Below, one piece after another: positions 1 through 64,000 of a DNA stretch of 64,000 nt (the stretch's first letter is position 1; each line of letters starts with the position of its first letter). The DNA comes from Antedon mediterranea (taxonomy: Eukaryota > Echinodermata > Crinoidea > Comatulida > Antedonidae), in assembly GCF_964355755.1 (NCBI RefSeq), contig NC_092673.1, positions 33,799,648-33,863,647 on the forward strand, in the 5' to 3' direction. Under the pieces are notes generated by a model, which was not told the origin of the DNA, made no database searches, and was given only the letters and a program-made list of their open reading frames with translations. A program made the translations under genes and the position numbers.

Positions 1-3000
1 CTGCTATTATAAATCACAAGACAAATAAATACAAAATGATTGGTTTACCTTGGTTACTTCGACACTTTCTTGTCTGAATTCAGTAAGTTTGTCGATGGAC
101 GCACGCAAGTACTTCTTCTCATTTTCTGTACCAATCACATAGTTTCCTGCTGTAGAGCGTTGCCTAAGAGATTTTAACTCTCGACTAAACAGCTCCATCT
201 TTAAAAATAAAATATAAAAATGGTGATATAAGTAAGTATTATACTTTACTGTTTAAAGCCCAACCATCTGAATTCTTTTTTTATTTTCTTTCGTTTGTCA
301 TTAAATTATTTTAAAAAAATTCACATACATAAGAAATGTCACATGCATGACAAAAATTATAAGAAAAATAGTTGTATAAATAATTCCGAAAAAAAGTCCT
401 AATACTGTCTTCCTTCTTGATTACCTCTTCTTTAATTTTTGCTGAGAAAACTGATTGCAATTTTTCAGATCCTGGACTTGTTTGAGTTGTCTGTAGGGTC
501 TCTGTAGCTGCTCCCTGCTTAATATTTGTAGCTTGTACAACACTGGGTTTAGTAGGTTGTGGTGTGGTTACAACAGGAACAGTGAATTGAGATACAGGTG
601 TAGCTGGTGCTGCATGATCTTGTGGTGTACTGAATGCCTTAGCCCGGGTCTGCTGGACTCCAAGTTGAGGAACAGTCTTAGCTCGAGCTCCCTGACCTGG
701 AATGGATGCTACTTCTGCCACAGGCTTGATGACATTGACGGAAGCACCGGATTGTGTCTGTAAGCCTAATGGTGAGAATAATGAATAACAGGTTAAAATC
801 ATGAATTAAATAGATGAGATAATAAGAACTGTTAAACTCAACCATTGGTGTCAGGCAAGTTAAATATGATATGAAGTTACCTACCTGGAGCAGTAGGTTT
901 TGTGAGTTGGCCAAAACTAGTTGACTCGGAACCTGCAGCAGATATAAATGAGAATCCAGTTGGCTTCGTTGCTGGTTGTGAGAAAGCGGATACTGGTTCT
1001 GCCTGTGGTGGGGGCTTAGGTGCAGAGAAGGAGAATGATGATGAAGCACCAGAGAGAGAGAATGTTGATTGGCTTATGGCTGCAGATTGAGCTCCAGCAG
1101 TCTGTAACTGAGTGGTTACTGCTGGTGGTGTAAAGGCACCTTTGGACTGACTAGAGAACATACTTCCAGGGTTTGAAACTGGAGGTGTAGAACCAGCTAA
1201 TGAGACATTGCTTGATGACGTGGTTGACTTGGGAGCAAAAGAGAATGGACTGCTAGAAGATGCTGTTGATGATTGTCCAAATGAAAATCCTGTCATTCCA
1301 GTTGCTTGCGGATGCCCAGAGGCTGGGGCTGTCTTTGAAGTGAAAGAAAATCCACCAGAATTACTACCAGATGGTTGACCAAATGGCACGCTTGTTGGCT
1401 TTGCACCAAATGATAAACCTGCAGCAGAGGTTGCAGTAGGAGTGGTAAAAGAGAAGCTGGCAACAGGAGCTGTAGATGAACTCATGCTCTGGATAGATGC
1501 TGTATTTGGTACACTTGTCTGTGCATGACCACCTCCAATGGAAGAAGCACTTTGAATTTGTTTAGAAGCTACTGAAGCTGGCATACTTGGAACCACAGCA
1601 TCACCTCCTCCAGAACCTTTCAGAAAACCAAAACAGGTCAAAAATTTAAAAAGGGATGTCATAGAAGTAAATAGTATTGCCTGAAATCTCATGAAATTCA
1701 AAGTGATCTTAAACAAAGGCCATAGATGTTTAAGATAAAATAATACAAGGGTAACTTTTTCATGTAACTAAGTCCAAAAGGTTGTCATTTACAAACCATG
1801 TGAAAACACAATTAATTAGTCACGTTCCCAATTGAGCCCAATTTTTCATAATAGACTTTTCTCATAACTTACCTGATGGTTGTCTTTGACCTGGTGGAAA
1901 AGCTACAGGAGGTGCGGTTATAACTGGACATTCTGTGTCGTATAACATGTAAAACGGGCAGAGTTTACCCTCTGTTGACAAAGTGATGACTATTGGAGCA
2001 GGTCGCCCACCTAAACCAAAAAGAATAATACTAGAAAATCAAATGTTCTAGCCATTTTTTCAAGATGAGGTTCTTTAGAGAAAACGTTTTCAAGGTTTTG
2101 AGAGAGGCTGCTTTTAAAGATTAACCACATTGGCTCTCATTTAAAGATGAGCATTTCCGTTCTAATCACATTTGTTTTAATTTACATCAAAAGATGAGAG
2201 ACTAATGCTTATTGGCTCCTGTTAAAAACCTGCTTGAACTTCTGGTGATTTTTATGTTTTTGTTTTGAATCAGCTTCTTCTTAATTTTAGTTATTTATTG
2301 ACTAACCTGACTGATCTAATTCTGATGTCAGATCCAATGCTATTCCCAGTGGATATGTTTCTTTATTACTAACCTGACTGATATAATTCTGATGTCAGAT
2401 CCAATGCTATTCCTAGTGGATATGTTTCTTTACTGTAACTAACCTGACTGATCTAATTCTGATGTCAGATCTAATGCTATTCCTAGTGGATATGTTTCTT
2501 TACTGTAACTAACCTGACTGATCTAATTCTGATGTCAGATCTAATGCTATTCCTAGTGGATATGTTTCTTTATTGACTAACCTGACTGATCTAATTCTGA
2601 TGTCAGATCCAATGCTATTCCTAGTGGATATGTTTCTTTATTACTAACCTGACTGATATAATTCTGATGTCAGATCCAATGCTATTCCTAGTGGATATGT
2701 TTCTTTATTACTAACCTGACTGGTATAATTCTGATGTCAGATCCAATGCTATTCCTAGTGGATATGTTTCTTTATTGCTAACCTGACTGATCTAATTCCG
2801 ATGTCAGATCCAATGCTATTCCTAGTGGATATGTTTCTTTATTACTAACCTGACTGATATAATTCTGATGTCAGATCCAATGCTATTCCTAGTGGATATG
2901 TTTCTTTATTACTAACCTGACTGATCTAATTCTGATGTCAGATCTAATGCTATTCCTAGTGGATATGTTTCTTTATTACTAACCTGACTGATATAATTCT

Positions 3001-6000
3001 GATGTCAGATCCAATGCTATTCCTTGTGGATATGTTTCTTTATTACTAACCTGACTGATCTAATTCTGATGTCAGATCCAATGCTATTCCTAGTGGATAT
3101 GTTTCTTTATTGACTAACCTGACTGATATAATTCTGATGTCAGATCCAATGCTATTCCTAGTGGATATGTTTCTTTATTGACTAACCTGACTGATATAAT
3201 TCTGATGTCAGATCCAATGCTATTCCTAGTGGATATGTTTCTTTTTTACTGTAACTAACCTGATTGAACTAATTCTGATGTCAGATCCAATGCTATTCCT
3301 AGTGGATATGTTTCTTTATTGACTAACCTGACTGATCTAATTCTGATGTCAGATCCAATGCTATTCCTAGTGGATATGTTTCTGTATTGACTAACCTGAC
3401 TGATATAATTCTGATGTCAGATCTAATGCTATTCCTAGTGGATATGTTTCTTTTTTACTGTAACTAACCTGATTGAACTAATTCTGATGTCAGATCCAAT
3501 GCTATTCCTAGTGGATATGTTTCTGTATTGACTAACCTGACTGATTTAATTCTGATGTCAGATCTAATGCTATTCCTAGTGGATATGTTTCTGTATTGAC
3601 TAACCTGACTGATATAATTCTGATGTCAGATCTAATGCTATTCCTAGTGGATATGTTTCTTTTTTACTGTAACTAACCTGACTGATATAATTCTGATGTC
3701 AGATCCAATGCTATTCCTAGTGGATATGTTTCTGTATTGACTAACCTGACTGATATAATTCTGATGTCAGATCTAATGCTATTCCTAGTGGATATGTTTC
3801 TTTATTACTGTAACTAACCTGATTGAACTAAATCTGATGTCAGATCCAATGCTATTCCTACTAGTGGATATGTTTCTTTATTGATTAACCTGACTGATAT
3901 AATTCTGATGTCAGATCTAATGCTATTCCTAGTGGATATGTTTCTTTATTGACTAACCTGACTGATTTAATTCTGAAGTCAGATCCAATGCTATTCCTAG
4001 TGGATATGTATCATCGTTGTTAGCATTCAGCGGTAGTGTCAATCTAGCATTGTCATTCACGTTCCAAATCTCCCATTGGTTTGGATTTTTTTGTTGTTTC
4101 CCCATAAGACCCATGTCAGCTCCATTACTCTGCATTGCCAGCAATATTTCCCTGTAAAATTAACATGAAAGTAAGAGTTTAATCTTGCTAAATATCAGTA
4201 AAGTATTAAAAAGGACATTCTAATACTATAATATCAAATAATATCAAACTTACCATTTATCAATATACTTGAGGTAGTATTGGCCTTTTCGTTCTCCTTC
4301 ACCCATGCAAATATCCTCAAAATTGTTAAACATTGGATCTCCATCTTTCTACATATAAAATAGAGATTTAATAGCAAGAATCAGGCAAAATATAAATACA
4401 TGTTTTTGTTAAGAATAGAGTAATACTTAATTTACTTAACTTCACACATTGGATGGTTTTGAATTTCTAAAGCGCAAAAAAAAAAGTTTTTAAGTGCTCC
4501 GACAACAAGTGAAAAAGATCAAGGAAAAAGTGAAAGTTCATGCCAGCTCTAAATCAAAGTATGGGGATACCACCTTGTCACTCACCAGAGTTTAACTAAT
4601 AAACTGTGGTTAGCACCAGTTGGCAGTCTTCTATCCTATTAACGGTTTATATAAATAAACATGAAAAACTGACAAAATAGTTTTTGTCCTTACCGGTGCT
4701 GAGACAGTAACAACATTTGGTTGTAGACGACCATCAGTATCGGCATATGCCGCAATAAACTTGTAAGTTGACAGCCAACAAACATCAACAACTAGAAGAA
4801 ATTTAGAAATGCGTCTTTAACCACTGAGACAACATGAATTTATGAATAAAATTACTAAAATGTTTTACAGTAACTAAATTTTACCTGTAACTCTATCAAA
4901 TGAAATGTATATGGCTTTTGAATACAGTATGTCTCACTGTAATTCAGCTATCTCTATTTTACCTGTAACTCTATCATCAAATGTATAAGGCTTTTGAATA
5001 CAGTATGTCTCACTGTAATTTAGCTATCTCTATTTTACCTGTAACTCTATCATCAAATGTATAAGGCTTTTGAATGCTATACTTTGTAATGTTTATATTT
5101 TCGCACCGCGGCTCTAGCCAGCTATGTCCCAGGAGGACACATTCATTAATAAGCTGTTTCATAGCGGTAGCTTAGTATCTAAGGCTGACAGTTTTGTGAA
5201 TTTGGAAACTCGACTATAATTTATAGGTAGCTGCTGGACCCAAAAAACGTCTGGGAGAAGAGAGTCTATATGAAAGCCTTTGCTGATAATACAGTATTAT
5301 TGAGATGTAGACGGAAATCTGTAAAATCTTGATCAATAAATAATAACTTCGTTTTTGCTGTGAACCAGGTCGGTATTATAATAAGTCACTGTCAAATAAT
5401 CATTCGATAATGGTCAAAACTTTATTTTGGCTCTGTCAACATAAAGGGAGGTATTTACAATGACTTTCTTTTGACTGTCAATCTAGGCCAATGTTATAAT
5501 AATACGCCGTCAGATATTAAATCATTGAAACAGTCCTCGTAAATTTGTTGTTGGTTATCAGATGCCGTGGGGGGTCCAATCAATTATCGTCAGAAGGTGA
5601 ACAATCAGTCTAGGTAGCAGCAGCAGATTATTAGGAACGCCTGCTCCATTAATTAATCCAGAAAAAGGTTTGTACATTATCTATTTGTTTATTAGCCTTC
5701 TCCTAACACAATTATATTTTCTTTAAAAAAAAGGTTTTATAAGTGGTTTCAACATTTATGATAGTAATGTCACAGTTCTGTGTCTGGACGCAAGTTCATA
5801 GACCTACTAGTTATATTATTCATATTAACTGATACTTACTCTTCATTTACCGTAAAGTTCATTTTTAATGAAATATATAATATAAATTGGCTTCGTAACA
5901 ATTAATTAGTGTTGAAAAGGTTAGTTTTTTGGTGATAGGTGAAAATGACATGTAACTTCGTAATCAATTTATTTTTTTGTATAAAGGCCCAATTACACTA

Positions 6001-9000
6001 TGACGATAACGACGGACGATAAATATATAGCATGCATTTTTTTTACATAAACCAAAAGAAATTAGAAAGGTTTTCGTTCTAGACCTATAGGATAATCATT
6101 TATGCTGTCTTTGATAAAAATAATGTTTTTCAAATTCCAATCAAATGACGTCATGATAAATAAAAACAATAAAATCGCTGTATTGTCACGATATTATTGG
6201 TTTTACTAATCATGACGTCATTTGATTGGACGTGTGAAAATATAATTTTCATCAAAGGAATTGTTTATTTTTCTTTTGGTTTATGTATTAAAAATGCACA
6301 TTTGTCTATTTATCGTCGATCGTTATCGTCCTAGTGTATGGGCCTTATGCTGTAAATGTTCAATTAATTGATCATTCCGATTTTATTAGTTGGACTCTTG
6401 CACAGTTGCTGTCTAATCGTTGTTGTGTAATATCATTTCGAACCATATTAAAATCATAAAGAGATTCATATACCTTAACATGTGGCTGTGCATGGAAGTC
6501 TGGTCTACACAAACTCGGACCCGAGAGTCTAAATAAATACTTTCATTTAAAATGTAAAATAAGACTGCAAAATTGGGCTTATCAACAAATAAATACTTTC
6601 GTTCAAAATTTAAAATAAGACTGCACAATTGGGCTTATCAACAAATAAAATACTTTTTTTTCAAAATGTAAAATTAAGACTGGAAAATTGGGCTTATAAA
6701 CAAATAAATACTTTTTTTCAAAATTTAAAATTAAGATTGGAAAATTGGGCTTATAAACAAATAAATACTTCCGTTCAAAATGTAAGAAAACATTTTTTAA
6801 ATATAATCCTTAAGCTCTATCTATACTATCAAACTAAATATGATGTGCTCATATTATATAGACATGACGATGTCATATCACTACGATAATCGGGCATATC
6901 ACTACCATATTTGGGCACATCACACTTTTTTTGTTAAACTAGTTGGGACAGTGTAGACACAGAACTATGTGATCGAAACATTAGTCGGAATTGGACTGAC
7001 GCGATTGATTTAATTGGGTATTTTTATTAATGTAATGATTCATTAAAAACTATAATACCGATACGCGTTTGGTATTGAGCAATGGTGCAAAAAACCCTGA
7101 GAAATAATGTTATAACGCGATTTGGTGATAGCTTAGCAATAATACAACCCATATACTGTACTATTATTATAAATACCTATTACAAATCCATTCATATAAC
7201 TTTTCATCGCGAACCGAAAATGTATAAATGTTATTCTACAGACAGTAATTATATATTCAAAAGCCATATTATTATTATTATCAATACCTAAATGCGATAG
7301 TAATAACCACATACATTATTCCCAATACAAGTTTGTGCGTTTAATTCTAGAAAGAAACGACTGTGCTGACAGGCCAATGACATAAATCACAAGTAAAGTC
7401 CCAATTGTTCACTTGCGTTTTGATTGGCCGACCTATTATATTAGATTAATGAAGACTGTTCTTACAACTGTCCAGTCAAAAAGTTACGCGGCGTTTTTTG
7501 TAAGAAATATTTCTTGTTTATTTTAGATTGTAAAGGATCCCAATGGAAATAAGCTGATAAGCTTTTTGAGCTATCCTGGAAAGTCTTTTATAAATGTATT
7601 ATTTGTAATGTCCGTAATTTATGTTATCGCTTTGTATGTATTTTTTATGATGATTTTCCAAATAAATTCAATTCAATTCAATTCAATACAGTATGTCTCA
7701 CTGTAATTCAGCTATCTCTATTTTACCTGTAACTCTATCATGAGATGTATAAGGCTTTTGAATACAGTATGTCTCACTGTAATTTAGCTATCTCTATTTT
7801 ACCTGTAACTCTATCATCAAATGTATAAGGCTTTTGAATACGTCTCTTCTCAGTAAGTTGTAGATCATACTGTACCAGGCTACCATCTCCTTTACCAACA
7901 ACCAGTTGTTTACCTTTAGGGCTCCAGCACACTTTAAACAAAAATTAAGTTAAAAGTCTATTAAAAATATTCAGAAGGAATCTGAGTAAAGGTATTATAA
8001 AATGGTCTTTCTGCTTGAAATGCTGACACCCAACCATTAGACCACCAATGCTAAACAATACTAGTTCTTAATTGTTAATGTGTAAATACATAGATTGAAA
8101 TTAGCTTACTGGCTCTAGAATCATTATCCTTCTGTATCTTAGCAACTACTCTCACTCCAGCAGATGTTTCACACAGAATTAAGCTGCCATCTGACAGACA
8201 AGTAGCAAGAACCGTCAAATTTGTTGGATTCCAGCAAAGTTCAGTGACCCAGACGTCTGACCCCTGACTCAAAATCTGTGTAGACAATGCTTTAGCATTT
8301 GTACCCTATGGAGACAAAAGAGACATGGTATAGATTGTCTTACAACACACCATGTCCTTGTCATTTGATTGGATTGTTGGCCATATGATGTTAAATAACT
8401 GTACTATCGCACTCGTAATAATGTCATCGAGAGTGCAATTCCGTTATATGCGTGCAAGTACTGCAAATTTATTCTATTTTCATCTTTCACCAAAATATTC
8501 ATTATTTGTATATTATTTTCTATGGAAGGGTAAATACAGATTCCAAACATTTAAAAGGAACTTTACTGATGTTTTGTTTTGAAGTATAAACAATGAAGTT
8601 GAAATTGTCTTAAAGAGAGAGTTAAGCACTGACTTAATGGTGAAATGGTCAGCTTTTATGAGGTTTCTTGTTTAAAATTATTCTTTCTGTGGAATCTGGT
8701 ACATGAGGCTCACATAAACAGGTTCCACAACTTGTCTGCCACTATGGAAAATAGGATTCTCACCAGTGTTCTGTGTGCACCAGGGTAGTTGCATATAACA
8801 TGTGATAACTTACCAATTGGATCAATGACCTGACATCATAAAGGGCAATAATGAGGGCAGCATCCTTCTTATAGCAAACAGCAAGAGTGAGGTTATCTGC
8901 ACTAAGAGCAAGATGATGTGGCATGTAGCCAAGTTGTACATCAACATGGGGGTAGTCTGTCACTGTAGAATGATTGAACCAATTCTATTATTTTAACATG

Positions 9001-10368
9001 GGGGTAGTCTGTCACTGTAGAATGATTGAACCAATTCTATTATTTTAACATGGGGGTAGTCTGTCACTGTAAATGATCAAAACAATTCTATTATTTTAAC
9101 ATGGGGGTAGTCTGTCACTGTAGAATGATTGAACCAATTCTATTATTTTAACATGGGGGTAGTCTGTCACTGTAAATGATCAAAACAATTCTATTATTTT
9201 AACATGGGGGTAGTCTGTCACTGTAGAATGATTGAACCAATTCTATTATTTTAACATGGGGGTAGTCTGTCACTGTAAATGAGCAAAACAATTCTATTAT
9301 TCTTTTGTTGGTATTTTTAGCATTTACATAAAATTAGAATTTACACAAAATTAGCAAGACGTGATGGAAAATATTGGTTGTTCACACACCAGCTTAGCGT
9401 TGTCTTAAACCAAGACAGTGGTAGGCATCTTGTTTTGGTTACTCGGACACACCGGCTTAATTCATAAATGAATGAATTCTTTTTAAGTTTCTAAAAGCTA
9501 AATTATTAATTGATATTTTCAATCTAATTTTACCAGTTTCTTTCGATTTGTCAACTGTACTATTCAATCGAGTTAATTCTGCTGTTTTCACAATTTTCAA
9601 TCCTATATGAGGATAAAAAAAATAATTTGTAAACAAGATTTGATTAAAGATGAATTGTTTTAAATTGATTTACATTTTAACTGCTAATGTAAATCTTAAT
9701 GATGATACAATGGCACACAGCCAATAGCCCCAGTTGATTGGTTATAAACTCCTAAACTAATAACAAATTATCTTTTAAATCAATTCTAAAAATATAGTGT
9801 AATTTTGTTGGAACACTTTGTGATCCCCTGTTCTGCATCAACCTCTAGTTGAAGCTAATATCACTGTAAGGTATTCTGTATCAACCTCTACACTACACAA
9901 ATTAAATATATTGCAGATATAATAATTATTGTTACAATGTACTTTACCTTTGTTGTATCCAATGTAAAGGTAGCCATATTTGTTGCAAGCAACCACAATA
10001 TTATATCGTTCACTTGGAATAGCATCATCTACGTTAGTATTAAATATCTGCAATTTACACATCTCCTTAAATTTCAGATCCTATAATAAAACAAATTCAG
10101 ATTAAAATATTACATCAGATAATTGTAAATACATATCTGTACAGAACTTGGCAATTGAGAGTTTGTCTTGATCTGGATTTGGGGAAGAAACTCAGGTTTA
10201 CATTAGCATATACAGTATGTACAAAACAGGAAATTCAATAGTGCATTTAAATCTGTGATTGCATCTCAGATTTAAATTAAATCCAACAATGTTTAGAATA
10301 TCTTTGATAGGGGCCTACTAAATAATAAATTCAGATTTACTCACTTCAACTAAACGTTCTTCATCCAT
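1..10368 (-). CDS. NUP214: Nucleoporin NUP214, spliced gene, 3' end off the window
   Basis: NUP214 sits on the cytoplasmic face of the nuclear pore, where its N-terminal seven-bladed propeller binds the mRNA-export helicase DDX19/Dbp5. Its FG repeats bind transport receptors such as CRM1. Coding exons read from splice sites (5' to 3', minus strand): 10368-10345, 10080-9948, 8962-8814, 8305-8110, 7931-7803, 4791-4694, 4348-4254, 4151-3958, 2010-1873, 1616-885, 765-425, 198-49. Phases agree at every junction. The start is the ATG at 10368, giving MDEERLVE and then DLKFKEM. Propeller landmarks match the vertebrate family: [57 protein letters not shown] and [14 protein letters not shown]-type repeats and a coiled coil follow. 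The C-terminal FG region is off the left edge. Family identity is very secure; individual splice sites are predictions. Introns carry unusual arrays, annotated separately. Confidence 0.93.
49..198 (-). CDS. NUP214: NUP214 coiled-coil exon
   Basis: This exon follows an AAAG acceptor and encodes a charged helix starting [15 protein letters not shown] and ending ESVEVTK before a GTAAAC donor. It resembles the start of the vertebrate NUP214 coiled coil (the EELKDLRLRS-like segment), through which NUP214 assembles with NUP88 and NUP62. The internal ATG at 198 is in phase with the preceding exon, which ends in KIKEE, so it need not be a translation start. The rest of the coiled coil and the C-terminal FG domain are beyond the left edge. 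Confidence 0.85.
885..1616 (-). CDS. NUP214: NUP214 FG-repeat exon
   Basis: This 732-nt exon is rich in Ser, Thr, Ala, Pro and Gly, with spaced phenylalanine repeats such as [38 protein letters not shown] and FSFSAPKPP. This is typical of the unfolded FG region that binds transport receptors. It opens after an AAAG acceptor and closes at a CAG donor at 885 followed by GTAGGT. Both ends are phase 1, matching the neighbouring exons 2010-1873 and 765-425. The following exon (765-425) is a Pro/Thr/Gln-rich linker with few FG motifs. Confidence 0.9.
2284..3957 (-). repeat. Exon-edge minisatellite A in a NUP214 intron (about 25 units)
   Basis: About 25 tandem units of roughly 60-75 bp. Read on the minus strand, each unit contains the last ~55 nt of the NUP214 exon 4151-3958 (encoding [15 protein letters not shown]) plus its CAG|GTTAGT donor and a short A/T-rich spacer with AATAAAGAAAC. 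The array starts directly at the real donor (3958) and runs downstream into the intron. Units differ by a few substitutions and small indels in the spacer. Confidence 0.95.
3958..10368 (-). CDS. NUP214: NUP214 beta-propeller exons (N-terminal domain)
   Basis: Eight exons (10368-10345, 10080-9948, 8962-8814, 8305-8110, 7931-7803, 4791-4694, 4348-4254, 4151-3958) encode most of the N-terminal propeller. The exon at 2010-1873 adds [17 protein letters not shown], the last blade. Each junction has a GT donor and an AG acceptor, for example GTGAGT after 10345, GTAAGT after 8814 and GTAAGC after 8110. WD-like strands can be seen in each exon ([47 protein letters not shown]). The intron between 7803 and 4791 is over 3 kb, because a block of transposon-derived DNA was inserted into a tandem array derived from the exon end. 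Confidence 0.9.
4873..5075 (-). repeat. Exon-edge minisatellite B, distal part
   Basis: Three units of about 76 bp whose minus-strand sequence repeats the last ~36 nt of the NUP214 exon 7931-7803 (CAAAAGCCTTATACATTTGA and on to the donor ACAG|GTAAAA) with a 40-bp intronic spacer. The array continues at 7684-7802, next to the real exon. A 2.6-kb insertion separates the two parts. Confidence 0.9.
5982..6347. mobile_element. MITE with long terminal inverted repeats
   Basis: About 366 bp with imperfect inverted ends. The left end is TAAAGGCCCAATTACACTAT, then GACGATAACGACGGACGAT. The right end, in reverse complement, is TAAGGCCCATACACTAGGAC, then GATAACGATCGACGATAAAT. Inner arms (ACATAAACCAAAAGAAA, and ATCAAATGACGTCATGAT versus its complement) also pair. 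It has no coding capacity. The target duplication is unclear. Confidence 0.75.
6530..6790. repeat. 62-64 bp tandem repeat, 4 copies
   Basis: Four diverged copies of a unit containing ATAAATACTTT-C/T-GTTCAAAATTTAAAAT and ACTGCAAAATTGGGCTTA. The open frames across it come only from the repeat. Confidence 0.85.
7684..7802 (-). repeat. Exon-edge minisatellite B, part next to the exon
   Basis: One full and one partial ~76-bp unit lying between the real donor at 7803 and the inserted block. The unit is the same as at 4873-5075: exon end, GTAAAA donor and spacer. Confidence 0.88.
8995..9290 (-). repeat. Exon-edge minisatellite C (acceptor side)
   Basis: Six units of 51-52 bp directly upstream (in gene sense) of the NUP214 exon 8962-8814. 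Each unit contains the CTACAG or TTACAG acceptor and the first ~20 nt of the exon (TGACAGACTACCCCCATGTT), followed by an A/T-rich spacer. Two unit types, with GAATGATTGAACC or AAATGATCAAAAC spacers (plus strand), partly alternate. Confidence 0.93.
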
Positions 10369-10930
10369 CTTGAAGAATACACTTAGAGTTTGTCAGCTCA
10401 AACAGCAACTAAATTAACAAATCAATTATAAAATAAACGGCCTAGTTAGTAGTAATGTATTAGGCCTACCTACAGTACAGGAAGCTAGAGGGTCTAGCTA
10501 GGCCTAGCTAGTTATAGTAGTAGTAGAAATATATAGAATACTGAATAGGCCTAGGCCTAGCTAGGCCTCCTCAACTCATAATAGTAAAGTAATATACATG
10601 TAACATAGTAGGCCTCTAGACTACGCTAGCCTAAAGCATTTGTTGTTGTAAAAATTCCTTTTTTTTTAATGGAGTCCTTTTTAATCCACGGCTTACATTG
10701 GTTTGCGACCGATTCGGTCACATCTCGGGCCAAATTACTCCGGCGAACAAAAATGGGGCGCTATAAGTATAAGTAAGGCAGTTTCACAGCGCTTTGCAAC
10801 CAATACTACTAATAGAGAGGGCCGAGGAGGAGGCCTAGACTAAACCTAATAAATGGCTGCTTAATACAGCATTCATTCAACTAATGCATTTCCTACAATG
10901 ACCTTATTCAAAATTTATTTTGTAAGATTC
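10369..10930. promoter_or_regulatory. NUP214 5' flank, no further gene seen
   Basis: This is the presumed upstream and promoter region of NUP214, immediately 5' of the ATG at 10368. It has many palindromic CTAGGCCTAG-type motifs (10490-10570) and a less A/T-rich stretch at 10680-10830. No TATA box placed at a clear distance and no other reading frame is supported. Duplication copy A begins at about 10930. Confidence 0.4.
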
Positions 10931-11344
10931 TCTAATTTACATTATTCACCTAGGCTAGGCCTACATGGTCATTTTAAAAGACAATAACAATAGGCCTAGG
11001 CCTAGCACGTTTCCTTACCCACCACCACACCACTCGCTTTTGCTAGATAAAATGGAATAACATGTGGGTACCACCAAAGTGGTGGTAAAAGCAAACCTCT
11101 AAAAAGTATGGAACGTCAAAGGTGCCTTTTGAGTGACAATATCAAAGTACAGAACACGTATCCTCCAAGCTTCTTCTCTAGCCAATGATATGAAATGTTT
11201 TTAATGCTGATATATATATATATATATAAATAGTGGTGAATTTAACGCAGACCATGAAAGCGAAAGTGCTCGATACAAAATGTAGAGCCAAATATAAATA
11301 AATAAATGAAAGACGCTAGTAAATTACCAACTGAACATTTTATT

Positions 11345-11388
11345 GCACTACAGGCTGTTTCATGAGTATGAACTCAATCTTCAGGTGC
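11345..11388 (-). ncRNA. Hammerhead ribozyme (left palindrome arm)
   Basis: On the minus strand: stem I GCAC pairs with GTGC; core CTGAAGA; stem II TGAG/CTCA with loop TTCATA; core GAAA; short stem III CAG-C-CTG; cleavage site TA. Hammerheads with a very short stem III are known at the ends of Penelope-like elements. Folding is inferred from reading alone. Confidence 0.72.
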
Positions 11389-11405
11389 TGAAGATTCAGA
11401 GCCAA

Positions 11406-11449
11406 GCACCTGAAGATTGAGTTCATACTCATGAAACAGCCTGTAGTGC
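11406..11449 (+). ncRNA. Hammerhead ribozyme (right palindrome arm)
   Basis: This is the exact inverted copy of the motif at 11345-11388, read on the plus strand: GCAC, CTGAAGA, stem II TGAG/CTCA, GAAA, CAG-C-CTG, TA, GTGC. All core positions are intact. Confidence 0.72.
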
Positions 11450-11486
11450 AATAAAATGTTCAGTTGGTAATTTACTAGCGTCTTTC

Positions 11487-11496
<10 letters not shown>

Positions 11497-11576
<80 letters not shown>
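11497..11576. repeat. (TA)n microsatellite
   Basis: A run of about 40 TA dinucleotides directly beside the palindrome. Confidence 0.95.
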
Positions 11577-11578
<2 letters not shown>

Positions 11579-11651
11579 CAAAGAGCTGCATAGGCAGGAT
11601 ATAGAAAAAAATCAAGATCAAATAAGTTAAAACTGCCTCAATATAGATTTA

Positions 11652-11694
11652 TTTTAACGACATGTTTCGGGCATAGCCCATCATCAGGTGAAAA
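11652..11694 (-). ncRNA. Hammerhead ribozyme of Penelope-like element 1
   Basis: Minus strand: TTTTCAC, core CTGATGA, stem II GGGC-TAT-GCCC, core GAAA, mini stem III CATG, then TC and GTTAAAA. Stem I (TTTTCAC with GTTAAAA) pairs with one mismatch. The palindromic 4-nt stem III fits the minimal hammerheads described in Penelope-like elements, which work best as dimers. Confidence 0.78.
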
Positions 11695-11915
11695 GAATTG
11701 TAACAAAGGATAACATATATAAGTCACAAAATTACATAATAAAACAAATCAGCCAATCAAAGATGTTAACAAACAAAAGGCATAGTTATAAAGGCACGCC
11801 TCCAAAAGCTATGGTGTACAAAGCAGGAATGGTTGCTTATAAAGCAGGAAATTTAAAACAAAGACAAAAGCTTCAAGTGTAAATAATTGTTAATATGTGA
11901 ATGTCTCTGGCAAAA

Positions 11916-13526
11916 TTAATGTTTAAAGGATCTAAATTGTACATTTATGCCGGTAGGGGCAAGAGTGCCAAGCTTTACAATTATTCTTTCTTCTATAATT
12001 CTACGAGATGTCTCAGAACCATTACATACTTTAACACCAGAAATAGTAATATCCGAAAGAGAATGCTCATTATTACAAAAATGGGTGGCTACAGGTAATC
12101 CGGGAGTCTTTAGTTTAATAGACCTTAAATGTTCTACAAACCTATCACCTAACCTGCGTTTAGTTTCACCAATATAAAGCATATTACATTTAGTACACGA
12201 AATACAATAAACTAGATTTCTAGTGGTGCACGTAATACGATCTGTGATAACATAATTACCAGAAGGTCCTACTATTTGGTTTGAACATGAAACGTAATTA
12301 CATGTCGAACATCTATTTCTATTACATTTGAATGTTCCAGTTGATTCATTACCTTTGTTTTGTAATTTAGATTTAACTAAAGTGTCTTTAATGCTTTGAT
12401 CACGTCTGTAAGCTATCATGGGTGGTTCTTGAAAAATATCTTTTGTAGCGGATTTATCTTCAGTCAAAATTGAAAAGTTATCGCGGACAATGTTAATAAC
12501 CTTCTTATTCATAGGATGATACGTGAGGACTAGAGGTATGCGGTCACAAGCATTTGTATTATGTGTAGGTTGCAATGTGTCCTCGTGCGTTAACTGGCAA
12601 ACTTTTCTTAGAGATTTCACAGTAATGTCAGATGGATATTCGCGTGCATTGAAAAAATCGATCATCTCAGATGCTTTGATGTTAAAGTCATCATCATCGC
12701 TACATAAACGTCGAAGTCTAACAAGTTGCGAATACGGTATAGCATTCTTACAAGCTGGAGGATGCGAAGAGTTGTAATTTAGATAAGTGTGCGCGTCAGT
12801 ATCTTTGTAGTGGACGGATGTAGAAAGACCAGGTTTATCAATAGATAAACTAATATCAAGGAAAGGCACACACTTGTCAGAAATTTCATGAGTAAACTTT
12901 ATAGCAGGATGAAAATTGTTCACAAAGTTAATGAACTCATTAAGTTCATCTAAAGTTCCCGACATAACACCAACACAATCATCAATATACCGTTTGAATA
13001 AATCTGGTTTCTTTCCCTTATAATCTCGTAACACATTCTGCTCAAAATACCCCATAAAGAGGCAAGCAAAGTTAGGTCCCATTTTTGTACCCATGCTTAT
13101 CCCAGAAACTTGCCGAAAAAACTTTCCATTGAAGTTGAAGGCTGTAGTATTAAGTACAAGTTCAGCGAGACGTAGTATTGTCGATGCGGGATATTTAATT
13201 GAATTATCTAGTTCAATAAAATGTCTCATTGCGCTAAGTCCATCTTGAATAGGAATTGATGTGTATAAGGCCGTAACATCCATTGTAAAAAGATAAGCAC
13301 TCTCAGATGAAAATGTATAATCTTTAAACAAAACTACAGCTTCTTTGCTATCTTTGATGTAGGTTGGCAGATTTTGTACAATTGGCTTCAAGATTCCATC
13401 CAAGAACTCGCTTATAACAACTGTAGGCGCGTTACAAGCGGAAACAATAGGTCTACCAGGACTGTTAGTCTTGTGTATTTTAGGTAACATGTAAAAGCTA
13501 GGACAAGTGGCGTCAGAATTAATCAA
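11916..13526 (-). CDS. Penelope-like reverse transcriptase with GIY-YIG endonuclease, N-terminally truncated
   Basis: 536 codons are open without a stop. The RT motifs are in order: FYMLPKIHK...GRPIVSA (residues ~11-30), motif A FTMDVTALYTSIP (~80-92), motif B GISMGTKMGPNFACLF (~142-157), motif C RYIDD (~179-183), then HPAIKFTHEIS...VPFLDISL. A Cys cluster (CNRNRCSTCNYVSC) precedes the GIY-YIG nuclease (VYCISC...LYIGETKRRLGDRFVEH, from about residue 435). Such proteins nick DNA and prime reverse transcription of their own RNA. The N-terminal region is missing and the apparent first codon is only the truncation edge. The uninterrupted frame suggests a recent insertion. Confidence 0.92.
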   Translation of the reverse strand: MINSDATCPSFYMLPKIHKTNSPGRPIVSACNAPTVVISEFLDGILKPIVQNLPTYIKDSKEAVVLFKDYTFSSESAYLFTMDVTALYTSIPIQDGLSAMRHFIELDNSIKYPASTILRLAELVLNTTAFNFNGKFFRQVSGISMGTKMGPNFACLFMGYFEQNVLRDYKGKKPDLFKRYIDDCVGVMSGTLDELNEFINFVNNFHPAIKFTHEISDKCVPFLDISLSIDKPGLSTSVHYKDTDAHTYLNYNSSHPPACKNAIPYSQLVRLRRLCSDDDDFNIKASEMIDFFNAREYPSDITVKSLRKVCQLTHEDTLQPTHNTNACDRIPLVLTYHPMNKKVINIVRDNFSILTEDKSATKDIFQEPPMIAYRRDQSIKDTLVKSKLQNKGNESTGTFKCNRNRCSTCNYVSCSNQIVGPSGNYVITDRITCTTRNLVYCISCTKCNMLYIGETKRRLGDRFVEHLRSIKLKTPGLPVATHFCNNEHSLSDITISGVKVCNGSETSRRIIEERIIVKLGTLAPTGINVQFRSFKH

Positions 13527-13552
13527 TGGCGTCAGAATTAATCAATATATGG

Positions 13553-13874
13553 GCTGTATATATATATATATACTTTGCACTTCACGCCAAAAAGTCTTGG
13601 TAAAGTTTTTACCATTACCTTTCCTACTGAAGAGTATTTGAACTCGGAATATTAAGTTTCTCTAGTTTCCCTTTTTTGGCAGTACAGAATCCAACCCTGA
13701 CCAACAATTATGTTTTGTAGATTAAAGCAGACCTGTTCTCCAATATGTTATAAAGATTTGGCAAGATCTTCTTGAGATATCTTGTAAATGGACGGAAAGA
13801 CAGACATATGACATTGTCCTTGGCGGAGGTGTAAATATAATTTTAATTTTAATAAGTAATGCAATTACCATATT
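13553..13874. repeat. Duplication segment between the two Penelope insertions
   Basis: Matches 53895-54209 of copy B closely (CACTTCACGCCAAAAAGTCT, then a stretch ending GCAATTACCATATT). No gene is seen. It ends with the 8-bp target site ACCATATT (13867-13874) used by Penelope element 2. Confidence 0.85.
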
Positions 13875-13932
13875 ACGAATGAGGGTACGTTTATTGTAAA
13901 TACATAATATAAAAATAACGCTTAAAAGAGAA

Positions 13933-13967
13933 CGACGTTTCGACTCCATCATGGGGTCATTATCAAG
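13933..13967 (-). ncRNA. Degenerate hammerhead-like motif of Penelope element 2
   Basis: Minus strand: CTTGATAATGA in place of CTGATGA, a stem II of GACCCC with GGAGTC around ATGAT, then GAAAC and GTCG. The catalytic box looks altered, so activity is doubtful. Confidence 0.4.
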
Positions 13968-14060
13968 TCCAATGAATAAAATATAAAACAACAACTAATT
14001 AAGTAGCACAAGCCAAGGGTCAAAGTTTAAATAACAAAAGACCTATTGTCTAACATCCTG

Positions 14061-15185
14061 TCAAATGAAAAGCTTAGCTTTTACAGAGTCACTTTGTTTA
14101 TTCAGACTAGGTTTTAATTGTCTGATATACAACTTTTCATAGATAAGACAGTCAAATTTGTTTTTGCATTTCCTAAGTATACTAAAACATGAATTAATTT
14201 TACTTGGATTAACAATCACGTTATGATCCTTCAAATGCTGTCCTATTAAGCATCTACTATGTTCAACAATGCGTTGGTAGAGGTGTCGGCATGTGTATCC
14301 AACATAACTTGCATCGCAAGTCACATTTAAATTTATACACAACACATTGTTGACTTATAATAGTAGGTTTCTTTTCGACTTTCCTAATGTTATCTTTAAC
14401 TTTTTTACTTATGAATACAGGGACAATGTTTTTGTTTATCTTGTGACTTAGTTGGCATAGTTGTCGCTTGACGGAGTTCGCAGATTTTTGGTCTTTGAAT
14501 GGCAGGATGATTCGCACTGGTATTTCGGATAAATCTGTTTCACCTTCTGCAGTGTTGTTATTGCTCTCTGCTGGTTTAAAGTTCTGTATGGTTGTTGTTA
14601 TTAGTTCATCTGGATATTTCAGACGCTTAAAAATCTTCCTTAGAATTTCACATTCATCATTAAAAAGCTGGTGGGTCGACGATAGTTTGTAAGCCCGATT
14701 TAACATAGTTATAATAAGTGACCTTTTATACTTGTTGTCAACGTGACTATTGTAGTGTAGCAATAAGCCTGTGTCTGTTGGCTTTCTATAAACTTGTGTG
14801 TGCAATTTTTCCACATCTTTGGTTATCAGCATTCCTAGGAAAGGGATTGAATTGTTCACGGCAGTTTCCATTGTGAACGCTATCGCAGGATGGGTTGTGT
14901 TAAGTAAAGCTAAAAATTCATTGGCTGCTTCTAGATTTGGCATGAATACTAGTGTGTCATCAACATACCGTTTGTAGTATTTGGGCATGTGGTTCGTAGA
15001 TTCAAGGCGTTCCTCGATGTGGCACATAAATACATTTGCCATAAGGGGCCCTAGAGGTGATCCCATTGCAACTCCATCAACCTGTTCATACAAGTTACCA
15101 TTAAATTGGAATAGCTGATCTTTCGTTGCTATATTGAGGAGTACAATTAAATCGTCCTCTAAGTTTAGTCCATAATTATCGTTGA
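14061..15185 (-). pseudogene. Penelope-like RT/GIY-YIG protein, truncated and frameshifted
   Basis: The upstream part (down to about 14310) has motif B VDGVAMGSPLGPLMANVF, motif C KRYVDDTLVF, then HPAIAFTMET...IPFLGMLI. The GIY-YIG part (CDASYVGYTCRHLYQRIVEH) continues in another frame from about 14312 to the stop at 14061. A small indel near 14305-14312 breaks the protein between YKFKCDL and CDASY. Motif A and everything before it are missing, so the copy is dead on arrival by 5' truncation and later mutation. Confidence 0.9.
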
Positions 15186-15193
15186 ACCATATT

Positions 15194-17160
15194 TATTCGA
15201 ATAAACTCCCTGGGACGTAAATTGTTCGGGTTGGGGGGTTTAAGGCAGCGTTTTTTGTTCAGGAGGGTTTTTAAGGGGCGTTTATTCAAGGGAGGCATTT
15301 ATTAGAAGGAGACATTTATTATTTTTAGTGTAATATGGTAACATGTATAATCAAATAAATACACCCACCCTAGGTATGATAAAAAAATACAACACAATTA
15401 ATATCAAGAAGTGAAAAAATACAGTAAAAATGCTTGGTCAATTGCATATCATGGATGTATATTTTTTTGTGGACATTTGATGAGGAAAAAATAAAGGCCC
15501 TGAGCGTTTAATTTGAGGGGGATGGGGGCTTTATTCCGAATGATGTTCCCTAGTGGGGAAGGGGGAATGGGGGTTAGGTTGCAGGGCCTATTCAACACAG
15601 AGCGTTTAATTGAATAAATATGGTACATTTCCAAATCCAATTGATATTCAATGACAGCTCATCAAAAGTTCAGGTAATTGCGCACTTTCCTTTTGACATC
15701 CAAGAAATTATAAGCTTTTCCAAGTCATCACTCCCAACATAAGTCTATTATTAGCGCACCTCCATTTCACAAATACTAGACCTAGACCAGGCCTTGTCTT
15801 TTGAAAAGTATAGGTGTGCTACAAATTTCACTCCTCAATACATTCAGGGGTGTAGGTGTGCTGTTTGTATTTTGGTGTGTAGAAGTTTACCAAATTTACC
15901 TCAATGGCAGTTTAGGAGTGTGTTAGGTGAGTGATCACACTCGCTCGCCTTAAAAGACAAGGTCTGCTAGACTGATGATTAACACCCTCTCTCCCACAAC
16001 ACGCTCACACGAACATGTTTAATAAAATGAAGTCAAAACAGAATTTACCTTTAAAAAATGTCTTTTATTAAAAAATAATAATAATAATTTACCATATACA
16101 TTTATATATTTCATTGTTTTCTCTGGTTATATAGCACCGTTTCTGTATTCTCAATTCTCTACCACAAATGCACAAATTAAGTTTGATAAACACACAATAG
16201 CACCTGTACAGTAAATTAAGTTTGATAAACACACAATAGCACCTGTACAGTAAATCAAGTTTGATAATAGCACCTGTACAGTAAATTAAGTTTGATAATA
16301 GCACCTGTACAGTAAATTAAGTTTGATAAACAGACAATAGCACCTGTACAGTAAATTAAGTTTGACAATCAAATGTATTAATATGTATGACAGAATTACA
16401 TCTTGAAAGTTGTTATTGCACTTATTCACCTACTTGTTACATTTGCAAAATTGATTTATTTAAAATACTGAGCACCAACAAAATAAATTAAATTATCTCT
16501 CAATTAAAATCTAAAAAGTACAAAATACTGTAAAACCTCAGTAATATAACTATCCTAATATATATCTTGTTAAAACATGCAAATCTATGGAGAATATACA
16601 ATATTTACAAATAAATAAATTAAAAATATAAAACTGTTTAATATTTCCAAATAATAAATTAATTTCAAATATAGAACTCTACAATATTTAAAATATAATA
16701 CTGTATAATATAAGATAAGATATTATTTATTGGTCCATCATAAAATATGTTGGAAATTCATTTTCAAAATGGCATACATACAAAAATACATATACAAATT
16801 TACAAATCTATAAATATAAAACAAATACTGACATCTTATTGCACACTGATTAATCTTATTGAATTCATTAAAAATGAACAAATATTTGATGAACGGTGAG
16901 CTTGTTATCTTAGACCAGAAGACATAAATATATATTAACTATGTAGAGGGCAGGATTCATCCAACATAATATAATATATACAATTTATAATACTGTATAT
17001 CAACGATTTTAAATATAGCACTGTAGAATGTTTACAAATAATAAATAACCTATTTCATATAACATTATACAAGCAGGTTTATAAAAGAGCCTGTTTCTGA
17101 TGAGATAGAGAGTATGGATTTAAAATACTGTATTTTAAAAGAACGGTATTGTCTTGTCAT
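15194..17160. other. Downstream flank of NLR1, copy A: no gene
   Basis: A/T-rich DNA shared with 54210-58040. It includes a GGGGG-rich stretch at 15210-15600, and a short tandem array at 16160-16375 built on AAGTTTGATAA...CACAATAGCACCTGTACAG, the small version of the 84-bp array in copy B. Reading frames here are short and not conserved between the two copies. Confidence 0.7.
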
Positions 17161-17574
17161 CAGAAAAATGTGTCCACATTGAATTTATCTGTCTGCTGCC
17201 ATCATGTAAAGTGATTTGATATTAATACACGTTATTTAGTTTGATAAGATGATATATACTGTATATATAAAATGTGTCCACATTGTATTTATCTGTCTGC
17301 TGCCATCATGTAAAGTGATTTGATATTAATACAGGTTATTTAGTTTGATAAGATGATATATACTGTATATATAAAATGTGTCCACATTGTATTATCTGTC
17401 TGCTGCCATCATGTAAAGTGATTTGATATTAATACACGTTATTTAGTTTGATAAGATAATATATACTGTATATATAAAATGTGTCCACATTGTATTTATC
17501 TGTCTGCTGCCATCATGTAAAGTGATTTGATATTAATACATGTTATTTAGTTTGATAAGATGATATATACTGTA
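17160..17574. repeat. ~103-bp minisatellite, left part, copy A
   Basis: About four units containing TGTGTCCACATTGTATTTAT, CTGCTGCCATCATGTAAAG and GATGATATATACTGTATATA. The array continues at 20112-20545; the hAT-like element inserted in its middle. The same array at 58050-58575 is uninterrupted. Confidence 0.95.
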
Positions 17575-20111
17575 CAGGGGTGGCGCCAGGATCTTCCCGA
17601 CGCGGGGGCTACATTCCCCGACGAGGGGGCGAAGCGAGCATCACTAGGCTGGGGGCCAGGGGGCCGCCAAGGGCCCCCGGTGGGGGTCCAGGGGGCGAAA
17701 CCCCCGGAAGCAACGCGTTCTAGCGTCATTTGAGGTCATTTTAATCAGATTTAGGGTAGCCATTTTTTCCATTTTTTATAATGCATAAATAAAATACTGC
17801 GTGCAAAAAAACGATGCGCGATGACTGTTTCAATCCATATTTTTCAATTTAAAAAATAAATGTTCAAAGAAAATTTAGAAAAATAGAGGTGGAGGTCCCG
17901 AAAATTGGACTTATTATACTTCAAAACATGAAACAAAATATATAAGTCCCTATCATGGTTGTGACTGAGCTAAGAAATGTTTGAAAAATAGAGATGTTAG
18001 GTCCCGGAAAATGCACTTCTTGTACTTCGAAATGACCAGCTTTATTGTTGGGGCTGAGCTAAGAAAATGTTTAAAACTAGAGCTGCAGGTCTTCAAAAAA
18101 TTGCATTTTACACTTTGGAAACATCAGGCATAGAGGCTTAAAAAACGCAAGTAGACCTTTTTCAGTCGGGAAAATAAGTTTATTCCTCCCAAGTGTATGC
18201 GTGCGTACCATCTGGACTTCCGAGTGGTGAGAAATTCATGACATACAGGACATTGAAAATGTAATAACTTAGCAATAATAAGATGTTGGCTAAGCGAAAA
18301 TGGCACGTTTTTTTTGTTTAGTAATTGATGAAAAATTTATTTTAGGTGCCCCACGGTACAGAAGGTTACTTATAAATTAAAAAATTGGTGAACATACGAA
18401 CAATTAACTTAATTTGTTTTTGCTGTAGTGTAGCGTACGTCGACACAGTACACGACGTAACCGTCGGTAAACTTCGCCTGGAAAATAACTACATACAGTA
18501 CACATTTTGGTCCCCTGATGGAACATGATATCACGCGTCTCGACCCAACGTTGAACGATTCGTACAAAGGGATACCGCCAGACAAGTGCGTACCTAACTA
18601 TTGTTTAGTAGTAAGTTAGATCGCTGGCAATAATGAATGCATATAAAGTGCATAATATCACTCTGACGTACTCTCACGGTCAATGAAATGTCGCGGTTTT
18701 CTAGGCGCTGAAGCTAGCTACGAAGTGAACGCGAACGCTTTTTACTGTATATTATATTCCCCGACAAAAAGTACCCGTGTTCCCTTCGGTAACCGTCGGT
18801 AAACTTCGCCTGGAAAATAACTACATTACACATTTTGGTCCCTGGATGGAACTTGATATCACGCGTCTCGACCCAACGTTGAACGATTCGTACAAAGGGA
18901 TACCGCCAGACAAGTGCGTACCTAGCTAATGTTTAGTAGTAAGTTAGATCGCTGGCAATAATGAATGCATAAAAGTGCATAATAGCCCTCTGACGTACTC
19001 TCACGGTCAATGGAACGTCGTGGTTTTCTAGGCGCTGAAGCTGTATGAAGTGAACGCGAACGTTTTCACGCTGCTGCTCTAGCCCGCTACGTCACACGAG
19101 ATGACTCATTCATTAGATGAAATCAAGCAGCTTTATAGTACTACACTTTGACATTTTTGTTAAAATGGAAACTCTACTATAATTTATTGGTACCACCTGT
19201 TGAATCCAAAAACGGCTGAGAAAAGAGTCTAACGACAAATCCCAAAGCATTCTGGTATTTATGAGTCCCATGATATAATTCGCTGTCAGATAATCATTGA
19301 ATTATTATCAAAACAGTCCATTGAAGTTTTTGTTTGTAATAGGATACTTGAAGCATCTAAGCGTGATGAAGTGACCCCCAGACTTGACCTTAGCAATATA
19401 CAATAAGCGAGCAGCGTTTTTTGTAAGAAATATTCTTGTTTACTGTATATTAGGTCGTGTTTATACAACACCCTAAATTTGAACACGGCTTTAATTTTTA
19501 GCGTGTTGTTCGGACTGAGGTCAACCCACCTTAACGTTTGCTGTTATACTAGAAATCACGATACCGTGTTGTACCGGAAGTTTCATCAACACGCAGTGCA
19601 TGCTAGGATAAAAGGTCAAATCGTTGATCGCTTGAATTGAATTGTTGGCTGGGTTGTCAACAAATCATCGTCGCCTCCTCGCTGTCCGATGTATTCGCGC
19701 GGTTTACCGTTTTCATTATTGTATTCGTTCACGTTTGCATTGTTGTTTATTTTGTTCTCGGTTCATTTATATTAATAAAAGTTATTTTAAGGGTTTCATT
19801 GTTTCATCTATACACTATGGAAGAAGATGCCATTTTTGCGATGTTATTTTTTATTCTGATTGGAGTGGGAAACGATAGTCTTATAGTCTATAGAGGCCTA
19901 CTACCACTACGAGTTGCCAGGCTAGGCGTAAGACGTGGTAGGAGGATGATTGCTGGCAGCGAAGCAGCAATAAATGGGCCCAATCTTGTTAGACGTCGCA
20001 TGACATGATTGATATTACGACCTGTTTTAACGAGAGGGGGGGGGGGGCTAGGCTCCCCGACGAGGGGGATACAGCCCCCGTAGCCCCCCCCCCCCGCTGG
20101 CGCCACCACTG
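17575..20111. mobile_element. hAT-like non-autonomous DNA transposon, 2.5 kb
   Basis: The ends are CAGGGGTGGCGCCAG and its imperfect complement CTGGCGCCACCACTG. The target duplication is 8 bp, ATACTGTA (17567-17574 and 20112-20119), as expected of hAT transposases. Subterminal GC-rich stretches (CCCCGACGAGGGGG) occur at both ends. No transposase is seen. Internal frames (19637-20008 plus strand, 18124-18306 minus strand) match nothing I recognise. Inside it, 18457-18745 is duplicated at 18789-19062. Confidence 0.9.
18457..19062. repeat. Internal direct duplication within the hAT-like element
   Basis: Two ~280-bp copies, 332 bp apart, both starting GTAACCGTCGGTAAACTTCG and containing CGCGTCTCGACCCAACGTTG. 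They differ by a few substitutions and small indels. Confidence 0.88.
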
Positions 20112-20545
20112 ATACTGTATATATAAAATGTGTCCACATTGTATTATCTGTCTGCTGCCATCATGTAAAGTGATTTGATATTAATACACGTTATTTAGTT
20201 TGATAAGATGATATATACTGTATATATAAAATGTGTCCACATTGTATTTATCTGTCTGCTACCATCATGTAAAGTGATTTGATAATATACGTTATTTAGT
20301 TTGATAAGATGATATATACTGTATATATAAAATGTGTCCACATTGTATTTATCTGTCTGCTACCATCATGTAAAGTGATTTGATATTAATACACGTTATT
20401 TAGTTTGATAAGATGATATATACTGTATAAGTATAAAATGTGTCCACATTGTATTTATCTGTCTGCTGCCATCATGTAAAGTGATTTGATATTAATACAC
20501 GTTTTTTAGTTTGATAAGATGATATATACTGTATATATAAAAAAT
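20112..20545. repeat. ~103-bp minisatellite, right part, copy A
   Basis: About four more units of the 17160-17574 array, beginning with the 8-bp target duplication of the hAT-like element. Confidence 0.94.
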
Positions 20546-20794
20546 GAATAAATCTCAGCAAAAAGAAACAATAGTTAGTATTATAGGTATCCAATCTATT
20601 ATTAATGGTTTATCATAAATTTATGATTTAAACAGAAAAACTATGTAGTTTATAAACAATAAGATTAAAACGGCCCTGTTCTGCACTGTGAATGAACCAA
20701 GGGAGCAACGGTTTTCAATGTATTAATCAGCTATGATAGCCTACTTGGAAATATTATACTCCGCTAAGGTAATGCAAAGTGCTATTTCTACTCT

Positions 20795-21245
20795 GTTATA
20801 CGAACAAGGGCAACGATTTTCAACGTATCTATAATATTTCTGCCCTGCTTCAATAGGAGCAAGGGCAACGATTTTCAACGTATCTAAAAATTTCTGCCCT
20901 GCTTCAATAGGAGCAAGGGCAACAATTTCCAACGCATCTATAATATTTCTGCCCTGCTTCAATGGGAGCAAGGGCAACGATTTTCAACGTATCTATAATA
21001 TTTCTGCCCTGCTTCAATAGGAGCAAGGGCAACGATTTCCAACGTATCAATAATATTTCTGCCCTGCTTCAATAGGAGCAAGGGCAACGATTTACAACGT
21101 ATCTATAATATTTCTGCCCTTCTTCAATAGGAGCAAGGGCAACGATTTTCAACGTATCTGTAATATTTCTGCCCTGCTTCAATAGGACTAAGGGCAACGA
21201 TTTCCAACGTATCTATAATATTTCTGCCCTGCATCAATAGGACTA
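20795..21245. repeat. 60-bp minisatellite, copy A
   Basis: About 7-8 units of GAGCAAGGGCAACGATTT, CAACGTATCTATAATATTT and CTGCCCTGCTTCAATAG. The unit length is a multiple of three, so repetitive frames (e.g. VALAPIEAGQKYYRY) arise by chance. The same array lies at 58665-59215. Confidence 0.95.
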
Positions 21246-21863
21246 GAACGCATAAATATATATTGACTATGTAGAGAGTGAGATTCATCCAACATAATAT
21301 ATTATAATATAGCAATTAGAATTAACAATTACAGAAAGAATAATAAAATTGAGAAAGAATATACCTGAATGGGCTCATCATAATGAGATATCAATGTAAA
21401 GCTAATGATAATGATGAACAATAAAGGGCGATTGTTATAAATGCAAAATGGTATATTCTAGGTCACAATACTGATCATTAGAATGTTTCTGTTAAATCTT
21501 ATTTTTTAAATTCTGTCCCAAAATAGAAATCAATAGGTATAGGTGTAGTAGGTGTACGATCTATCATTAATGGTTAATCACAAAAATGAAGATTAACAAC
21601 ATCTGGTTGTAAAAAAATCTTAAAACATAGAAAATAATTACCAAGTAGATTACAATGACAATCAATGTTACTTCACTGATGGTTAAAATAAAAGGCCCAA
21701 TCTAATAATGTTTGATATTCTACAAAAGTCACAGTGTCTAGTTTATTTTTTATATCCAAATATGTATCTAATTACACAAATAAATTAACTGAAGAATATA
21801 TAATTTCTGCTGAGCTACTGTATGTATTTCATAGTCAGGTCTAGTCAAGATTTGTCTACTTTT

Positions 21864-24800
21864 CTAGTATAGGTCAAACCAATCACTAACACTGATCCAT
21901 TCTAATCTAGCAACTGATGTTTCATCTGTGATGTCTGAAAGGTCATTGCCCCAAAGATTCAGCATACCATTTTTCAATATTATTCCATTCCTTTCACATT
22001 CTTTCAGTACATACAAAATGATACCACCTGAAAGATTGCAATCTGCTAAATTGACATGTTCTAGATTGGGAGATAATTTTAATAAAAGAGCCAATTTCCT
22101 ACCAATTAAAGATAAGTCAAGCCGACTTAAATCCAACTTTTTCCAAGTAAATATCCTATCATGATCAAAACAGGCATCTATAAGACTATTTAGGTTATCA
22201 ACAGACAGACTGTAATCACACCAATCAAATGTGTCACAATCTCTATGAACCAAAAACCATAAAAGTGAAACACTATCAATATCTGAAAGATTGTTTACCT
22301 TCAAATTTAGCATGCCAGGTTTCAATACCACATTGTTTTGATCAAATACATCCAGTAATTCTATTATCATACTACCTGAGAGATGACAATTACTCATATC
22401 AAGAAGTTGTAGTTGTGGAGAAAATTTTAATAAACAAGCTAATTTTGATACTTTAATTGAAGCTAGGTTAATCCCACTTAAAATCAATGATCTCCATGTC
22501 AATATCCTACAATGTTCATTATAAGCATCTACAAGGCATTTTAGGTGATCAACTGACAGGCTATAATTACACCATACAAAAGTGTTTTGATTCATATAAA
22601 TTAGGTCCATCAACCTAAAAAGTGTAACACCATCAATATCTGAAAGATTGTTTCCTCTTAGATCAAGCATGCCAGGTTGCAATACCACATTGATTTTATC
22701 ACATTCATTCAATAAATCTTTTATAATACTACCAGAGAGATGGCAATTACTCATACCGAGTAGTTGTAGTTGTGGAGAAAATTTTAATAAACAAGCTAAT
22801 TTTGATCCTTCAATTGAAGTTAGGTTAATCTCACCCAAATTCAACAATTTCCATCTTAACTCTCTACCATGTCCATAACAGGCATCTACAAGGCATTTTA
22901 GGTGATCAACTGACAGGCTATAATTACGCCATACAAAAGTGTTTTGATTCATATAAATTAGTTCCACCAACCTAAAAAGTGTAACACCATCAATATCTGA
23001 AAGATTGTTTCCTTTCAGATCAAGCATGCCAGGTTTTAATTCAACATTGTTTTTATCACATTCATTCAATAAAGCTTTTATAATACTACCAGAGAGATGG
23101 CAATTACTCATACTGAGAAGTTGTAGTTGTGGAGAAAATTTTAATAAACAAGCCAATTTTGATCCTTCAATTGAAGCTAGGTTAATACCACTTAAAATAA
23201 ACGATCTCCATGTCAATATCCCACAATGTTCATGTTCATTATAGGCATCTACAAGACTTTTGAGGTGATCAACTGACAGGCTATAATTACACCATACAAA
23301 AGTGTTTTGATTCATATAAATTAGTTCCACCAACTTAAAAAGTGAAACACCATCAATATCTGAAAGATTATTTCCTATTAGATCAAACATGCCAGGTTTT
23401 AATACAATATTGTTTTTATCACATTCATTCAATAAATCTTTTATAATACTACCAGAGAGATGGCAATTACTCATACCGAGAAGTTGTAGTTGCGGAGAAA
23501 ATTTTAATAAACAAGCCAATTTTGATCCTTCAATTGAAGCTAGGTCAATCCCACTTAAAATGAACGATCTCCATGTCAATATCCCACAATGTTCATGTTC
23601 ATTATAGGCATCTACAAGACTTTTGAGGTGATCAACTGACAGGCAATAATTACACCATACAAAAGTGTTTTGATTCATATAAATTAGTTCCACCAACCTA
23701 AAAAGTGAAACACCATCAATATCTGAAAGATTGTTTCCTATTAGATCAAACATGCCATTTTTTAATACCATATTGTTTTTATCACATTCATTCAATAAAT
23801 CTTTTATAATACTACCAGAGAGATGGCAATTACTCATACCAAGAAGTTGTAGTTGTGGAGAAAATTTTAATAAACAAACCAATTTTGATCCTTCAATTGA
23901 AGCTAGGTTAATACCACTTAAAATCAACAATCTCCATGTCAATATCCTACAATGTTCATTATAGGCATCTACAAGACTTTTGAGGTGATCAACTGACAGG
24001 CTATAATTACACCATACAAAAGTGTTTTGATTCATATAAATTAGTTCCACCAACTTAAAAAGTGAAACACCATCAATATCTGAAAGATTGTTTCCTATTA
24101 GATCAAACATGCCAGGTTTTAATACAATATTGTTTTTATCACATTCATTCAATAAATCTTTTATAATACTACCAGAGAGATGGCAATTACTCATACCGAG
24201 AAGTTGTAGTTGCGGAGAAAATTTTAATAAACAAGCCAATTTTGATCCTTCAATTGAAGCTAGGTCAATCCCACTTAAAATGAAAGATCTCCATGTCAAT
24301 ATCCCACAATGTTCATGTTCATTATAGGCATTTACAAGACTTTTGAGGTGATCAACTGACAGGCAATAATTACACCATACAAAAGTGTTTTGATTCATAT
24401 AAATTAGTTCAACCAACCTAAAAAGTGAAACACCATCAATATCTGAAAGATTGTTTCCTATTAGATCAAACATGCCAGGTTTTAATACCATATTGTTTTT
24501 ATCACATTCATTCAATAAATCTTTTATAATACTACCAGAGAGATGGCAATTACTCATACCGAGAAGTTGTAGTTGTGGAGAAAATTTTAATAAACAAGCC
24601 AATTTTGATCCTTCAATTGAAGCTAGGTTAATACCACTTAAAATCAACAATCTCCATGTCAATATCCTACAATGTTCATTACAGGCATCTACAAGACTTT
24701 TGAGGTGATCAACTGACAGGCTATAATTACACCATACAAAAGTGTTTTGATTCATATAAATTAGTTCCACCAACCTAAAAAGTGAAACACCATCAATATC

Positions 24801-27800
24801 TGAAAGATTGTTTCCTATTAGATCAAACCTGCCAGGTTTTAATACCATATTGTTTTTATCACATTCATTCAATAAATCTTTTATAATACTACCAGAGAGA
24901 TGGCAATTACTCATACCGAGAAGTTGTAGTTGTGGAGAAAATTTTAATAAACAAGACAATTTTGATCCTTCAATTGAAGCTAGGTTAATACCACTTAAAA
25001 TCAACAATCTCCATGTCAATATCCTACAATGTTCATTACAGGCATCTACAAGACTTTTGAGGTGATCAACTGACAGGCTATAATTACACCATACAAAAGT
25101 GTTTTGATTCATATAAATTAGTTCCACCAACCTAAAAAGTGAAACACCATCAATATCTGAAAGATTGTTTCCCTTCAGATCAAGCATGCCAGGTTTTAAT
25201 TCAACATTGTTTTTATCACATTCATTCAATAAATCTTTTATAATACTACCAGAGAGATAGCAATTACTCATACCGAGAAGTTGTAGTTGTGGAGAAATTT
25301 TTAATAAACAAGCTAATTTTGATCCTTCAATTGAAGCTAGGTTAATCCCACTTAAATTCAACCTTCTCCATGTCAATATCCTATTATGTTCATTACACAT
25401 GTCTACAAGACTTTTCAGTTTATCAACTGACAGGCAATAAGACCAATTAACAATGTAATCATCCAAACAATTTAGAAACACTAAACGAAAAACTGTATCT
25501 CCATCAGTATCTGAAAGATTGTTTCCCTTTAGAACAAGCATGCCAGGTTTCAACACTACATTGTTGTTATCACATTCATTCAATAAATCTTTTATTATAC
25601 TACCAGAGAGATGGCAATTACTCATACCGAGAAGTTGTAGTTTTGGAGAAATTTTAAATAAACAACGTAATTTTGATCCTTCAATTGAAGACATATTAAT
25701 CCCACTTAAATACAACCATTTCCATGTCAATATCCTATCATGTGCACAACATATATCTATAAGACCTATTAGGTTATCAACTGATAGGTTATAATCAGTC
25801 AATGTGAAATAAGCCTTGTCATTATCAGCTAGATTCACCAACTTAGAAAGTGTAACACCATCAATATCTGAAAGATTGTTTCCATTTAGACCAAGCATGC
25901 CAGGTTTCAACACAACATTGTTTTTATCACATTCATTCAATAAATCTTTTATAATAGTACCTGAGAGATGGCAATTACTCATATCAAGATGTTCTAGTTG
26001 TGGAGAGAATTTCAATAAACAAGCTAATTTTGATCCTTCAATTGAAGATAAGTCAAGCCCACTTAAATTCATTTTTTTCAATGTCAATAGCATACCATGT
26101 TGATCCCATGTATCTAAAAGACGTTTGATGTTATCAACTGACAGACTATAACCACACCACCATTCAGGGTAATAGCAATCAATACAAGTAAAATTTACCA
26201 ACCTAAGAAGTGTAACCCCATCAACATCCGAAAGATTGTTTCCCTTGAGGTCAAACATGCCAGGTTCCAATACCACATTGTTTTTATCACATTTATTCAA
26301 TAAATCTTTTATAATACTACCGGAGAGATGACAATTACTCATGTTAAGAAATTGTAGTTGTGGAGAGAATTTCAATAAACAAGCCAATTTTGATCCTTCC
26401 ATTGAAGCTAAGTTAATCCCACTTAAACTAATTTTTTCCCATGTCATTATCCTACTATGTTTACAACACTCATAAAGACTTCTTAGATTATCAACTGACA
26501 GGTTATAATCACACCATTCAAAAGTGTTATTATCCATATAAGCTAGATTTATCAACTTAAAAAGTGTAACCCCATCAATATCTGAAAGATTGTTTCCCTT
26601 TAGATCAAGCATGCCAGGTTTCAATACCACATTGTTTTTATTGCATTCGTTCAATAAATCGTTTATAATACTACCAGAGATATGACAATTCGTCATATCA
26701 AGATGTTGTAGTTGTGGAGAAAATTTTAATAACAAACCTAATTTTGATACTTCAATTGAATTGAGGTTAAGTTCACTTAAACGCAATATTTTCAATGTCA
26801 ACATCTTATCATCATCTAAATAATCATTTAAATGATTAAGATAAAGATTAAAATTTAAACTGCGAAGTTTAAAATTCAGTATGTTCAGGTTTGGTGAATA
26901 TTTTAATAAATGAATTAGGAATTTAGGACTCACTGACTTGTCAACTGTTAAATATGTGAACTCAGTGTATTGAAGTTGAAATGTGTCCATTAAAGTTGAT
27001 AGGATATCAATCTCACTGACTTCCAGGAAGGAATGCAAGGTAAATTCATACAAGGTACTACCACAAGAATGTGTGATTATAAAAAAATGAACTAACATAG
27101 CACATAAATTGGTTGGTTTAGTGGCTGATTGCTTAATATGTGAAAGCCAATCTTCAACAATATCAAAAAAACCATAATAAGATAAAATGCAAACGCTCAT
27201 AGCATTTATCAAAAATCCTACATTCTTTGTTCTTTCATCAAACATAAATCCATATCTCCTACTATATAGCAAGACAATATCACTATATGACTGGGTCATT
27301 TCTGCCAATGTTTCTTTAAGTACTTCATCACTTGATATTTTTTCTTCTAATTCTTCTATTACAGAATGTTTATGTTCTTCCTTTACATAATTGAAATACT
27401 TTGCTAGTGAATACAAGTTGGAAGCTTTCACTTTCAGCCAATGTTTCATAAATCTACCAGCACCAGCACCTAGGAATCCTATAGTGAATACGATTGTCAT
27501 ATGTAGATATTTATTAGATATTATCATGTCACACTCCTCTTCCGTCATATCACCCAACTTACACTTCTCAGCAAGGTAAAACCCAGCTAATGCCTCTGAA
27601 ACTAGCTTGTGTGGTGGCGAAAACATCTCATTTTTATCACTTTTATCAACAGATGGATTTTTGTAAACAAATCCAATTTTGAGTGCCAACTCCACTATTG
27701 ATTTATCAAACATATTTGTAAACTCATACTTGTCAATTATCAATTTATTTGTTTTTAGTCCTTCATAGATCCATTGACCTAATGCTAGTATTGCAGTTTT

Positions 27801-28789
27801 ATATTCAACTGGAATTTTCTCAAATCTGGCAATTTCAGATTTGTTTTCATTACTATTTACCTTTGATAAATATTGATTTAAAGTACAACAAATTATTTCT
27901 TTGAAAAGATCTGATAAGTCATCCGGAAGGTTTTTGGATTTTTCCCATATTTTGCATATCATAAGTAATAACAAAGGAGATGAACACAATTCAGATACTG
28001 AATGCTCTTCTCTGTCTTGATCATGAAATAATTTCCTAAACAGCCTTTCCCCTAAATCCTTATTATTTGCAAAATATCTATCAATGTAGTTCTTTATACT
28101 TGTTTCACTGAATCCATTTACCTCCACATGCATATCACATTTGTTAATATATTTTGCAGTGTTTTCAGGTCGTGATGTTATTATTGTGGTATTTTTAAAA
28201 TCACTATTTGTAAACAGGACTAAAGGATCACCAGCACCTTGGTTTAACTCATCTAATCCATCTAATAGTAAGATTATTTCATCACCATGGTTAATTATGA
28301 ATTTTTTAATTAATTGTACAGATTCTTCATCATTTTTTGTACCCATACAAATAGTAAATGTTTCAAGATAGTCTATATTAATAATAATAGCATCTAAGAT
28401 TTTCTTTCCAGCCTGTAAGTCTCTGATATTTACTAGAAACACTATTTTATCAGAAAATGTTTTATCTTTACCTGTAGCCCAGTTATAAGTAATGTATCTA
28501 AGAAGGGTTGTCTTTCCCATCCCCCCTTTACCTGTAAATATGATTTTATGAGTATTTTTAGCTTTTATCATCTCCAATATCTCTCCCAATGTTTTAGGTA
28601 TTTTTTCTTTCTGGTCATGTTGGCTTCTGCTCTGTTTTGCAGCTTTTTCTTTATTTTCTTTCTTACTTGATTGAACTAACTTGAGGTCAGTGAATAACTC
28701 TTCTATATCGAGGTCCTCAAGAACTACTGTTTCCAATTTGTTAAAATCTTTATATAATTCTTGTTGCTTTTCTTTCAGATATTCTTTAA
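21864..28789 (-). CDS. NLR1 NACHT-LRR body, single giant exon
   Basis: About 2307 codons in one exon, from a CAG acceptor (28790) to the TAG at 21864-21866. Order: lysine-rich linker; NACHT NTPase with Walker A GKGGMGKTT (28531-28505), Walker B IILLLDGLDEL and sensor-type TIITSRP; then VNGFSETSIKNYIDRYF and LCSSPLLLLMICKIW, typical of NLR helical and winged-helix regions; then about 14 leucine-rich units of 119-121 residues. Each unit contains about four ribonuclease-inhibitor-type LRRs (LDLKGNNLSDIDG, LGMSNCHLSGSIIKDLLNEC, LILSGINLASIEGSKL). NLRs are cytosolic sensors that oligomerise through NACHT. No ATG fits the start; the reading frame enters in phase 1 from upstream exons. The LRR region is far longer than in most NLRs. 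Confidence 0.93.
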
Positions 28790-31700
28790 CTGCTTTAAAA
28801 AGAAAAATACATACAGTTGTTTTTCTTACTAAAAGGTGATAAAATATGGTTTTAATAACAACTTTTGAAGAAATGTGACCATGGATCTCTGTTCCCAGTG
28901 CAATTTAATTCAGCCTTAAACCCAAATCACTAAATTTGCTAATCCCTCATAAAATCACTGGGAATGGGCCTTGAATCGTTCATTATAACATGGATATTTT
29001 TTTGTTGTCAACAAAATGAAATGAAATTTATCAAAGCAGTTGGTGTTGAAATAATTTGAAGAAATGGCATAAGTAATTTTTATTCAAACAAATTGTTTTT
29101 CATCTATTTTATAAAAGTTATTGCGCACTACAAAATAGCAAATTCATTTCTGCGAACACAATTCAGCCCTTCACGATAATGGTGGATTCCATATGAATGT
29201 TCGCGCAATTTTTAGTGTTATAAAAATCCTAATTTTGACAGGAATTTTTTTTTAACCAATCAAAACAAAAATTGTCCAGAATCTATGAATATTCATCTTT
29301 AGTGTAGTGGGAGGCAATCTTTTGTACGTACCCTGAGTAATGATAATGATGAATTTAAAGCATGGCATAACTCAAAATATGCTACGCTTATATAACATTG
29401 CATGTTTTTTTAGCAAAGAAATGTATTCTGATTCAGAAATTATTAAAAAGAAATAAACAAAACAAACAAAAAAATGAAAATTTGTTTTTATTTTAAAATG
29501 TTTTTATTTTTGTAAAAATAATTTGTATTTTGTAACAGAGGCTTGTAACAACAAATGTGTTCTTTTACAAGGCAGTATGAAAGAAAAAACAATGCAATCA
29601 CAGAATTCATGGTAAAACAATATATTCCCTTATTATATCTCAAAATGTCATACTCTGTACCTCAAATAGTATTATATTAAAAATCAGACCACAGCAATCC
29701 ATATGAAAAACTTTGAAATAAAATTCTTCATTATCAACGTGCCATTGGATGGATGCAATACTACAATATAGGTGGTATGGTTGTTTTGATTAATTATTAC
29801 CATTGATTTAGGCAAAGTGCAAATTTCTGGTTAAATTGAGCCGACATCAGAATGGATTTTAGAAACTGAGACTTAGAATTGATTTGTTTGTGGACTCATT
29901 TCTAAAGACCAAAACCCCAGAAAGTCCATACTAAAATATCATCACATGAAAGGATCCAATCAGACTTTGGCAATTTATACGAAAAACATTTAAACAAAAT
30001 TCTTTGGTCCAATTTGTGCTTGTTTGATTTACCTTCAACTTCTACACCTGAAGTAAGAAGATTATTAGTAAAGTATGATTCACTGTAAATTCTTCAATCT
30101 TCCCTGATAAAACAACAGATTTATTTTTTTTTTACTAATGTATAAATGTCACCAATAAAATATGTGTTAATGGTTAAAAATGGTTAATAATTGCTGTAGA
30201 TGATGATAAATACTCAAGTTATAAACATGAAGGCTAGTTGGTATAGACTTTTAATTTGGTTTTTAAAATATTAATTAATTGATAATTTGTTTATATGATT
30301 AAACATTTTGAAAAATGGAACGATTCAGGGAGTGGACAGGACAGTGGGATACGATATCAATCTCAAGTGGGTGAGTTGAGTATAGATAATCTCACATTAT
30401 TACCCTCTCAAATTTAACAAAATTTCTTATAAAATTATGACTTCACTCTTTGTTTTGCAGACGCTTGTGTTTTGCCAGATCATAACAACATCATAATAAT
30501 ATATTGCATGAATGCATATAACATAATAAACATCATATTTTTTAGCTTATTAAAAATAATATTATACAACTTACCCTCATTCATAAACCTGATCTGTTTC
30601 GTTTTTTCAGATGCTTTAACAGCAATTGGAATCTTTGACTTATTTTCTATCCCACAAAAAATATCACTAGCATTTTTGTCAAGAAGTTTTGCAAACTTTT
30701 CTATTGACTGCTCTTCATCCTCTAGATGTTTATTCTGCTCCAGAAAGAACACAAAATCCCAAATAGTGGCAAAAGTATAATGACTTAGGCTGTAATGAGC
30801 AAGCATGGTTGATACATTTGTTGTATTTTGTCGTAATGCTTTATAAAGTCTTTTGCGATATTCTGTGATTGGTTTTCCCTTTGTAAAGTAGTAATCTTCA
30901 TTGTTGTTTGGATGCCTCAGTTTAAACTGTTCTATTAAATCTATCGCTTCCTTCTTCTCAGTAACTTTAGTGATGTCTAACAGAATTTCTACATCAGTAG
31001 GATTATAACGAATATAACCTTTGCTTTCAAGTTCATTAAACCATTCCAGTGCTGGTACATCTTCTTTACTTAATACCATTCCAGAGCAGTGGTCATTGAG
31101 CAGAAGTCTTAGCCACAAACAGTTCTCACCTTCATATCTATCACTTAAACTTGCAAGGAATTCTGTAAATTCTTCTTTTGTTGCCATTTTCTAGTATAAC
31201 ATATATAAATAAATTTAAATACCTACAATTTAGTAATAATTATGTGACCAACATGCTTCACTTTTGTCAATCAGTGATATATTATATAAATATAAAATCA
31301 TTTTATAATTTTGTGTATATTCAATCTGCAGTACTGTTTCGGTCTTATTAGATCTTGTCACGTCAGAGCAGCTCAGGTTTCAAAATAATGCCACTACCCA
31401 TAATATCAAACTTTGTATTATATTGTTGTATAGTATCTGTTACAATATATATTGATATATTTATTTACATTTTGTCATCCTCCTATAAGGTAAATGTTGG
31501 AATGAACTTCCACTTTTATAAAATAGAAATTTTGTTGATTAAGAAAATGAAATATATGTTATTTGATAGTATCTTTTAAATCAGTTAACATAAACTATTA
31601 ATTACTGATTATTAAATAATTGTTTTAGTCCTACTTACAAGTTCATTATACATTTACCATTTATTTATTTATTTTGTTTACAATAAATAAGAATCATACC

Positions 31701-32624
31701 TTTGTGTTGACAGGGATAAGTGTTGATGTACTTGTAGAAGGTTGGTCTAAAAAGATAAAAATTTAAACTTTAAATGTTTACAAGAACTAATTGATCAGAG
31801 ACTGTTCCAGTTTAAATGTACTTCCTTGTAAACATAAATGTTATAAAAGCTTGAAGTTGTCTACCATATTAGTTCAATAATAATTGGCAATCATATTAGA
31901 TTAGAATAATTATAAAATTAAAATAAACATCATACCGTATATTTTAGTTTGTTAAAATTAATTATTATAAAATTAAAATAAACATCATATTGTGTATAAA
32001 CTTACCCTCATTCATAAACCTGATCTGTTTGTTTTTTTCAGATGCTTTAACAGCAACTGGAATCTTTGACTTTGACTTATTTTCTATCCCCCAAAAAATA
32101 CCACAGGCATTTTTGTCAAGAAGCTTTGCAAACTTTTCCATTGACTGCTTTTCATTCTCCAGACGTTTATCCCTCTCCAGTTTGAATAAAAAATCCCAAA
32201 TTGTGGCAAAAGTGTAATGACCTAGGCTGTAACAAGCAAGCATGGTTGATACTTTTGTTGTATTTTGTCGTAATGCTTTATAAAGTCTTTTGCGATATTC
32301 TGTTATTGGTTTTCCCTTTGTAAAGTAGTAATCTTCATTGTTGTTTGGATGCCTCAGTTTAAACTGTTCTATTAAATCTATCGCTTCCTTTATTTCAGTA
32401 ACTTTAGCAATGTCTAACAGAATTTCTACATCAATAGGGTTATAACGAATATAACCTCTGCTTACAAGTTCGTTAAACCATTGAAGTGCTGGGACATCAT
32501 CTCTACTCAATACCTGTCCAGAGCAGTGGTCATTGAGCAGAAGTCTTAGCCACAAACGGTTCTCACCTTCATATATATCACTTAAACTTGCAAGGAATTC
32601 TGCAAATTCTTCTTTTGTTGCCAT
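21864..32624 (-). CDS. NLR1, predicted spliced gene: DED-like, linker, DED-like, NACHT, LRR
   Basis: Proposed coding exons: 32624-32006, 31746-31700, 31190-30575 and 28789-21864. Phases are 1, 0, 1, and the total is 8208 nt, an exact 2736 codons including the stop. Donors are GTAAGT, GTATGA and GTAAGT; acceptors are TTTTTAG, ACTAG and GCAG. The product would carry two tandem death-effector-like modules ahead of NACHT-LRR. An alternative is that the second DED-like exon, which has its own ATG at 31187, is a separate first exon; 31187-30575 joined to 28789-21864 also stays in frame (2513 codons). A 15-nt candidate microexon (30033-30047) could sit between DED and NACHT. The domain order is an inference from splice phases; the exons themselves are solid. 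Confidence 0.65.
28790..30574 (-). other. Intron between the DED-like and NACHT-LRR exons of NLR1
   Basis: A/T-rich DNA without a supported gene. The first ~190 bp next to the NACHT exon are shared with copy B (63476-63665). A possible 15-nt microexon, 30033-30047, has a CTTACTTCAG acceptor and AAG|GTAAAT donor; it is phase-neutral and reads GVEVE. The low confidence refers to the microexon. Confidence 0.35.
30575..31190 (-). CDS. Death-effector-like exon 2 of NLR1
   Basis: Encodes MATKEEFTEFLASLSDRYEG, then LRLLLNDHCSG, ALEWFNELESKGYI, DVEILLDITKVTEKKEAIDL. This pattern resembles a death effector domain as in caspase-8 or FLIP (helices 2 to 6), although the usual RxDL motif is replaced by KKEAI. 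A second helical segment (ITEYRKRLYKALRQN to FAKLLDKNASDIF) may be a second, more diverged death-fold domain. It ends FMNE|G at GTAAGT (30574), phase 1. It is about 85-90% identical to the exon at 32006-32624. Role: probable homotypic docking to adaptor or caspase DEDs. Confidence 0.8.
31700..31746 (-). CDS. 47-nt linker exon of NLR1
   Basis: Lies between a TTTTTAG acceptor and a GTATGA donor. Entered in phase 1 and left in phase 0, it reads DQPSTSTSTLIPVNTK, a Ser/Thr-rich spacer. These phases fit exactly between the two DED-like exons, which supports splicing of both modules into one protein. Confidence 0.55.
32006..32624 (-). CDS. Death-effector-like exon 1 of NLR1
   Basis: A paralogous copy of exon 30575-31190: MATKEEFAEFLASLSDIYEG, LRLLLNDHCSG, ALQWFNELVSRGYI and DVEILLDIAKVTEIKEAIDL, then the same second helical segment. 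It starts at the ATG at 32624, preceded by AACTAGAAA, which resembles the acceptor region of its duplicate. It ends at GAGG|GTAAGT (32006), phase 1. It is the most likely first coding exon of NLR1. The exon plus its 5' flank appears to have been duplicated locally. Confidence 0.78.
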
Positions 32625-34200
32625 TTTCTAGTTTAAATACATTAAAATAACTACAATTACGTTATCATTACTTGGAGCAATTCAATCAGTAATATATATT
32701 ATTGGAATTTAAATATTTGATAAAGTTGAAAATAATAAGGACCACTTCCAACCATACAGTACTATATTGTATTTTACCATGTTGTATTTACATTACTATA
32801 TATTTGATACATGAATCAATACAAAAATATGTATCAATTTATAGTTATAGCATTTAAGGAAATTATTATAGATAACCAAATGGTGGTTAATTCGTATTAT
32901 ACATTTTTGGTATTTTAGTAATAAGAGAGTGAAATATATGTACAGTATGATGTGGCATTTTACTCTTAAATATCGTATGATTATCAACAAAATTAATTTC
33001 TCAGCCATGAATCTTGAATACAAACTTTTGTGTTGCTATCAGTCAACCTATAATAGTAAACGTTTGATAGTACAGTATTAAGAAACTCGTCAAGCATGAT
33101 ATAACAAAATAAGTATGAGGTGCCAAATATGTAAAAACAAATTGTAGTATGGCACTACAAAAAAATAAGTATGAAGTGGTAAATATTATTTTAAAAAAAA
33201 AGTATAATGGCAAATGGCACTACAATAAAATAATTAAACAGCTATTTCATTTTTCAATGTTTTCATTTCATTGTCTGATATGTAAACATGTTTGAAGCGA
33301 TTGCAGTTAAATTGTATACAAATAAGGAATGTTTATGAGTTAAAAATTAAATGGGGAGAATATCTTTTTTTCTACTTTAATGATGCTGAGCAGATATTAT
33401 TCAATACTCTTATCTGAGCTATTACAAGTATATTTCAATTACTATTCTTTGAAGTTGAATTATACAATAAAACTATCAATATGATATTCTTTAAAAAGGA
33501 AAACATATTTGTTAAATGAAATAACTGATTTCCATTTAAAATTGTATTATTTTGAGGGCCTATAGCAAGTAAATCGGCTTCCCGTGTCTCTTATACGTAT
33601 TACCTATTGTCAGCATACCATATTTATAGCATTTATTATATTTTAAAACGTGTATAGATATATGTAACTAATAAATACATAATGGCATTTTGTACTGGAA
33701 ATAAAACATTAATTATTTATCAGTCTAAACACCGACTTGCTTCTATTCCCTAAATAATTAAAAGTACAACTAAACCAAACATTTATTATTTACCAGCCTA
33801 AACACAGACTTCCTTCTATTCCCTAAATAATTAAAAGTACAACTACAGCAAATATTTATTTAATATGGTTAAAATAGACTTTACAACTTACCCTGTTTTT
33901 GTATTGGTTGACACTGAAGTTCTGAAAATAAAAAGATGGAATTCATATTATACAGAGGTTCTTTCTATTATAGCCTTTAATTAAATAAGACAAAATATAT
34001 TTTATAATAATAATCGTTATTTACCATTATTATTACGGTTGAGATATAATTAACTATTATTTTTATTTTATAACTGTTTGGCATTTTGGCATTTCTTTAA
34101 GTGTTTGATAAATTAAAATATCAATCAACACAAGGCACTCTTTCAGAATCATGCTTATAGAAAAAAACAATTAACAATAATAACATGTTGGAGACCAATA
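32625..34200. other. NLR1 upstream region, no clear gene
   Basis: A/T-rich. One splice-bounded 30-nt candidate exon lies on the minus strand at 33892-33921 (TATTTTCAG acceptor, GG|GTAAGT donor) and could be a 5' UTR or linker exon of NLR1. A near-duplicate segment, TTATTTACCAGCCTAAACAC, lies at 33715-33840. No long conserved frame is seen. Confidence 0.35.
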
Positions 34201-37200
34201 TTATAATTATACTGTGGTAGGTTGGAATGTTATAAACTGATAGGTTGGTGTGCTGACATACAAACACTAATAACATGTTGGAGATCAATATTAATCATTA
34301 TACTGTGTTAGGTTGGAATGTTGTAAACTGATAGGTTGGTGTGCTGACATACAGACACTAATAACATGTTGGAGATCAATATTAATCATTATACTGTGTT
34401 AGGTTGGAATGTTGTAAACTGATGGGTTGGTGTGCTGACATACAAACACTAATAACATGTTGGAGATCAATATTAATCATTATACTGTGGTAGGTTGGAA
34501 TGTTATAAACTGATAGGTTGGTGTACTGACATACAAAAACTAATAACATGTTGGAGATCAATATTAATCATTATACTGTGTTAGGTTGGAATGTTGTAAA
34601 CTGATGGGTTGGTGTGCTGACATACAAAAACTAATAACATGTTGGAGATCAATATTAATCATTATACTGTGGTAGGTTGGAATGTTGTAAACTGATAGGT
34701 TGGTGTGCTGACATACAAACACTAATAACATGCTGGAGATCAATATTAATCATTATACTGTGGTAGATTGGAATGTTATAAACTGATGGGTTGGTGTGCT
34801 GACATACAAACACTAATAACATGTTGGAGATCAATATTAATCATTATACTGTGTTAGGTTGGAATGTTGGAAACTAATGGGTTGGTGTACTGACATACAA
34901 ACACTAATAACATGTTGGAGACCAATATTAATCATTATACTGTGGTAGGTTGGAATGTTGTAAACTGATGGGTTGGTGTGCTGACATACAAACACTAATA
35001 ACATGTTGGAGATCAATATTAATCATTATACTGTGGTAGGTTGGAATGTTATAAACTGATAGGTTGGTGTGCTGACATACAAACACTAATAACATGTTGG
35101 AGATCAATATTAATCATTATACTGTGTTAGGTTGGAATGTTGGAATGTTGTAAACTGATGGGTTGGTGTACTGACATACAAACACTAATAACATGTTGGA
35201 GATCAATATTAATCATTATACTGTGTTAGGTTGGAATGTTGTAAACTGATGGGTTGGTGTGCTGACATACAAACACTAATAACATGTTGGAGACCAATAT
35301 TAATCATTATACTGTGTTAGGTTGGAATGTTATAAACTGATGGGTTGGTGTGCTGACATACAAACACTAATAACATGTTGGAGATCAATATTAATCATTA
35401 TACTGTGGTAGGTTGGAATGTTATAAACTGATAGGTTGGTGTGCTGACATACAAACACTAATAACATGTTGGAGATCAATATTAATCATTATACTGTGGT
35501 AGGTTGGAATGTTGTAAACTGATGGGTTGGTGTGCTGACATACAAACACTAATAACATGTTGGAGATCAATATTAATCATTATACTGTGTTAGGTTGGAA
35601 TGTTGTAAACTGATGGGTTGGTGTACTGACATACAAACACTAATAACATGTTGGAGATCAATATTAATCATTATACTGTGTTAGGTTGGAATGTTGTAAA
35701 CTGATGGGTTGGTGTGCTGACATACAAACACTAATAACATGTTGGAGACCAATATTAATCATTATACTGTGTTAGGTTGGAATGTTATAAACTGATGGGT
35801 TGGTGTGCTGACATACAAACACTAATAACATGTTGGAGATCAATATTAATGATTATACTGTGTTAGGTTGGAATGTTGGAATGTTGTAAACTGATGGGTT
35901 GGTGTACTGACATACAAACACTAATAACATGTTGGAGATCAATATTAATCATTATACTGTGTTAGGTTGGAATGTTGTAAACTGATGGGTTGGTGTACTG
36001 ACATACAAACACTAATAACATGTTGGAGATCAATATTAATCATTATACTGTGGTAGGTTGGAATGTTGTAAACTGATGGGTTGGTGTGCTGACATACAAA
36101 CACTAATAACATGTTGGAGATCAATATTAATCATTATACTGTGGTAGGTTGGAATGTTATAAACTGATAGGTTGGTGTACTGACATACAAAAACTAATAA
36201 CATGTTGGAGATCAATATTAATCATTATACTGTGTTAGGTTGGAATGTTGTAAACTGATGGGTTGGTGTGCTGACATACAAACACTAATAACATGTTGGA
36301 GATCAATATTAATCATTATACTGTGGTAGATTGGAATGTTATAAACTGATGGGTTGGTGTGCTGACATACAAACACTAATAACATGTTGGAGATCAATAT
36401 TAATCATTATACTGTGTTAGGTTGGAATGTTGGAATGTTGTAAACTGATGGGTTGGTGTACTGACATACAAACACTAATAACATGTTGGAGACCAATATT
36501 AATCATTATACTGTGTTAGGTTGGAATGTTGTAAACTGATGGGTTGGTGTGCTGACATACAAACACTAATAACATGTTGGAGATCAATATTAATCATTAT
36601 ACTGTGTTAGGTTGGAATGTTGTAAACTGATGGGTTGGTGTGCTGACATACAAACACTAATAACATGTTGGAGATCAATATTAATCATTATACTGTGGTA
36701 GGTTGGAATGTTGTAAACTGATGGGTTGGTGTGCTGACATACAAACACTAATAACATGTTGGAGATCAATATTAATCATTATACTGTGGTAGATTGGAAT
36801 GTTATAAACTGATGGGTTGGTGTGCTGACATACAAACACTAATAACATGTTGGAGATCAATATTAATCATTATACTGTGTTAGGTTGGAATGTTGTAAAC
36901 TGATGGGTTGGTGTACTGACATACAAACACTAATAACATGTTGGAGACCAATATTAATCATTATACTGTGTTAGGTTGGAATGTTGTAAACTGATGGGTT
37001 GGTGTGCTGACATACAAACACTAATAACATGTTGGAGATCAATATTAATCATTATACTGTGTTAGGTTGGAATGTTGTAAACTGATGGGTTGGTGTGCTG
37101 ACATACAAACACTAATAACATGTTGGAGATTAATATTAATCATTATACTGTGGTAGGTTGGAATGTTGTAAACTGATGGGTTGGTGTGCTGACATACAAA

Positions 37201-37575
37201 CACTAATAACATGTTGGAGACCAATATTAATCATTATACTGTGTAAGGTTGGAATGTTGTAAACTGATGGGTTGGTGTGCTGACATACAAACACTAATAA
37301 CATGTTGGAGACCAATATTAATCATTATACTGTGGTAGGTTGGAATGTTGTAAACTGATAGGTTGGTGTGCTGACATACGAACACTAATAACATGTGGGA
37401 GATCAATATTAATCATTATACTGTGGTAGGTTGGAATGTTATAAACTGATAGGTTGGTGTGCTGACATACAAACACTAATAACATGTTGGAGATCAATAT
37501 TAATCATTATACTGTGGTAGGTTGGAATGTTGTAAACTGATGTGTTGGTGTGCTGACATACAAACACTAATAACA
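34200..37575. repeat. 91-bp minisatellite, about 37 copies
   Basis: The unit contains AATAACATGTTGGAGATCAA, TATTAATCATTATACTGTG and GGTTGGAATGTTGTAAACTG, and ends with GCTGACATACAAACACT. Units are 90-100% identical. Three or more units carry an internal GTTGGAATGTTGGAATGTT duplication. The array ends abruptly in a LINE reverse transcriptase frame. Confidence 0.97.
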
Positions 37576-38604
37576 TTGGATCAGATTTGTCACCAGTTTT
37601 AAAAATAGGAGTTACTTTAGCTAGTTTAAGGGTGTCAGGAAAGGTGCCATTTACAAAACAAAGATTGAAAATGTAGCAGAGGGGTTCAGAAATAAAAGGG
37701 ATAAGTTGTTTAATAATAGACGGGTTAATATCATCAATGCCAGGTGCTTTACTATTTTTGAGGCGCATAACAATATCCATAATCTCATAAACAGTCACAG
37801 GATTGAGAAATAAAGAATTTGTGGATGGCGGAGGGAGGTAATCCTTAAAATTTGCATTAGATGTGTCTATATTTTTGGCGAGGGTAGGTCCAATATTAAC
37901 AACAAAATTATTAAAATGATTTGAAATTATGTTGGGATCCTCAGTTAAGTTTCCTTCGCAATTTTTTTGAATTGAAATATATATTTATACTGGGTAACCT
38001 CTTCAGTCAAAGACTGGTCTCCCAGAGGGCCCAGTTGGTGATCAGTGGCTGTGATGTACTAATACACCGGGGTAACCCCCTATTCGTCTCGAAAGATGTA
38101 CTAGGTTCTTTAAAGTGCACACGAGCTAGATGTGTACACTGGACCTACGGTTTATAGTCCTTATCCGAGAAGACTAGTTCTACCACCAGAACCATGGAGT
38201 GAGTGAGCCTCGAACCCCTGCCGATGTTATGGCTACGTAATTACGGTTCCACTGTCTTAACCACTCGGCCACTCACTCACTTAATTTATAGTGGACTCTT
38301 CAAAATGCTTACTTTCATTCGTTTTTATGAGACTATTTATAATTGTCCATGTTCCTTTGATATTATCTTTCTGCTGCTTAAACTTTTTTTCATAATAATC
38401 GCGTTTAGTTAATTTTATTAAAGAGTTAAGGGAGTTACGGAATTGCTTATATTCATTTATGTTTTTGTCATTCGGATAGCGGAGGGATTTGGAATACAGT
38501 TTTTGTTTATGCTTTATTGAATTTAAGAGTTCATCCGTCTTCCAGGTCTTAATTTTTTTTCCCTGCAGACTGCTCAGAACGTGAAACACTTTTCTTCCTT
38601 GCAT
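37566..38604 (-). pseudogene. LINE reverse transcriptase N-terminal fragment, split by a SINE
   Basis: The upstream half, 38604-38283, is TWKTDELLNSIKHKQKLYSK to IKGTWTIINSLIKTNESKHF. The downstream half, from about 37958, is NCEGNLTEDPNIISNHFNNF then the first RT motifs. The frame ends at KTGDKSDP (37576), where the 91-bp minisatellite begins. The catalytic core is absent. Confidence 0.85.
37978..38282 (-). mobile_element. tRNA-derived SINE inserted in the LINE
   Basis: Minus strand: a tRNA-like head with A box TGGCCGAGTGGTTAAG (38271-38256) and B box GGGGTTCGAGGCTC (about 38218-38205), spaced as in class II (Ser/Leu-like) tRNA genes. A ~200-bp unrelated body follows, containing ACTTTAAAGAACCTAGTAC, ending with an A/T-rich tail. 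The head also occurs at 63668-63726 and, more diverged, at 49505-49550. Confidence 0.78.
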
Positions 38605-39445
38605 ATTAATTCTAGAAGTTTACTTCATAACATTGATTCTTTCAAATTATTTTTAACCAATGTAAATTATGATTTCGATATAATTGCAGTCTCGGAAAAC
38701 TGGTTGAAAGATGATAATCCATTAACCAATATCTCCAGTTATTCTTTCATTTAAAAAAACATACTAGGGCGGGCTGGTGGAGGTGTAGGGCTGTATGTTC
38801 GAAATAACAATGTGTTCAAAGATCTTTTCCTAGACCCCTCCCTATGCGACTCCCTTTTTTATTGAACTTGAACTTGAATCCAATCAAAACATTATTGTTG
38901 GTATAATCTATAGGGCACCATCTCTTGATACGAATGCTTTTATTGACGCTTTTGATCTCCTGTTAAATAATCTAGCAAAAACCAACAAAAAAATTTACTT
39001 ATTAGGTGATTTTAATATTGACCTACTTAAACATGAGTCCGATAATCAATCCAACAATTTTGTTAACTCTGTCTTTAGTAAATTCCTTTTACCTTTAATC
39101 AATAGACCAACTCGTATTACCCGAACATCAGCAACATTAATTGACAACATATTATCTAATCAAATTGAATCATCAAGTCTATCTGGACTTTTCTATAGTG
39201 ACATTAGTGATCATTTGCCCATTTTTAACATTACACCCTTATCAAATATACCAAACCGTCCTAAAAACTATGCAAGCCTAATCATACCTACAGAAAATTT
39301 AACGAAACAAATATTTCAAACATAAAAAAACGATTTGTCTAACATTAATTGGACTGGTGTTTATGGTACGGATGATCCTAATATTGCTTTACTTTCTTTT
39401 GAAACTGAATTTAAACGACTGTAAGATAAAAATTTTCCAATTCAA
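38600..39445 (+). pseudogene. LINE APE-type endonuclease fragment
   Basis: Recognisable endonuclease motifs run from HINSRSLLHNIDSF through LLGDFNID (catalytic GDFN) to SDISDHLPIF (catalytic SDH). They are broken by a stop after SSYSF (about 38754) and frame changes near 38860 and 39330. It then continues to NDLSNINWTGVYGTDDPN and FETEFKRL. Confidence 0.85.
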
Positions 39446-39447
39446 GA

Positions 39448-39840
39448 GCTTACACCATTTCTAAAGAACAATTACACCAACTAAGCCCTAACAAACCTGG
39501 AATATTCTAGGTAGAGGTCTCAAGTTAATAGGACCAACACTGGCTTACACCATTCCTAAAGAACAATTACACCAACTAAGTCCTAACAAACCTGGAATAT
39601 TCTAGGTAGAGGTCTCAAGTTAATAGGAGCAACACTGGCTTACACCATTCCTAAAGAACAATTACACCAACTAAGCCCTAACAAACCTGGAATATTCTAG
39701 GTAGAGGTCTCAAGTTAATAGGAGCAACACTGGCTTACACCATTCCTAAAGAACAATTACACCAACTGAGCCCTAACAAATCTGGAATATTCCAGGTAGA
39801 GGTCTCAAGTTAATAGGAGCAACACTGGCTTACCGTACAC
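39448..39840. repeat. ~95-bp tandem repeat, 4 copies
   Basis: The unit contains CTTACACCATTCCTAAAGAA, CCTGGAATATTCTAGGTAG and GGTCTCAAGTTAATAGGA. It directly abuts the end of the inverted LINE part. Confidence 0.93.
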
Positions 39841-41850
39841 CTTTCCAATTCTAATGCTTGATTCCCACTAGAGATGACTAAGGATGTAAACGCAACGCAA
39901 GTGATTCGACTAACGTGATAGATTATTTACCTCCGCCAAGGAGGTATATGTAATTGTAATGTAATCTGTCGGTTTGTTAGCAGGATTACTTAAAAAGTAA
40001 TTACAAGATCTTTCCCAAAATGAAAAAAAAAACAGAAAGATATGTGGTCAAGGACCACGTCGTTAAATTTTAGAGGCAATTTTGGCGTTGCTGTTCATTG
40101 CTAGTCAACTAAAGCTATTGTTGGTTAAAAGGCTGATATAACCATTAAACTAAAATCACACACACATGCTTGTAGTGAAATTAGCCTAATTAGCACACAA
40201 TATAGATATTAGAGTTCATTCTAATATCTCTATGATCACACACAGCATTTAAGACAAAAATATATATATGTTTTCCGGTGAAATCTTATGTGGAAGAATT
40301 TTACAGTAAGTAGGAGGTATGCACTCGTTCTAGTTGGAATTGTCGCTTGTAATTGGTCAACTCGCTTGTGCTGCTTCTACGTTCTTGCATTGCATCTCTA
40401 GTGCGAATCAAACATTAGAATTTAAATAAATTACAGAAATGAAATATTATTAAACAAATTATATATTCAAGTAAATTTTCTTTTGGATGATCCAAAGTCA
40501 AATAAAAGAAAATTTACTTGAATACTATACAGAGATCCAGATGAACTAATGAACTAATTTGGAAGGGGGAAAAAAGGTTGTAATGACTACATGATTTAGT
40601 TTGTAATGACTACACTCATTTATGTATATTTTAAAGCCTAAGACAAAAAATATGTCGTAAAAAAACATACCAATTTTTTTTTTAAATATTGGTTTTATAA
40701 ACATGGCTACTTGCTTTTATAACTGAATATTAAGAAATAAATTACTGATTTTAGGAAACATAGAAATCCATTTAAAGAAACAATTGTTTTCAAACATAAT
40801 AAAGTACTGATTTCGGAAACAATCTATACCGCTTTTTATAAACACAGATGTGCTAATAGGAGAGGTTAAATTTGCTTTCAGTTTTGTCCGTTAAAAGAGA
40901 TAAATTTCTTATTATATTTTGTTTTAAGGTTCTGGTGGGGTTTCTGGACTGCAGCACAGTTCATGATGTATTTTAATAAATACCCGTCACAATGATCGCC
41001 TGTGCTTCCGACATCAAGCATCAAGGACACAGGCTTTTTTCCATTCTATAGCAATCAGGTTACCCCGTGTCTGGGACCAGCTTCCAGACCGTTGACAGAT
41101 GCTGCAGTCCTAGAAAGCCCATCAGCCTTCATTAGAAAAGTTCATATTCATTTTGATTCGCTTTAACTGTATTTTGTCTTTATGTCTTTTATGTGTAAAC
41201 TGACTTTGGGGTTGGGTCAACCGGCTCAGCTACAGTGATTAAGTTCACTTATGTTGACCCTGGTCTCCAGAATTTCAGCTTTTTTTTGTTATGTATATAC
41301 TCAAATAGACCATTAAATAATTAAATGAAATTAACCCTACCATTATTATTTGGTAATTATTTCTAATCATTTACTAGGAAACCTTCAGGCTTTTGAAATT
41401 TTATTGTATTCAAATTACTGATAGTGTAAACTATTTTAAGGATTATGACATTGCTGTTAATTGGGGCAAGGGGAGGGTGTGGTTGTAAATGAAGTACAGT
41501 GGTTGTTCTGTCAATAGAATATACTTGCAAGCCCGTAGCCAGCATTTTACAGGGGGTTTCTTTTTTGCCAAAAAAGGGCACCTCCCCATCCATTATGGGG
41601 ATTACCTTTTGGTGTACCCTCTCCCCCACCCTTGGTTGCCTTTGTAATACTATATAAAAAATTCAATGCTGTTCATTGCCCGCCACACCTCCCCCTGGCA
41701 AACACAATGTAAACAGCCCAGCGCGTAACAGAGCCTTGAGGCAGGCGGTCACGTGCAAACAAGAATTTTTCGTTACATAACCTGCCAACACCAAGTGAAT
41801 GTACATGTATCTTAACAAATATAAGAGTTTCCTAGACCAGGACCCAGGAA
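39841..41850. other. Intergenic, old transposon debris
   Basis: No gene is supported. At 40930-41160 there are traces of a LINE RT C-terminus in shifting frames (e.g. RLPRVWDQLPD, then ESPSAFIRKVHIHFD). These lead into a 3' UTR-like end near 41330. A pair of inverted A/T-rich arms, TTCAAGTAAATTTTCTTTT, lies around 40468-40525. Confidence 0.45.
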
Positions 41851-43615
41851 GGGTGAAGTACAGTGGTTGTTACTGTGCATTTTCAGTCAACATATACTTG
41901 TGTTAATTGGGGCAGGGGGCTTGTAAATGAAGTACAGTGGCTGTTACTGTGCATTTTCAGTCAACATATACTTGTGTTATTTGGGGCAGGGGGTTGTAAA
42001 TGAAGTACAGTGGCTGTTAATGTGCATTTTCAGTCAACATATACTTGTGTTAATTGGGGCAGGGGGGTTGTAAATGAAGTAAAGTGGTTGTTACTGTGCA
42101 TTTTCAGTCAACATATACTTGTGTTAATTGGGGCAGGGGGGTTGTAAATGAAGTACAGTGGCTGTTACTGTGCATTTTCAGTCAACATATACTTGTGTTA
42201 ATTGGGGTAGGGGGGTTGTAAATGAAGTACAGTGGTTGTTATTGTGCATTTTCAGTCAATAGCATATACGTGTGTTAATTGGGGCAGGGGGGTTGTAAAT
42301 GAAGTACAGTGGTTGTTATTGTGCATTTTCAGTCAACATATACTTGTGTTAATTGGGGCAGGGGGGTTGTAAATGAAGTGCAGTGGCTGTTACTGTGCAT
42401 TTTCAGTCAACATATACTTGTGTTAATTGGGGTAGGGGGGTTGTAAATGAAGTACAGTGGTTGTTATTGTGCATTTTCAGTCAATAGCATATACGTGTGT
42501 TAATTGGGGCAGGGGGGTTGTAAATGAAGTACAGTGGTTGTTATTGTGCATTTTCAGTCAACATATACTTGTGTTAATTGGGGCAGGGGGGTTGTAAATG
42601 AAGTGCAGTGGCTGTTACTGTGCATTTTCAGTCAACATATACTTGTGTTAATTGGGGTAGGGGGGTTGTAAATGAAGTACAGTGGTTGTTATTGTGCATT
42701 TTCAGTCAATAGCATATACGTGTGTTAATTGGGGCAGGGGGGTTGTAAATGAAGTACAGTGGTTGTTATTGTGCATTTTCAGTCAACATATACTTGTGTT
42801 AATTGGTGTAGGGGGGTTGTAAATGAAGTAAAGTGGTTGTTACTGTGCATTTTCAGTCAATAGCATATACTTGTGTTAATTGGGGCAGGGGAGTTGTAGA
42901 TGAAGTACAGTGGTTATTAAATGTTACTGTGCATCTTCAGTCAATAGCATATACTTGTGTTAATTGGGGCAGGGGGGTTGTAAATGAAGTACAGTGGTTG
43001 TTACTGTGCATTTTCAGTCAATAGCATATACTTGTGTTAATTGGGGCAGGGGGTTGTAAATGAAGTACAGTGATTGTTACTGTGCATTTTCAGTCAATAG
43101 CATATACTTGTGTTAATTGGGGCAGGGGAGTTGTAGATGAAGTACAGTGGTTATTAAATGTTACTGTGCATCTTCAGTCAATAGCATATACTTGTGTTAA
43201 TTGGGGCAGGGGGGTTGTAAATGAAGTACAGTGGTTGTTACTGTGCATTTTCAGTCAATAGCATATACTTGTGTTAATTGGGGCAGGGGGTTGTAAATGA
43301 AGTACAGTGGTTGTTACTGTGCATTTTCAGTCAATAGCATATACTTGTGTTAATTGGGGCAGGGGGGTTGTAAATGAAGTACAGTGATTGTTACTGTGCA
43401 TTTTCAGTCAATAGCATATACTTGTGTTAATTGAGGCAGGGGGGTTGTAAATGAAGTACAGTGATTGTTACTGTGCATTTTCAGTCAATAGCATATACTT
43501 GTGTTAATTGGGGCAGGGGGTTGTAAATGAAGTACAGTGGTTGTTACTGTGCATTTTCAGTCAATAGCATATACTTGTGTTAATTGGGGCAGGGGGGTTG
43601 TAAATGAAGTATATT
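41850..43615. repeat. 74-77 bp G-rich minisatellite, about 23 copies
   Basis: The unit is TTAATTGGGGCAGGGGGGTT, GTAAATGAAGTACAGTGG, TTGTTACTGTGCATTTTCAG, then TCAACATATACTTGTG or TCAATAGCATATACTTGTG. Unit length alternates between 74 and 77 with the CAACAT/CAATAGCAT variant. Part of it (about 42190-42790) has a three-unit higher-order repeat. Each unit has two plus-strand G runs. Confidence 0.96.
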
Positions 43616-44480
43616 ATATTGCACCGGTTTCCATTACAAATTAGATGTTCATGGCGCATTGACAAAACAATGAAATGAGTGAAATCATTGATGATTAATC
43701 TTTGATTTAAAGAAAATGTCCGGAATTTGGTTCCAAAGAAATGTAGATAGAAATGAGCTGTACAAGTAAATGAGCGATTACACTATGATTTTGAAGTTCG
43801 TAGTATCGTAAATAAACATCTAAGTCGTAGATTGCAAACAGGTTTATATTAAAAATTGAATTGGAGAAGTATGAAATCGCATGGTAAATTGTGGAGCGGT
43901 AGACAAAAACAAGTATTTTAAAAACATCAATTCAGGAATTGGGAGCCAATGCAGATCTTTTAAAATAAGTTATCTGTACGATCCTTGTAGCAATATTTTG
44001 CAAATGGCTGAGTCACTTGATTTGGGTCTTCGGTAGACGTAACAAAAGCATAAATAAGTTGTCTAGTAGCATGTACATAAAACCCCAAATTTTCCATTAT
44101 TTAATTAACATGATGATAATAAAAACTGTTTGAATTTGATTACTGTCACTTCGGATAAAAAAAATTTAAAATGGCTTTTCTCAAAATTAGGCAGCGGTAG
44201 AGTGGATGTACTTTTTCCCTTTTGGTTTAATATTTTCATTTATAATGTGCATTAGCAATAAAGGCTACCAATACCATGCAAGAGTGATTTTTGAACCTAT
44301 GACACTGTAAATTGGGTATTGGAACTTTTATAACAACGAACTATGTACTATTCTTGATAGAGCAGCAAGAATGCTAGGCAAGGGAGATACAGTAAAGAAA
44401 GGAGAAGTAGAGAACCAATAATACAAGGTATGAATTGTATTCCATTACAGAAAGTCTGTAATACACTTTAGATTGAGTGA
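43616..44480. other. Gene-free A/T-rich stretch
   Basis: I see no conserved frame, RNA gene or recognisable transposon end here. Confidence 0.5.
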
Positions 44481-44499
44481 ATATAGAGTTGGTTTATCA

Positions 44500-46130
44500 T
44501 TGGTTTTTGATTCACTGTAATTGTTTTCATTGGTTGAGAATTATTAATTTCAGATTGAAAAGGAGATTTGTATAAACTATTAAAAATATACATATAAACA
44601 ATAAGTATTAACACTAAGTTCATGATTTGTTGTAAGTTCTCTGATGAGTGCGAGTGGTACTTTGGGAAAAAGTTGTGAAATGTAGGAGTATCTGCAGGGT
44701 CGGATTTAGGGGGCACGGCCCCCCACCTTTTGTAATATATATATATATTATGCACCCATTTACATACGATTTTATCAACGACATTACAAGAAAAGGGGGT
44801 AAAAATCAACATTAAAAATCGTTAAAATCTTCAACTTTTTTTTAAAGTTGAACCGAGTTCAACTTAAACGTTACGACAATCGGTAAAACTGTCTGACCAA
44901 TTAAATAGTTTATAAATTACGTCATCATTGTCTGTGAAAAAATATGTACGCGCTGACAATTTTTTACAACGCGACGATGTTTTTTGTACTCTTTTAAAGT
45001 CTGATATTTCAAAATAACAAGTGTAAGTAAAACTAAATTTGAATATAAAAACAATTTAATTTAATGTTTGTCTTTACTGTAAAGACTAGATTAAGATATC
45101 ATGGAAAACATGTCCTAGGCCGGCTGGGTTGAAGCATCAAAACCCATAACTTTTTCAATTTTCACACTGAAATTTGCGACGGGAAAACAGGCTTTATAAT
45201 GCGCAACAAAAAACAGTTCCGTATATTAAATATGGTCTATAAAACCCACTATATTCAGATAATTATATGACAAGAATCGACTGGCCAAAATGCCTCAGAT
45301 GCTATCTCCGGGCGTCTAGAAAACAAATTTTCGGGGGAGCATGCCCCCCAACCCCCTAGACGATTATTTTCCCTTATCGGCCCCCCTCTTTATCAAAATC
45401 CTAGATCCGCCCCTGACCTGTTTGATAATGAGCAAACATAACCCTAGTGGAGAAAGTTTAACTACAGCTAGTTCCTAAGAAGTTTTTGTGAATACTTCAT
45501 CTTTAACAAGATCAAGGACCACACCTATGGCAATATTCAGAAGAGTTTGGAAATCAGAGTCACAAGGCTGATTGTTGGCATCACCAAAATATTCATTCTA
45601 AATCCCAATGTTGTTGATGTTTAAATTTTCCTTTTCAATACATCTTTTTCGTTTTTTTTAAGTATTGGTAACAAAGTTTATAAAATAAACCTGGGCTTAA
45701 GCATAGAGATATTATGGCTTAAGCTATCTTCATGTTACATTAATAAACTAATACATAAGTTAATTAATTATTTAATTTAAAAACAAAATATCTTCTAAAA
45801 GTACATGTACATAATTAATGGAATACCTCATAAATTAGCTCTCTTCAAAGAGTCTATTATCCAACTTGCATCTTTATGGCCCAGAAATTAATACTTCTGC
45901 TATACAACAACAGTACATGCCTATGAAGCTGCTTATTGCATACAACATCCTTTTACTGCATCATCTGTGTCACATGACTTCCTCAATCAGTTATGCATTC
46001 TATCCAATATTACAACTGTTAATAATAATAGGAAACACTTGTATAGTACAATTCAACCATTACTGTACACATTCAACTTTGTAGATTTGAAATCGGCATG
46101 TTTTAGAAACTGGTCAATCAAGAATAGTTT
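44500..46130. repeat. Second segmental duplication, copy 1
   Basis: Matches 47640-49290 in order and orientation. Shared blocks include CAATAAGTATTAACACTA, GTTTGGAAATCAGAGTCACA, GATGTTTAAATTTTCCTTTT, AAGCTGCTTATTGCATACAA and TGTGTCACATGACTTCCTCA. Divergence is moderate with many indels. Copy 1 holds the element 44695-45415, which copy 2 lacks. Copy 2 holds the TTAA MITE, which copy 1 lacks. No gene is seen. Confidence 0.85.
44695..45415. mobile_element. DNA transposon with CAGGG ends, about 720 bp
   Basis: The ends are CAGGGTCGGATTTAGGGGG and, in complement, CAGGGGCGGATCTAGGATTTT, with subterminal GGCCCCCC blocks. Copy 2 of the surrounding duplication (about 47838) has an uninterrupted GATCTGTTTGAT. 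The target duplication is ambiguous (about ATCTG/ACCTG). It has no transposase. hAT-type ends are likely. Confidence 0.78.
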
Positions 46131-47640
46131 TATTGAGAGTCAACATCTTCAGTAAAAGGAATGAATAAATGTGGGTGACCCCCATGAAAGAGAGAAAAAA
46201 AAAAAACTTCCTGAACTATGATCATTTTCACACCTCCAAAACATTCATGCTGTTTATATTTTCTTAGTTTGGTTAATTTAGTAAAATTAATTGTTTATCT
46301 TTCCTTAAAAGACTGGTTTTAATTAGTTAAGTTAGTTGGACTCTAACATTGTTGTACTTGTATAATAATTTATTTGGTTAATTAATTTAATATTTTGTTT
46401 CTATTAATTCTAATAATTATGAAATCATATAAAAATAATAAATAATATCATTATTATTTAATACATTTAAATCGCTGTTCATAGTACATATTTATCGCAG
46501 TGTCTTTTATGCGCAAAGTTAGTCTGTTTCCTTTCGCGGAAAATGAACTTGGTCAGAATTTACCCTTATAGATGTGGACAACAATGACAAACCTCATCTA
46601 TTATTGACTGATCCGCAGGTAAGGACATTTTTAATTTACTGTAATTCATATGTTATTTTAGATCATTAATAATAATAATAATAATTTATTTGGAAAACGC
46701 TTTTTGAACAGCGGCACACATAATAATGGTGCATCCTTAAAACAATTAAACATACAATATAAAAATATATGAGTATAAAAATAAAGATAGACTAGATTAA
46801 AACAGATAATGCTCAGATAAAACGGAAGTTCGATAAAACCAAATTAAAAATAAACTGTAATAGTAAAACCAATTAAATGCAACCCACATACATAAGCTTG
46901 GACACTAAATTAGCATATCAATTAGTATTAGCATATCAATTAGTATTAGCATATCAATTAGTATTTTCTCTATGTTTAGACTAATTTGTTAAATCTGTTA
47001 TTTAAGGCAACTTTGTTACTATTAATTTGTAAACAGTACTTTTATGTTTGTGTATTTATAGTACCATAAATAATAGACAACTTCTTGTGTACTGTAATTT
47101 AAAATTGTATTGTAATACTTTTATTTGATATACTTTGGAACCGTTAAAGTATATATATGCTACATTAAAGTAATGTAAATTAAACACAACGCAATGTAAG
47201 GTAGAAACTATACGATCAAATGTGTGTTGTGACTTACAACTATGTTTTATTATTATGTTTTAATGAAGTTTTTCTGATCTCTTATTGACTGATCCGCAGT
47301 GAGGAGAATAAACTATCTGAAAACCAACAAAGCCAGAACGTCACCTCGAATCCTGAGCTTGGTGTGTAACCAGCAAGAACCGGTTACATCTGGCCAAGTA
47401 ATTTCTATATAAAATGGCAGTACAGTACACACCTATACAGTGTGTAGCCTTTCCGTGTTTTTTGGGTATGACTTTCACAATCAGTCCTGTCTACTAGTCT
47501 ATTTAATATAAATTCAAGCTGTTTAAAAAAAATGGGAGGTGATCTGAATTCAAAACAACAGCAGCATCCAACAACATATTCAACAACATATTCATTTATT
47601 ATGGAGACTTATTATTTTCAAAATTATTTTGGTATTGTTC
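46131..47640. other. Intergenic region between the duplication copies
   Basis: Contains an (AAT)n run (46663-46693) and an 18-bp tandem triplication of TAGCATATCAATTAGTAT (about 46908-46965). TTATTGACTGATCCGCAG occurs twice, at 46601 and 47281. No gene is supported. Confidence 0.5.
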
Positions 47641-49290
47641 ACTATTGCCATTTAAAAAAAATTAATAATTTGTAATTTGATGGAGATTTGTAAAAACAAC
47701 TAAATATATATATACTTAATAAGCAATAAGTATTAACACTAGGTTCTGAATTAGTTGTAAGATTTCTAAACAGTTCTATAAATGGTAAAAGACTTCTCTG
47801 ATGATTGTACTTTGAGGAACAGGTGTGAAATGTAGGTGATCTGTTTGATGAGCAAACATAACACTAGTGGAGAAAGATAGAAGCACAATAATGTCTAAAT
47901 TACTACCTAAACATACATAAAAAAGAAAACAATCTAGAAGCCAATTTATTTAATTACAGCTAGTCATTCTTCTGAAGTTTTTTGTGAATATTCCTCCTTC
48001 AACAAGAGCAAGGACGCCACCTATGGCGATATTCATTCATTCATAATGGAATATTTATTAAATACATCTTCACAAAAAAATTGTGACAATTTTTTACATT
48101 ATTAAAAGGTACTTGAAATATTTAAAATGTTTAAAAAAGAAAGCATAAAAAAACCTTAAAAAAATGAGAAATACACAATACATCATAAAAAAAACAATAA
48201 AATAACTGAGCACAAAATCAAAACTAGTAAAAATCTTAATGACTGGCCAAGTGAATTGAAAAAATTACCTAACATATTATTTTTTATTCTTAACATATTA
48301 TTTTTTAACCAGAGTTTGGAAATCAGAGTCACAAGGCTGATGACGGTGGTTGGCATCACCAACATATTCGTTTTAAATCCCAATCTTGTTGATGTTTAAA
48401 TTTTCCTTTTCAATTTTTCATTGTTTTAGTATTATTATTATAAATCTGGGCTTAAAGACCCATTCTCTACGTTTTTTAGATCTAATTTAAGGTCACAAAC
48501 TACATTTAATGTACAAATAGATATTATATGGCCCTATTGAAGTAACTTTTTTCATCTTTAAATGGTTAAAAATGTGAAAAATAAGTCGATTCTAATAATT
48601 TTAGTGGCCCACTATAAATCCCAACATGCATTGCGCGCGGATTGATATTTTCGTTTTACTTCACCCACTTTTCAATCGATCGTGACGCCAAAACAATGTT
48701 GGACTTTTCAGCTACCGATGTTTACCAGCTAGGCGTACAAAACTAAGCCTAGCGAGGCTAGGCCTAAAGACCGTCCACGAGAGGACATTCACCGCGAGCT
48801 ACTTAGGTAGTGCATTGTTTCTCTCTTTTTATCATAATTTACCATAAAACGTATATTTAAGACCTGGTTTAATGTTTCTAAAGTAATATATATGCATTAT
48901 TTTTACAAAACATCACAAATTGTAGGGAATGGGTCTTTAAGCTATTTTCATGTTACATTTATAAAATTAATACATATGAATTAATTTAAGTAATTAAGTT
49001 AATTAAACAAAATATCTTGTAAGAGTATATAATTCATAAAATACCTCATAAGCTGTCTTCAAAAAGTCTATTGGGCAACTTGCATCTTTCTGGCCTAGCC
49101 ATTAATAATTCTGCTATACTACAACACTACAGCCTATGAAGCTGCTTATTGCATACAACATCCTTTTTACCCCGTCATCTGTGTCACATGACTTCCTCAA
49201 TCAGTTATGCATGCTATCCAATATTACAACTGTTAATAAAAATAGGAAACACTTTTATAATACAATTAAACCATTGCAACTTTGTAGATC
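47640..49290. repeat. Second segmental duplication, copy 2
   Basis: The partner of 44500-46130. It is interrupted by an A/T-rich insertion near 48040-48300 and by the TTAA MITE at 48456-48936. Confidence 0.85.
48456..48936. mobile_element. piggyBac-like MITE with TTAA target site, 481 bp
   Basis: TTAA flanks both ends (48452-48455 and 48937-48940). The inverted ends are AGACCCATTCTCTACG and, in complement, AGACCCATTCCCTACAATTTG. The empty site (GGGCTTAAGC) is in copy 1 near 45695. It is closely related to 54937-55567. Confidence 0.9.
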
Positions 49291-49504
49291 ATAAAACCCA
49301 GTTAATAAAGGTCAAGTAATCAAATTTCCTTCCAACTAAAGTACAATTACTGGTTTCTTTTAACCTTTTCAGTAATAAAACTACAATTGGCAGCTAAATG
49401 TAATGCTTATAATTACACATTACATTATAGAACCATTTTCAAAACTTTCTTTTGTAACTCTGACAAAGTTTGTAAGATATTCATTGAATTATACTTTTGT
49501 TTTT

Positions 49505-49550
49505 GGCAGGCGAGTGGTTAAGACGGCGGTAGCCATAACATTGTCTAGGA
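49505..49550 (+). mobile_element. SINE head fragment (tRNA-like A box)
   Basis: GGCGAGTGGTTAAGACGG-type A box followed by GTAGCCATAACAT, a diverged match to the tRNA-like head at 38225-38282. The rest of the SINE is missing. Confidence 0.5.
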
Positions 49551-50034
49551 ATGTAATCCAAACTCATATGCAGATGCATAAGACTTGATTTGTATAAGGA
49601 TGAATCAATGTTTTGAATCTTGATTGTGGTACACATAGAAAACTCTATAAAAGTTACAAAAACAAAATATAAAGTCACCTACCTAAAGGAAGTACTGTAC
49701 TTATGAAGAATGTTGATTGGCTTAAATTTGTAGAGTGAGCCCTCTGTCAAAACAAAGATGATGAATCACCTATGCAGAGTGTTGATTGGCTTAAATTTGT
49801 AGAGTTATCTACTTGAAGAGATATCTACTTGGTAGGGTAGCTAGGCATCCTTATATAATAAGCTTGTCTAGTTAGGCGTTGCATTCACCTTGCGAAGAAT
49901 AATATACAGATAATTACGAATTAATGATTCCTTGGCAATAATATTCACTTAGGCCTTGGTCGTTTAAATTAACCGAAGAATTTCCATCAATAAGCCTACA
50001 TTAATAATAATATTATTATAAGGTAGGCCTGTCA

Positions 50035-50165
50035 CGCCAAAATTGATCCGGCCAAAATCGGTCCGGCCGGATCAGTTTTGGCCGCCAAAACTGGTCCGGC
50101 CGGATCGATTTTGGCGTTGAACAGCCGCTAAAACAGGTCCGGTTAGGCCAAAACTGGTCCGGCCT
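50035..50165. repeat. GC-rich cluster of CCGGCC palindromes
   Basis: Six or more occurrences of GGTCCGGCC/GATCCGGCC, interspersed with GCCAAAACTGGTC and its near-complement. It stands out sharply from the A/T-rich surroundings. The function is unknown. Confidence 0.7.
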
Positions 50166-51967
50166 TTAAAATCGCTTATTTATTCTTTAAAATGTGTTAA
50201 GAAGCCTGCAAACAGTTCAAATGGTTAAAGTAAACTAAATATACTAAATATTACCGTACAAACGAAAAGAAATTATCGAAACACTAATTAAAGAAACTCT
50301 AATCGGATTTTGGGATATTCTATTGTTCAGTTCGTTTAAAACTAATAGCGCCCTCTAGTAACGCAACGAAATTTATAATATCCTTCCATAACACAATCTT
50401 TTACTTTTCGCTCAAATGTATTGAATGTATTTTTATAACCTAGTGTTTATATACTTTTTAATGTAATAATATTTTATAAATGGTTGCATTTGAATTGTGT
50501 ATTTAAGATAAGTCCATATTTATTTTATTTTGTTGCACATCTCTTGAGAATTGTGCCTCTGTTATATAAAGAGAAACAATAAAATTATTATTATTATTAG
50601 TAATTTTATATTATGTCTAAGAAGATCTTAGATATTATGTACAAACTGAATACGTCTTGGGCGTATATAATAATGATTAATAATAAAATATAGAACGTTA
50701 ATTATTATTAGTATAATTATTTTAGGTTGTTGTCATTACCGCTATAAGTATATTTTTTTTCCTTTGTTATTACACCTGCCTTATGTTTTCCAAGTCCACA
50801 TTTTGGGACGAAAGTGGCCACCAAGGGCCTCTTATTATTAATAGTATAAAACAACAATGATAATAACAATCGATATGGGTAGCAATACTAAGATCAAAAA
50901 TCGACAAAGACACCACAGTGGAACGACCGGTTCCCACATTCACGAATTTGGCTATACGACGAATGATGAACACGAGTTTCGTTATAGTCTTAGCGAAAAA
51001 ATAAATTAAACGTGAACACACTATCGTCACTAATCACATTGCAACCGTAACAAAATCGGCAACTTGTAATTTTGGAGGGATTATTTTTTATTTCAATCTT
51101 TGTTTTGAATGGCTTTTGTCTTTGTGAACGTTGACATAATGGCATAATTATTCGGAATTATGGAAGCCGTGAAACAGATGATATGTCGCAGGAAACGACC
51201 GATTTATAACCAAAATTTGCAGAACGCTGATGCCTATATCGTTCGTTCTTTTTACTTCTTGTCAAATCATAATTTGAATATATTCTGCCAAATTTGGCCC
51301 GGGAAATATTTTAAGAGCTGGAATTAGTTTCCAGATCGACGCAAAGTGCGCCTTAAGAACAAATCACAAGTGGGAACCGACGTGTTCAACACCGACTGCT
51401 TTACGTTCATCATGATTCTCTCGATCGAAGAGGGGATGCAAAAATATATAGAAGAGTATTTTCTTATGTTGCGCGCGCGTCAATACGATACGTTGCGGTA
51501 GGATGTTTTCGTTTAGTTTATACGTTGGTTAATGAAATATTTATTTTACATTTTTCTTCTTTACATAGTACTGTCGCTTCACCAACCACACTAACCGATA
51601 CTGATAATATTATTTGTCCATTATGAATACATTAGAAAAACATTTTTAAACTGGCGAATAATTAAATCAGTAATACTGTAGTATTGGCTACAATGGGAAA
51701 AATATACAAGTTTAAAATACTATATACAGAATAACTAAAGGAAAATAAATATCTTATTGTATTTATTCATACATTTAGACAATAGGCAAATATTATAGAT
51801 AATAAACATACATCAACATAATAATATTTAAATGCAAAAAAACACAAACACATTGTACATGGTAACGTAAATTTCTTTCTAAAAAAAAAGAACAAAAAAG
51901 CCAAACAGATTTGATTGAATATAAATAGAAGGAAAAATAAGAAATAAATTCCATAGTAACAAACTTA

Positions 51968-52900
51968 TTAACTATCTAAAGAATATTGATGATGGATTAA
52001 GAACTGTTTGTATTTTTTTAAAAACGAAAGTAATGTTTGTGATAATCTAATGTTTAAAGTTAAATTATTCCATAAAAATGGTCCGTTAAAAATGAAAGAA
52101 TTTTTCCTGAGGGCTATAGTGTACTTTTCATAAATAAAATGTTTCCGGGTAGATGACCTCGTCTTATAAGGATGAAGCTCACTAAACATTGTAAACAACG
52201 AGTTAAAATGAGAAGGGAGTTTTGGTTATTAATAACATGAAACATAAATACAAGAGTTTGCAGTTTGTTAATATCGAATATGTTTAAAGTGTTTAGCTGA
52301 TGGTGGAATAATTGCCTTGTATGGGATCTTGGGGTTGCTCCAGTGCCAATCCTTAGAGCCTTCTTTTGAAGCTTAAAGAGACAGTGAATTTTGGATGTTG
52401 ATGGAATAGTCCAAGGATCAGTCTGCAAAATGTTGTTAGAAATTGAAGCCCAAGCAATATTACAGTAGGTTAAGTATGATAAAATGAGAGTGTTGTAAAG
52501 CAAAAATAAAATATTGTATGGAAGAATATATTTTAATTTACTTAAAACACCAACATTTTTAGACACTGTTTTATTAGTAGGCCTAATCGCAATGTGTGTT
52601 TGCCAGTTCAATTTTGAATCAATTTGAATTTGAACCCAAAGAAATTTTAAATTGTTCCCTTTTTATATTGGGTTTCCATCGGTTATAATATCAAAAGGAA
52701 AAGTATTGTTACGGTTGTTGTGTAAAGTAGATGAAGTTAGTTTTAGATGTGTAAACCTAAAGAAACTCTATCAAGCACAGAATTAACATTAACAAGAGTG
52801 TTTAAATTTTTGTGAGAAAAGAAAATATTGTTGTCATCTGCGAATAAGATAAATTGGAAAATGAGGAAATATGTGAGAATATATAATCAAACCTTATTTA
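51968..52900 (-). pseudogene. LINE reverse transcriptase C-terminal fragment
   Basis: Minus strand: FADDNNIFFSHKNL (the catalytic [FY]ADD box, about 52850), then NWQTHI, VSKNVGVLSKLKYILPYN, LILSYLTYCNIAWAS, KLQKKALRI, a frameshift near 52200, then HPYKTRSSTRKHFIYEKY and the C-terminus. This is a typical thumb/C-terminal region of CR1/Jockey-like LINEs. It is 5'-truncated and frameshifted. Confidence 0.85.
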
Positions 52901-53128
52901 ATCAAAATATATAATACAACAATGAATGAAAAGTCCCTTTTTACTACGCTAAACACCACCCCCCTCCCCCAAAGAAAAAAATCAGAGGGCGCTATTACTT
53001 TATCCTACGATTTTTACAATAGAATAATGGAAGATTCCGAACCGAAATGCCGATTTATCCTTGCACATTTTAAATCACTCCGTTTCGATAATTTCTTTTC
53101 GATTTTACGGTAATATTTAGTATATTTA

Positions 53129-53588
53129 GGCGCTAATGCAGTTTCGTACCCACCCCTTAAAATTACTCAAAATCTTCATCCAATCTACTCACGAGTTGTC
53201 TACAACATTCTGCAATCACAAAATTGTAAAAAATCGATAATTTTTTATTTAAAACTATTTTTAATCAATTAATACTGAGCACCCTTCGGAAATACATCGC
53301 CAGCTTAGCTTCGCGAAAATCATCGCTAGGCCTGCCGATAAAAGTACGGAGGCCTCACAGGACATTAACTCTATTAATAGAGTAAACAGTTGCGTTCTAT
53401 AGAGGGCGTAGTTACTAACGTTTAAAGCACGCACCAAATAATTATAATTTTCATTATTTCCGACATGCGTTTCGTATTTTTTATGCTTGCTGAATGCTGT
53501 AGACAACTCGTGAGTAGGCTAGATGAAGTATTGAAATCATTTTGAGTAATTTTAAGGGGTGGGTACGAAACTGCATTAGCGCCCTCTA
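53129..53588. mobile_element. DNA transposon (MITE) with ~75-bp inverted ends
   Basis: Left arm GGCGCTAATGCAGTTTCGTA to GAGTTGTCTACAAC (53129-53206). The right arm (53496-53588) is its near-perfect complement. It ends with the AGAGGGCGCTA motif, shared with the neighbouring fragments 52985-53125 and 50230-50360. No coding capacity. It ends within a few bases of the left limit of duplication copy B. Confidence 0.82.
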
Positions 53589-54936
53589 ATTTCCATTATT
53601 CACCTAGGCTAGGCCTACATGGTCATTTTAAAAGACAATAACAATAGGAATAGGCCTAGGCCTAGCACGTTTTCTTACCCACCACCACACGGACCACACC
53701 ACTCGCTTTGCTAGATAAAATGGAATAACATGTGGGTACCACCAAAGTGGTGGTAAAAGCAAACCTCTAAAAAGTATGGAACGTCAAAGGTGCCTTTTGA
53801 GTGACAATATCAAAGTACAGAACACGTATCCTCCAAGCTTCTTCTCTAGCCAAATGATATGAAATGTTTTTAATGCTGATATATATATATATATACTTCG
53901 CACTTCACGCCAAAAAGTCTTGGTAAAGTTTTTACCATTACCTTTCCTACTGAAGAGTATTTGAACTCGGAATATTAAGTTTCTCTAGTTTCCCTTTTTT
54001 GGCAGTACAGAATCCAACCCTGACCAACAATTATGTTTTGCAGATTAAAGCAGACCTGTCCTCCAATATGTTATAAAGATTTGGCAAGATCTTCTTGAGA
54101 TATCTTGTAAATGGATGGACAGACAGACATATGAGGATAACAACATTGTCCTTGGCGGAAGTGTAAATAAATTTTAATTTTAATAAGTTAAGAATGCAAT
54201 TACCATATTTATTCGAATAAACTCCCTGGGACGTTAATTGTTTGGGTTGGGGGGTTTAAGGCAGCGTTTATTGTTCAGGAGGGTTTTTAAGGGGCGTTTA
54301 TTCAAGGGAGGCATTTATTCGAAGGAGACATTTATTATTTTTGGTGTAATATGGTAACATGTATAATCAAATAAATACACCCACCCTAGGTATGATAAAA
54401 AATACAACACAATTAATATCAAGAAGTGAAAAAATACAGTAAAAATGCTTGGTCAATTGCATATCATGGATGTGTATTGTATATATTTTTGTGGACATTT
54501 GATGAGGAAAAAAATAAAGGCCCTGAGCGTTTAATTTGAGGGGGATGGGGGCTTTATTCCGAATGATGTTCCCTAGTGGGGAAGGGGAATGGGGGTTAGG
54601 TTGCAGGGCTTATTCAACACAGAGCGTTTAATTGAATGAATACGGTACATTTCCAAATCCAATTGATATTCAATGACAGCTCATCAAAAGTTCAGTTGCG
54701 CACTTTCCTTTTGACATCCAAGAAATTATAAGCTTTTCCAAGTCATCACTCTCAACATAAGTCTATCATTAGCGCACATTCGTTTCACAAATACTAGACC
54801 TAGACCAGGCCTTGTCTTTTGTATTTTGGTGTGTAGAAGCTTACCAAATTTACCTCAATGGCAGTTTAGGAGTGTGTTAGGTGAGTGATCACACTCGCTC
54901 GCCTTAAAAGACAAGGTCTGCTAGACTGATGATTAA

Positions 54937-55567
54937 AGCCCCATTCCCTACGTTTTTTAGATCTAATTTAAGATCACAAACTATATTTAATGTAAAAATA
55001 ATACTATATGGTCCTATTGCGATAACTTTTTTCGTCTTTAAACGGTTAAAAATGTGAAAAATAAATCGATTCTAATAATTATAGCGGCCCGCTATAAATC
55101 CCAAAATGCATTGCGCGCGGATTGATATTTTTGTTTTTCACCTGTAATTCGCCCACTTTTCGATCGATCGTGAAGCCAAAACAAATGGAAGACTCCTAAC
55201 TTTTCAGCGAAAATACCGGGTTTTCCCCAATTTGTATCAACGGAGTCTGGCAAAAATAGAAAGACAATTAATGCAGCAACTATACAACGTCAGGCTAGGT
55301 ATATAGCTAGCGTAGGATGTTCGTACGTTATCGATGTTTACCAGCTAGGCCTACTGTACAAAACTAAGCCTAGCTAGGCTAGGCCTAAGACCGTCCACGA
55401 GAGGTCGATCGCCGCGAGCTACTTAGGTAGTGCATTGTTTCTCACTTTTTATCATAATTTACCATAAAACGTACATTTAAGACAAGGAATGACATGGTTT
55501 AATGTTTTTAAAGTGATATATATGTATTATTTTCAAAAAAACGTCCAAAATTGCAGGGAAGGGGTCT
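54937..55567. mobile_element. piggyBac-like MITE with TTAA target site, 631 bp
   Basis: TTAA lies at 54933-54936 and 55568-55571. The empty sites GATGATTAACACCC are at about 15976 (copy A) and 56516. The inverted ends are AGCCCCATTCCCTACG and AGACCCCTTCCCTGC. It is related over its whole length to 48456-48936 but carries an extra ~150-bp stretch. Confidence 0.92.
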
Positions 55568-55739
55568 TTAACACCCTCTCTCCCACAACATGCTTACATA
55601 AACATGTTTAATAAAATGAAGTCAAAACAGAATTTACCTTTAAAAAATGTCTTTTATTAAAAAATAATTTATCATATACATTTATATATTTCATTGTTTT
55701 CTCTGGTTATATAGCACCATTTCTGTATTCTCAATTCTC

Positions 55740-56222
55740 TACCACAAATGCACGAATTAAGTTTGATAATAGCACCTGTACAGTAAATTAAGTTTGATAA
55801 ACAGACAATAGCACCTGTACAGTAAATTAAGTTTGACAATTACAATCAAATGTATTAATATGTATGGCAGAATTACATCTTGAAACAGACAATAGCACCT
55901 GTACAGTAAATTAAGTTTGACAATTACAATCAAATGTATTAATATGTATGGCAGAATTACATCTTGAAACAGACAATAGCACCTGTACAGTAAATTAAGT
56001 TTGACAATTACAATCAAATGTATTAATATGTATGGCAGAATTACATCTTGAAACACACAATAGTACCTGTACAGTAAATTAAGTTTGACAATTACAATCA
56101 AATGTATTAATATGTATGGCAGAATTACATCTTGAAACACACAATAGCACCTGTACAGTAAATTAAGTTTGACAATTACAATCAAATGTATTAATATGTA
56201 TGGCAGAATTACATCTTGAAAC
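55740..56222. repeat. 84-bp minisatellite, first array, copy B
   Basis: About five units of AAATTAAGTTTGACAATTAC, AATCAAATGTATTAATATGT, GGCAGAATTACATCTTGAAA and CACAATAGCACCTGTACAG. The 84-bp length is 28 codons, so the repeated peptide frame is a by-product. Confidence 0.95.
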
Positions 56223-56701
56223 ATTGGTACATTTCCAAATCCAATTGATATTTAATGACAGCTCATCAAAAGTTCAGTTGCGCACTTTCCTTTTGACATC
56301 CAAGAAATTATAAGCTTTTCCAAGTCATCACTCTCAACATAAGTCTATCATTAGCGCACATTCGTTTCACAAATACTAGACCTAGACCAGGCCTTGTCTT
56401 TTGTATTTTGGTGTGTAGAAGCTTACCAAATTTACCTCAATGGCAGTTTAGGAGTGTGTTAGGTGAGTGATCACACTCGCTCGCCTTAAAAGACAAGGTC
56501 TGCTAGACTGATGATTAACACCCTCTCTCCCACAACACGCTTACATAAACATGTTTAATAAAATGAAGTCAAAACAGAATTTACCTTTAAAAAATGTCTT
56601 TTATTAAAAAATAATTTATCATATACATTTATATATTTCATTGTTTTCTCTGGTTATATAGCACCATTTCTGTATTCTCAATTCTCTACCACAAATGCAC
56701 G

Positions 56702-57300
56702 AATTAAGTTTGATAATAGCACCTGTACAGTAAATTAAGTTTGACAATTACAATCAAATGTATTAATATGTATGGCAGAATTACATCTTGAAACAGACAA
56801 TAGCACCTGTACAGTAAATTAAGTTTGACAATTACAATCAAATGTATTAATATGTATGGCAGAATTACATCTTGAAACAGACAATAGCACCTGTACAGTA
56901 AATTAAGTTTGACAATTACAATCAAATGTATTAATATGTATGGCAGAATTACATCTTGAAACACACAATAGCACCTGTACAGTAAATTAAGTTTGACAAT
57001 TACAATCAAATGTATTAATATGTATGGCAGAATTACATCTTGAAACACACAATAGCACCTGTACAGTAAATTAAGTTTGACAATTACAATCAAATGTATT
57101 AATATGTATGGCAGAATTACATCTTGAAACACACAATAGCACCTGTACAGTAAATTAAGTTTGACAATTACAATCAAATGTATTAATATGTATGGCAGAA
57201 TTACATCTTGAAACACACAATAGCACCTGTACAGTAAATTAAGTTTGACAATTATAATCAAATGTATTAATATGTATGGCAGAATTACATCTTGAAAGTT
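56702..57300. repeat. 84-bp minisatellite, second array, copy B
   Basis: About seven units of the same sequence as 55740-56222. The array was duplicated together with its left flank (54644 onward is repeated from 56224). Confidence 0.95.
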
Positions 57301-58049
57301 GTTATTGCACTTATTCACCTACTTGTTACATTTGCAGAGTTGATTTCCTCAAAATAATGAGCACCAAAAAAATAAATTAAAATATCTCTCAATTAAAATC
57401 TAAAAAGTACAAAATACTGTAAAATCTCAGTAATATAACTATCCTAATATATATCTTGTTAAAACATGCTAATCTATGGAGAATATACAATATTTACAAA
57501 TAAATTAATTAAAAATATAAAACTGTTTAATATTTACAAATAATAAATTAATTTCAAATATAGAACTCTAAAATATTTCAATCATAATACTGTATAATAA
57601 AGATATTATTTATTGGTCCATCATAAAATATGTTGGAAATTCATTTTCAAAATGGCATACATACAAAAATAAATATAAAAATCTACAAATATATAAATAT
57701 AAAACAAATACTGACATCTTATTGCACACTGATTATATAATGTTATTGCATTCATTACAAATGAAAAATAATGTCTATTAGGTGATGACAGGGAGCTTGT
57801 TATCTTAGACCAGAATGCATAAATATATATTAACTATGTAGAGTGTGGGATTCATCCAACATAATATAATATATACAATTTATAATATATCAATGATTTT
57901 AAATATAGCACTGTAGAATGTTTACAAATAATAAATCAACCATTTCATATAACATTATACAAGCAGGTTTATAAAAGAGCCTGTTTCTGATGAGAAAGAG
58001 AATATGGATGTAAAATACTGTATTTTGAAAGGTATTGTCTTGTCAGCAG

Positions 58050-58575
58050 AAATATGTGTCTACATTGTATTTATCTGTCTGCTGCCATCATGTAAAGTGA
58101 TTTGATATTAATACACGTTATTTAGTTTGATAAGATGATATATACTGTATATATAAAATGTGTCCACATTGTATTTATCTGTCTGCTGCCATCATGTAAA
58201 GTGATTTGATATTAATACATGTTATTTAGTTTGATAAGATGATATATACTGTATATATAAAATGTGTCCACATTGTATTTATCTGTCTGCTGCCATCATG
58301 TAAAGTGATTTGATATTAATACATGTTATTTAGTTTGATAAGATGATATATACTGTATATATAAAATGTGTCCACATTGTATTTATCTGTCTGCTGCCAT
58401 CATGTAAAGTGATTTGATATTAATACATGTTATTTAGTTTGATAAGATGATATACTGTTATATATAAAGTGTGTCCACATTGTATTTATCTGTCTGCTGC
58501 CATCATGTAAAGTGATTTGATATTAATACACGTTATTTAGTTTAATAAGATGATATATACTGTATATATAAAAAA
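58050..58575. repeat. ~103-bp minisatellite, copy B
   Basis: Five uninterrupted units, the counterpart of 17160-17574 plus 20112-20545 without the hAT-like insertion. Confidence 0.95.
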
Positions 58576-58664
58576 TGAATAAACATCAGCAAAAAGAAAC
58601 AATAGTAGTATTATAGGTATCCAATCTATTATTAATGGTTTATCATTAAATTTATTATTATATA

Positions 58665-59215
58665 CAAACAAGGGCAACAATTTCCAACGTATCTATAATA
58701 TTTCTGCCCTTCTTCAATGGGAGCAAGGACAACGATTTCCAATTTATCTATAATATTTCTGCCCTGTTCAATAGGAGCAAGGGCAACGATTTCAACATAT
58801 CTACAATATTTCTGCCCTGCTTCAATAGGAGCAAGGGCAACGATTTCAACGTATCTACAATATTTCTGCCCTGCTTCAATAGGAGCAAGGGCAATGATTT
58901 CCAACGTATCTATAATATTTCTGCCCTGCTTCAATAGGAGAAAAGGCAACGATTTCCAACGCATCTATAATATTTCTGCCCTGCTTCAATAGGAGCAAGG
59001 GCAACGATTTTCAACGTATCTATGATATTTCTGCCCTGCTTCAATAGGAGCAAGGGCAACGATTTCCAACGTATCTATGATATTTCTGCCCTGCTTCAAT
59101 AGAATCAAGGGCAACGATTTCCAACGTATCTATAATATTTCTGGCCTGCTTCAATAGGAGCAAGGGCAACAATTTCCATTGTATCTATAATATTTCTGCC
59201 CTGCATCAATAGGAC
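58665..59215. repeat. 60-bp minisatellite, copy B
   Basis: About nine units of the GCAAGGGCAACGATTTCCAA and CTGCCCTGCTTCAATAGGAG type, the counterpart of 20795-21245. Confidence 0.95.
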
Positions 59216-59921
59216 TAGAACGCATAAATATATATTGACTATGTAGAGAGTGAGATTCATCCAACAATATAATATATTATAATATAGCAATTACAATTAA
59301 CAATTACAGAAAGAATAATAAAATTGAGAAAGAATATACCTGAATGGTCTCATCATAATGAGATATCAATGTAAAGCTAATGATAATGATGAACAATAAA
59401 GGGCGATTGTTATAAATGCACAATGGTATATTCTAGGTAACAATACTGATCATTAGAATGTTTCTGTTAAATCTTATTTTTGAAATTCTGTTCCAAAACA
59501 GAAATCAAATTAAAAAAAATATCAGCAAAATGAAACAATAGTAATAGGTATAGGTGTAGTAGGTGTACTATAATTATTGGTTAATCACAAAAATGAAGAT
59601 TAACCAATAAAAAAAAACATCTGTATGGTTTGTATGGTCAAAACATAGAAAATAAAAACTAATTACCAAGTAAATTACAATGACAATCACTGTCACTTCA
59701 CTGATGGTGAAAATTAAAGGCCCAATCTAATAATGTTTGATATTCTACAAAAGTCACATTTGTCTAGTTTATTTTTTATATCCAAATATGTATCTAATTA
59801 CACAAATAAATTAACTGAAGAATATATAATTTCTGCTGAGCTACTGTATGTATTTCATAGTCAGGTCCAATTATTTGAGATTTTTAAGTGACATATATGC
59901 TTTCAAGATTTGTCTACTTTT

Positions 59922-62900
59922 CTAATATAGGTCAAACCAATGACAACCACTGATCCATTCTAATCTAGCAACTGATGTTTCATCTGTGATGTCTGAAAGG
60001 TCATTGCCCCTAAGATTCAGCATACCTTTTTTCAATACTATTCCATTTCTTTCACATTCATTCAGTAAATACAAAATGATACCACCTGAAAGATTGCAAT
60101 CTGCTAAATTTACATGTTCTAGATTTGGAGATAATTTTAATAAAAGAGCCAATTTCCTACCAATTGAAGATATGTCAAGCCGACTTAAATCCAACTTTTT
60201 CCAAGTAAATATCCTATCATGATCAAAACAGGCATCTATAAGATCATTTAGGTTAACAACAGACAGACTGTAATCACACCAATCAAATGTGTCATAATCT
60301 CTATGAACCAAAAACCATAAAAGTGAAACACCATCAATATCTGAAAGATTGTTTCCCTTCAAATTTAGCATGCCAGGTTTCAATACCACATTGTTTTGAT
60401 CAAATACATCCAGTAATTCTATTATCATACTACCTGAGAGATGACAATTTCTCATATCAAGAAGTTGTAGTTGTGGAGAAAATTTTAATAAACAAGCTAA
60501 TTTTGATCCTTCAATTGAAGATAGGTTAACTCCACTTAAAATCAATTTTGTCCATATCAATATCCTACCATGCTCATAAAAGGCATCTGCAAGACTTCTT
60601 ATGTTATCAACTGACAGGCTGTAATCAGCAGGCTTAAATGTGTGTTCCTTTTGATAATATCTATCATAATGTTTAAGTAAATTCAATAACTTAGAAAGTG
60701 TAACACCATCAATATCTGAAAGATTGTTTCCCTTTAAAACAAGCATGTTAGATTTCAATACCACATTGTTTTTATCACATTCATTAAATAAATCTTTTAT
60801 AATACTACCAGAGAGATGGCAATTACTCATATCAAGACGATTTAGTTGTGGAGAGAATTTCAATAAACAAGCCAATTTAGATCCTTCAATTGAAGACAGA
60901 TTAATCCCACTTAAATACAACCATTTCCATGTCAATATCCGATCATGTGCACAACATATATCTATAAGACCTCTTAGGTGATCAACTGATAGGTTATAAT
61001 CAGTCAATGTGAAATAAGCCTTGTCATTAGAAGCTAGATTCACCAACTTAAAAAGTGTAACACCATCAATATCTGAAAGATTGTTTTCCTTTAGACCAAG
61101 CATGCCAGGTTTCAATACCACATTGTTTTTATCACATTCATTCAATAAATCTTTTATAATACTACCAGAGAGATGGCAATTACTCATATGAAGATGTTGT
61201 AGTTGTGGAGAGAATTTCAATAAACAAGCTAATTTTGATACTTCAAGTGAAGATAGGTTTAGATCTGTTAAACACACAAATGTCCATTTCAAATTTGTAC
61301 CATGTTCTTCACAGACATCTGCAAGCTCTCCAATGTTATCAACTGACAGACTATTGCCTGTAGTAAATGTGAGTGGTTCATCATCATCAATTAGATTCAC
61401 CAACTTAGAAAGTGAAACCCCATTTATATCACTTAAATCATTTTGATAAAGTGTAATCTTAAGATTAACTGGTAAGATATGTTCAACTAAAACCTGGTTC
61501 AATTCCTCACCAGTTACACTGTTAGGTTCAAAATGCAGATATTCAAGGTTAGGTGAATATTTCAACAAATAACTCAAGAATTTAGGACTCACTGACTTGT
61601 CAATTATTAAATCTCCATAACCATTGTATTTAAATTGAAATTTGTCCATTTCAGTTGAGAGGATATCAATCTCGTCTTCAAAAAAATCCAAAGATGATAT
61701 ATCATATGTTTTACCAAAATGGGTGTAGTTCGTTTCCTTTTCTCCATGTGTGATTATAAAAAAATGAACTAACATAGCACAGACATTGGTTGGTTTAGTG
61801 GCTTTTGATTCTTTAATATGTGAAAGCCAATCATTAACCTCATATAAAAAATACTCATCTTCAAGGCATCTGCTCATAAGTTGTATCAAATGTTCATTTT
61901 CCTCTAATAGAGTTGCTCTTTCCCCACATATATAACATCTATATGTCCCACTATTGAAAGATAAAATATATCTATATGACTCGGTCATTTCTGAACATGT
62001 TTCGTTTAGTACTTTATCACTTGATATTTTTGTATCTAATTCTTCTATTACAGAATGTTCATGTTCTGCCTTTACATATTTGAAATACTTTGCTAGTGAA
62101 TGCAAGTTTGAAGCTTTTACCTTCAACCAATGTTTCATGAATCTACCAGCATCAGCACCTAGGAATCCTATAGTGAATATGATTGTCATATGTAGATATT
62201 CATTAGATATTATGTCACACTCCTCTTCCGTCATATCACCCAACTTACACTTCTCAGCGAGGTAATACCCAGCTAATGCCTCTGAAACTAACTTGTGTGG
62301 TGGAGCAAACATCTCATTTTTATCACTTTTACTAAGAGGTGGATTTTTGTAAACAAATCCAATTTTGAGTGCCAAGTCCACTATTGATTTATCAAACATG
62401 TTTGTGAACTCAAACTTGTCAATTATCAGTTTATTTGTCTTTAGTCCTTCATAGATCCATTTACCTAATGCTAGCATTGGAGTTTTATATTCAAATGGAA
62501 TTTTCTCAAAACTGGCAATTTCAGATTTGTTTTCATCACTATTTACCTTGGATAAATATTGATTTAAAGTACAACAAATTATTTCTTTGAAAAGATCTGA
62601 TAAGTCATTTGGAAGGTTTCCGGATTCTTCCCATATTTTGCATATCATAAGTAATAACAAAGGAGATGAACACAATTCAAATACTGAATGATGCTCTTGT
62701 GTGTGTGAATTACACCTTAATTTCCTAAATAGCCTTTCCCCTAAATCCTTATTATTTGCAAAATATCTATCAATGTAGTTCTTTATACTTGTTTCACTGA
62801 ATCCATTTACCTCCACATGCACATCACATTTATCAATAAATTTTGCAGTGTTTTCAGGTCGTGATGTTATTAATGTTGTGTTTTTAAAATCTGTATTTTT

Positions 62901-63475
62901 AAATAAGATTATAGGATCATCAGCACCTTGCTGTAACTCATCTAATCCATCTAATAGTAAGACTATTTCATCCCCATGCTTAATCATGAAAGTTTCAATT
63001 ACTTGTCTAGACTTTTCATTGCTGTGTGTATCCATGTGAACAGTGAATGTTGGAAGATAAATATTACTAATAATGGCATCTAAGATTGTCTTTTGAGCGT
63101 GTAAGTCTCTGATGTTTACTAGAAACACTATTTTATCAGAAAATGTTTTATCTTTACCTGTAGCCCAGTTATAAGTAATGTATCTAAGAAGGGTTGTCTT
63201 TCCCATCCCTCCTTTACCTGTAAATATGATTTTACGAGCATTTATATCTTTTATCATCTCCAATATCTCTCCCAATGTTTTAGGTATTTTTTCTTTCTGG
63301 TCATGTTGGCTTCTCTTCTGTTTTGTAGCTTCTTCTTGATTTTCTTTCTTACTTGATTGAAGTAACTTGAGATCAGTGAATAACTCTTCAATATTGAGGT
63401 CCTCAAGAACGGCTGTATCCAGTTTGTTAAAATCTTTATATAATTCTTGTTGCTTTTTTTTCAGGTATTCTTTAA
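59922..63475 (-). CDS. NLR2 NACHT-LRR body (paralogue of NLR1), 5' exons off the window
   Basis: About 1183 codons in one exon, entered in phase 1 after an AACAG acceptor (63476), with a stop at 59922. It opens VKEYLKKKQQELYKDFNKLD, has a Lys/Glu-rich linker, then NACHT with Walker A GKGGMGKTT and Walker B IVLLLDGLDEL, LITSRP and VNGFSETSIKNYIDRYF. It ends in five LRR units of the NLR1 type, the last WKKLDLSRLDISSIGRKLAL to WISGCHWFDLY. NACHT is highly similar to NLR1, and both proteins share the last two LRR units, so the difference is mainly unit number. There is no frameshift. DED-like exons are expected past 64000. The upstream intron shares sequence with that of NLR1. Confidence 0.93.
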
Positions 63476-64000
63476 CTGTTTTAAAAAGAAAGTAAATAAA
63501 GTTGTTTTTCTTACTAAAAGGTGATAAAATATGAATTTAGTAGAAATATTGTTCAATATTCATTTTTTCCTTTATTTTCAAAGTGCAATTTAATTCAGCC
63601 TTGAACGCACCATTATCACTAAATTTGCTAATCCCTCATAAAATGAGTCATCACTGGGAATGGGTTAGCTGATGTTATGGCTACGTAATTACGGTTCCAC
63701 TGTCTTAACTGCTCGGCCACTCACAAGTATATTATACAGATATTGACTGCTTAGAGATCAAATCTTATATTTAACCGATATAAAAGGCAATATCTGTTAT
63801 ATTATTCATTCAATCTTTTATTTTGAAAACTCTGGTCCATAGAAAGTAAATTACATATAAATGAAATAAATAAAATAAACAAAATTACTACTACTCATCT
63901 CAGGATGGCATTCCATCTGGAGAGCATCTTCGACTTAACTAAGACATTGCTTATAATCGTTGAGATTAAAATATTTTTGCTTGCATTAAGTCTACACATC
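63476..64000 (-). other. NLR2 intron and right edge
   Basis: 63476-63665 matches the NLR1 intron (28790-28980). 63668-63726 is a SINE head on the minus strand, placed just where the homology between duplication copies ends. Beyond that is A/T-rich DNA without a recognisable gene. Confidence 0.7.
63668..63726 (-). mobile_element. SINE head fragment (tRNA-like)
   Basis: Minus strand GAGTGGCCGAGCAGTTAAG, then ACAGTGGAACCGTAATTACG and TAGCCATAACATC. It is nearly identical to the head of the SINE at 38225-38282. The B box and body are absent. Confidence 0.7.

Follow-up and report, generated by a model that had tools for sequence, protein, structure and literature searches.

A 25-unit splice-donor minisatellite at NUP214 exon 8, most likely a near-neutral "mirage" of an exon edge

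The question raised by this locus is whether a minisatellite that repeats an exon end together with its splice donor is a device for controlling expression or a nearly neutral product of repeat turnover. The window, that is, the whole stretch of DNA analyzed, is 64,000 nucleotides long, and the host gene is encoded on its minus strand.

885 to 10368, minus strand: NUP214 exons 1 to 10, a single open frame of 629 amino acids, the gene continuing past the window (frame, Pfam, PDB)
10368-10345, 10080-9948, 8962-8814, 8305-8110, 7931-7803, 4791-4694, 4348-4254, 4151-3958, 2010-1873 and 1616-885, minus strand: the NUP214 exons

On the basis of protein matches the identification of the host gene as NUP214, which an earlier note on this DNA had proposed, is firm. 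Residues 1-385 correspond to the NUP159/214 propeller (Pfam PF16755; E value 6.8e-28), and the best match of the protein to the Nup214 chains of the PDB has an E value of 5.5e-70, the alignment running unbroken across the exon 8/9 junction.

2294 to 4009, minus strand: donor minisatellite of 25 units of 67-76 nt, made up of the 52-nt 3' end of NUP214 exon 8, its donor CAG|GTTAGT and a short stretch of intron (Tandem Repeats Finder, unit parse)
3958 to 4151, minus strand: NUP214 exon 8, 194 nt, whose 3' end is the first array unit; the GT at 3957-3956 is the sole array donor that preserves the open reading frame (frame, alignment)
2307 to 3890, minus strand: 24 decoy donors (last exon-like bases 3890 to 2307), each leading to a stop after residue 340
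1873 to 2010, minus strand: NUP214 exon 9, with its acceptor (ending at 2011) outside the array (frame)

Tandem Repeats Finder places the array at 2294-4009 with a period of 68, 25.0 copies, 92% matches and a score of 2832, values for which chance is no explanation. In the direction of the gene the array runs from 4009, inside exon 8, to 2294, upstream of the start of exon 9 at 2010. When parsed on the minus strand, it resolves into 25 units with lengths of 67, 68, 70, 73 or 76 nt, the final unit having been trimmed by us to 68 nt. Each unit opens with 52 nt copied from the end of exon 8 (4009-3958) and continues through CAG|GT into a short variable intron tail. Exon 8 itself ends at 3958, and its true donor GT occupies 3957-3956. 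The CAG|GT motif is present in all 25 units and CAG|GTTAGT in 23 of them; the donor nine-mer is CAGGTTAGT in 23/25 units, CAGGTTAAT in one and CAGGTTAGC in another. The array is thus confirmed. The earlier note had described about 25 copies of an exon end with its donor at 2284-3958; the copy number stands, and the boundaries were slightly off. Its anatomy of the unit, the last ~55 nt of the exon plus CAG|GTTAGT, is likewise right in outline, with the small corrections that the exon-derived part is 52 nt and that two of the units depart from the full motif. The units carry differing substitutions and lengths in mixed order. The mean distance of unit 1 to the others is 0.094, within a range of 0.073-0.140 over all units. 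No decay of the decoy donors is seen, a point against near-neutrality, although recent homogenization would leave the donors in the same state. A higher-order period of 209 bp is also reported within the array by Tandem Repeats Finder.

The consequences of donor choice can be read from the frame. Spliced to exon 9, donor 1 keeps it (QSG then GRPAPIVI). With any of the 24 decoys in its place, the TAG of GTTAGT falls in frame and translation would end after residue 340 (NQSG*). Both parts of the decoy logic put forward earlier, namely that use of a decoy means an immediate stop and that only the first donor stays open into exon 9, are therefore borne out. The pairing energy of the exon 8 donor with U1 is -7.9 kcal/mol, which ranks it seventh in strength among the ten modelled donors of NUP214 (-4.5 to -11.8). 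Given this rank and the identical nine-mer in 23 of the 25 units, strength alone cannot single out donor 1. Judged by the reading frame alone, the exon-proximal donor would be the one normally used.

The reading that we favor, with a probability of roughly 0.85, is that the exon 8 array is a near-neutral "mirage" minisatellite whose exon-proximal site is normally used. The term refers to minisatellite-like tandem duplications of exon-intron boundaries in the lancelet Adh3 gene and the lancelet globins BflGb6 and BflGb9 (excerpts of PMC3087553). We infer that the array began as a short tandem duplication that by chance included the exon 8 donor, and that slippage or unequal exchange later expanded it to 25 units. 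The extra copies lie in the intron and would be removed with it whenever the splice is made at the exon-proximal donor, and the array would thus be close to neutral. That donor may be chosen by recognition across the exon (exon definition), the intron now being long (1947 nt). A mis-chosen donor would lead to a premature stop, and such transcripts would be expected to go to nonsense-mediated decay. According to the excerpted text of PMC9225289, when two equal donors compete under exon definition in human minigenes the upstream donor is chosen exclusively; among near-equal human donors under exon definition the upstream one is favored, and a short upstream with a long downstream intron leans the choice further upstream. 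With flanking introns of 102 nt upstream and 1947 nt downstream, exon 8 now falls in this upstream-favoring class as the excerpts define it. Note that in the same text the upstream lean is confined to near-equal strengths and long introns, the downstream donor being used in about 60% of all human alternative donor events.

The exon 8 array is not the only one of its kind in the gene, although the earlier note mentions neither the others, one of which is at an acceptor, nor the name of the kind.

8943 to 9301, minus strand: acceptor minisatellite, 7 copies of 52 bp, at the start of exon 3; true exon start 8962 (Tandem Repeats Finder, frame)
7685 to 7841, minus strand: exon 5 donor array, proximal part (CAG|GTAAAA), 2.1 copies of 76 bp; true donor after 7803 (Tandem Repeats Finder, frame)
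4878 to 5075, minus strand: exon 5 donor array, distal part, 2.6 copies of 76 bp, ~2.6 kb from the proximal part (Tandem Repeats Finder, frame)

Within the exon 3 array only the last acceptor (exon start 8962) is in frame, and the six decoys run into a stop at residue 65 or 76. In the split exon 5 array, all four decoy donors, counted over both parts, meet a stop right after residue 219. Beyond the window, the following 9.9 kb of NUP214 (region L006) contain a donor array with three 100-bp copies and, at the end of another exon, a donor-type duplication with two copies of 106 bp. In the window part of the gene, 4/5 arrays span an exon edge as compared to 1.0/5 expected (P(X≥4) = 0.007), or 3/4 when the split exon 5 array is counted as one (P(X≥3) = 0.06), in a gene, however, that had been picked for one of its exon-edge arrays. 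NUP214 is rich in mirage-type exon-edge minisatellites, with more than its share in the window part.

A search of the genome (354 Mb in 18 contigs, very common words skipped) with exon 8 and its first donor as the query gave 26 matches. The introner-like dispersal of near-identical intron copies was not encountered in this search, 25 of the matches lying in exon 8 and its own array. The remaining one (79%), at C4:35636806-35636964, belongs to a broken partial copy of NUP214, a paralogous relic 1.83 Mb away. In the 9.9 kb surrounding it, the window gene is matched only by a segment each of exon 8 and the 5' region and by an exon 5 donor array. The relic's exon 8 end is single, with part of the exon absent and no exon 8 array, and it has 7.8 copies, about 67 bp each, of the exon 5 donor unit, versus 2.1 + 2.6 in the window gene. 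Array size thus differs between NUP214 and the relic at both exons, a comparison with a non-working gene rather than between alleles. By analogy with the lancelet globin BflGb6, whose mirage has six and three units in two haplotypes (PMC3087553, excerpts), polymorphism in the length of the exon 8 array is plausible.

The rate of exon-edge arrays in other genes was estimated from 11 regions of 9 myosin genes and 11 regions of 11 dynein heavy-chain genes (96,009 + 108,811 = 204,820 bp), these 22 regions being part of the listed myosin and dynein loci and picked before looking at repeats. Exon blocks were defined by reciprocal tblastn among paralogues, with dispersed-repeat matches dropped; the resulting 62 + 169 = 231 automatic blocks include at least one that is itself an array copy. 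The regions hold 27 non-overlapping minisatellites with a period of at least 25. Automatic exon edges are spanned by four of these, as compared to 4.4 expected from random placement outside exon interiors (P(X≥4) = 0.67). They are the donor arrays in L030 (83 bp x 2.3), L031 (31 x 8) and L033 (50 x 10) and an acceptor array in L033 (77 x 2.8). With exons recognized by eye, a donor array in myosin L027 (58 x 21, HFAGAVCYQT) and an acceptor array in L024 (150 x 3) bring the count to 6/27 (P(X≥6) = 0.27), a figure not quite like for like, its expectation being based on automatic exons only. The donor to acceptor ratio of 4 to 2 comes from too few cases to judge. The flanks of all 27 arrays were inspected, and there was no exon-edge case beyond these six among exons with a detected relative, others being liable to be missed. 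Arrays in L025 (at 296 and 7136), L029 (5690), L033 (9155), L034 (3466), L035 (8720) and L040 (8702) lie near an exon with the splice site outside the array and were rejected, as was that in L033 at 3667, which starts directly after the acceptor-like TTCTTCTAG at a place where no exon was recognized.

An excess of exon-edge arrays over chance is therefore not supported for the myosin and dynein sample, in which minisatellites neither clearly prefer nor avoid exon edges. This random-placement rate gives no sign of a device and favors neutral turnover. Of the options raised in the earlier note, neutral slippage is thus preferred, and nothing was found in support of a splicing-noise or NMD control device. 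A rate at chance level in these genes also suggests that duplication of a splice site is often tolerated.

It is very unlikely that the decoys serve to adjust NUP214 levels by diverting a share of its pre-mRNA into transcripts with a premature stop (poison splicing). Early stops do follow at 24/24 exon 8 decoy donors, 6/6 exon 3 decoy acceptors and 4/4 exon 5 decoy donors, the donors of 23/25 exon 8 units are identical, and the window part of the gene has more exon-edge arrays than random placement predicts. Myosin and dynein genes, however, also have such arrays, at about the chance rate. Moreover, reading past donor 1 in seven further donor arrays or duplications meets a stop before donor 2 in six, and just beyond it in L027, as tends to happen in any intron sequence read out of frame. 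The relic is also devoid of an exon 8 array, although that copy is broken. A further candidate sign of selection on the decoys, the lower variability of the exon-like part of the exon 8 units (0.036 versus 0.26 for the intron tail), was rejected: the tail value is inflated by indels and drops to 0.066, versus 0.030 for the exon-like part, in the 10/24 units of equal length, and in the L027 array the direction is reversed (0.025 in the exon-like part versus 0.004 in the tail).

The near-neutral reading leaves one step unaccounted for, namely tolerance of the first duplication. Minus the extra 1651 nt of the array, intron 8 would be ~296 nt, and the intron with the donor array in dynein region L033 would be ~140 nt without its extra copies; short human introns lean toward the downstream donor (PMC9225289, excerpts). 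It is conceivable, though distinctly unlikely, that wrongly used donors could be re-spliced to normal mRNA, the array acting as a self-correcting splice ladder. Each unit ends in GTCAG|GT, and misuse of donor k would retain the first k units as exon; the transcript would then still contain donor 1 and would carry an AG right at the new junction. A second splice from donor 1 to that AG would restore the normal mRNA, and differences between unit 1 and unit k would not enter the product. If true, short introns too could tolerate an exon-edge duplication that ends in AG|GT; this would account for the lack of depletion of such duplications and offer a route for intron lengthening.

Highly improbable is the proposal that the array represents a step in intron growth or creation, in which AG|GT exon-edge duplications supply splice sites for new or longer introns, as has been proposed for the lancelet globins. 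A published model exists (PMC3087553, with human repeats in PMC2812944, both in excerpt), and the array did take intron 8 from about 296 to 1947 nt. Additionally, the exon-like part ends in AG in 6/9 donor arrays or duplications examined (exon 8, exon 5, L031, L033, the 2-copy L006 duplication and L011). The units of myosin L027, myosin L030 and the 3-copy L006 array, on the other hand, have no AG end, and the acceptor of intron 8 lies outside the array (ending at 2011, as compared to an array end of 2294), so that no new intron has arisen from it. The L011 case came from a search for the donor-pair pattern CAGGTAAGT-N25-55-CAGGTAAGT, which gave 99 matches (15 + 84) versus 40 (11 + 29) for the reversed control; as a rate this was discarded, the 99 matches falling in 13 places of which only L011 (6 copies) resembles a real exon end, by the open frame before its first donor. 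Least credible of all is the inflation of one or two real units by mis-assembly: the array is known from one assembly alone, but its units vary in substitutions and length in mixed order, and arrays with their own units occur at other sampled places.

The near-neutral mirage reading is consistent with what is described for the lancelet genes. As in the excerpts of PMC3087553, the units carry an exon end, a splice signal and some intron, both 5' and 3' boundaries are involved, and the real splice site sits at the array edge with the extra copies intronic. Indeed, the 25 tandem units span a real gene boundary, starting in NUP214 exon 8 and including its donor, and the splice signal CAG|GT lies within 25/25 of them. 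The lancelet mirages occur at both exon ends, RT-PCR suggests that splicing is regular, and the Adh3 mirage shows somatic instability (PMC3087553, excerpts); others are found in troponin C and PGBD5 (PMC3902484, excerpts). The present case differs in having 25 units, as compared to the six and three given for BflGb6 in the excerpts, and several arrays in one gene. Its host is probably an echinoderm, and it is known from the sequence of one haplotype alone.

Human tandem repeats at exon-intron boundaries, which lie in segmental duplications and may form novel introns, are reported in PMC2812944 (excerpts), so that the occurrence of boundary repeats beyond lancelets is not in itself a novelty. 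They too are minisatellites at a gene's exon-intron boundary. They differ, as far as the excerpted text goes, in belonging to recent paralogues, in being linked to novel introns, in the repeat often being retained in some transcripts and in that many equal donors do not occur in one array. Introns can also be gained when an exon segment with AGGT is duplicated in tandem, as in the potato RdRp gene (PMC4974935, excerpts); there too an AG|GT junction is copied, whereas here the duplication is of an exon edge, with the acceptor beyond the array and no intron gained.

With 25 near-identical donors in one intron and seven acceptors in another, of which only the exon-proximal ones would give protein, NUP214 provides a natural test of site choice by the spliceosome. 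The host range of mirages likely extends from lancelets to what is probably an echinoderm; no echinoderm case appeared in the titles or abstract starts among the matches listed.

The probable placement of the host among the echinoderms draws on GC content and on matches to Bindin and the tektins. The GC content of the sequenced stretches examined is 0.33-0.34. Lancelet GC content is near 0.41, which does not fit these values. A comparison of a dynein stretch with the PDB did not separate taxa. The genome contains one match to Bindin (E value 2.3e-28), which is interrupted by one TAA; the 14 genomes that served as controls in this search are non-animal. To our knowledge Bindin is confined to echinoderms. 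Finally, the best PDB chains for two tektins both come from entry 8snb, presumably sea urchin, with scores of 396 versus 217 bits and 411 versus 289 for the next chains.

A broken and partial copy of NUP214 lies on contig C4 of the Antedon mediterranea assembly (positions 35636806-35637892; sampled as regions L002 and L005). The exon 5 donor array is present there in 7.8 copies, and the exon 8 end is single. Another array of this type, in which each unit carries an exon end and its splice signal, was observed in region L011, where the exon that bears it reads ...MDSFDVAVEYWENAIDSAPNPPQ. Two tandem arrays of the dynein heavy-chain gene region L033 are listed with it. The features are as follows, all in gene direction:

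L011, donor 1 at 1429: six-copy donor array with a 55-bp unit
L033, 6716-6930: acceptor array, the unit of which contains AACCCTAACCCTAACCC
L033, 3667-4704: minisatellite, 79 bp x 13

The AACCCTAACCCTAACCC sequence forms a telomere-like filler between the units of the acceptor array, and hints at how the duplication may have been sealed. The 79-bp minisatellite starts directly after an acceptor-like TTCTTCTAG; inspection of the array flanks revealed no recognizable exon at this position.

Exon calls in the sampled myosin and dynein regions (L020-L041) exclude a short dispersed repeat that contains an internal 21-bp unit (CATATCACTACCATATTT...) and occurs in many of the sampled genes and at many places within these regions. 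Nineteen matches to nearly one myosin-head stretch (profile about 342-408) span about 5.5 Mb of a single contig (C3:19618101-25122537) and represent a large local expansion. The myosin region L022 contains two adjacent versions of one exon (EAFGNAKT.RNDNSSRF), at 6555-6705 and 6735-6828, which are possibly mutually exclusive.

Additional tandem repeats are located within the window:

22261-26781: 357-bp units, 12.6 copies
60681-61430: 357-bp units, 2.1 copies
34173-37576: long minisatellite, 91 bp x 37
41854-43611: long minisatellite, 74-77 bp x 23

Judged by eye, the 357-bp units of both arrays appear to encode leucine-rich repeats, with the minus strand as the coding one.
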